Origin: Alphaproteobacteria bacterium MarineAlpha5_Bin9
GTDB taxonomy: Bacteria > Pseudomonadota > Alphaproteobacteria > HIMB59 > GCA-002718135
Assembly (NCBI GenBank): GCA_002937895.1
Contig: PTKV01000014.1
Coordinates: 1-44,166 of the forward strand
DNA length: 44,166 bases
Reading direction: 5' to 3'
In this document: piece after piece, positions 1 to 44,166 of the stretch
Position numbering within the stretch: position 1 is the first letter of the stretch
Layout of the letters: every line of letters starts with the position of its first letter
The notes under the pieces: generated by a model
Told to the model about the DNA's origin: nothing
Seen by the model: the letters and a program-made list of their open reading frames with translations, nothing else
Databases searched by the model: none
Made by a program: the position numbers and the translations under genes

Positions 1-32
1 AGCCGGCAGTTCGATTCTGCCCTGTGGCACCA
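1..32 (+). tRNA. 3' end of a tRNA gene, cut by the window start
   Basis: Only the 3' part is present. A five-pair T stem (5-9 with 17-21) closes a seven-base loop with TTCGATT (10-16). It is followed by a seven-base acceptor strand (22-28), discriminator A29 and an encoded CCA (30-32). The acceptor strand implies a 5' strand GCCACAG outside the window. The anticodon is not visible, so the amino acid cannot be assigned. A terminator hairpin follows 15 bases later, which fits a real transcribed tRNA rather than a remnant. Confidence 0.75.
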
Positions 33-46
33 TTAATCTTGAATAT

Positions 47-80
47 AAATAGCACTCTAATTTGAGTGCTATTTAATTTT
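47..80 (+). terminator. Rho-independent terminator after the tRNA
   Basis: An 11-pair perfect inverted repeat lies at 47-57 and 64-74 (core AGCACTC/GAGTGCT) with a six-base loop, followed by an A/T stretch with a T run at 77-80. It lies just after the tRNA and just before the stop of the minus-strand gene at 86, so it may act in both directions. The T tract is better on the plus strand. Confidence 0.7.
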
Positions 81-85
81 TATAA

Positions 86-487
86 TTATAAATTAAAATA
101 CCTAATTAAAATTACAATCATTGGAATTAATGGTCTTATAGCATTTTTAATATGGTGATCATTACCATCATGAGTTGGTAAGATTTTCATAACTAATGAG
201 ATATTGTAAACAAAAGCTAAAACAGTAAATATAAATATAGCACCAAATATTTCATTAGCAGATGTTACTCCTGCTATTTCAAACAATGCAAAAAAAGCCA
301 TCACAACACATCCAGTCATTAAAAAACCTAACGGTCTACCCATATAAGTTGCCTGAATATTATCAAACCCAAAATTTTTGCTAGCAAAATTCTTATTAAA
401 TGCAAAATTTAATCCAAAAAAACCTCCGAATAAAATTAAAAATACGTGGCACAAAAAGGGCACCATTCCCCCTGCAGTTTCAATCAT
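86..487 (-). CDS. Small four-helix membrane protein, function unknown
   Basis: The 133-residue protein is almost entirely hydrophobic, with probable membrane segments near residues 9-29, 53-73, 78-100 and 115-131. A short polar loop (about 101-113) contains a His/Asp-rich stretch HDGNDHH, which could bind metal but may simply be a loop. I see no signal peptide and no family motif I recognise. It reads away from the tRNA fragment at 587-630 and towards the terminator at 47-74, so it sits alone between two tRNA 3' ends. The start at 487 is the first ATG and is preceded on the minus strand by AGGAGAATTT, an acceptable ribosome binding site. The frame is open over its whole length and codon use matches the neighbours, so I take it as real, with no function assigned. 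Confidence 0.6.
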   Translation of the reverse strand: MIETAGGMVPFLCHVFLILFGGFFGLNFAFNKNFASKNFGFDNIQATYMGRPLGFLMTGCVVMAFFALFEIAGVTSANEIFGAIFIFTVLAFVYNISLVMKILPTHDGNDHHIKNAIRPLIPMIVILIRYFNL

Positions 488-585
488 AAATTCTCCTATT
501 ATTATAATTAACTATATCATTTTAAATATGATTCTGAATAAAAGACAAGTGATATTTTCCTAGACATTTTTTTCTTGTCATACTA

Positions 586-630
586 TTGGTAATTAAGAGA
601 TCGAGGTTTCGATTCCCTCCAACAGCACCA
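586..630 (+). pseudogene. tRNA-Thr(GGT)-like 3' half without a 5' half
   Basis: Bases 586-592 read TTGGTAA, the usual anticodon loop of tRNA-Thr(GGT). Five stem positions, a five-base variable region (598-602), a T arm (603-619, loop TTCGATT), acceptor strand CAACAGC (620-626), A627 and CCA (628-630) follow in correct tRNA spacing. The upstream bases do not form the matching anticodon stem, D arm or the expected 5' acceptor GCTGTTG, and the T stem has a T:C mismatch (607/615). This is therefore a tRNA 3' half, not a working gene. Such fragments are typical of integrase attachment sites (attL/attR), but no integrase is visible. Confidence 0.6.
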
Positions 631-741
631 TTTCAATTTGCGGTTTTAAATGTCATTAAGTATTTTTTTTATAAATTTTACTAAAAAAATAATAAATAAT
701 ATTAAATAATTATTTAATAATATATATCAAATCTATTACAA

Positions 742-1302
742 ATGAATAAAAGAGCAAAAATAATTTTAGATTTTTGGTTTATTGAATCAAAACCTGAAGA
801 TTGGTTTAAGAAAAATAAAAAATTTGATAATATAATTAAAGAGTTATTTATTAATGATTATGAAAAAGCTATAAAAAATGAATACGACGAATGGCAAGAC
901 AATCCAAATGAATGCTTAGCTTTGATAATTCTTTTAGACCAATTTTCTCGAAATTTATTTAGAAATAGTTCAAGATCTTTTGCTCAAGATCACAAATCAA
1001 GACTAATTGTAAAAGAAGGCGTTGATCGTGGATATTTAGAAAAAATGAGTTTAGAAAGAATTCATTTTTTTTTATTACCTTTAATTCATAGCGAAGATAT
1101 AAGCGATCATAAGTTTGGGCATAATCTTGTAGATACTTACTTAAAAAAACATAAAAAATACAATGAAATAAAAAAAGTGTGGAATGATCATAGTATAGCA
1201 ATTAAGAAATTTGGACGATATCCACATAGAAACAAATTGCTAAGAAGAATTTCTACTTCGGATGAAGAAAATTTTCTTAAGCTACCTGATAGTTCTTGGT
1301 AA
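742..1302 (+). CDS. DUF924 family protein
   Basis: The 186-residue soluble protein is all-helical in appearance and carries the DUF924 hallmarks: FWF near the N terminus (about residues 11-13), the central LDQFSRNLFR (about 66-75), PLIHSED (about 113-119) and the C-terminal GRYPHRN (about 158-164). Length fits the family (about 180-200). The family has a TPR-like fold and no established biochemical role, so none is offered. It stands alone: the tRNA-Thr fragment is upstream and pdxJ starts 105 bases downstream. No Shine-Dalgarno sequence is obvious before the ATG, which is common in this window. Confidence 0.85.
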   Translation: MNKRAKIILDFWFIESKPEDWFKKNKKFDNIIKELFINDYEKAIKNEYDEWQDNPNECLALIILLDQFSRNLFRNSSRSFAQDHKSRLIVKEGVDRGYLEKMSLERIHFFLLPLIHSEDISDHKFGHNLVDTYLKKHKKYNEIKKVWNDHSIAIKKFGRYPHRNKLLRRISTSDEENFLKLPDSSW

Positions 1303-1316
1303 AAAAATAAAATATG

Positions 1317-1337
1317 AGAATTTCAAGTGAAAATTCT
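1317..1337 (+). terminator. Weak A/T hairpin after the DUF924 gene
   Basis: The repeat AGAATTT (1317-1323) and AAATTCT (1331-1337) can form a seven-pair stem with a seven-base loop, 15 bases past the stop. The sequence after it is A/T-rich without a clean T run, so terminator function is only a guess. Confidence 0.25.
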
Positions 1338-1407
1338 ATTATTAGCAAAAATTTAAGATAAAAAAATTTAGTTTCTTTCTTTAACTAAGTAATCTATTAA
1401 GTATAAT

Positions 1408-2142
1408 ATGACTCTTTTAAGTATAAATTTAAATAAATTTGCATTAATTAGAAATTCTAGAAATGAGAATAAACCTGACTTAATTGATATATGTAAAAAA
1501 TGTATTAAATATGGCGCAGGAGGAATAACTGTCCATCCCAGACCGGATGAGAGGCACACCAAATACTCAGATTTGAAAAAACTATCATCAACTATTAAAA
1601 AACATAAAAAAAATATAGAATTTAATATTGAAGGTTATCCTTCAAAAAAATTTTGTAATTTAGTATATCAAATAAAACCAGATCAAGTAACCCTAGTTCC
1701 CGATCCTCCTGGAGCAATAACATCTTCATTTGGATGGGATTGTAATAAAAATAAAAATTTTTTAAAAAAAATTGTTAAAAAATTTCAATCTAAAAAAATT
1801 CGTGTATCTATATTCATAAATCCGAATATTAGAACTTTAGAAAATTTAAATGAAATTGGTTCTGATAGAGTTGAGCTTTATACATATAAATATGCAAAAG
1901 AATATTCTAAAAAAAAATACAAAATAATTAAGGATTATAAAAAAACTTATGATTATATTAATTTAAATACTAATATAAAAATAAATGCTGGACACGATTT
2001 GAATCTAGATAATTTAAAATTTTTTTTAAAAAAATTACCTTCAATAAAAGAAGTATCAATTGGCCATGCTATAGTATGCGACTCTTTAGAATATGGTTTG
2101 GAGAAAACTATTTATAAATACTTAAAAATAATTAGAAATTAA
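1408..2142 (+). CDS. pdxJ: Pyridoxine 5'-phosphate synthase (divergent N terminus)
   Basis: PdxJ condenses 1-deoxyxylulose 5-phosphate with 3-amino-2-oxopropyl phosphate to pyridoxine 5'-phosphate in the DXP-dependent vitamin B6 pathway. The 244-residue TIM-barrel protein shows GITVHPRPDERH (about 39-50), FNIEGYP (about 72-78), QVTLVPDPPGA (about 93-103), a central EI/VELYT strand, INAGHDLNL (about 191-199) and SIGHAIV (about 217-223). The usual N-terminal NIDH-ATLRN reads NLNKFALIRNSR. This, with the SSFGWD insert, matches the subgroup seen in Bacteroidetes rather than the Escherichia type, from memory. The neighbouring lysE starts one base after its stop, so the two are probably cotranscribed. 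SerC, which also serves B6 synthesis, is far away at 25657. Confidence 0.88.
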   Translation: MTLLSINLNKFALIRNSRNENKPDLIDICKKCIKYGAGGITVHPRPDERHTKYSDLKKLSSTIKKHKKNIEFNIEGYPSKKFCNLVYQIKPDQVTLVPDPPGAITSSFGWDCNKNKNFLKKIVKKFQSKKIRVSIFINPNIRTLENLNEIGSDRVELYTYKYAKEYSKKKYKIIKDYKKTYDYINLNTNIKINAGHDLNLDNLKFFLKKLPSIKEVSIGHAIVCDSLEYGLEKTIYKYLKIIRN

Positions 2143-2143
2143 A

Positions 2144-2758
2144 ATGTTATTTACTGAATGGCTTCAGATAGCTACAGTCTGTTTATTAGGAGCTATGAGT
2201 CCTGGCCCCAGCCTAGCGGTAATAATAAGAAATAGTGTTAAATTTAATAGATTTGCAGGAATTTCTGCATCTATAGGCCATGGTATAGGTATATTTTTAT
2301 ATGCTGCATTGGCAATAGCAGGACTTGGAATATTAATTCAAACCTATGTGAATTTATTTTTCATAATTAAATTTTTTGGATCTCTTTGTCTTATTTTTAT
2401 AGGATTATTATTCTTCTTTAAATCAAATCAAGGCAAATATGTTAAACAAGATGCAATTAGTAGTAGTGCATTTATTCAAGGATTTTTAATATCAATTTTT
2501 AATCCAAAAATCTTAATATGGTTTACAGCAATATTTTCTCATTTTATTGAAATAAATTCTAATTTTTCTCGAAGTTTAATTTTATCAACTACTGCTGGAG
2601 TTATCGATATTGTCTGGTATGTATTTGTGTCAATTGTTGTAACAAGTTTTGGTTTGAAGAATTTTTTTGAAAAAAATAAAAAAATTATTGAAAAAATATG
2701 TGGTTTTTTAATAATATTAATTGCCACAATTTTATTAATAAATTTATTCTTGGATTAA
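2144..2758 (+). CDS. LysE/RhtB family amino-acid exporter
   Basis: The 204-residue inner-membrane protein carries the family signature MSPGPSLAVIIRNS (about residues 18-31) and six hydrophobic segments, as expected for LysE/RhtB exporters, which expel amino acids such as lysine, threonine or homoserine by proton exchange. Substrate cannot be told from sequence. It begins one base after the pdxJ stop, so translation is probably coupled. Its 3' end overlaps the convergent cyclophilin gene by 15 bases, leaving no room for a separate terminator. Confidence 0.88.
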   Translation: MLFTEWLQIATVCLLGAMSPGPSLAVIIRNSVKFNRFAGISASIGHGIGIFLYAALAIAGLGILIQTYVNLFFIIKFFGSLCLIFIGLLFFFKSNQGKYVKQDAISSSAFIQGFLISIFNPKILIWFTAIFSHFIEINSNFSRSLILSTTAGVIDIVWYVFVSIVVTSFGLKNFFEKNKKIIEKICGFLIILIATILLINLFLD

Positions 2759-3316
2759 AGACATTTTAAGAATTCTATCTGGATTTTCAACTTGTCCATT
2801 AGAGCCTTTTCCTTTTTTTATATTATCAACAAAATCCATACCATTAACCACCTGTCCCCAAATAGTATACTGACCGTCTAAAATAGTACAATCAGCAAAA
2901 CATATAAAAAATTGACTATTTGCACTATTTGGATCTTGAGCTCTTGCCATTGAAACAGCCCCTCTTAAATGTTTTTCATTTGAGAATTCCGAGGGAAGAT
3001 CTTTATATTCTGACCCACCTGTTCCAACTCTACTTAAATTATATTCACTATTTTTAGCATTGCCATACTGCACATCTCCAGTTTGAGCCATAAATCCCTC
3101 AATTACTCTGTGGAAAACTACATTATCATACTTTTTTTCTGATACTAATTTCTTTATTCTTTCAACATGCTTTGGGGCTAAATCTGATCTTAATTCTATT
3201 TTGACTTCACCATCTTTTAATTTTATATTTATAAATTCTTTTTCAGCTGACATAGATCCTCCGGATATAAAAATTATTAAAAAAAGAAAAAAGGAGAAAT
3301 TAACAATTTTATACAT
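2744..3316 (-). CDS. Secreted cyclophilin-type peptidyl-prolyl isomerase
   Basis: This 190-residue protein catalyses cis-trans isomerisation of prolyl bonds. Residues 1-23 form a signal peptide (Lys, then a Phe/Leu/Ile-rich core, then GGSMSA), so it should act in the periplasm. The cyclophilin core is clear: VVFHRVIEGFMAQTGD (about 66-81), SMARAQDPNSANSQFFIC (about 121-138, containing the active-site Gln and Phe), and LDGQYTIWGQVV (about 145-156). It is a single-domain enzyme of normal length. It converges with and overlaps lysE at its 3' end and is divergent from ridA at 3370. I assign no gene name because ppiA- and ppiB-type members cannot be separated by eye. Confidence 0.9.
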   Translation of the reverse strand: MYKIVNFSFFLFLIIFISGGSMSAEKEFINIKLKDGEVKIELRSDLAPKHVERIKKLVSEKKYDNVVFHRVIEGFMAQTGDVQYGNAKNSEYNLSRVGTGGSEYKDLPSEFSNEKHLRGAVSMARAQDPNSANSQFFICFADCTILDGQYTIWGQVVNGMDFVDNIKKGKGSNGQVENPDRILKMSLIQE

Positions 3317-3369
3317 ATTTTTTTTTAATTATTCTTTACCTTAATTTAAAAAGTTTATATCATATAATT

Positions 3370-3834
3370 ATGAACTCAATAGAAAAAAATTTAAATGATT
3401 TAAATATTCAATTACCTAATCTGAGCACTCCAGTTGCCAACTATGTTCCTTATAAAATAGTTAACGATATTGTTTTCATCTCAGGACAAGGCCCTTTAAA
3501 AGATAATAAAGTTCTATTTTCAGGAAAAGTAGAGGTGGATTTAACTATTGAGGAAGCGCAAGAAGCTGCAAAATTATGTGGGATTAATATAATAGCAGCA
3601 ATTAAACATGCAATAAATGATAACTGGGATAAATTTGAATGTATTATTAAATTAGGAGGATTTGTAAATTCCCTTCCAACTTTTACTGAACATCCAAAAG
3701 TTTTGAACGGTGCATCAAATTTAATGGTAGATGTTTTTAATGATAATGGAAAACATTCAAGATTTGCTGTAGGAAGTAGTTCATTACCTTTAAATATGGC
3801 TGTTGAAGTTGATGCAATAATAAAGATTAAATAG
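3370..3834 (+). CDS. RidA family protein (YjgF/YER057c/UK114)
   Basis: The 154-residue protein is a RidA-superfamily member. The archetype hydrolyses reactive enamine/imine intermediates made by PLP enzymes such as threonine dehydratase. Visible features are FISGQGPL near residues 37-44, the long helix with AAKLCGINIIAAIKHAI (about 67-83) and the C-terminal SRFAVGSSSLPLNMAVEVDAI (split across about 131-151), which holds the conserved Arg and Glu. It is longer than RidA itself (about 130) and more like the COG0251 subgroup with an N-terminal extension. The COG3146 gene follows after 12 bases, suggesting an operon. Confidence 0.88.
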   Translation: MNSIEKNLNDLNIQLPNLSTPVANYVPYKIVNDIVFISGQGPLKDNKVLFSGKVEVDLTIEEAQEAAKLCGINIIAAIKHAINDNWDKFECIIKLGGFVNSLPTFTEHPKVLNGASNLMVDVFNDNGKHSRFAVGSSSLPLNMAVEVDAIIKIK

Positions 3835-3840
3835 AAATTT

Positions 3841-3855
3841 GTCAGTATGACTGAC
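3841..3855 (+). promoter_or_regulatory. Inverted repeat centred on a start codon
   Basis: GTCAGT (3841-3846) and ACTGAC (3850-3855) are perfect six-base arms with only the start codon ATG (3847-3849) between them. A hairpin with a three-base loop would present or occlude the start of the following gene. It may be chance. Confidence 0.3.
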
Positions 3856-4983
3856 AATTGTTATTTTATATCATCTATTAATGAAATTTCTAAAAAAGAA
3901 TGGGAATCATGTAGTGGACAAATAAACCCTTTTACTTCTTATGATTTTTTTTATGCTTTAGAAAAAAGTGGAAGCTCATCTGAAGAAACAGGATGGAAGC
4001 CTTCGCATTATATACAAAAAAATAGTAAAAATGAAATTGAAGTAATTTGTCCTTTATTTATTAAAAGTCATTCATATGGGGAATATATATTCGATCATGT
4101 ATGGGCTGATGCTTATCATAAATATGGATTAAAATATTATCCTAAATTACAATCAGCTATTCCATTTACACCTGTAACTGGAAAAAGATTTCTTGTAAAA
4201 AGAAACAATATTCCTAAAAATTATTACAACAAAATTATTGAAAATATAATTACCTTGAGTTCAAAATTAGAAATTTCTTCTATTCATTTTAATTTTTTAA
4301 CTAAAGAAGAAATTAATAATACTTCAATTAACAATATAATGTTAAGAAAAGGGATTCAATTTCATTGGGAAAATCAAAATTTTAAAGACTTTAATGATTT
4401 TTTAGCAAAATTAACATCTAGAAAAAGAAAATTAATTAATAAAGAGAGGAAATGTTTAATAGATAATAATTTAGAAGTTGAAATTTTGACAGGTAATACA
4501 ATTAGAAATAATCATTGGGATTTTTTTTATAAGTGTTATTTAAATACAACATCAAAAAAATGGGGAGCAAAATATTTAAACAGGGAATTTTTTAGAATTA
4601 TTGGAGAACTAATGCCACATAAAATAGTTTTAATTTTAGCTAAAAACGAAAAAAATTATATTGCTGGTGCTCTTAACTTTATAGATAATGAGTCTCTTTA
4701 TGGAAGACTTTGGGGATCTACAGAACATATTCCTTATTTACATTTTGAAATTTGTTATTATCAAGCAATAGATTTTGCAATAAAAAATAACCTAAAAAAA
4801 ATTGAAGCTGGAGCTCAAGGAAATCATAAAATTCAAAGAGGATATTTGCCAAAAGAAACCTATAGTCTACATTGGATAAAAAATATAAATTTTAAAGATG
4901 CTATAAATAGTTTTTTAAATGAAGAAATTAGAATTATAGAAAATCAAAAAAAACACCTAAGAAAATTTACTCCATTTAAGTAG
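3847..4983 (+). CDS. GNAT-fold acyltransferase, COG3146/DUF482 family
   Basis: The 378-residue protein matches the COG3146 family, often labelled peptidogalycan biosynthesis or GNAT N-acetyltransferase. Characteristic stretches are INPFTSYDFFYALEKSGS near residues 27-44, GWKPSHY (about 49-55), the DHVWADAYH block (about 85-93), FTPVTGKRFL (about 113-122), and near the C terminus LYGRLWGSTEHIPYLHFE and IEAGAQGNHKIQRGYLP. The Arg/Gly-rich and GAQGEHK-like motifs are the acyl-CoA-binding half of the fold. The true acceptor is unknown. It follows ridA by 12 bases. Its TAG stop at 4981-4983 directly abuts the convergent clpA stop (4984), with no base between. Confidence 0.85.
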   Translation: MTDNCYFISSINEISKKEWESCSGQINPFTSYDFFYALEKSGSSSEETGWKPSHYIQKNSKNEIEVICPLFIKSHSYGEYIFDHVWADAYHKYGLKYYPKLQSAIPFTPVTGKRFLVKRNNIPKNYYNKIIENIITLSSKLEISSIHFNFLTKEEINNTSINNIMLRKGIQFHWENQNFKDFNDFLAKLTSRKRKLINKERKCLIDNNLEVEILTGNTIRNNHWDFFYKCYLNTTSKKWGAKYLNREFFRIIGELMPHKIVLILAKNEKNYIAGALNFIDNESLYGRLWGSTEHIPYLHFEICYYQAIDFAIKNNLKKIEAGAQGNHKIQRGYLPKETYSLHWIKNINFKDAINSFLNEEIRIIENQKKHLRKFTPFK

Positions 4984-7257
4984 TTAAATATACTCTTTTA
5001 TTTTATTTTTTTTCTTAAAATCAAATAATAGTTTTTTATTTTTAAAATCAATAGAAACTTGACCACCTTTAGACAATTTTCCAAAAATTAACTCCTCTGC
5101 TATTTTCTTTTTAATTTCTAATTGAATTACTCTGGAAAGTTCTCTTGCTCCATAAAGTTCATTATAACCTTTTGTAGCTAAATATTTTTTTACATTACTA
5201 TTAACTTTTAAAGAAACTCCTTTATTGTCTAGTTGCGCTTCTATTTCTATAAGAAATTTATCAACTATTGACATAACGATTTTTTGATTCAAATGATTAA
5301 AATAAATTATTGAATCTATTCTATTTCTAAATTCAGGAGAAAAAATTTTGTTAATCGCTTCTTGACTATCTTCACTGTCTCTTTGTGAATTAAATCCTAT
5401 TGCCTTTTTTGAATTATCCATTGCTCCCGCATTGGTAGTCATAATTAATATAACGTTTCTAAAATCAACGGTTTTACCATTGTGATCAGTTAATTTTCCA
5501 TAATCCATTACCTGAAGCAAAATATTAAATAAATCAAAGTGCGCTTTTTCAATTTCATCTAATAATAAAACACAATGGGGATTTTGATTTACCCCATCAG
5601 TTAGTAATCCACCTTGGTCAAAACCCACATAACCAGGAGGAGCTCCAATCAATCTGCTAATAGTATGTCTTTCCATATATTCTGACATATCAAAACGAAG
5701 AAGTTTGATTCCTAAAGTTTTGCTTAATTGTCTAGCAACTTCTGTTTTACCTACCCCAGTAGGTCCAGAAAATAAATAAGATCCTATTGGTTTTCCCTCT
5801 TCTCTAAGGCCTGCTCTTGCAAGTTTTATTGAAGAAGATAGTTCCTCAATTGCTTGATCTTGACCAAAGACAAAATTTCTTAAATCTCTCTCTAAATTTT
5901 TTAAATTTTCTTTATCATCTTTACTAACACTTTTAGATGGAATTTGAGCTATAAATGAAATCATTTCTTCAATATCTTTATCTGTTATTAGTTTTTTTCT
6001 TTTGCTTTCTGGAAGTAAATATTGAGATGCTCCAACCTCATCTAAAATATCAATAGCTTTATCTGGAAGATTTCTTTCATTAATAAATTTATGAGATAAC
6101 TCTACCGCTGCTATAATAGCTTCGTTTGAGTATTTAATTTTATGATGTTTTTCATAATAAAGTTTTAGTCCTTGTAATATTTTTATAGATTCATCTATAG
6201 ATGGTTCTTTAATATCAATTTTTTGAAATCTTCTGACTAAAGCTCTATCTTTTTCAAAATAATTTTTAAATTCTTTATATGTTGTTGATCCAATACATTT
6301 TATACTTCCATTAGCCAGAGATGGTTTTAATAAATTTGAAGCATCTAAAGATCCTCCACTTGTTGATCCTGCTCCTATAACAGTATGAATTTCGTCAATA
6401 AACAACACAGCATCATTATGATTTTCAAGTTCTTTTAAAACAGCTTTCAATCTCTCTTCAAAATCCCCTCTATATCTAGTGCCAGCTAATAAGGAGCCCA
6501 TATCTAAAGAATAAATTTGTGTATTTTTTATAACTTCTGGAACTTTTTTTTCATTTATTTTTTTTGCTAACCCTTCAGCAATAGCAGTTTTACCAACACC
6601 AGAATCTCCTACAAATAAAGGATTATTTTTTTGTCTTCGGCATAAAATTTGTATTGTTCGATCTAATTCATTTGTTCTTCCTATTAAATTATCAATTTTT
6701 CCATTTTTAGCTTTATCATTTAAATTAGTGCAAAAAACATCAAGTGCACTTTTATTATTAGATTTTTTTTCATTACTATCCATATTTTCTTCATTTGAAT
6801 TTTTTCCTAATTCTTCATCATTATTTATTTTTGCAATTCCATGAGAAATATATTGAACTGCATCCAATCTACTCATATTTTGTTCTTTTAGAAAAAAAAC
6901 AGCATTACTTTCCTTTTCAGAAAAAATAGCTACTAAAATGTTCGCACCAGTAACCTCTTCTCTTCCACTTGATTGAACGTGAATAGCTGCTCTTTGAAGA
7001 ACTCTTTGAAATCCAATTGTTAATTTTGGATCGCCCTCAAAATTTTCATTAGATTTTATAAGATCTCTATCTATAAATTTTTGAAGATTTTCTTTTAATA
7101 AATTTATTTTAATATCACATGCCTTTAAAACACTTATGGCATCGGCATCATTTGATAGAGCATATAATAAATGTTCTAATGTTACATATTCTTGTTTTTT
7201 ATTATTAGCAAGTTTGTATGCTTCTTTTAAAGTATTTTCTAAGTTTGAAGATAACAT
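4984..7257 (-). CDS. clpA: ATP-dependent Clp protease ATP-binding subunit ClpA
   Basis: ClpA unfolds proteins and feeds them to ClpP in the cytoplasm. The 757 residues have the N-terminal Clp_N repeats (about 1-145), a charged Asn/Ser/Lys-rich linker (about 146-170), AAA domain 1 with Walker A GDSGVGKT (about 216) and Walker B FIDEIH, and AAA domain 2 with Walker A GPTGVGKT (about 500) and Walker B LLLDEIE. An IGF loop (KKAIGFNSQ) is present for docking to ClpP. No ClpB-type coiled-coil middle domain is present, so this is ClpA. Length matches the family. Its ATG overlaps the clpS stop by one base (TAATG), the classic clpS-clpA coupling. clpP is not in the window. Confidence 0.96.
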   Translation of the reverse strand: MLSSNLENTLKEAYKLANNKKQEYVTLEHLLYALSNDADAISVLKACDIKINLLKENLQKFIDRDLIKSNENFEGDPKLTIGFQRVLQRAAIHVQSSGREEVTGANILVAIFSEKESNAVFFLKEQNMSRLDAVQYISHGIAKINNDEELGKNSNEENMDSNEKKSNNKSALDVFCTNLNDKAKNGKIDNLIGRTNELDRTIQILCRRQKNNPLFVGDSGVGKTAIAEGLAKKINEKKVPEVIKNTQIYSLDMGSLLAGTRYRGDFEERLKAVLKELENHNDAVLFIDEIHTVIGAGSTSGGSLDASNLLKPSLANGSIKCIGSTTYKEFKNYFEKDRALVRRFQKIDIKEPSIDESIKILQGLKLYYEKHHKIKYSNEAIIAAVELSHKFINERNLPDKAIDILDEVGASQYLLPESKRKKLITDKDIEEMISFIAQIPSKSVSKDDKENLKNLERDLRNFVFGQDQAIEELSSSIKLARAGLREEGKPIGSYLFSGPTGVGKTEVARQLSKTLGIKLLRFDMSEYMERHTISRLIGAPPGYVGFDQGGLLTDGVNQNPHCVLLLDEIEKAHFDLFNILLQVMDYGKLTDHNGKTVDFRNVILIMTTNAGAMDNSKKAIGFNSQRDSEDSQEAINKIFSPEFRNRIDSIIYFNHLNQKIVMSIVDKFLIEIEAQLDNKGVSLKVNSNVKKYLATKGYNELYGARELSRVIQLEIKKKIAEELIFGKLSKGGQVSIDFKNKKLLFDFKKKNKIKEYI

Positions 7258-7583
7258 TATGATTTTTCCATATTACATTGCAAAGGGTGTTGGTTTTTTT
7301 TAGAATACTCAATAACTGATTTACATTTTGATTCTGCAATTTCGTAGGTATAAATACCACAAATTCCTATACCTGATTGATGGACATGAAGCATAATTTT
7401 AGTCGCGTCTTCTTCACTTTTATTGAAAAATTTTTTTAAAATATGAACAACAAATTCCATTGGTGTATAATCATCATTTAATAAAAGCACCTTATAGTAA
7501 GATGGCTTTTTAAGTTTGCTTGATTTTTCAAGCAAAGCCTCTTTTTCAGACTCATTAAAATCAGAAATAAACCTATTATTCAT
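7257..7583 (-). CDS. clpS: ClpA adaptor protein ClpS
   Basis: ClpS binds the ClpA N-domain and delivers N-end-rule substrates. The 108-residue protein has [20 protein letters not shown] (about 33-52), with the [10 protein letters not shown] substrate pocket, and the second core [20 protein letters not shown] (about 65-84), including conserved histidines. The extended charged N terminus (about 1-28) is the flexible arm. It overlaps clpA by one base, so the two are cotranslated. It is divergent from the carboxypeptidase gene, with 76 bases between them. Confidence 0.96.
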
Positions 7584-7659
7584 ATATCAATATCATATAA
7601 TTAATTTATTTTAAAAAAATATCAAAGAATTTTTTATATTTGAGAAGATCGATTATAAT

Positions 7660-8760
7660 ATGCTAAATACCTTATTCATGAGATTTTCATCATATCTCCA
7701 ATTTATTATATTATTATTAATAATTCTAAATCCTATAAATATTCTAGCAAAAAAAGCCGCTATAGTTGTAGATTTTGACACTAAAGAACCTATTATAGAG
7801 ATTAATGCAGATACACTAAACTTTCCTGCCTCACTTACTAAAATGATGACTATTTATATAACTTTTGATTATTTAAAAGATAATAAATTATCATGGAAAA
7901 CTAAATTAAGAGTAAGTCAAATTGCTGCAGATAGATCTCCTAGCAAGTTAAATCTAAAACCTGGAGAATCTATTACGGTAGAAGATTCTATTAATGCTCT
8001 TATAGTTAAATCTGCTAACGATGTAGCTACAGTAATTGCAGAGCATATATCTGGGAGCGAAAGAGAGTTCGCAAAACTAATGACAAAATATGCGAGAAAA
8101 TTAGGTATGCAAAAAACAACTTTTAAAAATGCCTCTGGACTTCCAAACAGGGCGCAAATGACTACAGCAAGAGACATGTCTATTTTATCTTATTCTCTAA
8201 TTAATAATTTTCCAGAAAACTACCAACTATTTTCACAAAAAAACTTTTTTTGGAATGGAAAAAAATACAAAAGTCATAATAAACTGATGAATAGTTACAA
8301 TGGCGCAGATGGTATTAAAACAGGCTACACCTATAGATCTGGATTTCAATTAGCTTTTTCCGCAATTAGAAACAACAAAAGGTTAATAGGAATAGTTTTT
8401 GGGGGAGATACTGCTAAAGAAAGGGATAAAACTCTGAGAATTATTATGGATACAGCTTTTAATAAAATTAGTAAGAATTCAAAAACATCAAAAATTATAA
8501 AAGAAAAGCCAATAGATAATTATAAATATTCAATAGTGGTAGGAACTTTTAAATATGAAAAAAATGCTTATACACAACTTAAAATAATCTTGAGAAATTA
8601 CCCTAAAACAACTTCCAACAAAGATGGAGAGGTTATAAAAATAAAAAAAGGAGATAATTATTTATATGAATCAAGATTTAAATTTTTTTCAAGAAAAGAG
8701 GCTAGTAAAGCTTGTAATAGATTAAAAAAATATAATAGAGGTTGTTTTATCAGAGGTTAA
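7660..8760 (+). CDS. D-alanyl-D-alanine carboxypeptidase with SPOR domain
   Basis: This penicillin-binding protein (PBP5/DacA type) trims the terminal D-Ala of peptidoglycan stem peptides in the periplasm. The three active-site motifs are in order: SLTK (Ser58, Lys61), SAN (118-120) and KTG (220-222). Residues 8-30 form a signal peptide or anchor ending at NILA. Another ATG at codon 7 (MRFSSY) is an alternative start. The last about 80 residues (from DNYKYSIVVGTF) look like a SPOR domain, which binds denuded glycan at the septum and would replace the usual PBP5 C-terminal domain. This arrangement is common in alphaproteobacteria. The 3' end overlaps the convergent phosphomannomutase by 11 bases. 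Confidence 0.92.
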   Translation: MLNTLFMRFSSYLQFIILLLIILNPINILAKKAAIVVDFDTKEPIIEINADTLNFPASLTKMMTIYITFDYLKDNKLSWKTKLRVSQIAADRSPSKLNLKPGESITVEDSINALIVKSANDVATVIAEHISGSEREFAKLMTKYARKLGMQKTTFKNASGLPNRAQMTTARDMSILSYSLINNFPENYQLFSQKNFFWNGKKYKSHNKLMNSYNGADGIKTGYTYRSGFQLAFSAIRNNKRLIGIVFGGDTAKERDKTLRIIMDTAFNKISKNSKTSKIIKEKPIDNYKYSIVVGTFKYEKNAYTQLKIILRNYPKTTSNKDGEVIKIKKGDNYLYESRFKFFSRKEASKACNRLKKYNRGCFIRG

Positions 8761-10168
8761 ATTTATAATTAACATTGCTATGTTTTAATTGAGTTTCAAT
8801 AATATTTGACAAATAAATCAAATCTTCTTTATTAGATGCTTCTAATCTGCATGTTAATTGATTTTGGGTGTTACTTGCCCTTATTAAAAACCATCCTTTG
8901 CTATTCTCTGCTCTTATCCCATCTATATCAATAATTTTACCATCAAAGTTTTTTAATCTCTCTTTGATTTCTTCAATGATTTGAAATTTCTTACTTTCTT
9001 CAACGTCAAAACGTATTTCAGGTGTAGAAATTAATTTTGGAAATTTTGCAATCATCTCATTTATTGTGATATCAGAACAACTTAAAATCTTAAGCAATCT
9101 TAAAGCAACATAAATAGCATCATCGTAACCAAAAAAATCATCAGAATAACATACATGTCCACTCATCTCACCTGATAATGGTGAATTTAGTTCTTTCATT
9201 TTTTCTTTTATAGGTGAGTGGCCAGTTTTATACATGACTGGATCGCAGCCAAATTTTTTTATTTCTTCAAAAAAAATTTTACTACATTTTACATCCATAA
9301 TTATTTTAGGGTTTTTATATAAAGAGGCTATTTCTTTTGAAAGAATAATCATATATTGATCCGCCCATATAATTTCCCCTTTATTATCAATAACTCCTAA
9401 GCGATCTCCATCTCCATCAAATGCAAATCCAATATCGCAATTATTTGATATTACAGAATTTTGAATTTGAATTAAGTTTTTTGGAACTGTTGGATCTGGA
9501 TGATGATTAGGAAAATTTCCATCAACCTCTTTATTTATTATTATATGTTCAGCAGGAGAAATTTTACTTATTAAATTATCAAACACTTCTCCCACAGCTC
9601 CGTTACCTAAGTCCCAAGCTATTTTTAATTTTTTATTTATTTTAAAGTTTTGTATATTTCTGTTTATATATTCATCATTTATATTTTTATAAATTAAATT
9701 TCCATTTTTAATATGTGGTAAATTCATTTTAGACACAGAATATAATTGCTGTATATCTTCGCCATAAAAAGACTTTTTATTTAAAACCATTTTAAAACCA
9801 TTATATTCTGAAGGATTGTGAGAACCTGTAATCATTAATCCAGCAGTTGAGTCAAGATAATGGTGAGCAAAATATGTTTTAGGCGTAGGCCCCAAACCTA
9901 TTGATATAACATTTACTCCACTTTCCAATAAACCTGTGCACACAGCTTTATGAAGTTTTTCGGAAGTAAGCCTGCCATCATATCCAACAACTATATTATT
10001 TTTTTTAGATTTTTTTAAATTAATAATATAACCAAAACATCTTCCAAGAGTATATGCTGTATCAGTAGATAAATTATCATCTACAATACCCCTGACATCA
10101 TATTCTCGAAGTATTTCTTTATTTAATTGTTCAAATTTATATCTATGATCCAATTCCAAAATATTCAA
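8750..10168 (-). CDS. Phosphomannomutase/phosphoglucomutase
   Basis: The 472-residue enzyme is an alpha-D-phosphohexomutase that moves phosphate between C6 and C1 of mannose or glucose phosphates, supplying GDP-mannose or UDP-glucose precursors. The active-site phosphoserine loop is TGSHNPSEYNG (about residues 114-124), preceded by GLMI. The Mg-binding loop is DGDGDRLG (about 251-258), the sugar-specificity loop is SPLSGEMSGHVCY, and the C-terminal phosphate-binding region RASNTQN. It is AlgC/ManB-like in length and order. Its start overlaps the 3' end of ugd by 26 bases on the same strand, so the two form an operon. Specificity for mannose versus glucose is not readable here. Confidence 0.9.
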   Translation of the reverse strand: MNILELDHRYKFEQLNKEILREYDVRGIVDDNLSTDTAYTLGRCFGYIINLKKSKKNNIVVGYDGRLTSEKLHKAVCTGLLESGVNVISIGLGPTPKTYFAHHYLDSTAGLMITGSHNPSEYNGFKMVLNKKSFYGEDIQQLYSVSKMNLPHIKNGNLIYKNINDEYINRNIQNFKINKKLKIAWDLGNGAVGEVFDNLISKISPAEHIIINKEVDGNFPNHHPDPTVPKNLIQIQNSVISNNCDIGFAFDGDGDRLGVIDNKGEIIWADQYMIILSKEIASLYKNPKIIMDVKCSKIFFEEIKKFGCDPVMYKTGHSPIKEKMKELNSPLSGEMSGHVCYSDDFFGYDDAIYVALRLLKILSCSDITINEMIAKFPKLISTPEIRFDVEESKKFQIIEEIKERLKNFDGKIIDIDGIRAENSKGWFLIRASNTQNQLTCRLEASNKEDLIYLSNIIETQLKHSNVNYKFNL

Positions 10169-11447
10169 TTCCCAATAAATTTGTTTCTTTTTTACTATAT
10201 ATATTTCTTAAATCAAAAATAACTGGCTTAACTAGTATTTTTTTAATTTTATTTAAATCCAAACCTCTAAATTCATTCCACTCAGTTGCTATAATCAAAC
10301 CATTAGATTGGTAACATGCCTCATATGCACTATCGAAATATTTAATTTCATTGATTTCTTTCTGCGCATTATATTTAGCCTTAGGATCATATGCATTTAC
10401 AATTGCTCCTCTATTTATCAATTCTTTAGCAATAATTATAGAAGTTGAATCTCTTATATCATCAGTATTTGGTTTAAAACTTAATCCAAGTAAGGTTAGA
10501 ACAACATTTTTTAGTTCATTATTATAATAATTTGAAATTTTATTAGCTATTTTAATTGGTCTAAGTTTATTTGAATTATTTACTGCATCAACTATAGAAA
10601 GTTTAATTCCAGCCTTTAGAGCGGTAGAAGAAAAAGCTTTAACATCTTTTGGAAAACATGACCCTCCATATCCTGGTCCAGCATTTAAAAACTTTGATCC
10701 AATTCGTCTATCTAATCCCATAGCTTTAGCCACATCTTGTACATTAGCTCCACTTACTTCACATAAGTCAGCTACTTCATTAATGAAAGCTATTTTAGTT
10801 GCTAAAAAACTGTTAGATGCGTATTTAATAATTTCAGCTGTTTCAATACTTGTGGAAATGATTGGTGTTTCTTTTAAAAACAATGGTCTATAAATTTCTT
10901 TCATTACTTCTTCAGATTTCTTTGATTCTGTTCCTATAATTACTCTGTCTGGTCGCATAAAATCATTAATTGCAGATCCTTCTCTTAAAAATTCAGGGTT
11001 CGAAACTACATCAAATTTATTTTTATTTATTTGTTGAGATATTATTTCCTTAATCTTTCTTGTTGTTCCTACTGGGACAGTAGATTTAGTAACTATAACA
11101 CAATAATTATTTATATTAGAAGCTATCTCCTTACTCACTTCAAAAACAGAAGTTAAATCAGCTTCATCTTCCAATCTTCTTGATGGAGTTCCTACAGAAA
11201 TAAAAACAATATCAATATTTTTCATTGAGTTAGATAAATTACTACTAAAATTAATTCTCTTTGTTTCATTTAAATGTTTGTCAAGTAACTGATCTATCCC
11301 TGGCTCATAAAAAGGACATTTAGACTTTTTTAAATTATCAAGTTTTTCCTTATTCTTATCTACAAATATTATTTGATATCCAAATTCTGACAAACAAAGG
11401 CCTGTTACTAGGCCAACATATCCAACACCTACTATTAATATTTTCAT
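10143..11447 (-). CDS. ugd: UDP-glucose 6-dehydrogenase
   Basis: Ugd oxidises UDP-glucose to UDP-glucuronate with two NAD, feeding surface polysaccharide or lipid synthesis. The 434-residue protein has the N-terminal Rossmann motif GVGYVG (7-12), KSTVPVGT in the linker, NPEFLREG, the catalytic-cysteine motif GGSCFPKD (about 258-265) and the C-terminal domain with GLSFKPNTDDIRDS. It overlaps the downstream mutase gene by 26 bases, so glucose-phosphate interconversion and UDP-glucose oxidation are encoded together. GDP-mannose dehydrogenase is a related alternative, but the motif set and length favour Ugd. A divergent ABC ATPase gene begins 191 bases upstream. Confidence 0.9.
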   Translation of the reverse strand: MKILIVGVGYVGLVTGLCLSEFGYQIIFVDKNKEKLDNLKKSKCPFYEPGIDQLLDKHLNETKRINFSSNLSNSMKNIDIVFISVGTPSRRLEDEADLTSVFEVSKEIASNINNYCVIVTKSTVPVGTTRKIKEIISQQINKNKFDVVSNPEFLREGSAINDFMRPDRVIIGTESKKSEEVMKEIYRPLFLKETPIISTSIETAEIIKYASNSFLATKIAFINEVADLCEVSGANVQDVAKAMGLDRRIGSKFLNAGPGYGGSCFPKDVKAFSSTALKAGIKLSIVDAVNNSNKLRPIKIANKISNYYNNELKNVVLTLLGLSFKPNTDDIRDSTSIIIAKELINRGAIVNAYDPKAKYNAQKEINEIKYFDSAYEACYQSNGLIIATEWNEFRGLDLNKIKKILVKPVIFDLRNIYSKKETNLLGIEYFGIGS

Positions 11448-11599
11448 TTATAAAATTTTCAGATACAAAGTATTTTTTATATTATCTTAATTTTGAACTA
11501 TTTTCTACCAAAACGTCCTTGTATTCTTAATAAAATTATAGATCTTTAATAAATTATCAATTAAATATATTGAATCATATTTAACAATAAATTAATATA

Positions 11600-11634
11600 T
11601 ATAATTTACACTTGAAAGATCTCTCATAGGAGGA
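11600..11634 (+). promoter_or_regulatory. -10 box and strong ribosome binding site of the ABC ATPase gene
   Basis: TATAAT lies at 11600-11605 with no clear -35 at the right distance. AGGAGGA at 11628-11634 ends four bases before the GTG at 11639. It is the best Shine-Dalgarno sequence in the window and decides the GTG start over the overlapping ATG at 11634, which is in another frame. Confidence 0.5.
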
Positions 11635-11638
11635 TGAA

Positions 11639-12694
11639 GTGGCTGAAATAAATATAAAATCAATTAATAAATCTTTTGGTGATGTTCATGTCATTAAGGA
11701 TATTAGTCTAGATGTTAAAAGTGAATCTTTTACAGTACTAGTTGGACCTAGTGGGTGTGGTAAATCAACTATGCTAAGAATGATTGCAGGTCTTGAAGAT
11801 ATAGATTCAGGTTCTATTTCAATTGATGGAAATATTGTTAATGATCTCCCTCCAAAGTTAAGAAATATTGCCATGGTATTTCAGTCTTACGCATTATATC
11901 CTCATATGACAGTTTTTGATAATATGGCTTTTGGATTAAAACTGGAAAAGAAATCAAAAGATGAAATTCATGAAAGGGTTCTTGAGGCTGCTAAAATTTT
12001 ACAAATTGAAGATTACTTAAATAGAAAACCAAAACAATTATCCGGAGGTCAAAGACAAAGAGTTGCAATTGGTAGGGCTATAACAAGAAAACCAAAAGTA
12101 TTTTTATTTGATGAACCATTATCAAATCTTGATGCTGCTCTAAGAGTTCAAATGAGAGTTGAATTGGCAAAATTACATGATCAACTTAATGCCACAATGA
12201 TTTATGTAACTCATGATCAAACTGAAGCTATGACACTTGCTGATGATATTGTAGTATTAGATGAGGGTGTCATTTCACAAAAAGGTTCCCCGATGAATCT
12301 TTATAATCATCCTTCAAATATTTTTGTAGCTGGATTTATCGGATCTCCAAAAATGAATTTTATCTCTGCAAAAGTAACTAATAAAAATGAAAAAGAAATT
12401 GAAATTAACATGCTAGATTCTACAAATATTATCTTAAACAATAATAATTCAAATCATTCAATAGGAGATTCTGTAAAACTAGGAATAAGACCAGAGCACA
12501 TTCTAATTGATAATGACTCTGATGCAAATTGGGAAGGAAAAGTTTTTGTAGTTGAAAAATTAGGCTCAGGAACTTTTTTATACCTTGAAAAAGAAGGGGA
12601 GCCACTTGTTGTAGAGGCTCCTGGTGACACAAGAATTAAAGTTGATGATATTATTAAAATTGGATTTGATAAATCAAAATGTCATCTTTTTTAA
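11639..12694 (+). CDS. UgpC/MsmK-type ABC transporter ATP-binding protein
   Basis: The 351-residue ATPase of the CUT1 carbohydrate transporter class energises sugar or glycerol-3-phosphate uptake. It has Walker A GPSGCGKST (36-44), the Q loop at MVFQSYALYPHMTV, the signature LSGGQRQRVAIGRA (about 135), Walker B VFLFDEPLSNLD, the H loop YVTHD, and a C-terminal TOBE/OB regulatory domain (about 235-351) with GIRPEH. The start is GTG, set by the AGGAGGA four bases upstream. No permease or binding protein gene is adjacent on either side, so it may serve transporters encoded elsewhere, as MsmK-type shared ATPases do. Specificity cannot be inferred. Confidence 0.92.
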   Translation: MAEINIKSINKSFGDVHVIKDISLDVKSESFTVLVGPSGCGKSTMLRMIAGLEDIDSGSISIDGNIVNDLPPKLRNIAMVFQSYALYPHMTVFDNMAFGLKLEKKSKDEIHERVLEAAKILQIEDYLNRKPKQLSGGQRQRVAIGRAITRKPKVFLFDEPLSNLDAALRVQMRVELAKLHDQLNATMIYVTHDQTEAMTLADDIVVLDEGVISQKGSPMNLYNHPSNIFVAGFIGSPKMNFISAKVTNKNEKEIEINMLDSTNIILNNNNSNHSIGDSVKLGIRPEHILIDNDSDANWEGKVFVVEKLGSGTFLYLEKEGEPLVVEAPGDTRIKVDDIIKIGFDKSKCHLF

Positions 12695-12730
12695 TTTTAT
12701 TTACCGAATCTGTATTAGATCTTTGAGGGA

Positions 12731-12770
12731 ATTTTATTAATAAAATCAACGATTCGATATTTTTGAATCG
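12731..12770. repeat. Palindrome and hairpin after the ABC ATPase gene
   Basis: ATTTTATTAATAAAAT (12731-12746) is a perfect 16-base palindrome. It is followed by CGATTC (12750-12755) pairing with GAATCG (12765-12770) over a nine-base loop. No T run follows on the plus strand. On the minus strand the second stem is followed by TTGATTTTATT, so it could terminate minus-strand transcripts coming from 12928. The right arm also overlaps the proposed -35 of the RNA gene below. Confidence 0.4.
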
Positions 12771-12790
12771 AAAATAAACTTAAATATAAT
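12763..12790 (+). promoter_or_regulatory. Sigma-70-type promoter of the candidate RNA
   Basis: TTGAAT (12763-12768) and a perfect TATAAT (12785-12790) are 16 bases apart, one of the cleanest vegetative promoters I see here. Transcription would start at about 12797-12803, where the closing stem of the structured RNA begins. No coding sequence follows on this strand, which argues for an RNA product. Confidence 0.55.
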
Positions 12791-12799
12791 ATTAATTTT

Positions 12800-12926
12800 A
12801 ATGGGCAGAGGTTTTTTGATATAATTTCCTCCAATTGTATATCTTTTAAATCTCTCTGCTTCGGAGAGATTAAAATTACTTTTAGGCTTATATTTTAAAT
12901 TTTCGCCGGATCTTTACCCCTGCCCG
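12800..12926 (+). ncRNA. Candidate rod-shaped small RNA, 6S-like in layout
   Basis: About 125 bases between convergent genes are less A/T-monotonous than their surroundings and can fold into one long rod. A closing stem pairs GGGCAG(A)GG (12803-12811) with CC(C)CTGCCC (12917-12925). Then comes a large weakly paired middle, and an apical hairpin AATCTCTC (12849-12856) with GAGAGATT (12864-12871) around a TGCTTCG loop, extended outwards by three more A:T pairs after one mismatch. It has its own promoter and no downstream gene. Closing stem, central bubble and apical stem resemble 6S RNA, but I cannot confirm the family. It lacks the SRP RNA GGAA-loop core and is too short for RNase P RNA. Confidence 0.45.
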
Positions 12927-12927
12927 T

Positions 12928-13824
12928 TTAATTCTGATGAGTTTGTAATTTTATTAATTCTTTGGCTTTTTTAATATTATCTAAAAAGTATTTTATATAT
13001 CTTTCTGGTAATTCAAAATTTAGATTAAAATTATCTGGAAACTTATTCTCTTTAAAAATTTTATCAAAAGGTATATCTCCCCATCCAAGTGGCAAATGAA
13101 GATCCCCTTGACCATAGGAAGTAAATTCTGATGGTAAATATGCCCATATACTTTCAATTAATCCAAATGAATCATGCATATGAATATGTTCAGACAGAGG
13201 GGCTAATAGATTAATTTGTTCTAAGAAATTTGCATTTCTAAAAGTGCAATTAATATATCCATGTGAAATATCTAAGCAGCATTTGATATTAGGATGGTTT
13301 ATAGAATTCAGTTGATATGCAATTTCACTTGGAAGAGGCGCATAATTTTTTTTTGTAAAAGGAAATAAATTTTCAATTGCTAATACTACATTAAATTTTT
13401 TTGCATAATCCCCTAAATAAGAATAGCATTCTTCTTGCCTTTTTAGGTGTGATAAATATAAATCTTTGTTTTCATAAATTTCATTTGTTGTCTGTCCAAA
13501 ATGAGTTACTAAATGACTAGCTTCGATTTCACCACATACTTCTATATCTCTCTTTAAAACTTCTTTGTGACTCTCAAAATTATCAACATCCAATAAATTT
13601 ACACTTAACTCACCATGCACAGTATAGGAAATTTTCTTATTCTTAAGTGTTTTTTTTAAAATATTTAATTCTTCATTATTAATTTTCATTCCACATATAA
13701 CATCAGTTTCATAGATAGGTATCTCTATTGAGTCTACTCCTACTTCTATCAATCTTAAAATTTGATTCTCTAGAGCTAGAATATCTCCATTGGGACATTG
13801 TCCACTAAAACCAATTTTATTCAT
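12928..13824 (-). CDS. Sugar phosphate isomerase/epimerase family TIM-barrel protein
   Basis: The 298-residue protein belongs to the xylose isomerase-like TIM-barrel (AP endonuclease 2) superfamily, whose members isomerise or epimerise sugars or act as dehydratases. Metal-site strands are recognisable: YTVHGELSVN (about 57-66), LVTHFGQT, LAIENLFPF (Glu ligand), CCLDISHGYIN (Asp and His), HIHMHDSFG (His) and NFELPERY (the final Glu). There is no signal peptide. It is separated by one base from the upstream ICMT-like gene and belongs to a three-gene minus-strand run with it and the HAD gene. Substrate is unknown. Confidence 0.8.
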   Translation of the reverse strand: MNKIGFSGQCPNGDILALENQILRLIEVGVDSIEIPIYETDVICGMKINNEELNILKKTLKNKKISYTVHGELSVNLLDVDNFESHKEVLKRDIEVCGEIEASHLVTHFGQTTNEIYENKDLYLSHLKRQEECYSYLGDYAKKFNVVLAIENLFPFTKKNYAPLPSEIAYQLNSINHPNIKCCLDISHGYINCTFRNANFLEQINLLAPLSEHIHMHDSFGLIESIWAYLPSEFTSYGQGDLHLPLGWGDIPFDKIFKENKFPDNFNLNFELPERYIKYFLDNIKKAKELIKLQTHQN

Positions 13825-13825
13825 A

Positions 13826-14287
13826 TTAAAAAAACATCCATCTTCTAACAGAATCTTTGTATCTAATATATTCAGATTGCATTTTACTTTCTAAATATTC
13901 TTCCTCTTTTAAGACAACCCAATTATGCAACCAGATTGCTTGACCAACAGATGATAAAAAATACATTACATTTTCAAATAAAAGAAACATACTTAAATGA
14001 AAAAATATAAAAGCAAGATAAATTGGATTTCTAGTATAAGCAAAAACTCCAGTTTTAATTAATTTATTTGTTTCTGTTGGCGGTGCTGGATTCTCATCAT
14101 AAGATTTAAACAAATTAAAAGCCATAAAAAAAATACTTACACTTGTTATTAAACCAATAACGCCAATTAGATTAAATAAATATAACAATGGATAAGAAGG
14201 CAATATAAATTCACCAACTAGATAAGAAATGACTAGTAAATAAACTGTAATTTTTAGAGGGTTTCCTTTTATATCTGGTGCTATCAT
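13826..14287 (-). CDS. Isoprenylcysteine carboxyl methyltransferase-like membrane protein
   Basis: The 153-residue protein has four to five hydrophobic segments and the two conserved elements of the ICMT/PEMT-like methyltransferase family: GVFAYTRNPIYLAFIFFHL (about 89-107), and the C-terminal EEEYLESKMQSEYIRYKDSV (about 127-146) with the SAM-contacting Glu and Arg. Bacterial members are of mostly unknown substrate; NnrU-like and phospholipid methylation roles have been proposed for relatives. It is packed between the HAD gene (two bases) and the isomerase-like gene (one base), so it is cotranscribed. Confidence 0.8.
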   Translation of the reverse strand: MIAPDIKGNPLKITVYLLVISYLVGEFILPSYPLLYLFNLIGVIGLITSVSIFFMAFNLFKSYDENPAPPTETNKLIKTGVFAYTRNPIYLAFIFFHLSMFLLFENVMYFLSSVGQAIWLHNWVVLKEEEYLESKMQSEYIRYKDSVRRWMFF

Positions 14288-14289
14288 TT

Positions 14290-14949
14290 TTAATTTTTAA
14301 TAAATTCTAGAATATCTAAATATTTTGTAAATACTTTATATGCTCCTGCATCTAGTAAACTTTTCTTTGGTCTATTTTTCCAATGCTTTCCTGCAGTTAA
14401 ACCAATTACTTTGATTCCAGCTTTTACTCCAGCAATAGTGCCTATAACGCTATCTTCTATAATAATAGTCTCATCTTTTTTAATTTTATTTTCCTCAATT
14501 ACTTTTAAAAACACATCAGGTTCTGGTTTTGGATTTGCGACCATATCAAAAGTATAAATATTTTCTTCATTAAAATAATCTTGTAGAACTACTTTTTTTA
14601 AACCTGTCATAATTCTAGTTTTAAGATTATTTGACCCTATAAATCTTTTTTGACTTATTTGTTGTAAAAAATCTCTAATTCCTTCAACTGGTTCGAGCTC
14701 ATCTGTAATGATTGGATTTGCAAAATTTAAGAAATTAGAGAAAAAATCATTTTCATCTCCTAAATCATATTTTTTTGATAGAATTTTAATTACATCAATT
14801 GTTTTATTACCAGAATAATAATTAATAAATTCATCTTCAGACAAATCTACATTTTTATATTTTTTTAAATATCTTGTAAAAGCCTTACCAGCTAATATTT
14901 CACTATCAACTATAACTCCATCATAATCAAAAATTATGTTTTTAATCAT
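14290..14949 (-). CDS. HAD-superfamily hydrolase, beta-phosphoglucomutase-like subgroup
   Basis: The 219-residue cytosolic phosphatase or phosphomutase has HAD motif I DYDGVIVDSE (about 8-17) with the nucleophilic Asp, motif II in the GSNNLKTR segment, motif III Lys in NPKPEPDVFLK, and motif IV IIEDSVIGTIAGVKAG, plus a helical cap (about 18-90). This layout is that of beta-phosphoglucomutase, phosphoglycolate phosphatase and related small sugar phosphatases. Standing first in an operon with an isomerase/epimerase-like protein, it may act on a sugar phosphate, but the substrate is not readable. Confidence 0.87.
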   Translation of the reverse strand: MIKNIIFDYDGVIVDSEILAGKAFTRYLKKYKNVDLSEDEFINYYSGNKTIDVIKILSKKYDLGDENDFFSNFLNFANPIITDELEPVEGIRDFLQQISQKRFIGSNNLKTRIMTGLKKVVLQDYFNEENIYTFDMVANPKPEPDVFLKVIEENKIKKDETIIIEDSVIGTIAGVKAGIKVIGLTAGKHWKNRPKKSLLDAGAYKVFTKYLDILEFIKN

Positions 14950-15018
14950 ATTTTTATAATATTATTTATTTTGAGAATATCACAGTATTTTATTATTAAT
15001 AAAATCTTACAATTAATG

Positions 15019-15024
15019 TATAAT
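15019..15024 (+). promoter_or_regulatory. -10 box of the monooxygenase operon
   Basis: TATAAT lies 94 bases upstream of the preferred start codon at 15118. The -35 region is weak (TTAATA-like). A start near 15031 would give a leader of about 85 bases that contains the hairpins described in the next entry. Confidence 0.35.
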
Positions 15025-15052
15025 ATTTTTACATTTAATTTGTAATAATTAA

Positions 15053-15112
15053 AGCGATACATAACTCGTCGTTAATGCGAAAGTGGGATCGGTCGCACTT
15101 ATATAATGGGGG
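15053..15112 (+). promoter_or_regulatory. GC-rich structured leader with alternative hairpins
   Basis: In an A/T-rich setting, 15053-15100 is clearly richer in G and C. TAAC/GTTA (15062-15065 and 15071-15074 region) can form a small hairpin. Then AAGTG (15081-15085) can pair with CACTT (15096-15100), or TGCGA (15076-15080) with TCGCA (15093-15097). These two pairings share bases and exclude each other. GCGA near 15053-15056 offers a third partner for TCGC. The GGGGG Shine-Dalgarno (15108-15112) lies just past them. The layout would suit a riboswitch or protein-bound leader. I recognise no known class. Confidence 0.35.
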
Positions 15113-15117
15113 TTTGT

Positions 15118-16287
15118 ATGAAAATTGGATATTTCTGTAATTCAACAAACTGGGAAGGGAAAAAATACACTCAGGTTTTAAATGAAATTAGAGATATTGC
15201 AACTTACTGTGATAAAAATAAATGGGACTCAATATGGTTTAGCGAACATCATTTCAGTCATGAGGGAATGGAAGTTTGTCCTAATCCATTAATGCTTAGC
15301 TCTGATATAGCTGCTAGAACGAAAAATATTAGAATAGGACAGGCAGCAACAATAATAACGTTTTGGAATCCAATTAGGGTTGCAGAAGACATAGCTCTAT
15401 TGGATAACTTATCTGAAGGTAGAGTGGAAGCAGGGTTGGGAAGAGGTATTTACGGTCGTGAAGCTTTAAATATGAATCCGGATGCTGACATGAAAGATCA
15501 AAATAAAAACTTTAGACTATTTGAAGAAACAATAAGCATTTTAAAAAAAGCATGGACTCAAAAATTTTTTAACCACCATGGAGAGTTTTATACATATCCT
15601 GCGCCAAACTTTCAATGGCAACATGATATGAGTCCTCCAAATAAGGATTTTATGAATATTAAAACAAATATTTTAGAAAAAATTAGTATTGTTCCAAGAC
15701 CTCTTCAAAAACCTCATCCACCTCTTTGGCAAGTAGTAGATAGTCCTAGATCAATTGAATGGGCTGCTAAGAATGAAATGAACACTATCATGTGGATACC
15801 TACAGTTGAATCATTAAAAAAACGATTTGAAATCTACAAAAATGCAAGATCAGAAAAAGAAAAAAGAAATGTAAAAATGGGAGAAGGGATTTGTTTGGTA
15901 AGAGATATGTTTGTTGCTGATTCAATGGAAGAGGCTAGAGAAAAAGCAGGTGAACAAATGGTAAATTACATGAGATGGGTTTGTCATTGGAGAGGTTTGG
16001 GCACACATATGAATCCAGGAGAAGATCTTCCTAAAACAAAAAACAAATTAGATCTTTTATCATATGATTTTTTACATAAACGAAATATGCTTTTTGGAAC
16101 AGTAGATTATGTCATTTCTAAAATAGAAGAACTTAAAAAGGAGTTAAATCTTCAATATCTTCAAGTTTGGTCAAATTTTCCTGGAGTTAAACATGAAGAT
16201 TGTATGAAAAGTATAAAAATGTTTACTGAAAAAATTATGCCTCATTTTAAATCAAAAAGTAATAAAACAATACAACGAGCATCTTGA
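15118..16287 (+). CDS. LLM-class flavin-dependent monooxygenase (luciferase-like)
   Basis: The 389-residue protein is a bacterial-luciferase-like TIM-barrel oxygenase, using FMNH2 and O2 to hydroxylate or cleave an organic substrate. N-terminal features are MKIGYFCNSTNW, WFSEHHF (about 43-49), ARTKNIRIGQAATI and VAEDIALLDNLSEGRVEAGLGRG (split), which place it in the LuxA/alkanal-type group. I prefer the ATG at 15118 over the upstream ATG at 15106, because GGGGG stands five bases before it and the family starts at MKIGYF. It overlaps the TPP-enzyme gene by four bases (ATGA). The third gene is coupled the same way, so the three act together. No flavin reductase is nearby. Confidence 0.85.
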   Translation: MKIGYFCNSTNWEGKKYTQVLNEIRDIATYCDKNKWDSIWFSEHHFSHEGMEVCPNPLMLSSDIAARTKNIRIGQAATIITFWNPIRVAEDIALLDNLSEGRVEAGLGRGIYGREALNMNPDADMKDQNKNFRLFEETISILKKAWTQKFFNHHGEFYTYPAPNFQWQHDMSPPNKDFMNIKTNILEKISIVPRPLQKPHPPLWQVVDSPRSIEWAAKNEMNTIMWIPTVESLKKRFEIYKNARSEKEKRNVKMGEGICLVRDMFVADSMEEAREKAGEQMVNYMRWVCHWRGLGTHMNPGEDLPKTKNKLDLLSYDFLHKRNMLFGTVDYVISKIEELKKELNLQYLQVWSNFPGVKHEDCMKSIKMFTEKIMPHFKSKSNKTIQRAS

Positions 16288-17987
16288 TGAGTTTAAAAAA
16301 AGCTCAATTTATATCAGGGGGAAAAATCATAGTTAAAATATTAGAGGATCATAAGGTTAAATATGTTTTTGGCTTAATAGGTTCTGCAACTATGGAATTG
16401 TTTGATTCTCTTTATAATAACAAAAAAATAAAATTCATTGACGTTAAAGATGAAAGAACGGGGACTCACATAGCTGATGGTTATGCAAGAGCTTCAGGAA
16501 AACCTGGAGTAATTATTGCTGGTCAAAATGGTCCAGGTGTCACAAACTTAGTAACTGGAATTGCACAATCTTATAAAGCCTTTTCTCCTGTGATATCTTT
16601 AGGTGGAGATACGTCTTCTGATCATAAAGGAAAAGATTCCTTTCAAGAAATTGATCAAGATAATTTATTTATCCCAATAACAAAAAAAACATTTAGGATT
16701 AATAACATTTTAAAAATTCCGCAAATATTTAATGATGCCTTTAAGTTAGCATTATCTCCTAGATGTGGCCCTATTCATATTAATCTGCCTAGAAATATTT
16801 TATCTGAAAAAATTTTTTTTAAGAAATATAAAAAAAATATAAGATATGAAATAAATCCACCTTCAAGAAAAAAAATTAAAAAAATCATTAAAATTTTAAT
16901 TAAATATCCTAAAACAATAATTATTGCTGGTGCTGGAATTAAACATAGCAAAAAAGGTCGTAATGAAGTTTGTAAACTTGCAAAAATTCTAAACGTCCCT
17001 ATTGTTACCTCGGCTGGACATGGGGATATTATAAATTATAAGGAAAAGTTATATTTAGGACAAATGGGTCCAAGGGGCAATAAGGTAGCTACTAAAGCGG
17101 TAAAAGATGCAAATTTGATTTTGGCTCTTGGAACTCGACTTGGTTTTAATTCAACTTTTTATTCAAACAAAAATATCAATAAAAAATCAAAAATTATACA
17201 AATAGACATAGAGAAAATCGCTCTAGGTCGATATTTTCCAGTTGAACTAAGTTTATGTACTGATGCAACAACTTTTACAGAAATAATTTCAAAAGAATTA
17301 TTAAAAATTAAAGATAAAGATAAAAATAAAGATAATAAATGGACTAATAACTTTATATTAGAAAGGAAAAAATTTCTTTTTGATAGAGATGCTAATGCAA
17401 ATATGAATTCAAAACCAATATTTCCAAGTGGAATATTTAAAGTTTTAAGAGAAATACTTCCTTCAAATTCAGCAATTACTTTAGATGCAGGAACCCTTTG
17501 TTTACAAGCGACTGATATGTTAAATTACTCTAATTCACGCTCTTTATTTACCCCTTTAGATTTTGGTTTAGTAGGTTTTTCTTTTGCTTGTGGATTAGGT
17601 GTAAAATTAGCTAAACCTAATAGTCCAGTTATAAGTTTAATGGGGGATGGTGGTTTTGGAATGACAGTCTCTGAAATAACTACTGCTGTAAAGTATAAAA
17701 TAAATACAATTACGATAATTATGAACAACAATTCATGGGGAGCAGAAAAAGCTTATCAAAGAGATTACTATAACAAAAGATTTATAGGAACTAATTTAAA
17801 AAATCCTCCTTTTCATAGAATAGCTAGACTATACGGAGCTATAGGTTTTAAAGTTAATAAATTATCTGATTTAAGAATAAAGTTAAAAAAAGCTCTAAAA
17901 ATTAAAAAACCTGTAATCATTAACGTAGATGTAGATCCAAATTCTATTTATAGTTTTAGAAAAGATTCTTTTGAACATAAAAAATAA
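16284..17987 (+). CDS. Thiamine-diphosphate enzyme, Xsc/acetolactate-synthase-like
   Basis: The 567-residue protein has the three-domain layout of ThDP enzymes. The activating Glu57 lies in VKDERTGTHIADGYARASG. The pyrimidine domain has GQNGPGVTN, the middle domain (about 195-330) has GAGIKHSKKG, and the ThDP-Mg motif is GDGGFG (about 454) through to MNNNSWGAEK (about 480). The WGAEK and YNKRFIG region, the GSATME segment and the FQEIDQ stretch resemble sulfoacetaldehyde acetyltransferase (Xsc), which makes acetyl phosphate and sulfite. Acetolactate-synthase-like lyases are the alternative. A Lys/Asp-rich linker near residues 343-353 is low-complexity. A start at the second Met is also possible. 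It overlaps the genes on both sides by a few bases. Confidence 0.8.
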   Translation: MMSLKKAQFISGGKIIVKILEDHKVKYVFGLIGSATMELFDSLYNNKKIKFIDVKDERTGTHIADGYARASGKPGVIIAGQNGPGVTNLVTGIAQSYKAFSPVISLGGDTSSDHKGKDSFQEIDQDNLFIPITKKTFRINNILKIPQIFNDAFKLALSPRCGPIHINLPRNILSEKIFFKKYKKNIRYEINPPSRKKIKKIIKILIKYPKTIIIAGAGIKHSKKGRNEVCKLAKILNVPIVTSAGHGDIINYKEKLYLGQMGPRGNKVATKAVKDANLILALGTRLGFNSTFYSNKNINKKSKIIQIDIEKIALGRYFPVELSLCTDATTFTEIISKELLKIKDKDKNKDNKWTNNFILERKKFLFDRDANANMNSKPIFPSGIFKVLREILPSNSAITLDAGTLCLQATDMLNYSNSRSLFTPLDFGLVGFSFACGLGVKLAKPNSPVISLMGDGGFGMTVSEITTAVKYKINTITIIMNNNSWGAEKAYQRDYYNKRFIGTNLKNPPFHRIARLYGAIGFKVNKLSDLRIKLKKALKIKKPVIINVDVDPNSIYSFRKDSFEHKK

Positions 17988-18760
17988 TGAAAAGCGGTCA
18001 TGATAATTTTTCTACTTTTTTTGAAATAAATTTAAAATCTAATATTCCAAATATTTTTATTCATGGGGTAGGTTTGGATAATACTATGTGGAAACCTCAA
18101 AAAAATTATTTAGAAAGTATTTCTTGTGTATATTATGACTTGTTAAATCATGGGAAATCAAAAAAAGGTAACAAAAATTTAAATTTTGAGGATTTTAACA
18201 ATCAAATTATTAATTTAACAAATTACATAAATGTTAAAAAATTTAATATAATTGGCTTTTCACTTGGAGCTTTAATAGCTCAGCATTTTTGCGTAAATTA
18301 TCCTGATAAAGTTAATAAACTAATTTTGATCGCAAGTGTTTTTTCAAGAAATAGTCAACAAAAATTAAAAGTTAAAAATAGATATAAAGAATGTTTAGAT
18401 GGAAAAAATATATCTGATAATTCTATTAAAAGATGGTTTAACCAAGAATATCTTGAAGCAAATCCTTCAGTTTATAATTACTTTCTTAAAATTCTAAATC
18501 AAAATAATTCTAAAGACTTTTTATCAGCTTACAAATTATTTGTAGAATCAGATAAATATAAAATTAATTTTTCAAATATAAAAATACCAACCTTAATAAT
18601 GACAGGTAAAAATGATATAGGCTCAACTACTGAGATGAGTTATAAATTATCAGAAAAAATTAATAAAAGCACAGTTTATATTGTAAAAAATACAAAACAT
18701 ATGGCTTCATATGAAAAAAAAGACATTGTTAATGATAAAATTTTACAATTTATAAAATAA
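17987..18760 (+). CDS. Alpha/beta hydrolase
   Basis: The 257-residue protein has the alpha/beta hydrolase fold: oxyanion-hole HGVGLDNTMW (26-35), nucleophile elbow GFSLG with Ser92, the acid in MTGKNDIGS (about 205-213) and the catalytic His in NTKHMASYE (about 235-243). It resembles 3-oxoadipate enol-lactonase and related carbon-carbon or ester hydrolases. The start ATG shares its first base with the TAA stop of the TPP-enzyme gene, so translation is coupled. It ends three bases before the convergent zinc-ribbon gene. It probably cleaves an ester, lactone or thioester in the pathway of this operon; the substrate is unknown. Confidence 0.85.
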   Translation: MKSGHDNFSTFFEINLKSNIPNIFIHGVGLDNTMWKPQKNYLESISCVYYDLLNHGKSKKGNKNLNFEDFNNQIINLTNYINVKKFNIIGFSLGALIAQHFCVNYPDKVNKLILIASVFSRNSQQKLKVKNRYKECLDGKNISDNSIKRWFNQEYLEANPSVYNYFLKILNQNNSKDFLSAYKLFVESDKYKINFSNIKIPTLIMTGKNDIGSTTEMSYKLSEKINKSTVYIVKNTKHMASYEKKDIVNDKILQFIK

Positions 18761-18763
18761 TTA

Positions 18764-18952
18764 TTAATTCTTACTAATCATTTCTTTTCCACAACAACTT
18801 GGAGACTTAATTTTACCATGATCATTAGGACATTTTGAAACTTGAATAGTAGAGTTTTCTATTTGAATATTATCATTAATTAGTTCTGCATTACATTTTG
18901 CGCAAGTAGCATTAACAGACATTCCACATTGCAAACACTCGTAAGTAGCCAT
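18764..18952 (-). CDS. Small zinc-ribbon-like protein, 62 aa
   Basis: The protein has seven cysteines in 62 residues: Cys6/Cys9 and Cys17/Cys20 as two CxxC pairs forming a probable zinc knuckle, then Cys41 with His45 and the pair Cys53-Cys54. Such small cytosolic zinc-ribbon proteins are common in marine alphaproteobacteria. I cannot assign a role. It converges on the alpha/beta hydrolase gene, and nagA lies upstream of it on the same strand 58 bases away. The start at 18952 is preceded on the minus strand by AAGGATAACTT, a fair binding site. Confidence 0.75.
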   Translation of the reverse strand: MATYECLQCGMSVNATCAKCNAELINDNIQIENSTIQVSKCPNDHGKIKSPSCCGKEMISKN

Positions 18953-19010
18953 AAGTTATCCTTTTAAAAATATTATAAAGAGTAAAATGTTTAAGTCAAA
19001 TAATCCTGTA

Positions 19011-20099
19011 TTATATCTTATCAACTAATTGGCCATTTAAGTATATTTCCTTAATTTCCAAGCCTTTATCTAAGACAATAAAATTGGCTAAATTAGCTAC
19101 TGATATTTTCCCTATATTATATTCATTAATATATTGCGATGCATTATAACTAGTAAGAGCTACAGCTTCATTTAGACTAAAGTTAATATTTATTAAATTT
19201 TTAAATGTTTGATGCATATTAACAACACTTCCAGCTAAAATATTTGAATTTTTAATTTTTATTGTACCATTTTTCTTTACAACAATTTTACCTCCAAATT
19301 TATACTCACCATCTGGTTTTCCAGTAGCTATAGTAGAATCACTGATTGCATATAAATTTGAAATACATTTTTTGGCTAATTTTATTGAATATTGATTTAC
19401 ATGATGCAAATCACAAATTATTTCAGCATATTTAGCCCCACTTAATGCAACTGTCAAAACTCCTGGATCTCTACTATCAACGCCACTCATTGCATTGAAA
19501 AGATGTGTGAATCCTAAGTTATATTTATTTAAAAAATAGGCACATGTATTATAATCTGCTTGCGAATGTCCAACCTGTGGTTTGATATTATTCTCATATA
19601 AAAATTTTACTAATTTTTTAGAATTTTTAAGTTCAGGTGCAAAAGTAACAACTTTAATTTTAGCAATCTTTAGTATTTTTTTAATAAAATTAATGTTTGG
19701 CTCTTGATTTAAAGAAGGTTGAGCTCCTAATTTTTTGGAACTTATAAAAGGACCTTCTAAATGTACTCCAAAAATGTTTGAATTTTTGTTTAATAATAGG
19801 TCATTAAATCCTTTTAAAGCTTGTATTGTTTTGTTTAAAGTATTTGTAATTGTTGTTGCTAATAAAGTAGTTGTCCCTGATGACAAATGATATTTAGCCA
19901 TTTCAATAATAGATTCTGCTCCATCCATAGTATCAAACCCATTTGCACCATGACAATGTAAATCAACAAAACCTGGGATAATTATGTTTTCATCATTAAA
20001 ATTTTTAATTTTTTTAATTTTTACTATTTTTTTATTAAATGTAATTTCTCCATAAAGTGACTCATTATAGTTTACAATTTTTCCTGTTATAGTTTTCAA
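19011..20099 (-). CDS. nagA: N-acetylglucosamine-6-phosphate deacetylase
   Basis: NagA removes acetate from GlcNAc-6-phosphate, feeding amino-sugar catabolism or cell-wall recycling. The 362-residue amidohydrolase shows PGFVDLHCHG (42-51), the metal-binding Glu115 in GVHLEGPF, His178 in VGHSQADY, His199 in FTHLFNAMSG, and the catalytic Asp254 in ISDSTIATG. The first HxH keeps both histidines (48, 50). It is slightly shorter than the Escherichia protein. The GH20 hexosaminidase gene lies immediately upstream (34 bases), so release of GlcNAc units and deacetylation are encoded together. No GlcNAc kinase, NagB or transporter gene is in the window. Confidence 0.92.
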   Translation of the reverse strand: MKTITGKIVNYNESLYGEITFNKKIVKIKKIKNFNDENIIIPGFVDLHCHGANGFDTMDGAESIIEMAKYHLSSGTTTLLATTITNTLNKTIQALKGFNDLLLNKNSNIFGVHLEGPFISSKKLGAQPSLNQEPNINFIKKILKIAKIKVVTFAPELKNSKKLVKFLYENNIKPQVGHSQADYNTCAYFLNKYNLGFTHLFNAMSGVDSRDPGVLTVALSGAKYAEIICDLHHVNQYSIKLAKKCISNLYAISDSTIATGKPDGEYKFGGKIVVKKNGTIKIKNSNILAGSVVNMHQTFKNLININFSLNEAVALTSYNASQYINEYNIGKISVANLANFIVLDKGLEIKEIYLNGQLVDKI

Positions 20100-20133
20100 A
20101 TTATTTTCCTAATAATGTTTTATGCATTAAATA

Positions 20134-22032
20134 TTAAAACTTATGATATTTCCATCCCAAATTCATAATCATATTCATAGATGATTTTAATATAGATCTG
20201 TAAGACTCCCATCTAATTTTCTTATTACCTGACCAAGCAATCTCTGACAGTACTGCAAGTCTTGGATTAATCATTTTATCCAAATATTTTTTATTTGTTA
20301 TTGTTTCTGACCATAACTGACCTTGAATTCCTAAAATATTATCATAATATTTTTTATTAATACCTTCATAAGGATTCCATTTATATAAATCTTTTGTTTC
20401 AATAGTTCCTGCCCAACACAAACCTCTTTCAAAAGTAGAATTATTATATGCCATATCAAAATATGTTTTTGATCCAGGACATAACACTACATTATGATTA
20501 TTTATTAATGCCTTTTTTGCAATTGAGTTATTTTGCCAAGCAAAAATTATACAGTTTCTTTGAATATATTTTTTTGAAGTATTTTTTAAATTATTTTTAT
20601 TTTTTTTTACCATTGCCTCATTCCAAGCAGCAGTATCTTTTTTTAACTTCTTTAAAGTCTTTATTAATTTAATTAAATAAATATTCTGAACATCTTCATA
20701 AAACTTTAACTTGTTTTTTTTCATATATTTTTTTACACTAGCTGAATTATTCCAAGAATTACTGGGTCTTTCATCCATGCCTACATGAATTATTTTAAAA
20801 GGAAATAGCAAACTTATATCCTTAAAAACTTTTTTTAAAAAATTCCATGTATATTCTAATGTTGGATTAATCGTATTATTGTAATATTTTGCAACGTCAT
20901 AAATTTTCTTATTTGCTAAATTATCATCTACAAGTTTAGGAAAAATTTTAATTAATGACCATGAGTGTGAGGGTAAATCAATTTCAGGCATAATTTCAAT
21001 ATTTAATTTTTTTGCATACATAATTATTGTTTTAATATCTTTAATTGAATAAAATCCTCCATAGCTATTATAACCACTTCCATAAAAAGGAGGTATTGCT
21101 TTCTTGTAACCTCTATATGAACTTTCTTTAGCTAATTTTGGAAAACTTTTTATATATATTCTCCATGCTTCATTGTCTGTAAGATGCCAGTGAAATCTAT
21201 TTAATTTAAAAAAGGCCATATAAACCAAAAGTTTTTTTATTTCATCAATTGAGTAAAATTGCCTAGCGCAATCAAGGTGCATGCCTCGCCAAGAAAAATT
21301 AGGTCCGTCTTTTATTAATCCTATAGGAATTTTTTTTGAATTATAAATTAAATGTAATAAAGTTATGTAAGCATATATTCTTCCTCCATAATTTTTAGTA
21401 AAAATATATATTCCATCTTTTTTGATATTTATTTCATAATTATCTTTTGATAATTTCTTTTCCTTTAGATAAATTGGAATTCCATTTTTAGAATTTAATT
21501 TAATTTTTAAAGAATTACAAATTTTTCTAAATATTTGATGTATTTTTTTTAGAGAAGCATCTTTAATAATAAAATTATTTTTTATATAAATATATTTTTT
21601 AGAAAATTTTAATTTTTTTGGCTGAGGAATAATGGATATTCTTGATCTAATATTAATTTTTGAATATTTTTTAATTGGAATTTTTTTTTCAAATTTAATT
21701 TTTTTACAAAATGAATTAATTAATTTATTACTATTATCTAAAACAAAAAGACCATTAGGCCCACAAGAAAGATTATAAGTTTTAATTCTTGAAGTTTGAA
21801 GTTTCATTTTTAATAAATGATGTTTATTAGGTAAAATATCTTTTTTATTTAAATTTATTTCATAATATCTTCCAACTTTTTTCGAGAAAATTCCACCAGT
21901 TAATTTTTCAATTGAATAAATTAAACTGAAACAAATTTTTAAATCATTATGTTTTTTTTTACTTATATTTTTTATTGATATATCTAGTGTGTTATTTTTG
22001 TTGAATTTAGGTGTAATAATTAATGATAACAT
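20134..22032 (-). CDS. Beta-N-acetylhexosaminidase, glycoside hydrolase family 20
   Basis: The 632-residue enzyme releases terminal N-acetylhexosamine from chitin oligomers or other glycans. An N-terminal beta-rich region (about 1-235) includes the GH20b-type domain. The catalytic barrel begins at FSWRGMHLDCARQFYS, with FHWHLTDNEAWRI, the substrate-assisted catalytic pair Asp420-Glu421 in HVGMDERPS, and GQLWSETI near the end. No signal peptide is visible at the given start; the protein is strongly basic with many lysines. It may be cytoplasmic, acting on imported oligosaccharides, unless an unusual export route is used. It forms an operon with nagA and is divergent from the aldehyde dehydrogenase (39 bases). 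Confidence 0.9.
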   Translation of the reverse strand: MLSLIITPKFNKNNTLDISIKNISKKKHNDLKICFSLIYSIEKLTGGIFSKKVGRYYEINLNKKDILPNKHHLLKMKLQTSRIKTYNLSCGPNGLFVLDNSNKLINSFCKKIKFEKKIPIKKYSKINIRSRISIIPQPKKLKFSKKYIYIKNNFIIKDASLKKIHQIFRKICNSLKIKLNSKNGIPIYLKEKKLSKDNYEINIKKDGIYIFTKNYGGRIYAYITLLHLIYNSKKIPIGLIKDGPNFSWRGMHLDCARQFYSIDEIKKLLVYMAFFKLNRFHWHLTDNEAWRIYIKSFPKLAKESSYRGYKKAIPPFYGSGYNSYGGFYSIKDIKTIIMYAKKLNIEIMPEIDLPSHSWSLIKIFPKLVDDNLANKKIYDVAKYYNNTINPTLEYTWNFLKKVFKDISLLFPFKIIHVGMDERPSNSWNNSASVKKYMKKNKLKFYEDVQNIYLIKLIKTLKKLKKDTAAWNEAMVKKNKNNLKNTSKKYIQRNCIIFAWQNNSIAKKALINNHNVVLCPGSKTYFDMAYNNSTFERGLCWAGTIETKDLYKWNPYEGINKKYYDNILGIQGQLWSETITNKKYLDKMINPRLAVLSEIAWSGNKKIRWESYRSILKSSMNMIMNLGWKYHKF

Positions 22033-22095
22033 AATTAAAATATATAATTATCTTAACTAATTTTGTAGATAATGATAATAATAAATACTAAAATT

Positions 22096-23568
22096 ATGAA
22101 ACACTATAAACTTTATATTAATGGGCAATTTGTAGATTCAGTATCTAAAAAAACATTTGATTCGATTGATCCTTCAACTGAAGAGTCCTGGGCTTCCATA
22201 GCAGAAGCTCAACAAGAAGATGTAAATAATGCAGTTGAATCTGCTTACGAAGCATTTCATGGAGAATGGTCTAAAATCTCTCCTACAGAAAGAGGGAAAT
22301 TTATAAGAAAAATTGGAGATCAACTTAAGAAAAATGCTGAACTTCTTGGTGAAATTGAAACAAAAGACACAGGTAAAATTTTTAAAGAAACAAAATTTCA
22401 GGCGAATTATATAGCTGAATTTTACTATTATTATGCAGGATTAGCAGACAAAATTGAAGGATCTACTTTGCCAATAGATAAAAAAGATATACAAGTTTTT
22501 ACAACTAGAGAACCTGTTGGAGTAGTAGCAGCTATAATTCCTTGGAATTCTCAACAATTTTTAACCGCGATAAAACTAGCCCCTGCTTTAGCTATGGGAA
22601 ATACTGTTATCATTAAAGCTTCTGAGGTTGCTCCAACCCCTTTGTTGGAATTAGCAAAATTAATTAATAAAGTTGGAATACCTAAAGGCGTAGTAAATAT
22701 AATTACTGGATTTGCAGAAAATTGTAGTAAAGTTTTAACATCTCACAAAAAAGTTAACCGAGTAGCTTTTACAGGAGGTATGCAAACTGCTAAACATATT
22801 ATAAAAAATTCAGCAGAAAATTTATCTCAAGTTACTTTAGAACTTGGAGGAAAAAGTCCTGTTGCAGTTTTTAATGATGCTAAGATTGACAATGCAATTA
22901 ATGGTGTGACTGCAAGTATTTTTGGGGCAAGTGGTCAAAGTTGTATTGCTGGTTCAAGATTATACATTCATAAAAACATTTATCGTGAGTTCCTAGATAA
23001 AATTTCTAAAATTTCTAAATCAATAATTGTAGGTGCACCTATGGACAAAAATACACAAATGGGTCCTCTTGCAACACTTAATCAACTCAATAACATTAAA
23101 GAAAAGATTAAAGAAACTATTAAACAAGGAGGAAAATTAATTTCTGGTGGAGAAAAAGTTAAACAATATTCTAAAGGTTGGTATTTCCAACCTACGATTA
23201 TTGAATGTGATAATCATAATTTACCAGTAGCAGAAAATGAATTGTTTGGACCCGTACTATCTGTTATGAAGTTTAGTAGCGAAGAAGAAGTAATTAAATT
23301 AATGAATGATAATACTTATGGTCTTGCTGCTGGTATATTTACAGAAAACAATGGTGTAGCCCTTAGAGTATCAAAAGCTGTTAGATCAGGTATAGTTTTC
23401 GTTAATACATATAGATTAATATCGCCTATTGCTCCGTTTGGAGGATTTAAAAACAGCGGATTTGGAAGAGAATCAGGTCTTGAAACAATAAAAGATTATT
23501 CAAATATCAAAACAACATGGATTAATACATCGAAGGAAACAATGGGTGATCCATTTATAATAAAATAA
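22096..23568 (+). CDS. NAD(P)-dependent aldehyde dehydrogenase
   Basis: The classical aldehyde dehydrogenase oxidises an aldehyde to its acid. Key sites, counted from the upstream ATG at 22072, are the general-base Glu257 in VTLELGGKSP and the nucleophilic Cys291 in GQSCIAGSRL, with the cofactor motifs IIPWNSQ and FTGGMQTAK. I prefer the ATG at 22096 (MKHYKLYINGQFVDS), which begins the conserved domain; the ATG at 22072 would add eight residues. Substrate is not readable. Betaine-aldehyde, 4-trimethylaminobutyraldehyde and guanidinobutyraldehyde types are all possible given the convergent dioxygenase and ureohydrolase genes. It ends three bases before the dioxygenase stop. Confidence 0.9.
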   Translation: MKHYKLYINGQFVDSVSKKTFDSIDPSTEESWASIAEAQQEDVNNAVESAYEAFHGEWSKISPTERGKFIRKIGDQLKKNAELLGEIETKDTGKIFKETKFQANYIAEFYYYYAGLADKIEGSTLPIDKKDIQVFTTREPVGVVAAIIPWNSQQFLTAIKLAPALAMGNTVIIKASEVAPTPLLELAKLINKVGIPKGVVNIITGFAENCSKVLTSHKKVNRVAFTGGMQTAKHIIKNSAENLSQVTLELGGKSPVAVFNDAKIDNAINGVTASIFGASGQSCIAGSRLYIHKNIYREFLDKISKISKSIIVGAPMDKNTQMGPLATLNQLNNIKEKIKETIKQGGKLISGGEKVKQYSKGWYFQPTIIECDNHNLPVAENELFGPVLSVMKFSSEEEVIKLMNDNTYGLAAGIFTENNGVALRVSKAVRSGIVFVNTYRLISPIAPFGGFKNSGFGRESGLETIKDYSNIKTTWINTSKETMGDPFIIK

Positions 23569-23571
23569 TAG

Positions 23572-24669
23572 CTAATTTTTTACTAACAATCTTCTTAATT
23601 TACCTTCTGTAACATCATGCTCAATATAACACCCTTGTAAGTGTCTATGACCTGAAGAAGGGTCATACTCTGTTCTCCCATGAAGAAGTCTGTGATTATC
23701 AAACATGACTAGCATACCATTTTCTAAACGAAATTTAATTTCAAAAACTTTTGAAGAATATAATTGATAAAGTTTTTTTCTAGCTTTATAAAAATTAGTT
23801 AGATCCTTGAACGAAATCAAAGGAACATAGTCTAATCTGCCACTAAATCTTATTTGTTTAAAATTATCCTTATCATCAAGTTCAATAAGTTTTCCTCTAT
23901 TTTCTAAAATAGTATCTTTATCTGTAAAACGAAAAAGTATTTCGGTTTGACTAAGAATCTCATGTGATTTATAATCATTTTTTCTTAAATATTTTTCAAT
24001 TGCTAAGCCATCTACTAAAGTAGAGTCCCCTCCACTTGCACTATTTTCAATACAATGCAAAAGCTGAATACCTGGAATTGGTTTTCTATATGGATTATCT
24101 GTATGGGCAGATAATCCCATAGCAGTATATGCTAAATCATTTGGATTAGGTTTAGATATAACATCAAAATGTTTTCCAAAATTGGTAGATCTTACAGGTC
24201 CTAAGCTTTCTGCAAATTTAATAACTGTACCTTCTTCTTTTGGTAAATTATAAATTATCACAAAACCATACTTGATAAAATCTTCTAACATTTTTACTAT
24301 AAAAGTTTTATCTTTTTCAAAATTTAAATAATTATGTTTGGGTAATTGTGATAAATTACTATTCCAAGGTTCTTGTTTTGGAATAACATCAATATTATGT
24401 ATCTCATTAATAATAGAAGTAATAGAAATATTGCCTTTTTGCTGATCTGAAAACTCAACAAAAATATCTCCATTTTTAATTGATACTTTTTGAAATTTGA
24501 TTCCTTGATCAATTAAAGATGGTTCGTAAAGTCTCTGGTAATTATTTTTATCTATATGTTCGCTTCCGGAAATTCTTTCTCTAATCCAAAGAGGATGTAA
24601 CGGATGAGAAGATAATTCATCAACTTCAATAACTAAACATTGATTATTATCTATATAAAAATTCTTCAT
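23572..24669 (-). CDS. 2-oxoglutarate dioxygenase, gamma-butyrobetaine hydroxylase-like
   Basis: The 365-residue Fe(II)/2-oxoglutarate oxygenase has a short N-terminal domain (about 1-95) with the LWIRE element typical of gamma-butyrobetaine and trimethyllysine hydroxylases. A TauD/TfdA fold follows. Iron ligands are His189 and Asp191 (AHTDNPYR) and His330 (HRLLHGRTEY); Arg342-343 in GHRHLQGCYIE is near the 2-oxoglutarate site. The zinc-binding cysteines of the human N-domain are not conserved. The gene overlaps the upstream ureohydrolase by four bases, which suggests a linked function, and suggests the substrate may not be gamma-butyrobetaine but a guanidino or other amine acid. Confidence 0.85.
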   Translation of the reverse strand: MKNFYIDNNQCLVIEVDELSSHPLHPLWIRERISGSEHIDKNNYQRLYEPSLIDQGIKFQKVSIKNGDIFVEFSDQQKGNISITSIINEIHNIDVIPKQEPWNSNLSQLPKHNYLNFEKDKTFIVKMLEDFIKYGFVIIYNLPKEEGTVIKFAESLGPVRSTNFGKHFDVISKPNPNDLAYTAMGLSAHTDNPYRKPIPGIQLLHCIENSASGGDSTLVDGLAIEKYLRKNDYKSHEILSQTEILFRFTDKDTILENRGKLIELDDKDNFKQIRFSGRLDYVPLISFKDLTNFYKARKKLYQLYSSKVFEIKFRLENGMLVMFDNHRLLHGRTEYDPSSGHRHLQGCYIEHDVTEGKLRRLLVKN

Positions 24670-25628
24670 TTAGCATTTTTGTGATAAATTATTCTTCCTA
24701 TTATATTCATTAGCAATTGTGCTGCAAGAGTTGAGGTAGAATTAGTTAAATCATAATCAGGAGCAACTTCTACCAAATCTAAGCCTTCAATTCTTCCTTG
24801 TTTTATCAAAGCATCAACAAATTCTAAAATTTCATAATAATAAAAACCGCCATGGCTTGGCGTTCCTGTTCCTGAAGCTATAGAAGGATCGAATGCATCA
24901 ATATCAATTGTTAAATAGTATCTTTTATTTTTTGGAATTTCTTTTAATATGGTTTTAATGCCTTGTGACCTCATATCCCTTACCGAAAATATTTTTGAAC
25001 CTCTTTTTTTAGCTTCAATGTAACCTTCCTTTGCTGTAGAAGAAACATTTCTTATTCCAATTTGAGTAATTCCAGAAACATATGATTTCTCTGAAGCTCT
25101 CATCATAGGGTTTCCATGTCCATATTTTACTCCATGTCTTTCGTTTACAAAATCTAGATGCGCATCAATTTGTATTAAATGAATTGGTTCTTGATTTTCA
25201 AAGGCATCTATACAAGGTATATTTATTGAATGATCGCCTCCTAATATTACAGGGATTGAATTTGCTTCTAAAATTTTTTTGACACCGTATTTAATGTTCT
25301 GATGGCTTTTTTTTGTATCAGTATGAATAATATCTGCATCGCCAATATCAACAATTTTTGTTTTATCTGCAGGTAAATAAGTAATGTCATCTTCAAAATC
25401 ATATGCTCCATTATGCCCAAAAGAAAATAATGTTGAAGCTTCTCTTATGCCTCTTGGTCCCATTCTAGCACCTGATCTATATTGAGTTCCTGAATCAAAT
25501 GGTGCTCCTAAAATTGCTACATCAGCATTAATATTATTCCAATCTTCTAAGTATGGATACTTGCCAAAAGTGCAGATACCAACAAATGGTAAATTTAACC
25601 TTCCCTTATCATAAGTATTTGAATTCAT
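24666..25628 (-). CDS. Ureohydrolase (agmatinase/guanidino-acid hydrolase family)
   Basis: The 320-residue protein hydrolyses a guanidino compound to urea and an amine, using a dimetal centre. Ligands are conserved: His133 in GGDHSI, Asp155/His157/Asp159 in IDAHLDF, and Asp242/Asp244 in LTIDIDAFDPS. GTGTPSHGGFYY follows, fitting agmatinase-like enzymes rather than arginase. Metals could be Mn or, in some recently described relatives, Ni. The stop overlaps the dioxygenase start by four bases (ATGA), and serC lies upstream across a 28-base gap with a TTAA repeat. Agmatine, guanidinobutyrate and guanidine are all possible substrates. Confidence 0.9.
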   Translation of the reverse strand: MNSNTYDKGRLNLPFVGICTFGKYPYLEDWNNINADVAILGAPFDSGTQYRSGARMGPRGIREASTLFSFGHNGAYDFEDDITYLPADKTKIVDIGDADIIHTDTKKSHQNIKYGVKKILEANSIPVILGGDHSINIPCIDAFENQEPIHLIQIDAHLDFVNERHGVKYGHGNPMMRASEKSYVSGITQIGIRNVSSTAKEGYIEAKKRGSKIFSVRDMRSQGIKTILKEIPKNKRYYLTIDIDAFDPSIASGTGTPSHGGFYYYEILEFVDALIKQGRIEGLDLVEVAPDYDLTNSTSTLAAQLLMNIIGRIIYHKNAK

Positions 25629-25644
25629 AAAAATATCAAAATTG

Positions 25645-25662
25645 TTAATTAATTAATTAATT
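25645..25662. repeat. TTAA tandem repeat, 4.5 copies
   Basis: An 18-base run of the tetranucleotide TTAA spans the serC stop codon (25657-25659) and the gap before the ureohydrolase start. Copy-number change here would alter spacing between the two genes and could shift the last codons of serC. Confidence 0.8.
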
Positions 25663-26820
25663 GTTTATTAATTTTATTTCATTATATGCCCAATTTATCC
25701 AAGGTAAAAGATTTTTAATATCTAATGGATCTATAGTTCCGCCTGCCCAAATTCGAAAAGATGGAGGAGCCTTTGGATATCCAGCAATATCATAGGCAAT
25801 ATTTTCTTTCTGCAATAAAGAAGCTATACTTTTGATAATTTCTCTTTGAATTTTTTCTTCTAGATTTAAATACCATTGCTCACTAATTTTAAAAGTGATT
25901 CCAGTATTGGATCTCAATTTTTCATCTTCACACAAAAAATCCACCCAGTCATTTTCATAAATCCATTTACTGACATAATTAAAAGAAGTTTGCGAACGAT
26001 TTAGTAATTCTGAAAGTCCGCCAATTTTTTCAACCCAATTTAGAGAATCTAATGCATCTTCTACACAAATCATTGAAGGCGTGTTTATTGTGTTTCCTTC
26101 AAAAATTCCAGATATGATTTTTTTATTTTGTGCTATTCTAAAAGCTTTAGGTATTGGCCAAATAGGTTTAAAAGTTTCCAATCTTTTTATTGCTCTAGGA
26201 GAAAGAGCTAACATGCCATGAGCAGCTTCGCCCCCTAGAACTTTTTGCCATGACCATGTTATTACATCACATTTTTCATAATCTATTGGCATTGCAAAAA
26301 CTGCTGAAGTAGCATCACATATTGTTATACCTTCTCTATCTGAAGAAATCCAATCGCCATTAGGAATTTTTACTCCTGCTGTAGTTCCATTCCATGTAAA
26401 AACTACATCTCTTTTAAAATCAACTTTATTTAAATCAGGTAATTGCCCATATTCTGCTGTGTGTATATTCAAATCTTGTATTTTTAACTCATCTAATAAA
26501 TCTATAACCCAATCCTTTCCAAAATTTTCCCATGCCAAAACATCAACACCTCTTTCTCCTAACATGCACCAAAAAGCAGCCTCTAAGGAGCCTGTATTTG
26601 AGCCGGGCATAATTCCTAAAAGATATTCTTTTGGCAAGTTTAAAATATTTTTAGATTTTAAAATTATTTCCTTAAGTTTTTCTTTTGCAGGAGCTGAACG
26701 ATGAGATCTTCCTACTAAAGCATTTTGTAATTCAGAGATTTTCCAACCAGGTCTTTTAGAAGTTGGTCCACTTGAAAAATTTGGGTTTTTTGGTTTTTCT
26801 GTTGGTTTTATATTATTCAC
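25657..26820 (-). CDS. serC: Phosphoserine aminotransferase, alphaproteobacterial type
   Basis: SerC transaminates 3-phosphohydroxypyruvate to phosphoserine and also acts in DXP-dependent vitamin B6 synthesis. The protein follows the TIGR01365-type sequence closely: NPNFSSGPTSKRPGW at the start, GRSHRSAPAKEKLKE, VFTWNGTTAGVKIPNGDW, ICDATSAVFA, the PLP lysine in WSWQKVLGGEAAHG, and GIFEGNTINTPSM. An ATG at 26871 would add 17 hydrophobic residues unlike the family, so I take the GTG at 26820 (387 residues), which starts close to the conserved NPNFSSG. No serA or serB is next to it. It may be a second copy. Confidence 0.85.
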   Translation of the reverse strand: MNNIKPTEKPKNPNFSSGPTSKRPGWKISELQNALVGRSHRSAPAKEKLKEIILKSKNILNLPKEYLLGIMPGSNTGSLEAAFWCMLGERGVDVLAWENFGKDWVIDLLDELKIQDLNIHTAEYGQLPDLNKVDFKRDVVFTWNGTTAGVKIPNGDWISSDREGITICDATSAVFAMPIDYEKCDVITWSWQKVLGGEAAHGMLALSPRAIKRLETFKPIWPIPKAFRIAQNKKIISGIFEGNTINTPSMICVEDALDSLNWVEKIGGLSELLNRSQTSFNYVSKWIYENDWVDFLCEDEKLRSNTGITFKISEQWYLNLEEKIQREIIKSIASLLQKENIAYDIAGYPKAPPSFRIWAGGTIDPLDIKNLLPWINWAYNEIKLINN

Positions 26821-26906
26821 AATATTCGATTTTATTTTATTTAAATAATATATTATAAATAACAGAATCATTATAACAAATCTATAATTAAAAATAAGGT
26901 TTTAAA

Positions 26907-27779
26907 TTGCTAATATCTAATCGTTCTAAAGGATTGTTATTATCTCTAGTAGGTGTATTAATTTTAAGCCCAGATAGTCTGCTAATAAGACTAGTAAATT
27001 TAGATAATAACTCTCTAATTTTTTATAGAGGCTTGTTACCAGCTATAGCTACCTCTATTTTTCTTTTTTTTTTCTATAAAAAAAACTTTATTAATTCATT
27101 CATTTTAATTGGGAAAGCTGGATTAATATATGCTTTTTTATATTCATTAATCCATATAACATTTGTGTATTCTATTCAGAATACAAATGTAGCAAATACT
27201 TTAGTTTTGATTGCATCTTCTCCTATATTAGCTGCAATTCTATCTTTTATTTTTTTAAAAGAAAAACAAGACAAATTAACTTTGATAATTATTTTTACTG
27301 CCTTTTTGAGTATGGTTATAATTGGATGGGGCAGTTATACTAGCAAAGGACTTTTAGGTGATGTTTTAGCTATAATTACAGGTTTTGGAATGGCTGCAAG
27401 TGCTATTGTAGCAAGATATTATAAAAAAATTGATTTAGTTCCTGCTTGTGTTTTAGGTTGTATATTAACTGCGCTGTACGCATTTCCTATTACTAATAAT
27501 TTTACTTTCAATCTTGAACAAGGAATATATTTGTTTTTAATTGGTTTTATAGTTTTACCTATTCCATTTATCATAATAACTATTGTTCCTCGCTATACCC
27601 CTGCACCAGAAGTAACACTCATTTTTTTACTTGAAAGCATATTAGGAACCTTATGGGTTTGGATAATAATAAATGAAATGCCATCATTAAATACTTTATT
27701 AGGAGGGTCACTGTTAATTACTTCAGTCTTTGTTTTTATTTATTTCACTGCAAAAAAAGAAATTAAAGGTAAATTCTAA
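26907..27779 (+). CDS. EamA/DMT-family transporter
   Basis: The 290-residue inner-membrane protein has about ten hydrophobic segments in two EamA repeats, each ending in the LKEK-type loop (FIFLKEKQDKLT near residues 114-125) and a Glu-rich LLESILGTLWVW in the second repeat (about 241-252). DMT carriers export or import amino acids and metabolites; the substrate is unknown. The start is TTG at 26907, with AAGGT 8 bases before it. It is divergent from serC and converges, three bases apart, with a second EamA gene, a pairing that may reflect old duplication. Confidence 0.85.
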   Translation: MLISNRSKGLLLSLVGVLILSPDSLLIRLVNLDNNSLIFYRGLLPAIATSIFLFFFYKKNFINSFILIGKAGLIYAFLYSLIHITFVYSIQNTNVANTLVLIASSPILAAILSFIFLKEKQDKLTLIIIFTAFLSMVIIGWGSYTSKGLLGDVLAIITGFGMAASAIVARYYKKIDLVPACVLGCILTALYAFPITNNFTFNLEQGIYLFLIGFIVLPIPFIIITIVPRYTPAPEVTLIFLLESILGTLWVWIIINEMPSLNTLLGGSLLITSVFVFIYFTAKKEIKGKF

Positions 27780-27781
27780 AG

Positions 27782-28627
27782 TTAATTTTTATTATTGTTC
27801 TCTTTTAAAGTAAGATATAAGCCGCTGATAATAATAATAATCAGACCAATCCATACCCAAATGTTAGGTAAGTCACTAAAAAAATAGTAGCCAATTATTG
27901 CATTGCTAACTATTTCAAAATAACCTAAAGGAGCTAGTTTTGAAGCTTCAGCATATTTTAAAGATATAATTAAAAATAAATGCCCAATTGTTCCTGCTAA
28001 AGCTAAACATATCATTAATATCCATTGATAAAAATTTGGATTTATCCAAACAAATATAACAAAAAAAGAAATTATAAATGTGCCTATTATTCCTGCAAAA
28101 ATTAAAGTGACAACTGGGCTATCAGTAGAAGAAACTGTTCTAGTTGTTAAGACAAAGAAACCATAACAAACCCCGGCACCTAAAGCTGCTAATGAAGCAA
28201 GATTTATTGACTCAAAACCTGGTCGCAAAACTATTAACGCTCCTATAAAACCTATAATAACCGCTATCCACCTATTTATTCCAACCTTTTCCTTGAGAGT
28301 TAAAGAAGAGAAAAGAGTTGTTATTAAAGGATGAATAAAAGCTAAGGTCAAAGCTTCTGGTAAAGATAATATAGAAAAAGAATAAAAAAATAATACAGTA
28401 GAGAGAAACAAAAAAATACTTCTTAAAATTTGAACCTTAATTTTTTTAGGAAAGATTATTTGATTTTTAAAAAAAATATAAGCTACTGGAATAGTCATCA
28501 AAACCATAAAAAAATATCGTGCCCAAATGACTTGAATCACAGGAAGATCAGAGCTCAGATGTTTAGCTATACCATCCATCACTGGGAGTATTGACCAAGC
28601 TAACAAATTTAGAAAAATAGCAAACAA
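27782..28627 (-). CDS. EamA/DMT-family transporter
   Basis: The 281-residue membrane protein has ten predicted segments and duplicated EamA halves: SLTLKEKVGINRW (about 109-121), IIGFIGALIVLRPGF in the first, and KYAEASKLAPLGYFEIVSNAIIGYY (split) in the second, which resembles the RhtA/YdcZ-like exporters. Substrate is unknown. It lies last on the minus strand before the convergent EamA gene at 26907-27779, and a 54-aa membrane protein gene lies just upstream (14 bases), possibly in the same transcript. Confidence 0.87.
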   Translation of the reverse strand: MFAIFLNLLAWSILPVMDGIAKHLSSDLPVIQVIWARYFFMVLMTIPVAYIFFKNQIIFPKKIKVQILRSIFLFLSTVLFFYSFSILSLPEALTLAFIHPLITTLFSSLTLKEKVGINRWIAVIIGFIGALIVLRPGFESINLASLAALGAGVCYGFFVLTTRTVSSTDSPVVTLIFAGIIGTFIISFFVIFVWINPNFYQWILMICLALAGTIGHLFLIISLKYAEASKLAPLGYFEIVSNAIIGYYFFSDLPNIWVWIGLIIIIISGLYLTLKENNNKN

Positions 28628-28640
28628 GTAAGAAAATCTA

Positions 28641-28805
28641 TTATTTTTTATTATAATCTTTAATCAAATTTTTTATTTCATTTTTAGCAATGATTCTAAT
28701 GATTATCACTATTATAGCCAACCAAAAAAAAGCTGCTACAAATAGATTTTGAAAAACTAGATTTAATATTCCATCAAAAAAATTTTTAATTAAAAAATAA
28801 TCCAT
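28641..28805 (-). CDS. 54-aa single-span membrane protein
   Basis: The reading frame starts at ATG 28805-28803 and ends at TAA 28643-28641. It encodes MDYFLIKNFFDGIL at the N terminus, one long hydrophobic helix (about residues 20-39, ending in Arg) and a Lys/Asn-rich tail. It lies 14 bases upstream of the EamA gene on the same strand, and begins only seven bases past the terminator stem at 28812-28833. It resembles small marine alphaproteobacterial membrane proteins, but I recognise no family. Codon composition fits the genome; coding status is likely rather than certain. Confidence 0.5.
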   Translation of the reverse strand: MDYFLIKNFFDGILNLVFQNLFVAAFFWLAIIVIIIRIIAKNEIKNLIKDYNKK

Positions 28806-28811
28806 AAAAGT

Positions 28812-28833
28812 ATGGGCGGCTTTAGCCGCCCAT
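28812..28833 (-). terminator. Terminator of the amt transcript
   Basis: A perfect nine-pair stem (ATGGGCGGC with GCCGCCCAT) and a four-base loop lie 13 bases after the stop of the 57-aa gene. It is by far the most GC-rich hairpin of the window. The T tract on the minus strand is short (ACTTTTATGG), and the stem is symmetrical, so it could also stop plus-strand transcripts. Confidence 0.7.
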
Positions 28834-28845
28834 TATATATATTAG

Positions 28846-29019
28846 TTATTTAGTTTTATCAGAAACTTCATTCTCATGCTTTGCAGCAGCACCTATTACC
28901 CATACATGAAGTGCCACAACTATCAAAACAATGAAAATTAACATCCCAGGACTATCCGCCCAAGTGAAGTATGCATCTACACCTTCCCAACTATTTTCTG
29001 GTCCAGGCCAAGTATTCAT
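28846..29019 (-). CDS. 57-aa membrane protein in the amt operon
   Basis: The frame starts at ATG 29019-29017 and ends at TAA 28848-28846. The N terminus is Trp/Pro/Asp-rich (MNTWPGPENSWEGVDAYF), followed by one membrane helix (about residues 24-43) and a charged C tail with KHENEVSDKTK. AAGGAT stands about six bases before the start. It follows the ammonium transporter gene by 27 bases on the same strand and precedes the strong terminator, so it should be cotranscribed. A single-span protein behind amt could modulate or accompany the transporter. I know no named family for it. Confidence 0.7.
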   Translation of the reverse strand: MNTWPGPENSWEGVDAYFTWADSPGMLIFIVLIVVALHVWVIGAAAKHENEVSDKTK

Positions 29020-29046
29020 AAAAAGATCCTTTCATTATTTTTATAA

Positions 29047-30327
29047 TTAATCATAGTAAGCTTTAAGCGACAACTCTTCCTTATCAAGTCCAGCTTCTTG
29101 AACATGGTCAGGTATTCTTAACCAATTTAATTTGTTCATTATCCATGAAATAACATATCCAGGAACAAATCCTAAAAGGAAGAATGTGATCATTCCTACG
29201 ATTTGACCTAGTAAGTTACTTGCAGGAATGTCTCCAGATGCAGGGAAGCCAGAAGCAAAAATACCACAAGCTAATAATCCCCATAAACCGGCAACACCAT
29301 GCACAGATACAGCACCTACACAATCGTCAATTTTGAATGTTTTTGCAAGCCAATTATGAGCGGGTATAATTATGCAACCCCCCACAAAGCCAAGAACAAA
29401 AGCTAAACCAGGATAAAGAATATCTAAAGCAGCAGCACATGAGAATATTCCAGCTAATCCTCCAGACATCATCCAAAATGGATTACCTTTACTCACTAAA
29501 TATCCACCTATCATTCCACCTGACAAGCCCATTAATGTATTAAAAGCAAAAGCAGATAAATTTGCTGGTGAGCCATAAATATTTACCCATCCACCAAAAT
29601 CTGTGCCTGCCCAGATTAAACAAGCACCTAAGAAACCAAAAAATCCAACTATAAGAAATAATAACCCAACAAAAGAAAAAATCAAATTATGTCCATCTAA
29701 TTCATTCATTGTTCCATCCGCATTAAATTTTCCAACTCTAGGTCCAAGATTTAAAAGTACACCAAAAGCATACCAGCCAGCTACTGTGTGAACACAACCC
29801 GCAGCTGCAACATCATGTAAGCCAAAAGTAGTTACTAACCACCCATCAGGATGCCAACCCCAAGAAGCTCCTAAAATCCAAACAACAGATCCTAAAATAA
29901 TAGCAAGAAAAGAAAATGAACTAATTCTTATTCTTTCTATTACAGAACCAGAAAAAATTGATGCTGTAGTGCAGGCAAAAAGTGTAAAAGCTGCCCAAAA
30001 TACTCCTGTTGCTTGATCGCTAAGCATAGGCCCCATCGATGTATTCCAAGGAACACCATATCCCTCTAAATCAATTGGAACAAATCCATTTGGAAAAGCT
30101 AAATAAATATACCATCCAAATAACCAAAATGTAGGTATCATGAAAGCAAATGCTAACAAATTTTTTACTCCAGATGAAACTGCATTTTTCATCCTTGTTG
30201 CGCCAACCTCATATAAAAGGAAACCGCAATGTATTATAACCATAAGTGCTGTACACCACCAATAATAGGCTTCCATGCCTACATTAGCCTGTGTACTTAC
30301 CATGGTTTCTAATTCTGCAGGACTCAT
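29047..30327 (-). CDS. amt: Ammonium transporter, Amt family
   Basis: The 426-residue channel carries ammonium across the inner membrane. It has about eleven hydrophobic segments, the pore His in HDVAAAGCVHTVAGWYAFG (about 173-191), and the C-terminal signature DDCVGAVSVHGVAGLWG (about 336-352) with the second pore His. No glnK is adjacent, although Amt genes usually pair with it. The 57-aa membrane protein gene follows. The gene is divergent from the GS-family gene at 30547, and a 25-base inverted repeat lies 22 bases upstream of its start. The context is nitrogen acquisition beside methylamine breakdown. Confidence 0.94.
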   Translation of the reverse strand: MSPAELETMVSTQANVGMEAYYWWCTALMVIIHCGFLLYEVGATRMKNAVSSGVKNLLAFAFMIPTFWLFGWYIYLAFPNGFVPIDLEGYGVPWNTSMGPMLSDQATGVFWAAFTLFACTTASIFSGSVIERIRISSFSFLAIILGSVVWILGASWGWHPDGWLVTTFGLHDVAAAGCVHTVAGWYAFGVLLNLGPRVGKFNADGTMNELDGHNLIFSFVGLLFLIVGFFGFLGACLIWAGTDFGGWVNIYGSPANLSAFAFNTLMGLSGGMIGGYLVSKGNPFWMMSGGLAGIFSCAAALDILYPGLAFVLGFVGGCIIIPAHNWLAKTFKIDDCVGAVSVHGVAGLWGLLACGIFASGFPASGDIPASNLLGQIVGMITFFLLGFVPGYVISWIMNKLNWLRIPDHVQEAGLDKEELSLKAYYD

Positions 30328-30348
30328 AATAATAACTCCTTTGATCTA

Positions 30349-30373
30349 GTTCATTTAATTAATTTAAATGAAC
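30349..30373. promoter_or_regulatory. 25-base inverted repeat upstream of amt
   Basis: GTTCATTTAA (30349-30358) and TTAAATGAAC (30364-30373) are perfect ten-base arms around a five-base spacer, 22 bases upstream of the amt start on the minus strand. The position suits an operator for a dimeric regulator or a leader hairpin. The rest of 30374-30546 is A/T-rich and I see no other site in it. Confidence 0.5.
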
Positions 30374-30546
30374 GATTAATAAGATTATTTTATCTTTATT
30401 AAGACACACTAACAATAAAATGTTTAATTTATTTTAATATTAAATTATTGAAATATATGTATTTTTTAATTGTTAATAAGATTTATTTTTTTTTTTAGAT
30501 AAATATATTAATAATAATTTAATTTAAAATTAACTTATAAAAATTT

Positions 30547-31875
30547 ATGCCTTATAATTTAAAACTTATTGCAAAAAAGAAAAAAATAAAATATTTCTTA
30601 ATTAGCTTTGTTGATTTTTTTGGAGTTCTAAGAGCAAAGCTTGTGCCAGCTCAAGCTATTAGTGAGATGCAAAAAGATGGAGCCGGATTTGGAGGTTTTG
30701 CAGCATATCTTGATATGCCTCCATCTGACCCAGATGTTCTAGCAATACCTGACCCCAATAGTTTAATTCAACTGCCTTGGAACCCAGAGGTGGGTTGGCT
30801 AGCATCAGATTTATGGCTTCATGGAAAACCTGTTCAAGCATCTCCTCGAATAATGCTTAAAGAACAAATTAAATTATTATCAAAAAAGAACTTGTATTTA
30901 CAAAGTGGAGTTGAGTGTGAATATTTTTTACTTAACCCAGAAGGAACTGAGATAGCTGATAAATTTGATATAGCTTCTAAACCTTGCTATGATCAATCAG
31001 CTTTGATGAGACAATACGATATAATTAAAGAAATTTGTGATTCAATGATTAAACTAGGATGGGGACCTTATCAAAATGATCATGAGGATGCTAATGGACA
31101 ATTTGAAATGAATTGGAATTTTTCACATTGCCTTGCAACAGCTGACAGACATGTTTTTTTTAAATTTATGGTTAAATCAATAGCAGAAAAACATGGTTAT
31201 AGAGCAACTTTTATGCCGAAACCTTTTCTGAATAAAACTGGTAACGGTTGCCACGCTCATCTTTCTTTATGGAATAAATCTAAAAAAAATATGTTTATAA
31301 ACAAGAAAGATAATTTTGGCCTAACTACTTTAGCCTATAATTTTATGGGTGGTATTATTTATTCAGCTGAAGCATTAACAGCTTGGTTTAATCCTACAAT
31401 CAATAGTTATAAAAGAATTAACGCCCCAGTTACTCATTCAGGGGCAACATGGTCTCCCAATACAATAACATATTCTAATAACAATAGAACACATATGATT
31501 AGAGTGCCTGGACCTGGACGTTTTGAAATAAGATTAATGGATGGTGCGGTTAATCCTTATCTTCTTCAAGCAGGAATAATTGCTGCTGGTATAGATGGTA
31601 TAGAAAACAAAAGAAATCCTGGAAAACCAATTTTTTTAAATATGTATGAAGATAGTCATAAAATAAAAAATTTAAAAAAACTTCCTTCATCATTAGAAGA
31701 GTCATTAAATTTTCTAGAAAAAAATAATGTGCTCAACAAAGCTTTTGGTAAAGATGTAATTAAATCCTATATTAAATTAAGAAATAGTGAAATAGAAAAC
31801 TATAAGTTATCTGAAGGTTCATTTAATTCTGATAAAATAACTAGTTGGGAAGTAAAAAACACTTTAGACTGCTAA
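30547..31875 (+). CDS. gmaS: GlnT/GmaS-type ligase (probable gamma-glutamylmethylamide synthetase)
   Basis: The 442-residue protein belongs to the glutamine synthetase III-like GlnT group, to which gamma-glutamylmethylamide synthetase (GmaS: glutamate + methylamine + ATP) belongs. It starts with IKYFLISFVDFFGVLRAKLVPA and has GVECEYFLLNPEG (about 120), NDHEDANGQFEMNW (about 178), GNGCHAHLSLW, the nucleotide-region NNRTHMIRVPGPGRFEIR and the C-terminal TLDC. All metal-site Glu residues appear present. Proximity to MgsABC and Tdm supports a GmaS role; a plain GlnT glutamine synthetase is the alternative. It is divergent from amt, and the 180-aa gene follows by 10 bases. Confidence 0.7.
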   Translation: MPYNLKLIAKKKKIKYFLISFVDFFGVLRAKLVPAQAISEMQKDGAGFGGFAAYLDMPPSDPDVLAIPDPNSLIQLPWNPEVGWLASDLWLHGKPVQASPRIMLKEQIKLLSKKNLYLQSGVECEYFLLNPEGTEIADKFDIASKPCYDQSALMRQYDIIKEICDSMIKLGWGPYQNDHEDANGQFEMNWNFSHCLATADRHVFFKFMVKSIAEKHGYRATFMPKPFLNKTGNGCHAHLSLWNKSKKNMFINKKDNFGLTTLAYNFMGGIIYSAEALTAWFNPTINSYKRINAPVTHSGATWSPNTITYSNNNRTHMIRVPGPGRFEIRLMDGAVNPYLLQAGIIAAGIDGIENKRNPGKPIFLNMYEDSHKIKNLKKLPSSLEESLNFLEKNNVLNKAFGKDVIKSYIKLRNSEIENYKLSEGSFNSDKITSWEVKNTLDC

Positions 31876-31885
31876 TAAAATAAAT

Positions 31886-32428
31886 ATGTCAATCTTTTGG
31901 GACGACTTTGTTAAATGGCAATGTAATCTACGTCAAAATAATTTTAGAAAAGATAAAGGCTTGCCTTCAGAAGGAACACTAGCAAAAATTCTTTATAAAA
32001 ATACAAATATAGAAATTTTAACAATAAGATCTATTCTAATTGAAAAAAAATATAATAATACATTAAAAATGTTTGAATTTATGTTTAAAAAAACCCACGA
32101 TCCAGAAGAAAGATATTTAAAAGCTGTAAAATTTTTTTCATCAGAATATTTTGATGATCCCAAAATTTTTGACGGTTCTTTTACAGCAACCTTTTCTAAA
32201 GATTCATCTATATTAAAGAAGATATTAATTAAAAAAAAATTTAATGTTCAATTTTTTCAAGATAACATGGGTTTTGACTTTGAAGTTAAAGTCATTAAAC
32301 TTAAAAAAAAAGAACCTCTTTGGCTATTTACTTTTTTTCATAATTCTTTTTTTAATCCTCAATTAAATGAAGATATCGAAATTTTATATTTTAAACCCGA
32401 GATAACTAGTGCAAAAAAAATTATTTAA
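31886..32428 (+). CDS. Conserved hypothetical protein, 180 aa
   Basis: This soluble protein begins MSIFWDDFVKWQCNLRQ and has FKKTHDPEERYLKAVKFFSSEYF in the middle (split) and a WLFTFFHNSFFNPQL segment near residue 155. I recognise the overall pattern as a conserved alphaproteobacterial family of unknown function, but cannot name it. It contains one cysteine, Cys14, so no metal site is apparent. It lies 10 bases after the GlnT/GmaS gene and is probably cotranscribed. Its stop overlaps the convergent 130-aa gene by four bases. A role in amine or nitrogen metabolism is only suggested by position. Confidence 0.6.
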   Translation: MSIFWDDFVKWQCNLRQNNFRKDKGLPSEGTLAKILYKNTNIEILTIRSILIEKKYNNTLKMFEFMFKKTHDPEERYLKAVKFFSSEYFDDPKIFDGSFTATFSKDSSILKKILIKKKFNVQFFQDNMGFDFEVKVIKLKKKEPLWLFTFFHNSFFNPQLNEDIEILYFKPEITSAKKII

Positions 32429-32817
32429 TCAGATTTTTTATAAGCTTTTTTTAAAACCACTAATGGATGATTGGGAGACATTTGAAATTTTATAAGAAGT
32501 TCTCTTGCAATCATGTCTCTATCTTGTTGATTTTTAGGTAATTTCATTTTGGGAGGAGCTGTTACCCATCCATTAATATTTCTATCAAATACAGCTGGTT
32601 TACCGTCTTCATATCCCATATGAACATCCTCAAGCCAATTAAGATCATCCCAACCCATATGTTCTATATATTTCTTTAAAAAGGGTGTGAGTCTATTGTA
32701 ATCAGGTAATAAATTAACATCATATCTATATCCTATGTGCTGACCTATCATTTTTTCTCTTGAAGATTTTATATCTGAATCTTTTCTTTTAGATTTATTT
32801 TTTGTTTTCTTTTTCAT
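32425..32817 (-). CDS. Hypothetical protein, 130 aa, last gene of the mgs operon
   Basis: The protein has a Lys/Ser-rich start, then YRYDVNLLPDYNRLTPFLKKYIEHMGW (split; about residues 30-56), LNWLEDVHMGYEDGKPAVFDR, and a C-terminal helix with SPNHPLVVLKKAY. It has no cysteine, so it is not SoxD/MgdB, the zinc-binding small subunit expected beside a sarcosine-oxidase-type enzyme. It follows mgsC by 13 bases on the same strand, making it part of the operon. I know no family for it. An accessory subunit is a reasonable guess and no more. Confidence 0.6.
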   Translation of the reverse strand: MKKKTKNKSKRKDSDIKSSREKMIGQHIGYRYDVNLLPDYNRLTPFLKKYIEHMGWDDLNWLEDVHMGYEDGKPAVFDRNINGWVTAPPKMKLPKNQQDRDMIARELLIKFQMSPNHPLVVLKKAYKKSD

Positions 32818-32830
32818 ATTAATTCATAAT

Positions 32831-34177
32831 TTAAATTGAATGGAAGTTGTCTACACCTACTGTGTAGTCAGTTCCAGCAAGAGGAACTTTTGCCATGGCA
32901 GAAGCTTCCATGGTTAAAGCTGCTAAATCTTCAGGCTCTAATGAATGAATATTTGTTTTTCCACAAGCTCTTGCTAGTAATTGAGCTTCCAAAGTCATTG
33001 AATGCAAATAATTATATACTCTTAAAGCAGCATCATCTGGGTTTAATCTTTTTCTTAATTGTGGATCTTGAGTTGCAACTCCTACTGGACAACGCCCAGT
33101 GTGACAATGATAACACTTACCAGCTTCAACACCCAATTCCTTTTCAAAATTTGCTTCAGGAATGTCTTTATTGCAATTAAGAGCTATTAATGCTCCTGTA
33201 CCAACAGATACGCAATCTGCACCTAAAGCTAAAGCTTTGGCCATGTCAGCTCCATCTCTAATTCCACCAGCAAAAATTAGAGTAACTTCACCAGATTTTC
33301 CCACATCATCTAGAGCTCTTCTTGCCTCCCTAACAGCTGCTATACCTGGTATGCCAGTATTTGCTGCAGCGATGTGTGGACCAGCACCTGTTGAACCTTC
33401 CATACAGTCAAGATAAATTGAATCTGGATCACATTTTGCAGCCATTCTTACATCATCATAAACTTTTGCAGCTCCTAATTTTAACTGAATAGGAACCTGA
33501 TTATCAGTAAGTTCTCTCAATTCTTGAACTTTAAGAGCTAAATCATCTGGTCCTAGCCAATCAGGATGTCTTGCAGGTGATCTTTGGTCTATTCCTGCTG
33601 GCAATGAACGCATTTCTGCAACTTGATCGGTAACTTTTTGACCCATTAAATGTCCGCCCATACCAACTTTTTGACCTTGACCAATAAAAACTTCTATTCC
33701 ATCTGCAAGTTGAGCATGATGAGGATTAAAACCATATCTTGATTGAATACATTGATAATACCACAACTCAGAATATCTTCTTTCATCTGGTATCATTCCT
33801 CCTTCACCAGAGCATGTTGCACTTCCGGCCATTGTAGCGCCTCGGGCTAAAGCAGTTTTAGCTTCATAAGACAAAGCACCAAAACTCATACTAGTTATAT
33901 AAATTGGTATATCAAGCTTAATTGGGTTTTTACATCTTGGGCCAATTATAGTTCTGGTTTCGCATTTTTCTCTATACCCTTCAATAACAAATCTTGTCAA
34001 AGTTCCAGGTAAAAAAGTTAGATCATCCCAATGTGGAATTTTTTTAAACAAAGCCATACCACGCATTCTATATCTACCCAATTGTGACTTTGCATGTATA
34101 TCGTTTATAACATCTGGAGTGAAAATTGAATTTTGTCCAAGAATACTTTTATTATCTTTATTGTTTTTCTTCGCCAT
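32831..34177 (-). CDS. mgsC: N-methylglutamate synthase-type subunit C (GltB FMN domain)
   Basis: The 448-residue protein is the FMN-binding TIM-barrel domain of glutamate synthase as a separate subunit. In MgsABC it joins methylamine-derived nitrogen to 2-oxoglutarate to give N-methylglutamate. Key stretches are PIYITSMSFGALSYEAK, GEGGMIPDER, GQGQKVGMGGHLMG, IQLKLGAAKVYDDV, the EGSTGAGPHI loop, and the iron-sulfur cluster cysteines CYHCHTGRCPVG (about 358-369). It follows mgsB by nine bases. Related stand-alone sets (GlxBCD) exist; the methylated-amine genes around it favour the Mgs reading. Confidence 0.85.
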   Translation of the reverse strand: MAKKNNKDNKSILGQNSIFTPDVINDIHAKSQLGRYRMRGMALFKKIPHWDDLTFLPGTLTRFVIEGYREKCETRTIIGPRCKNPIKLDIPIYITSMSFGALSYEAKTALARGATMAGSATCSGEGGMIPDERRYSELWYYQCIQSRYGFNPHHAQLADGIEVFIGQGQKVGMGGHLMGQKVTDQVAEMRSLPAGIDQRSPARHPDWLGPDDLALKVQELRELTDNQVPIQLKLGAAKVYDDVRMAAKCDPDSIYLDCMEGSTGAGPHIAAANTGIPGIAAVREARRALDDVGKSGEVTLIFAGGIRDGADMAKALALGADCVSVGTGALIALNCNKDIPEANFEKELGVEAGKCYHCHTGRCPVGVATQDPQLRKRLNPDDAALRVYNYLHSMTLEAQLLARACGKTNIHSLEPEDLAALTMEASAMAKVPLAGTDYTVGVDNFHSI

Positions 34178-34186
34178 AGATTTTAT

Positions 34187-35029
34187 CTAAATTGCTCCTT
34201 TTTTTTCTGTTGGTTCAAGATTGTCATAATTCCATAGTTTTTTTCCAGAAACTATTTTTTTAAAATTTTTAAAATTAATTTTTTTATCTATTTCAGCTAC
34301 CTTTAATTTTCTTTTTAACCATGAATGATCTAGTTCAGTTAATTCACCCTCTACAGCATCTGCTCCAAGAGATCCAATTTGACCCCCAACAAATATTGTT
34401 CCATCATACATTGAATCTCCTAAATTAGGTCCTACGTTTCCTAAAATAATTATACGTCCTCGTTGCATCATAAAGCCAGTAAAAGCTCCTGCATCTCCGC
34501 CAATAATTATAGTGCCACCTTTCATATCAATTCCTGATCTTGCACCTACACTCCCTTTACAAATAAGATCTCCGCCTCTAATAGCTGCTCCAAAACAAGA
34601 ACCAGCATTTTTTTCAATAACAACTTTTCCAGCCATCATGTTTTCAGCACAAGACCATCCAACTCTTCCTGAGATTCTAACAATAGGTCCATCTATAGAA
34701 CCAACACCAAAATAACCAAGACTTCCCTCAATTATTAAATTAAGTTTATTCAAAATACCTACTCCCAAACTATGCTTTGCACCTGGGTTTTTTAAAACTA
34801 TAGTTCCAAAACCTTTTTGCATTAAATTTTTAATTTTTTTATTAAGAGAAACACAATCAAGATCTGAAACATCAATTTCAGTTCTTTTGTTAAAGTCTAC
34901 TTTGTAAGAATTATAGTAAAAAAAATTTTCACTCTCCTCAGGATTAAAAAAAACTTGTTGAGTTCTTCCAGTTAACACTTCTTTATGAAGTCCTAACTGA
35001 TGTGATTTATGATCTTTTAAGCTTGCCAT
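34187..35029 (-). CDS. mgsB: N-methylglutamate synthase-type subunit B (GXGXG domain)
   Basis: The 280-residue protein is the beta-helix domain corresponding to glutamate synthase domain 3. GxGxxG-like repeats are spaced along it: SLGVGILNK, GYFGVGSIDG, GRVGWSCAENMMAG, GSCFGAAIRGG, GSVGARSGIDMKGG, GGDAGAFTGFMMQRG, GNVGPNLGDSMYDG and GGQIGSLGADAVEG. In the whole enzyme it links the amidotransferase and FMN domains. It overlaps mgsA by 13 bases and precedes mgsC by nine, so the three are made together. Length matches MgsB/GlxC. Confidence 0.86.
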   Translation of the reverse strand: MASLKDHKSHQLGLHKEVLTGRTQQVFFNPEESENFFYYNSYKVDFNKRTEIDVSDLDCVSLNKKIKNLMQKGFGTIVLKNPGAKHSLGVGILNKLNLIIEGSLGYFGVGSIDGPIVRISGRVGWSCAENMMAGKVVIEKNAGSCFGAAIRGGDLICKGSVGARSGIDMKGGTIIIGGDAGAFTGFMMQRGRIIILGNVGPNLGDSMYDGTIFVGGQIGSLGADAVEGELTELDHSWLKRKLKVAEIDKKINFKNFKKIVSGKKLWNYDNLEPTEKKGAI

Positions 35030-35958
35030 ACTTTTACTTCACCTTCAAATGGATCATAAGTATCTATTTCATGAGGTAATAAACTTCTTATAGCAACTTC
35101 TTCTGAAGCTAAAGCTACTAAGTCATCACTTTCAAACAATACCATAGGTTTAGCTGCCATATAATCTTTTGCCATTCCTAATTTATCCTTTGTTGCCACT
35201 AAATAAGTAAAAACACCATCAAGATCATCTAAAGAAGATCTCATAGCCTCCTCTAAATTAACACCTTGTCTAATTTTATTAGCAATATACACAGCTATTA
35301 ATTCAGAGTCACAGGTTGACATAAATCTCATTCCCAATTTTTCAAGCTTTCTTCTAGTATTCCAGTAATTAGTTAATTGGCCATTATGGACTACAGAAAC
35401 ATCGCTAAAAGGATATCCCCAAAATGGATGTGCTGATCTAATATCTACACCAGATTCTGTTGCCATTCTTGTGTGCCCTATTCCATGAGTGCCACTAAAT
35501 TCATTCAATCCATATTGTTTTGCGACAACAGATGCGTCTCCTATGTCTTTTACCAATTCTAAAGATTTACCAAGAGATAAAATTTCTGTCATTTCTACAG
35601 ATTCTATTTTTTTAGCCAATTCTAAAAGATCTTCTGATGTACTTATCATATACCTATAAGAATAAGGGGTTATTCTTTTTTCTTCAATAATCTTTGCTCC
35701 ATAATCATTAATAGCAGAATTAACTTTATCTTTTCTATGTTCATATATTGATTCATCTTCAATTATAGCGGAACTGCCCTCCTTGACATTTTCTCCAACT
35801 TTAAATCTTAAAATATAATCTTTGGAATCTGAGTCCCCATATAAAGCATACCCAGTAGAATCTGGTCCTCGATGTTTTAAAGATTGCAACATATTCTGCA
35901 TTTCTTTACCAACATTTGTTGATTTTTTTCTATGAATTAATCCTGCGATACCACACAT
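35017..35958 (-). CDS. mgsA: N-methylglutamate synthase-type subunit A (class II amidotransferase)
   Basis: The 313-residue protein is a class II glutamine amidotransferase domain: Met-Cys2 (MCGIAGLIHRK) provides the nucleophile once Met1 is removed, with SLKHRGPDSTGYAL (about 27-40), ATESGVDIRSAHPFWGYPFSDVSVVHNGQLTNY (split) and TCDSELIAVYIA. In the proposed enzyme it liberates methylamine from gamma-glutamylmethylamide, as it liberates ammonia from glutamine in glutamate synthase. It overlaps mgsB by 13 bases and follows the 490-aa GS-family gene by 19. Confidence 0.86.
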   Translation of the reverse strand: MCGIAGLIHRKKSTNVGKEMQNMLQSLKHRGPDSTGYALYGDSDSKDYILRFKVGENVKEGSSAIIEDESIYEHRKDKVNSAINDYGAKIIEEKRITPYSYRYMISTSEDLLELAKKIESVEMTEILSLGKSLELVKDIGDASVVAKQYGLNEFSGTHGIGHTRMATESGVDIRSAHPFWGYPFSDVSVVHNGQLTNYWNTRRKLEKLGMRFMSTCDSELIAVYIANKIRQGVNLEEAMRSSLDDLDGVFTYLVATKDKLGMAKDYMAAKPMVLFESDDLVALASEEVAIRSLLPHEIDTYDPFEGEVKVWQA

Positions 35959-35977
35959 ATTTTACCTTTCTAAACTT

Positions 35978-37450
35978 TTATGGCAAAACATCTAAATAAG
36001 TATCCACATCCCATTGAGTAACTGCAGATAAGAATCTTTCCCATTCATCTTTTTTATAATGCATAAACACCTTTAACATTTCATCTGGCAAAGCTGATTT
36101 GATAACTTTGTCGTTTTCTAATCTGTTTATTGCTTCTCCCAAAGTTAAAGGAAGTTTATCAACTTTTTTTCCTTCTTTCATTGCTTCATAAATGTTTTTC
36201 TTTTCAGGTTCACCTGGGTCCATTTTATTATCTAGACCATCATCAAATGCCTTTAGTATTCCAGATCCTAATAAATAAGGGTTGTGGGTTGAATCAACTG
36301 ATCTATATTCTACCCTTCCAGGTGCAGATACACGAACACTACATGTTCTATTTTGATATCCCCAATCAGCATAAACAGGAGCCCAAAATCCTGTATCCCA
36401 TAAGCGTCTATATGAATTAACTGTTGGTGAACCTAAACATGTTAGTGCAGGAAGATGAGACAACATTCCTGCAATACTATTTAATCCAACAGGGCCAGGC
36501 TTAACTTCATCTATAGACGGATCTGGCATAAACATATTCTCTCCACCAGAAACATGTGTGAAAACTTGATGCATTCCCGGTAAAGGGTTATTTCCTATTG
36601 GTGTCGATTTCAATTCTCCACCTTTCCACAAAGAAACATTTGTATGGCAGCCATTTGCAGAAACACCCATAAATGGTTTACTCATAAAACAAGCAATTAA
36701 GTTGTGTTCTCTTGCTACTTGAGCACAAATTTGACGATAAGTAGTCAATCTATCAGCGTTTCTTAGAACTTCATCATACATAAAATTTAATTCTAACTGA
36801 CCTGGGGCATCTTCATGATCTCCTTGAATTATATCAAGACCCATGGCTCTAGAATATTCTATTACCTTCATATAAACTGGTCTAAGTGACTCAAATTGAT
36901 CTATATGATAACAATATGGTCTAGAGAATCCATCTCCAGTAGGTTCTCCACTTTCTTTTTTTGTCAACCACATCATCTCAGGTTCTGTACCAGCACGTAA
37001 ATGCATCCCATGTTTAAGTTTAAATTCATCTTGAAATATTTTTAAATTTCCTCTACAATCCGATGTTAGGTGACCACCTGGATTTATTTCTTCTTCTCTG
37101 TTTCTAAAACATGTACAAAAAACTCTAGCAACTCTTTTATCCCAAGGTAATTGGACAAAAGTTTCTGGCTCTGGAAGACCTACTAGCTCAGAAGCTTCAG
37201 GTCCATAACCAATATAATTTCCATGACGATCAAGAAATAGGTTTGCAGTAGCTCCATAAACTAACTGAAATCCCTTTGCGGCAATAGTCTCCCAATGATC
37301 TGCAGGTACGCCTTTACCCACAATTCTTCCTGTAACTGAAACAAACTGATAGTAAATATATGTAATACCCAAGTCGTTGATTTTTTTTCTGACTTCTTTT
37401 ATAAGTTTATCTCTTCCATCTTGATTTACAAATTTTTCTAAATCAGTCAT
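35978..37450 (-). CDS. Second glutamine synthetase-family protein, 490 aa
   Basis: This protein is longer than and clearly different from the 442-aa GlnT/GmaS-type protein at 30547. It has GTEPEMMWL (about 155), QGDHEDAPGQLELNF (about 208), ANGCHTNVSLWKGG (about 264), SPTVNSYRRLWDTGFWAPVY and CSVRVSAPGRVEYRSVDSTHNPY, so metal and nucleotide sites are kept. It has an unusual N-terminal ITYIYYQFVSVTGRIVGKGVP domain. It lies directly before mgsA, in the same operon and after the flavoprotein gene, so it most likely ligates glutamate to an amine used by MgsABC. Either this or the 442-aa protein could be the real GmaS. AGGAG stands four bases before the ATG. Confidence 0.8.
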   Translation of the reverse strand: MTDLEKFVNQDGRDKLIKEVRKKINDLGITYIYYQFVSVTGRIVGKGVPADHWETIAAKGFQLVYGATANLFLDRHGNYIGYGPEASELVGLPEPETFVQLPWDKRVARVFCTCFRNREEEINPGGHLTSDCRGNLKIFQDEFKLKHGMHLRAGTEPEMMWLTKKESGEPTGDGFSRPYCYHIDQFESLRPVYMKVIEYSRAMGLDIIQGDHEDAPGQLELNFMYDEVLRNADRLTTYRQICAQVAREHNLIACFMSKPFMGVSANGCHTNVSLWKGGELKSTPIGNNPLPGMHQVFTHVSGGENMFMPDPSIDEVKPGPVGLNSIAGMLSHLPALTCLGSPTVNSYRRLWDTGFWAPVYADWGYQNRTCSVRVSAPGRVEYRSVDSTHNPYLLGSGILKAFDDGLDNKMDPGEPEKKNIYEAMKEGKKVDKLPLTLGEAINRLENDKVIKSALPDEMLKVFMHYKKDEWERFLSAVTQWDVDTYLDVLP

Positions 37451-37497
37451 ATTTCTCCTCTGTTAATATACCATAATTACTATAAACTAACTGCATT

Positions 37498-38841
37498 TTA
37501 ACTCCAAGGAAAAGGGCTCTGAGAAACTGGGTGCAACTCTCCCTTAATGAAGCGTGAAAAACGGAAAGGATCCAATAAGCTGCTTTTTTCGCCTAAAACT
37601 TCATCAGCTACCAATTTACCTACCCCGATCATTTTATATCCGTGATTTGAGTCTGCGATTATATGAACATTTTCTCTAAAAGTATCAAAAACAGGAAAAT
37701 TATCTGGTGTAAAACATCCAAGCCCTCCAGTTGAGCCTTTTTTAAAAAACTTAGATTTATCCTCAAATCTTTTTTGGCAAAATGCTAGTGCTGATGTCCA
37801 CATATGAGCAAAATCATTGCCTATAACAAACTCCTCTGAATCTGGTCCATAAGGATCAACCTTCACATTTTCAGCAGGCATATCAACTTCATAAGGAGAA
37901 GAACCTCCTTGTATTCCATCAAAATGAAAGTCTGGTTTATAGTAAATACCCCAAATATTATCTGTGATTAAAGTTTTATCTTCAATTGAATATAAAGGGG
38001 CGTCAGAATCTACATGAATAACAGGAGGCATATTACCATCATTAGTCAATTGGGTTTTTGGATCTACTCCTAAAACACCTTCAGTTAAAAACCAATATTT
38101 CCACATTGGATAATCATGATGCATATTACCTTTTTCATCTTTGATTGAAATTTTGCTTGGCAAATCAAGCATGTTCCATATATCTCTTAACCATGGTCCA
38201 ACTCCTATGATAACTTTTTCGCACTCAATAGTTCCTTTATCAGTTTCAACAGCAGTTATTGCGCTGCTTCCATTAGCTGATTTAAATCCTTTAACGGTTG
38301 TACCTGTTAATATCCTAACACCTTCATTTTCAGATTTTTTTGCTAATCCATAAATAGAAGATGTATTATTTGCATAGCCTCCTCTTTTCTCATGAAGAAC
38401 AGAGGTGATCCCTTGGGCTTGCCAATCATCAAAAATATTTTTCATATAATCAAATGATTGTTTTTCACCATGTATAAAATTTGATTCATAACCAATTGCT
38501 TTTTGCTCTTGATAAATATTAGCTATATCTTGCTCCATTACCTTTGGGCTTATCTGCATATATCCAACGGGATGATAATGAAAAGCCTCAGGATCGCTCT
38601 CCCATACATCTACACTATGAGCCATTAATTCTCTCATAGCTGGTTGAAAATAATTATTTCTTACAACACCGCATGCGACTCCGCTTGCCCCACTAGCAAT
38701 GCTGTTTTTATCTATAACCAAAATATTTGCTCCATCTCCCTTACTTTTTGCTTTAAGTTTTGTAGCTAAATGCCAAGCGCTACTAAGGCCATGAATCCCT
38801 GCACCTATGATTATGTATTGAACTTTTGAAGGTAAAGCCAT
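37498..38841 (-). CDS. FAD-dependent oxidoreductase, sarcosine oxidase beta/MgdA-like
   Basis: The 447-residue flavoprotein has the dinucleotide motif IIIGAGIHGLSSAWHLA (10-26), the SGASGVACGVVRNNYFQPAM region (split) and the GVGPWLRD and SNHGYKMIGVGKLVADEV C-terminal FAD contacts of the DAO/GlyDH family. It resembles the beta subunit of heterotetrameric sarcosine oxidase and MgdA, which oxidise N-methyl amino acids. Partner subunits (SoxD, SoxA, SoxG) are absent nearby. It heads the operon GS-mgsABC. It could oxidise N-methylglutamate or dimethylamine-derived products, with electrons passed to an unknown acceptor. It is divergent from tdm (124 bases). Confidence 0.8.
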   Translation of the reverse strand: MALPSKVQYIIIGAGIHGLSSAWHLATKLKAKSKGDGANILVIDKNSIASGASGVACGVVRNNYFQPAMRELMAHSVDVWESDPEAFHYHPVGYMQISPKVMEQDIANIYQEQKAIGYESNFIHGEKQSFDYMKNIFDDWQAQGITSVLHEKRGGYANNTSSIYGLAKKSENEGVRILTGTTVKGFKSANGSSAITAVETDKGTIECEKVIIGVGPWLRDIWNMLDLPSKISIKDEKGNMHHDYPMWKYWFLTEGVLGVDPKTQLTNDGNMPPVIHVDSDAPLYSIEDKTLITDNIWGIYYKPDFHFDGIQGGSSPYEVDMPAENVKVDPYGPDSEEFVIGNDFAHMWTSALAFCQKRFEDKSKFFKKGSTGGLGCFTPDNFPVFDTFRENVHIIADSNHGYKMIGVGKLVADEVLGEKSSLLDPFRFSRFIKGELHPVSQSPFPWS

Positions 38842-38965
38842 TTTTCTATTTAAAATATTTATTTAAAATCTATTAAGCTATACTCAAATTATATAAAAGT
38901 ACTGAGAAAGTCCATAATTTTAATTAAAAAAAATAACAAATAGTATATGGTTCGTAATAAGAATT

Positions 38966-41326
38966 ATGTTAGATATTGATATTAATAAATTCAATTTAAG
39001 AAAATCAAACCCTTATCAAGTCGGTAAAACATCATTGAAAAATTCAGAAGAAAGATACATATCGAAATCACTAGGTCTAGTTGGAATAAATATACAAAAA
39101 GGAGATGAGATAAGTATAAAAAATATTGAAGGCATGCAAGCATGTGAGATTGTTAGCTTTGATATAAATGGGATGGATAATTTAGGGATTATAGGCAAAC
39201 AAAAAAATTCAGATGCAAGTTTTATTAAAAAAATTTTAAAATCATCTAACAATAATAAAATATTAATTTCAAAACTCCAAAAAATCAAAATTGATTTGCA
39301 TAATTTTAATTCATATAATTTTTTTGATCAAAAAACCAAAGCTGGTGAAATTGAAAATTTTACAGTTCATGAAAATGGTTTTATTATTGTTTCTTCACCG
39401 GGAGAGTCAATGTCAGTTGAAAATCAAACTGCTGCATCTGATCTAGAAATTATAATTAAAAGAATTAATTCTAATAATAGAAAGTTAGATAGTTTTTTAC
39501 CAGATCCATTAGCTGAAACCAAAAATGAATATTTAATTAAAGATAGTACGGCTATTGCTTATGAAGTAAATAAGGGTGACTTTATCCAAGTTATAGATTT
39601 ATTTGGAAGACAATGCTCTGATTTTATGGCTTTTGATGGTCCTAGTCTTCAAAATGGTAAAGAATTAATGATTGACCCAACAGCTACTAGAGCAATAGTC
39701 GGAGGTGCATACCCTATGCCTGGATTATTTTCAAAATATTTTGATAAAAATCAAGATACACTCATAGAAGTTATTCAAGACACCATTGGAAGGCATGACA
39801 CTTTTGGAACTGCTTGCACTTTAAAAACTTATGAAGATCAAGGTTACTTTGGACATGTTAATTGCTCAGACAATTATAATAAAGAGTTAGAAAATTATGG
39901 AGTAGAGAAAAGAAATGCCTGGCAAGCTATAAATTTATTTTTTAATACATCTATAGACTCAACCAATGTTTTATTTTCTGATATACCTTGGTCAAGAGCT
40001 GGGGATTATGTCCTATTTCAAGCGCAAAAAGATTTAGTTTGTGTATCTTCTGCTTGTCCTGATGATATTGATCCTGCAAATGACTGGAATCCAACTGATA
40101 TTTACGTTAGAGTTTATTCTGAAAAAAATACTTTTTCTAAAGCTATAGGATATAGAAAAAGTGCAGATTCAGATTTTATGTTAACTAAACAAACAGGCTT
40201 TCACAAAAGAACTTCAATGTTAACCAATGATATGATGGAATCATCAGGATTTTGGATACCCAAAAAATATAATAATTATGGAGCAATAGAAGAATATTCT
40301 GCTTGCAGAAATAATGTAACAATTATGGATTTATCTTCTTTACGTAAATTTGAAGTACTTGGACCTGATGCGGAAGAATTGATGAATACAGTATTAACCA
40401 GAAATATTAAGAAATTATCTATAGGTCAAGTTATATATTCTGCTTTATGTTATGAAAATGGTACAATGATAGATGATGGAACTCTTTACAGATTAGGTGA
40501 ACATAATTTTAGATGGATTTGTGGTAATGATTACTCTGGTGAATGGCTAAGAAATATAGCTAAAAAATTAAATTTGAACGCTTGGATTAAGACATCAACA
40601 AATGAACTACATAACATTTCAATTCAAGGACCAAATAGTAGAGACCTTTTATCAAAAATTATATGGACTCCTCCAAATTTTGCAAACATTCAAGATTTAA
40701 AATGGTTTAATTTTTCAATAAGCAGAATTAAAGATCATTTAGGACCTCCTTTAATGTTATCACGTACCGGATATACCGGTGAGTTAGGCTACGAGTTATA
40801 TTGTCATCCAAAAGATGCTGTTAAAATTTGGGACACTGTTTGGAATTTAGGAAAAGAATTTAATTTAACACCAATGGGATTTGAGGCACTAGATATGTTA
40901 AGAATAGAGGCTGGATTAATATTAGGAGGTAATGAATTTAGTGATCAAACAGATCCTTTTGAAGCGGGTATAGGTTTTACTGTCCCTTTAAAAAGCAAAG
41001 ATGTTAATTTTATTGGAAAGGAAGCTCTTATAAAAAGAAAAGAGAACCCTCAAAAAAAACTAGTGGGACTTGAATTAGATGGTAATGAAAAAGCTAATCA
41101 TGGAGATTGCGTTCATATCGATCGTGGACAAGTAGGTATTATAACAAGTGGAACGATGTCGCCTATTCTAAATAAAAACATAGCGTTATGCAGAATTGAT
41201 GCTAATTATTCGGCATTAGAAACTCAAGTAGAAATCGGTAAGCTGGACGGTCATCAAAAAAGAATTAAAGCAAAAATAGTGAATTTTCCATTTTACGATC
41301 CTGAAAAAACAAAAGTTAGATCTTAG
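38966..41326 (+). CDS. tdm: Trimethylamine N-oxide demethylase
   Basis: Tdm cleaves TMAO to dimethylamine and formaldehyde, which its tetrahydrofolate domain can capture. The 786-residue protein has DUF1989-like N-terminal halves (about 1-175 and 185-400) and a GcvT/aminomethyltransferase-like C-terminal domain (about 405-786) with LSRTGYTGELGYELY and GFEALDMLRIEAG. Cys284, Cys300 and Cys364 are spaced 16 and 64 residues apart, as I recall for the zinc-binding cysteines of the Methylocella enzyme. It has no good Shine-Dalgarno sequence. Neighbours tmm and tmoX support the assignment. It is divergent from the MgdA-like flavoprotein. A PLP-enzyme gene follows eight bases later. Confidence 0.92.
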   Translation: MLDIDINKFNLRKSNPYQVGKTSLKNSEERYISKSLGLVGINIQKGDEISIKNIEGMQACEIVSFDINGMDNLGIIGKQKNSDASFIKKILKSSNNNKILISKLQKIKIDLHNFNSYNFFDQKTKAGEIENFTVHENGFIIVSSPGESMSVENQTAASDLEIIIKRINSNNRKLDSFLPDPLAETKNEYLIKDSTAIAYEVNKGDFIQVIDLFGRQCSDFMAFDGPSLQNGKELMIDPTATRAIVGGAYPMPGLFSKYFDKNQDTLIEVIQDTIGRHDTFGTACTLKTYEDQGYFGHVNCSDNYNKELENYGVEKRNAWQAINLFFNTSIDSTNVLFSDIPWSRAGDYVLFQAQKDLVCVSSACPDDIDPANDWNPTDIYVRVYSEKNTFSKAIGYRKSADSDFMLTKQTGFHKRTSMLTNDMMESSGFWIPKKYNNYGAIEEYSACRNNVTIMDLSSLRKFEVLGPDAEELMNTVLTRNIKKLSIGQVIYSALCYENGTMIDDGTLYRLGEHNFRWICGNDYSGEWLRNIAKKLNLNAWIKTSTNELHNISIQGPNSRDLLSKIIWTPPNFANIQDLKWFNFSISRIKDHLGPPLMLSRTGYTGELGYELYCHPKDAVKIWDTVWNLGKEFNLTPMGFEALDMLRIEAGLILGGNEFSDQTDPFEAGIGFTVPLKSKDVNFIGKEALIKRKENPQKKLVGLELDGNEKANHGDCVHIDRGQVGIITSGTMSPILNKNIALCRIDANYSALETQVEIGKLDGHQKRIKAKIVNFPFYDPEKTKVRS

Positions 41327-41334
41327 GTTATAAA

Positions 41335-42318
41335 TTGGTACTAAAGTTTGATCGTTATAAACTTGGTAACTTTCCTACACCAATAGAATTTTTAAAAAAT
41401 ATTTCTAATCATTTAAATGGTCCTCAAATATTCATAAAAAGAGATGATTGTACAGGCTTAGCTACTGGTGGGAATAAGACTAGAAAATTAGAATATATAA
41501 TGCCAGATGCTGTAAAAAATAATGCTTCATTAGTTATAACTTTAGGAGCAGTTCAATCTAACCATGCCAGACAAACAGCTGCAGCCTGTGCTATTTTAAA
41601 TCTAAAATGTTTAATAATTTTAGAACAAAGATTAGAAAATGCACCAGATGTATATTTTACTTCAAGTAACGTTTTTCTTAATAAATTGTTTGGAGCAGAA
41701 ATAAAAGTTTGTCCAAAAAATGAAAATATTGATAATTTTGTAAATAAAATTATGGAAATAAAAAAAAATGAAGGTGAATCTCCTTATTTTATTCCTGTAG
41801 GTGGCACTAATGAAATTGGTGAATTAGGATATATTGAATGTATAAGAGAAATTGTTCAAGAACAAAAAGAACAAACATTTACTCATATTGTCCTTGCCTC
41901 TGGAAGTGGAGGAACTCATTCAGGCTCAATAGTTGGAAAAATTTTTTATAAAAGTAAAATTAATATTATCGGAATAAGTGTTAAAGATAATAAAAATATT
42001 CAGGAAGAAAAAATATTTAATTTAGCAAAAAAAGGATGTAAGTATATTCGATGTCCATTTCCTAAAAGAGAAGACGTAGTTGTTTTTGATGATTTTGTAG
42101 GTAAGGGGTATGGAGTACCTACAAATGGTATGAAACATGCAATTAAGCTTATGGCTCAAAAAGAAGCTATATTACTTGATCCGGTTTATTCTGGCAAAGC
42201 ATTTGATGGCTTAATTAATCTGATAGATAAAAAATATTTTAAAGATACTGATAAAATACTTTTTATACATACAGGGGGAGCAGTCTCCTTGCATGCATAT
42301 GAGTGGGCTTTTGAATAA
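41335..42318 (+). CDS. PLP enzyme, D-cysteine desulfhydrase/ACC deaminase family
   Basis: The 327-residue protein has the PLP lysine in GGNKTRKLEY (Lys48), QSNHARQTAAA, ASGSGGTHSGSIVG, and LDPVYSGKAFDGL with HTGGAVSLHAYEW at the end. Family members are D-cysteine desulfhydrase, 1-aminocyclopropane-1-carboxylate deaminase and L-cysteate sulfo-lyase. Sequence alone does not separate these, and CuyA-like resemblance is notable in LDPVYSGK. The start is TTG at 41335, eight bases after the tdm stop, so it is cotranscribed with tdm. It converges with tmm. Confidence 0.88.
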   Translation: MVLKFDRYKLGNFPTPIEFLKNISNHLNGPQIFIKRDDCTGLATGGNKTRKLEYIMPDAVKNNASLVITLGAVQSNHARQTAAACAILNLKCLIILEQRLENAPDVYFTSSNVFLNKLFGAEIKVCPKNENIDNFVNKIMEIKKNEGESPYFIPVGGTNEIGELGYIECIREIVQEQKEQTFTHIVLASGSGGTHSGSIVGKIFYKSKINIIGISVKDNKNIQEEKIFNLAKKGCKYIRCPFPKREDVVVFDDFVGKGYGVPTNGMKHAIKLMAQKEAILLDPVYSGKAFDGLINLIDKKYFKDTDKILFIHTGGAVSLHAYEWAFE

Positions 42319-42335
42319 ATTTATTTTAAGATTTA

Positions 42336-43670
42336 TTACTTTGTTGATAAAAAAGTCTTCATGCTATCATCCATAGCTTCAGCCCATATTGTATGGTGAA
42401 TTGGCGCCTTAGTTCCAGTAACTGGTGATGAAAAAGATTTATTTCTATATGTCATAATATCTTCTTCTTTATGATGTTCCCAGTTTTTAAAATGCTTGCG
42501 AATTAATTCAAAATCAATTTTTGGATAATCAGAAGCTGAATAAAGATCTTTTGTATACTCAGTTTGAAAATCTATCATTTGAATAGGATCTTCTAATTTT
42601 TCCTCTTTTGAAATCCATTCATTAATATCTTTTTTTACAAATGTATCATCTGGTATTTTAATTTTACCTAAGATAACATCCCTAGCATACCAAGCTTGAC
42701 AGTCAAACATATTAAAAGTGTGGAACTGATCTTGCATACCTAAATAAAAAATTCTGTGATTATTTTGCAAAATAATTCCCTTATATAATCCTGGGGGATA
42801 CAATCTATTATGAGTTTTAAGTCTTAATTTATCTTCTAAAAAAGGAAAATGATGGAGATAACCACTACATAATATTAATGCATCTACATGTTGCTCATGA
42901 CCATCCTTAAATATTGCTTTATTTCCTTCAAGTTTATCTAAATAATGAACTTCCTTCATTCCTTTAGGCCATTTAAAACCCATAGGATTATTTCTGTAGC
43001 CAATCGTTACAGATTTAGCGCCATATTTATAACATTGTAAGGCAACATCTTCAGCTGAATAACTACTTCCCAAAACTACCACATCTTTATTTCTAAATTC
43101 TTCTGCATCTCTAAAGTCGTGAGAATGTAAAATTCTTCCAGGAAATGAATTCATCCCTTCATACTCAGGAATAAATGGCACAGAAAAATGTCCGGAGGCA
43201 ACAATTAAGTAATCAAAATTTTCTCTTGAAATTAAATTTTTCTTTTTATTTAGAGAAGTAATTTCGAATTTAGATCCATTAAAAATAACATTAATAACAG
43301 TAGTATCAAATTTTATATATTTCTTAAGATTTGCTTTTTTTGCTCTACCTAAAATATAATCATATAAAACTTCTCTAGGAGGAAAAGATGGGATAGGTTT
43401 ACTAAAATGTTCATCAAATGAGTAATCTGCAAATTCTAAACATTCTTTTGGACCGTTGGACCAAAGATATCTATACATGCTATTATGAACACTATCTCCA
43501 TATTGATCGGTTCCAGTTCTCCAACTATAGTTCCACAAACCTCCCCAATCACTTTGTTTTTCATAACAAACCATGTTAGGAGTATCAGATCCTTTTTCCT
43601 GAGCTTGTTGAAAAGCTCTTAACATTGATAGGCCACATGGACCTGAACCTATTATTGCTACACTAGTCAT
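42336..43670 (-). CDS. tmm: Trimethylamine monooxygenase, flavin-containing
   Basis: Tmm oxidises trimethylamine to TMAO with FAD, NADPH and O2. The 444-residue protein has the FAD motif GSGPCG (8-13), the FMO signature FPGRILHSHDF (176-186), the NADPH motif LGSSYSAED (200-208) and the Tmm-characteristic WGGLWNYSWRTG, MYRYLWSNGPKECLEFADY and DQFHTFNMFDCQAWYARDV segments (the latter two split over the text). Length equals that of known bacterial Tmm. It is divergent from tmoX, about 165 bases apart, and converges with the PLP enzyme gene after 17 bases. Confidence 0.95.
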   Translation of the reverse strand: MTSVAIIGSGPCGLSMLRAFQQAQEKGSDTPNMVCYEKQSDWGGLWNYSWRTGTDQYGDSVHNSMYRYLWSNGPKECLEFADYSFDEHFSKPIPSFPPREVLYDYILGRAKKANLKKYIKFDTTVINVIFNGSKFEITSLNKKKNLISRENFDYLIVASGHFSVPFIPEYEGMNSFPGRILHSHDFRDAEEFRNKDVVVLGSSYSAEDVALQCYKYGAKSVTIGYRNNPMGFKWPKGMKEVHYLDKLEGNKAIFKDGHEQHVDALILCSGYLHHFPFLEDKLRLKTHNRLYPPGLYKGIILQNNHRIFYLGMQDQFHTFNMFDCQAWYARDVILGKIKIPDDTFVKKDINEWISKEEKLEDPIQMIDFQTEYTKDLYSASDYPKIDFELIRKHFKNWEHHKEEDIMTYRNKSFSSPVTGTKAPIHHTIWAEAMDDSMKTFLSTK

Positions 43671-43824
43671 TAACTCTCAAGTTCTCAAATAAATAAATTA
43701 TACTAATTATTGCCCAAGAATCAGTAATTATAAAGGAAAAAAAATTTAATTTTTAATTATAATTATTGATTTATCCCTTATATGTATCTACTCTCACTAT
43801 ATATATATTTAACTTTTAAAACTT

Positions 43825-43831
43825 AAGGGGG
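43825..43831 (+). promoter_or_regulatory. Shine-Dalgarno of tmoX
   Basis: AAGGGGG ends four bases before the ATG at 43836 and, with the signal peptide, decides this start. The rest of 43671-43824, the gap to divergent tmm, is A/T-rich with no clear promoter hexamers. Confidence 0.6.
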
Positions 43832-43835
43832 AAAA

Positions 43836-44166
43836 ATGTTAAAAACACTAACAGGTATCTCTGTTGTTATAATGCTTTTTTTTAGTAGTATTTCAAAAGC
43901 TGCAGATACTATAAGAATTCCAGTTTTAAACTGGTCTAGCCAAATAGTTATGGCTAATGTTATGGCTCAAGTTTTTGAAGAAATGGGTCATACTGTAGAA
44001 TTAGTTCCTGCTGAATCAGCTTCTAGATATGAAGCGGTTAGAATTGGTGATCTACATGTTGCTCATGAAACTTGGGAGTCAACTATGGCCCTTCCTTTTT
44101 ATGAAGCTATGGATAAAGGTGGGCTTATTGATGCAGGAAGTCATGACCTAATTACATTCGAAGAAA
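43836..44166 (+). CDS. tmoX: TMAO ABC transporter substrate-binding protein, cut at the window end
   Basis: The first 110 residues are present and the frame runs off the end. Residues 1-23 form a Sec signal peptide (Lys3, hydrophobic core, SKAA), so the protein is periplasmic. DTIRIPVLNWSSQIVMANVM places the ligand-binding Trp33, as in OpuAC-type quaternary-amine binding proteins. In marine alphaproteobacteria this position next to tmm and tdm is TmoX of TmoXWV. A glycine-betaine/choline-binding homologue remains possible. The ATPase and permease genes should lie just beyond the window. Confidence 0.82.
   Translation, partial: MLKTLTGISVVIMLFFSSISKAADTIRIPVLNWSSQIVMANVMAQVFEEMGHTVELVPAESASRYEAVRIGDLHVAHETWESTMALPFYEAMDKGGLIDAGSHDLITFEE

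Follow-up and report, generated by a model that had tools for sequence, protein, structure and literature searches.

A conserved small RNA family that probably silences messages of nutrient-capturing transport proteins in a family of uncultured marine Alphaproteobacteria

Anti-Shine-Dalgarno small RNAs and the locus under study

In Sinorhizobium meliloti the Hfq-bound small RNAs AbcR1 and AbcR2 (alpha-r15), 121 and 114 nt in length, are encoded by tandem copies beside lsrB, fold into several stem-loops and carry two anti-Shine-Dalgarno (anti-SD) motifs, one located in the loop of a hairpin (CUCCUCCC) and the other between the stem-loops (UUCCCCUC), and they silence transporter mRNAs by pairing at the ribosome-binding site (PMC8844928). 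The 115-nt NfeR1 of the same species, described from the Rhizobiales, contains three identical anti-SD motifs and has validated targets among the mRNAs of periplasmic substrate-binding proteins, while an interaction with Hfq is not reported for it, unlike for AbcR1/2 (PMC8844928, PMC10746234). In enterobacteria the single sRNA GcvB acts on many mRNAs for amino-acid and peptide uptake, including those of dppA/oppA-type substrate-binding proteins (PMC9988348, PMC11878033), and in Rhodobacter the Cuckoo RNAs CcsR1-4 are tandem short sRNAs co-transcribed with the gene of a DUF1127 protein (PMC10253847). The sequence of GcvB is unrelated to the RNA family described here, and the gene context of the Cuckoo RNAs (DUF1127, tandem) differs from that of this family. 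The Cuckoo RNAs bear CCUCC motifs; GcvB is about 200 nt long, has a GU-rich seed and is Hfq-dependent.

Like AbcR1/AbcR2, the family reported here has two anti-SD motifs, UUUCCUCCU and UAUUCCUC, and the same class of targets is predicted for it; both motifs are found in the relatives, and the window copy keeps the first one only. Unlike AbcR1/AbcR2, its RNA is ~62 nt long, single-copy, built around one clamped stem and linked to an ABC ATPase gene. Redundant anti-SD motifs are shared with NfeR1, whose validated target class is the one predicted here; the family differs from NfeR1 in its length and in that homology is undetectable through Rfam. Homology to AbcR/alpha-r15 did not emerge either, with no family at threshold in the window or in eight relative loci, using an Rfam library that presumably includes the alpha-r families. 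The best reading is that the family RNA would be a trans-acting sRNA working like AbcR and NfeR1 without being recognisably homologous to them, which would add an apparently unrelated alphaproteobacterial solution to the same regulatory task.

The window, i.e., the whole stretch of DNA that was analysed, comprises 44,166 nt from Alphaproteobacteria bacterium MarineAlpha5_Bin9. The candidate region is a 233-nt gap separating two convergent genes, in which an earlier note had proposed that a clean promoter precedes an unannotated structured RNA, either resembling 6S RNA or being a lineage-specific small RNA. The features of this region are the following:

11639-12694, plus strand: ABC transporter ATPase gene, UgpC/MalK-like (Pfam ABC_tran, OB_MalK, TOBE_2)
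12750-12770, plus strand: hairpin CGATTC/GAATCG after the ATPase gene (from the sequence and from relatives)
12763-12768, plus strand: -35-like TTGAAT (from the sequence), overlapping the preceding hairpin and not clearly conserved in relatives
12785-12790, plus strand: -10-like TATAAT (from the sequence), with a 16-nt spacer to TTGAAT
12799-12865, plus strand: sRNA core, a homologue of the RNA that is ~62 nt long in 88 other genomes (covariance model R3; synteny)
12803-12811, plus strand: 5' arm of the closing stem, GGGCAGAGG (from the fold; the stem covaries in relatives)
12819-12840, plus strand: hairpin with the anti-SD loop on display (minimum-energy fold), missed in the earlier note
12825-12832, plus strand: anti-SD motif UUUCCUCC, the proposed mRNA-binding seed, invariant in 43/43 distinct relatives
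12849-12871, plus strand: hairpin of the window copy only, competing with the proximal 3' arm
12853-12861, plus strand: proximal 3' arm UCUCUGCUU, at the position of the relatives' 3' arm, pairing with 12803-12811 in the short form
12916-12928, plus strand: distal 3' arm with the sequence ACCCCUGCCCGUU, to which the long form gives preference
12928-13824, minus strand: xylose-isomerase-like TIM-barrel gene, the convergent neighbour (Pfam AP_endonuc_2)

The ATPase gene has the ribosome site AGGAGGATGAAGTG. The hairpin that follows it is probably a leftover of its terminator, and some relatives have GAATCGG..CCGATTC followed by a U-run at this position. No gene lies downstream of the candidate on its strand before the one beginning at 15106, in line with the earlier note.

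The candidate segment is a stable structure, with a folding energy of -34.8 kcal/mol (z = -3.22) that was equalled by 0/200 shuffles, and its gap has the lowest energy per nucleotide among the intergenic gaps of at least 40 nt in the window. The GC closing stem that had been described is present at 12800-12812/12916-12928. In the minimum-energy fold it encloses the two hairpins 12819-12840 and 12849-12871 in place of the proposed rod with a large internal bubble, and of the UUCG-containing apical hairpin only the UUCG itself is found, which forms no tetraloop in this fold. The UCCUCC bases in the loop of 12819-12840 have an unpaired probability of 0.94-0.99. The TTGAAT and TATAAT boxes stand where they had been placed, 16 nt apart; promoter-like sites number 5 in 500 nt vs 2.8 +/- 1.9 in shuffles, and the pair by itself is weak evidence for a promoter.

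A conserved RNA downstream of the ATPase gene

Early searches for homologues, using the candidate as DNA query in 60 relatives or, in 162 genomes, a covariance model made from this one sequence, returned only AT-rich or coding chance matches, and they failed because the relatives carry a much shorter RNA. The upstream ABC ATPase has best matches of 75-82% identity in nine genomes of the window's family, and a ~62-nt element is located 3' of each of these orthologues on the same strand (e.g., GAGCAGAGAGTTTCATATTATTTCCTCCTAAAGAAGTATTCCTCTAGTAAACTTCTCTGCTC). A covariance model built from the nine relatives alone, without the window copy (R3), yielded 88 strong matches with E-values between 1e-10 and 1e-19. 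No genome had more than one of them, and the 88 further genomes without exception belong to the window's family; a search of 289 genomes of the class, a few of them from the window's order, gave no match outside that order. The best match of the model in the window is 12799-12865 (26.5 bits, E 7e-4). ATPase orthologues precede the RNA in all 54 loci examined, where it lies on the same strand 118-138 nt after the ATPase stop codon (54/54; 109 nt in the window), while synteny of the downstream TIM-barrel gene with the RNA is not conserved in relatives. A scan for weak Rfam hits also returned none. The ~62-nt RNA is a previously undescribed family without an entry in Rfam 15, and with 88 further genomes, a covariance model and synteny it is ready for curation.

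Among 43 distinct sequences of the family, pairing is kept in 98.4% of pair cells. Both sides have changed at five pairs, one of which occurs in a GC form in 23 and in an AU form in 19 sequences. The covariation score is 0.160 vs at most 0.106 with partners slid, in an alignment that was fitted to the model structure and somewhat favours this result; the same closing-stem changes are seen in a nine-sequence MAFFT alignment. The closing stem of the relatives' RNA thus covaries. Hairpin 12849-12871, one of the two stems for which the earlier note had suggested a check for compensatory changes, is missing from the relatives. Read as a minus-strand RNA, the share of paired cells drops from 98.4% to 80.0%, and because the conserved G-U pairs fail on the minus strand, the plus strand is the RNA. 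Fold z-scores of eight representatives range from -2.9 to -6.3, and that of the 67-nt window core is weak (-1.4); for the inner structure two alternative hairpins are possible.

Conservation ends at the edges of the RNA, save for a -10-like box, which 50 of the 52 distinct upstream sequences have within the 20 nt 5' of the stem (in shuffles 33.7 on average and 43 at most). In one subgroup (L141, L142, L143, L177) a palindrome AAAACGTTTT (or CAAAACGCTTTAG) is situated just 5' of the -10 box, which is a possible regulator site. Within the RNA, the invariant UUUCCUCC is accompanied by the second anti-SD motif UUCCUC in 42/43 distinct relatives, both motifs being largely unpaired in the predicted folds. 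Conservation extends well past CCUCC, into UAUUAUUUCCUCCUA and GAAGUAUUCCUC, and the sequence complementary to the conserved core, UAGGAGGAAAUAAUAUG, has the form of a textbook ribosome site. The family-wide covarying homologue, the fixed synteny and the conserved -10-like box support two proposals of the earlier note, that of a structured RNA preceded by a promoter and that of a lineage-specific small RNA. We are highly confident that this is a real conserved sRNA.

As judged by comparison with the relatives' RNA, the window copy is a remodelled, longer and diverged version of it. It retains the 5' arm GGGCAGAGG and AUAUAAUUUCCUCC and has lost the second motif, and its distal half (12866-12928), which carries the distal 3' arm sequence CCCCUGCCC, was not found in the relatives. 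The full segment reaches -34.8 kcal/mol with the distal arm vs -22.8 kcal/mol with the proximal arm, and the functional window RNA may be ~65 nt or ~130 nt long.

Candidate targets and proposed mode of action

Ten genomes together contain 32 exact occurrences of the pattern GGAGGAAATWAT, and the sRNA loci themselves account for ten of these. Among the other loci examined, seven are positioned directly 5' of the ATG of a long ORF, and 7/7 of these ORFs encode substrate-binding proteins: four of the SBP_bac_5 type (G001, G004, G006, G009), two Peripla_BP_4 proteins (G006, G018) and one DctP (window genome), with Pfam run on five of the genes and the other two assigned by closeness in sequence to a confirmed one. 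These seven exact matches are not independent, because four of them are one orthologous gene. Most of the other readable matches either represent a coding motif, GGNNAGHT, which by eye is adenylosuccinate-synthase-like, or lie away from starts. The DctP leader GGAGGAAAUUAUAUGAAAAAA (L228) complements the window sRNA at 20/21 positions, and an A/T variant is shared by the RNA and its own target in the window genome and in G001, not in G018. In G005, the leader of an SBP_bac_3 gene, AAAUACUUCUUCAAGGAGGAAACGUG, pairs at -27.5 kcal/mol with the two conserved parts of the sRNA, a value reached by 0/60 flank-shuffled sRNAs on any of 249 genes, and a ZnuA leader matches the second anti-SD motif.

A GGAGG precedes the start in 27/838 genes sampled from four genomes, a partial sample of scattered stretches of G000, G001, G005 and G009 (window and L239-L278) with start codons called by a script that prefers a strong SD. 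It is found at 9/13 substrate-binding-protein genes vs 18/825 others (Fisher p = 6e-12), where the 13 genes were chosen by a signal-peptide heuristic plus Pfam and the 825 others may include more such genes. In a group test over flank-shuffled sRNAs with CCUCC held fixed, the leaders of substrate-binding proteins showed no better pairing than other leaders with a strong SD (p = 0.19), and because this excess is not significant, it may be mainly the rarity of GGAGG that provides selectivity.

In the mechanism that we propose, window positions 12799-12928 on the plus strand would encode a trans-acting sRNA, a remodelled copy of the family's ~62-nt sRNA, transcribed from its own putative promoter. 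UUUCCUCC with the flanking UAUUA, in relatives also GAAGUAUUCCUC, would be kept exposed inside a GC-clamped stem and would base-pair with ribosome-binding sites carrying a full GGAGG, mainly those of the substrate-binding proteins of nutrient transporters; the pairing would block ribosome entry and repress translation. Selectivity would come largely from full-strength SD sites being nearly confined to substrate-binding-protein genes. The small RNA probably switches off messages of nutrient-capturing transport proteins, as its motifs and their complements suggest, and in the mechanism as a whole we place moderate confidence. More tentatively, the full SD may serve as an address label, the rare GGAGG being retained on substrate-binding-protein genes and read by one 62-nt anti-SD sRNA, a neighbour of the shared ATPase gene, that sets the whole uptake repertoire. 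Streamlined marine heterotrophs depend on substrate-binding proteins, and their set of transcription regulators is believed to be small. If the address-label reading were true, it would mean whole-repertoire control of uptake in streamlined organisms with few transcription factors, and a conserved sRNA with a seed matching those ribosome sites is in any case a directly testable candidate for the control of nutrient uptake.

An expressed, conserved sRNA could also use its CCUCC differently, namely as a global translation brake, as a sponge for an RNA-binding protein or as an autoregulator of the ATPase mRNA through the ribosome site AGGAGGAUGAAGUG. The 54/54 synteny with the ATPase gene, the presence of GGAGGATGAAGTG at this gene in G000, G005 and G009 and the non-significant group pairing beyond the SD fit such a role; the conservation far past CCUCC into UAUUAUUUCCUCCUA and GAAGUAUUCCUC, as well as the finding that exact complements at start codons are all at substrate-binding-protein genes, argue against it, and we consider it rather unlikely.

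Alternative readings of the locus and further observations

Repression of transporter messages by an sRNA has also to be weighed against readings in which the conserved element is no separate RNA or a different one. The gap might hold a 3'-UTR or a bidirectional terminator, as the flanking genes converge in several relatives just as they do in the window, and the stems are symmetrical. We regard this as quite improbable: no intrinsic terminator or U-run was found for the candidate RNA in the window sequence, the downstream gene in L140 appears co-oriented, the loop is more conserved than a terminator needs, the -10-like box is conserved, and elsewhere in the window the genes of convergent pairs overlap or are at most 17 nt apart and have no hairpins, with the exception of one 250-nt gap. 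That gap, at 18761-19010, holds an uncalled small zinc-ribbon-like ORF on the minus strand (~60 aa, cysteine-rich, MATYECLQCG...).

The complement of the conserved core could instead be the conserved feature, a minus-strand ribosome site plus ATG (GGAGGAAATAATATG) that opens a tiny ORF, and a properly spaced ATG is indeed found in 51/55 copies. Such a micro-ORF is very improbable and was rejected, since the ORFs are mostly 7-19 aa (max 34) in differing frames with no conserved peptide, the window copy has no ATG, and the G-U pairs are compatible with the plus strand only.

As for the 6S RNA of the earlier note, the covariance search with the Rfam 6S and related models matched nothing, RF00013 having no match in the window or the window genome. 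Across the class RF00013 matches 83/115 genomes vs 0/61 in the window's order; an alphaproteobacterial 6S model built from 32 of these matches recovered 12/12 held-out 6S loci at 65-114 bits and found no match in 100 genomes of the order. The 6S slot is therefore open in this order (0/61, 0/100), where 6S RNA is undetectable in the sampled genomes, being lost or diverged beyond recognition. A closing stem with internal loop and hairpin is a 6S-like layout, and the candidate could fill this slot in a lineage without recognisable 6S; this is the least credible reading and was rejected, as the candidate scores 3.9 bits on the alphaproteobacterial model, as a bare chance hairpin, the RNA is ~62 nt long in relatives vs roughly 150-165 nt for most of the 6S RNAs recovered, and the most invariant part is the anti-SD sequence and not a promoter-mimicking middle. 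The long window form is multibranched and lacks the 150-200 nt rod of closing stem, bubble and terminal stem. The structured RNA is real, and its 6S reading is not supported. SRP RNA (RF00169) was rejected as well, the SRP RNA of the genome being on another contig (56 bits).

Two further sites of the window were recorded. At 590-635, where no tRNA was called, GAGATCGAGGTTTCGATTCCCTCCAACAGCACCA looks like the 3' half of a tRNA, with a T arm and CACCA, and is possibly the remnant of an integration site. In the 419-nt gap between the EamA and Amt genes (28628-29046), ATGGGCGGCTTTAGCCGCCCAT forms a very stable hairpin, and the minus strand may contain a short ORF for a membrane protein.

Follow-up and report, generated by a model that had tools for sequence, protein, structure and literature searches.

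How do abundant TMAO-degrading ocean bacteria handle dimethylamine when they lack the known aerobic enzyme for it? SAR11 bacteria rank with the ocean's most abundant cells. One of them, Pelagibacter HTCC1062, has no dmm yet can grow with TMAO as its only nitrogen source (PMC8918994), so the missing dimethylamine step is an open, published question. The SAR11 gap was published in 2017 and read as a bottleneck, with dimethylamine escaping to the air and seeding aerosols (PMC5520151). We addressed it in a window of 44,166 nucleotides that is the whole of contig C6 of an alphaproteobacterial genome (93% complete). A first-pass annotation had described a methylated-amine block here (Table 1) and proposed that its unassigned genes may supply the missing steps by another route, or that the remaining genes lie outside the window.

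Table 1. Genes of the methylated-amine block, with positions in the window
Feature	Description	Position	Strand	Evidence
amt	Ammonium/methylammonium transporter	29047..30327	-	TIGR00836, 212 bits, under 343-bit cut-off
GmaS	Gamma-glutamylmethylamide synthetase (methylamine step)	30547..31875	+	TIGR03105, 607 bits
p180	Conserved protein	31886..32428	+	18/34 loci; frequently adjoins p130
p130	130-aa protein, final cassette gene, possible extra synthase subunit	32425..32817	-	Conserved position
FMN	FMN/glutamate-synthase-type subunit of cassette synthase	32831..34177	-	PF01645; clade distinct from MgsC
GXGXG	GXGXG subunit of cassette synthase	34187..35029	-	PF01493
GAT	GAT subunit of cassette synthase, class II glutamine amidotransferase, N-terminal MCGIAG	35017..35958	-	GATase_6/7
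GS490	Glutamine-synthetase-family ligase, proposed gamma-glutamyl-dimethylamide synthetase	35978..37450	-	PF00120
DAO447	SoxB-like FAD flavoprotein, proposed N,N-dimethylglutamate demethylating dehydrogenase	37498..38841	-	PF01266
tdm	TMAO demethylase (dimethylamine-forming)	38966..41326	+	NF053776, 1114 bits, above cut-off 1100
tmm	Trimethylamine monooxygenase	42336..43670	-	NF058570, 743 bits, above cut-off 675
tmoX	TMAO-binding protein, truncated by contig end	43836..44165	+	Positional counterpart in relatives

The dimethylamine gap is real, the N-methylglutamate gap is not

Several assignments made from the letters were borne out. Family scores placed tmm, tdm and GmaS, and structure matches agreed for the tmm product (PDB 7d4k, 817 bits) and GmaS (solved structure 7cql, 562 bits). 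The neighboring amt also held, though under its family cut-off, as did the partial tmoX, a fragment with no NCBIfam match that matched the same-position gene of several relatives at 81–88%.

We judged Dmm presence by the Dmm/HODM heme subunit (PF11927) only. This subunit was found neither in the host genome nor in 110 genomes of its family. By this subunit, the absence of Dmm noted for the block extends genome-wide, no dmmABC turned up elsewhere, and the gap left by the known dimethylamine enzyme in the host is real.

The N-methylglutamate step fared differently. Contig C3 holds complete soxBDAG (421, 94, 987 and 196 aa), and C19 a further soxB/soxA pair. SoxB from C3 clusters with GmaS/dmm-linked MgdA, and the gene order there is soxB-D-A-G; judged from sequence, this set is Mgd-type. 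MgdBCD are indeed missing from the block, as had been reported, but not from the genome. The first-pass annotation had set complete dmmABC and mgdABCD elsewhere in the genome as a finding against its proposal; of these, the genome-wide search returned the mgdABCD type. Because Mgd-type soxBDAG sits on another contig, the cassette is not needed for this step.

The unassigned genes form a conserved cassette

Far from being stray, GS490, the lone flavoprotein and the 130-aa protein belong to a single conserved cassette, DAO447-GS490-GAT-GXGXG-FMN-p130. GAT and GXGXG subunits were in all cassette loci inspected, and p130 in 33 of 34, the remaining locus being truncated by a contig end. p130 matched nothing in Pfam/NCBIfam or in a fold search. 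The 180-aa protein, which had been listed with the other unassigned genes, stands apart: it occurs in 18 of the 34 loci, its copies sharing 22–62% identity and an invariant WQC motif.

Of 385 alphaproteobacterial genomes, 40 carry GS490, most copies being 63–77% identical. Against TIGR03105, the GmaS family, GS490 scores 304 bits, below the cut-off of 470. Aligned with RhGmaS, it is the same at all nine active-site positions checked, amine-pocket and catalytic (K30, Y147, Q175, D177, E179, E186, N188, W300 and R312; positions from PMC7948447). This alignment contained no true ammonia GS, since its “GlnA” was another GS-family protein from the host genome and the L003 sequence (cut locus) was not a GS. 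RhGmaS Ala48, at the site of GS Asp50, is Gly in both GS490 and the window’s GmaS. Ordinary GmaS can be ruled out as the dimethylamine ligase by the Km of RhGmaS, 16 mM for dimethylamine vs 27 µM for methylamine (PMC7948447).

The three-subunit synthase had been read as MgsABC. Its layout supports this, with GAT, GXGXG and FMN subunits in one operon, but an ordinary MgsABC is ruled out by the FMN subunit, which matches cassette copies at 76–95% and GmaS-linked MgsC at 50–55%. In the FMN-subunit tree the two groups form separate, supported clades (99/98 vs 100/99), and several relatives carry both synthases in the same genome; the host has the cassette type only. By these sequence criteria the cassette synthase is a paralogue of GmaS-linked MgsABC.

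DAO447 has the fold of the SoxB, sarcosine oxidase and DMGDH type (2gag_B, E 2.5e-25; MSOX; DMGDH), at 13–21% identity among the matches listed. Compared with two aligned SoxB proteins, it carries ~50 inserted residues and is missing the GRN segment. The earlier label of MgdA-like flavoprotein is right as to fold; as a lone gene without SoxD, SoxA or SoxG beside it, however, DAO447 is not part of an Mgd operon. It was present in 33 of 38 GS490-positive genomes (not counting two whose sole GS490 copy stands alone) and in one of ten other genomes searched; one dmm-positive genome carries it.

In the sampled genomes the cassette is associated with tdm and exclusive with dmm

GS490 and tdm occurred together in 27 of the 385 genomes, against 3.6 expected. 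Genomes with both span 14 families, which rules out the synteny of one lineage as the source of the link. Within the family sample they co-occurred in 22 of 24–25 genomes, and each discordant copy lay on a short contig or else at, or close to, the end of its contig. The Pelagibacteraceae order, tdm>DAO447>GS490>GAT>GXGXG>FMN>p130>amt>GmaS, was seen in 41 of 80 loci; two other families have tmm>tdm>GS490>..., as in L117–L119, and L125 has tdm>GS490. Conservation in relatives that do not use methylamines had been named as a point against the proposal. GS490 does occur in 13 sampled genomes without tdm (11 once two with only a stand-alone copy are removed) and is therefore not strictly tied to TMAO use.

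Strong PF11927 matches were found in none of the 27 genomes with both tdm and GS490 vs six of eight with tdm but not GS490 (p = 1.7e-5), a figure that includes three doubtful tdm genes. Setting these aside (G131 and G443, below the family cut-off and without GS490; G367, truncated by a contig end) left an exclusion of 14 families vs 5 with no overlap. As the sampled genomes are related, it represents fewer independent events than genomes. Weak matches (51–59 bits) from three same-order genomes did not count as Dmm, and in the two checked no query-set gene lay within ~10 kb of them. In three dmm-positive loci the heme gene adjoins a dmmD-like gene and GmaS-MgsABC, the neighborhood described in Ruegeria (PMC5520151, PMC13390433).

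A proposed route through glutamyl intermediates

For the dimethylamine step, the tie to tdm and the lack of dmm overlap among the sampled tdm-positive genomes make the suggestion of a different route well supported, and so, on genomic grounds, is replacement of Dmm by the cassette. The cassette is probably an alternative to heme-type DmmABC that applies N-methylglutamate-pathway logic to a secondary amine. Its chemistry, from the substrate to the order of steps, is read here from gene content. GS490 would ligate Tdm-derived dimethylamine to glutamate in an ATP-driven reaction, giving gamma-glutamyl-dimethylamide. The GAT subunit would free the amine within the synthase complex, and the FMN subunit would join it to 2-oxoglutarate by reductive condensation, yielding N,N-dimethylglutamate. 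One methyl would then be taken off by DAO447, or by a similar flavoprotein of the SoxB/DMGDH type, to give N-methylglutamate, and the last by Mgd-type SoxBDAG, to give glutamate. It is quite possible, if short of probable, that SAR11 and roughly twelve further families of Alphaproteobacteria have in place of Dmm this second aerobic route, running through gamma-glutamyl-dimethylamide and N,N-dimethylglutamate with no free methylamine. A search of the available papers found no report of N,N-dimethylglutamate as a bacterial intermediate.

The N-methylglutamate pathway for methylamine, GmaS-MgsABC-MgdABCD, of Methyloversatilis, Methylobacterium extorquens and Ruegeria likewise combines a GS-family ligase, with the same pocket residues, a three-part amidotransferase/GXGXG/FMN synthase and a SoxB-type flavoprotein. 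Besides the clade of its FMN subunit and the low TIGR03105 score of GS490, the cassette differs in adding p130, in an operon whose SoxB-like flavoprotein stands alone, and in its link to tdm and mutual exclusion with dmm. DmmDABC shares its proposed position after Tdm; however, the cassette has no heme-subunit homologue, and where DmmDABC demethylates oxidatively to methylamine, the cassette would use glutamyl intermediates and skip methylamine.

No second MgsABC accompanies GmaS in the host or in most Pelagibacteraceae loci, and the cassette synthase may therefore serve methylamine as well. This pattern would also suit an isofunctional N-methylglutamate synthase for methylamine, with DAO447 alone, whose fold is amine-oxidizing, converting dimethylamine to methylamine. 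We consider this unlikely, as many genomes hold the cassette plus GmaS-linked MgsABC, and the cassette brings its own ligase, found also where GmaS is absent: cassette genomes G157 and G377 lack both GmaS and GmaS-type MgsC and have an Mgd-type SoxB beside the cassette. Moreover, five of the 38 cassette-type genomes lack DAO447, and the enzymes with the nearest folds have N-methyl amino acids rather than free amines as substrates.

Improbable, too, is that the cassette simply travels with tdm and acts on ammonia or on a different amine, such as ethylamine or a fragment of a polyamine. The eleven cassette-type genomes without tdm fit such a role, as do related GAT-GXGXG-FMN sets of neither cassette nor GmaS type (L284, L287 and L288), but it predicts neither the dmm exclusion nor the tmm-tdm-GS490 order, and GS490 keeps the GmaS pocket residues. 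The bottleneck reading, in which there is no dimethylamine step and the product is excreted, agrees with the lack of dmmDABC in SAR11 and its scarcity in marine metagenomes (PMC5520151). It appears very improbable given that growth of HTCC1062 on TMAO as the only nitrogen source (PMC8918994) requires full demethylation, and it leaves a conserved cassette without explanation.

Expected correspondence with SAR11

The cassette occupies the place of the known enzyme across many families. If it stands in for Dmm, the SAR11 dimethylamine gap would close, estimates of marine amine turnover from dmm gene counts would change, and the glutamylation pathway would gain a new amine specificity. In HTCC1062 the similar region is SAR11_1302–1316, where gene counting in relative L220 indicates that SAR11_1304–1309 should be the cassette. 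Sun et al. (2011) give SAR11_1304 as a monomeric sarcosine oxidase and 1313–1316 as glxBCD-glnT (PMC3160333). SAR11_1305 is itself annotated as glnT (PMC5069961).

Gene content of the methylated-amine block

The window spans the whole of contig C6 in a 1.23 Mb genome (93% complete). Its block runs, left to right, amt, GmaS and p180, continues with the minus-strand genes p130 (a 130-aa protein without a known fold relative in a fold search), the synthase subunits FMN, GXGXG and GAT, the GS-family ligase GS490 and the SoxB-like flavoprotein DAO447, followed by tdm, a CuyA-like PLP enzyme, tmm and the start of tmoX. The first-pass calls of tmm, tdm, GmaS, amt and a partial tmoX were confirmed, tdm and tmm passing curated cut-offs in a profile search and GmaS scoring 562 bits against solved GmaS.

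Side features in the window and in other genomes
Feature	Location	Observation
CuyA-like PLP enzyme	window 41335-42318	D-cysteate sulfo-lyase CuyA profile 405 bits (cut-off 450); homologue (~71% identity) by tdm in L135, L136 and L178, absent there in most other relatives
p180	window 31886-32428	conserved, invariant WQC motif, no known family, often adjoins p130
Agmatinase adjoining phosphoserine transaminase	window 24666-26871	agmatinase over TIGR01230 cut-off
DAO447 homologue (65%)	G268:C23:298273-299613	dmm+ genome without GS490
Small ORF, 116 aa	L220 (Pelagibacteraceae) 8161-8511	between tdm and DAO447
Small ORF, 73 aa	L220 16646-16867	after amt

The synthase had been read as MgsABC (N-methylglutamate synthase, NMGS). 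A GAT/GXGXG/FMN set is indeed present, but not of the GmaS-linked type: a search of 48 genomes that used the FMN subunit as query gave at least 76% identity for the window type, 50-55% for the GmaS-adjoining type and ~39-43% for remoter types. The two main types form separate supported clades in a maximum-likelihood tree, whose few very long branches leave this split untouched. Several relatives carry both sets, sometimes side by side, and the window's genome and G315 have GmaS with the window type only. By sequence and phylogeny, the window synthase is a paralogue of GmaS-linked MgsABC. Further sets, of neither type, occur in loci L284, L287 and L288, adjoining a distant GS in L284 and L287; these may act on other amines.

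Conservation of the cassette

Of 385 alphaproteobacterial genomes sampled, 40 encode GS490, in most cases with 63-77% identity. All uncut cassette loci have GAT, GXGXG, FMN and p130 around GS490, and most have DAO447, which is absent from 5 of 38 cassette-type genomes. The one-strand order tdm>DAO447>GS490>GAT>GXGXG>FMN>p130>amt>GmaS, with tmoX divergent, recurs in 41/80 collection loci; L117-L119 (families f66 and f76) read tmm-tdm-GS490-GAT-GXGXG-FMN-p130, and L125 has tdm directly before GS490. A remoter GS490 subfamily (53-63% identity) lacks the cassette and adjoins another GS-like gene (L121, L122, L127-L130).

The cassette as a candidate replacement for Dmm

Within this block the first-pass annotation had found neither Dmm nor a complete N-methylglutamate dehydrogenase (Mgd), proposing that unassigned genes may provide a different route for both steps or that the remaining genes lie outside the window. 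The absence of Dmm was upheld for its heme subunit, the PF11927 profile matching nothing in the window's genome or in 110 genomes of its family. Mgd is not missing: contig C3 carries a complete soxB-D-A-G and C19 a soxB/soxA pair, and the C3 SoxB clusters with those SoxB proteins of other genomes that have GmaS or dmm as a gene neighbour. Two paralogous sox operons are described for HTCC1062 by Sun et al. (PMC3160333). A different route is well supported for dimethylamine and unnecessary for N-methylglutamate.

In the family sample of 110 genomes, GS490 occurs in 25, tdm in 24 and both in 22, every discordant copy lying on a short contig or at, or close to, the end of a contig. Across the class sample they co-occur in 27 genomes against 3.6 expected; tdm is absent from 11 of the cassette-type genomes sampled. 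Of the tdm+ genomes, 0/27 with GS490 and 6/8 without it encode a strong PF11927 protein (Fisher p 1.7e-5, p-values being optimistic because related genomes are counted as independent). When two tdm genes scoring below the cut-off and a third truncated by the end of its contig are excluded, the counts become 0/27 versus 5/5, or by family 14 (GS490) versus 5 (PF11927) with none shared. Three dmm+ loci hold the heme gene together with a dmmD-like GcvT-domain gene and GmaS-MgsABC, matching the arrangement described for Ruegeria. Weak PF11927 proteins (51-59 bits) occur in three same-order genomes (G139, G367, G445; L268, L269), with no query-set gene nearby in the two checked. That the cassette replaces Dmm, judged by the heme subunit, is the stronger of our two claims, the other being the mechanism.

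A route via N,N-dimethylglutamate is the most likely candidate mechanism, its chemical steps being inferred. GS490 keeps 9/9 RhGmaS pocket and catalytic positions checked by alignment, and scores far under the TIGR03105 cut-off. Ordinary GmaS is a poor enzyme for dimethylamine, the Km of RhGmaS being 16 mM for dimethylamine and 27 uM for methylamine (PMC7948447). NMGS has been proposed to move the methylamide group onto 2-oxoglutarate in a GS/GOGAT-like manner (PMC6237917); by analogy, such a transfer with dimethylamine would yield N,N-dimethylglutamate. The predicted structure of DAO447 (mean pLDDT 87.7) has the SoxB/sarcosine oxidase/DMGDH fold. In the incomplete genomes G157 and G377 (81% and 86%), GmaS and GmaS-type MgsC were not found and an Mgd-type SoxB adjoins the cassette, which fits a product feeding Mgd and bypassing GmaS.

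Relation to SAR11

No glutamyl route for dimethylamine was described in the literature searched, which included few subscription papers. Lidbury et al. report dmmDABC absent from SAR11 (PMC5520151). With TMAO as its only source of nitrogen HTCC1062 shows weak growth, and the study reporting this suggested an unknown DmmDABC isoenzyme (PMC8918994). Gene counting in L220 predicts that SAR11_1304-1309 are the cassette. SAR11_1305 is annotated glnT, and its mRNA, together with that of SAR11_1302, is lowered under sulfur limitation (PMC5069961).
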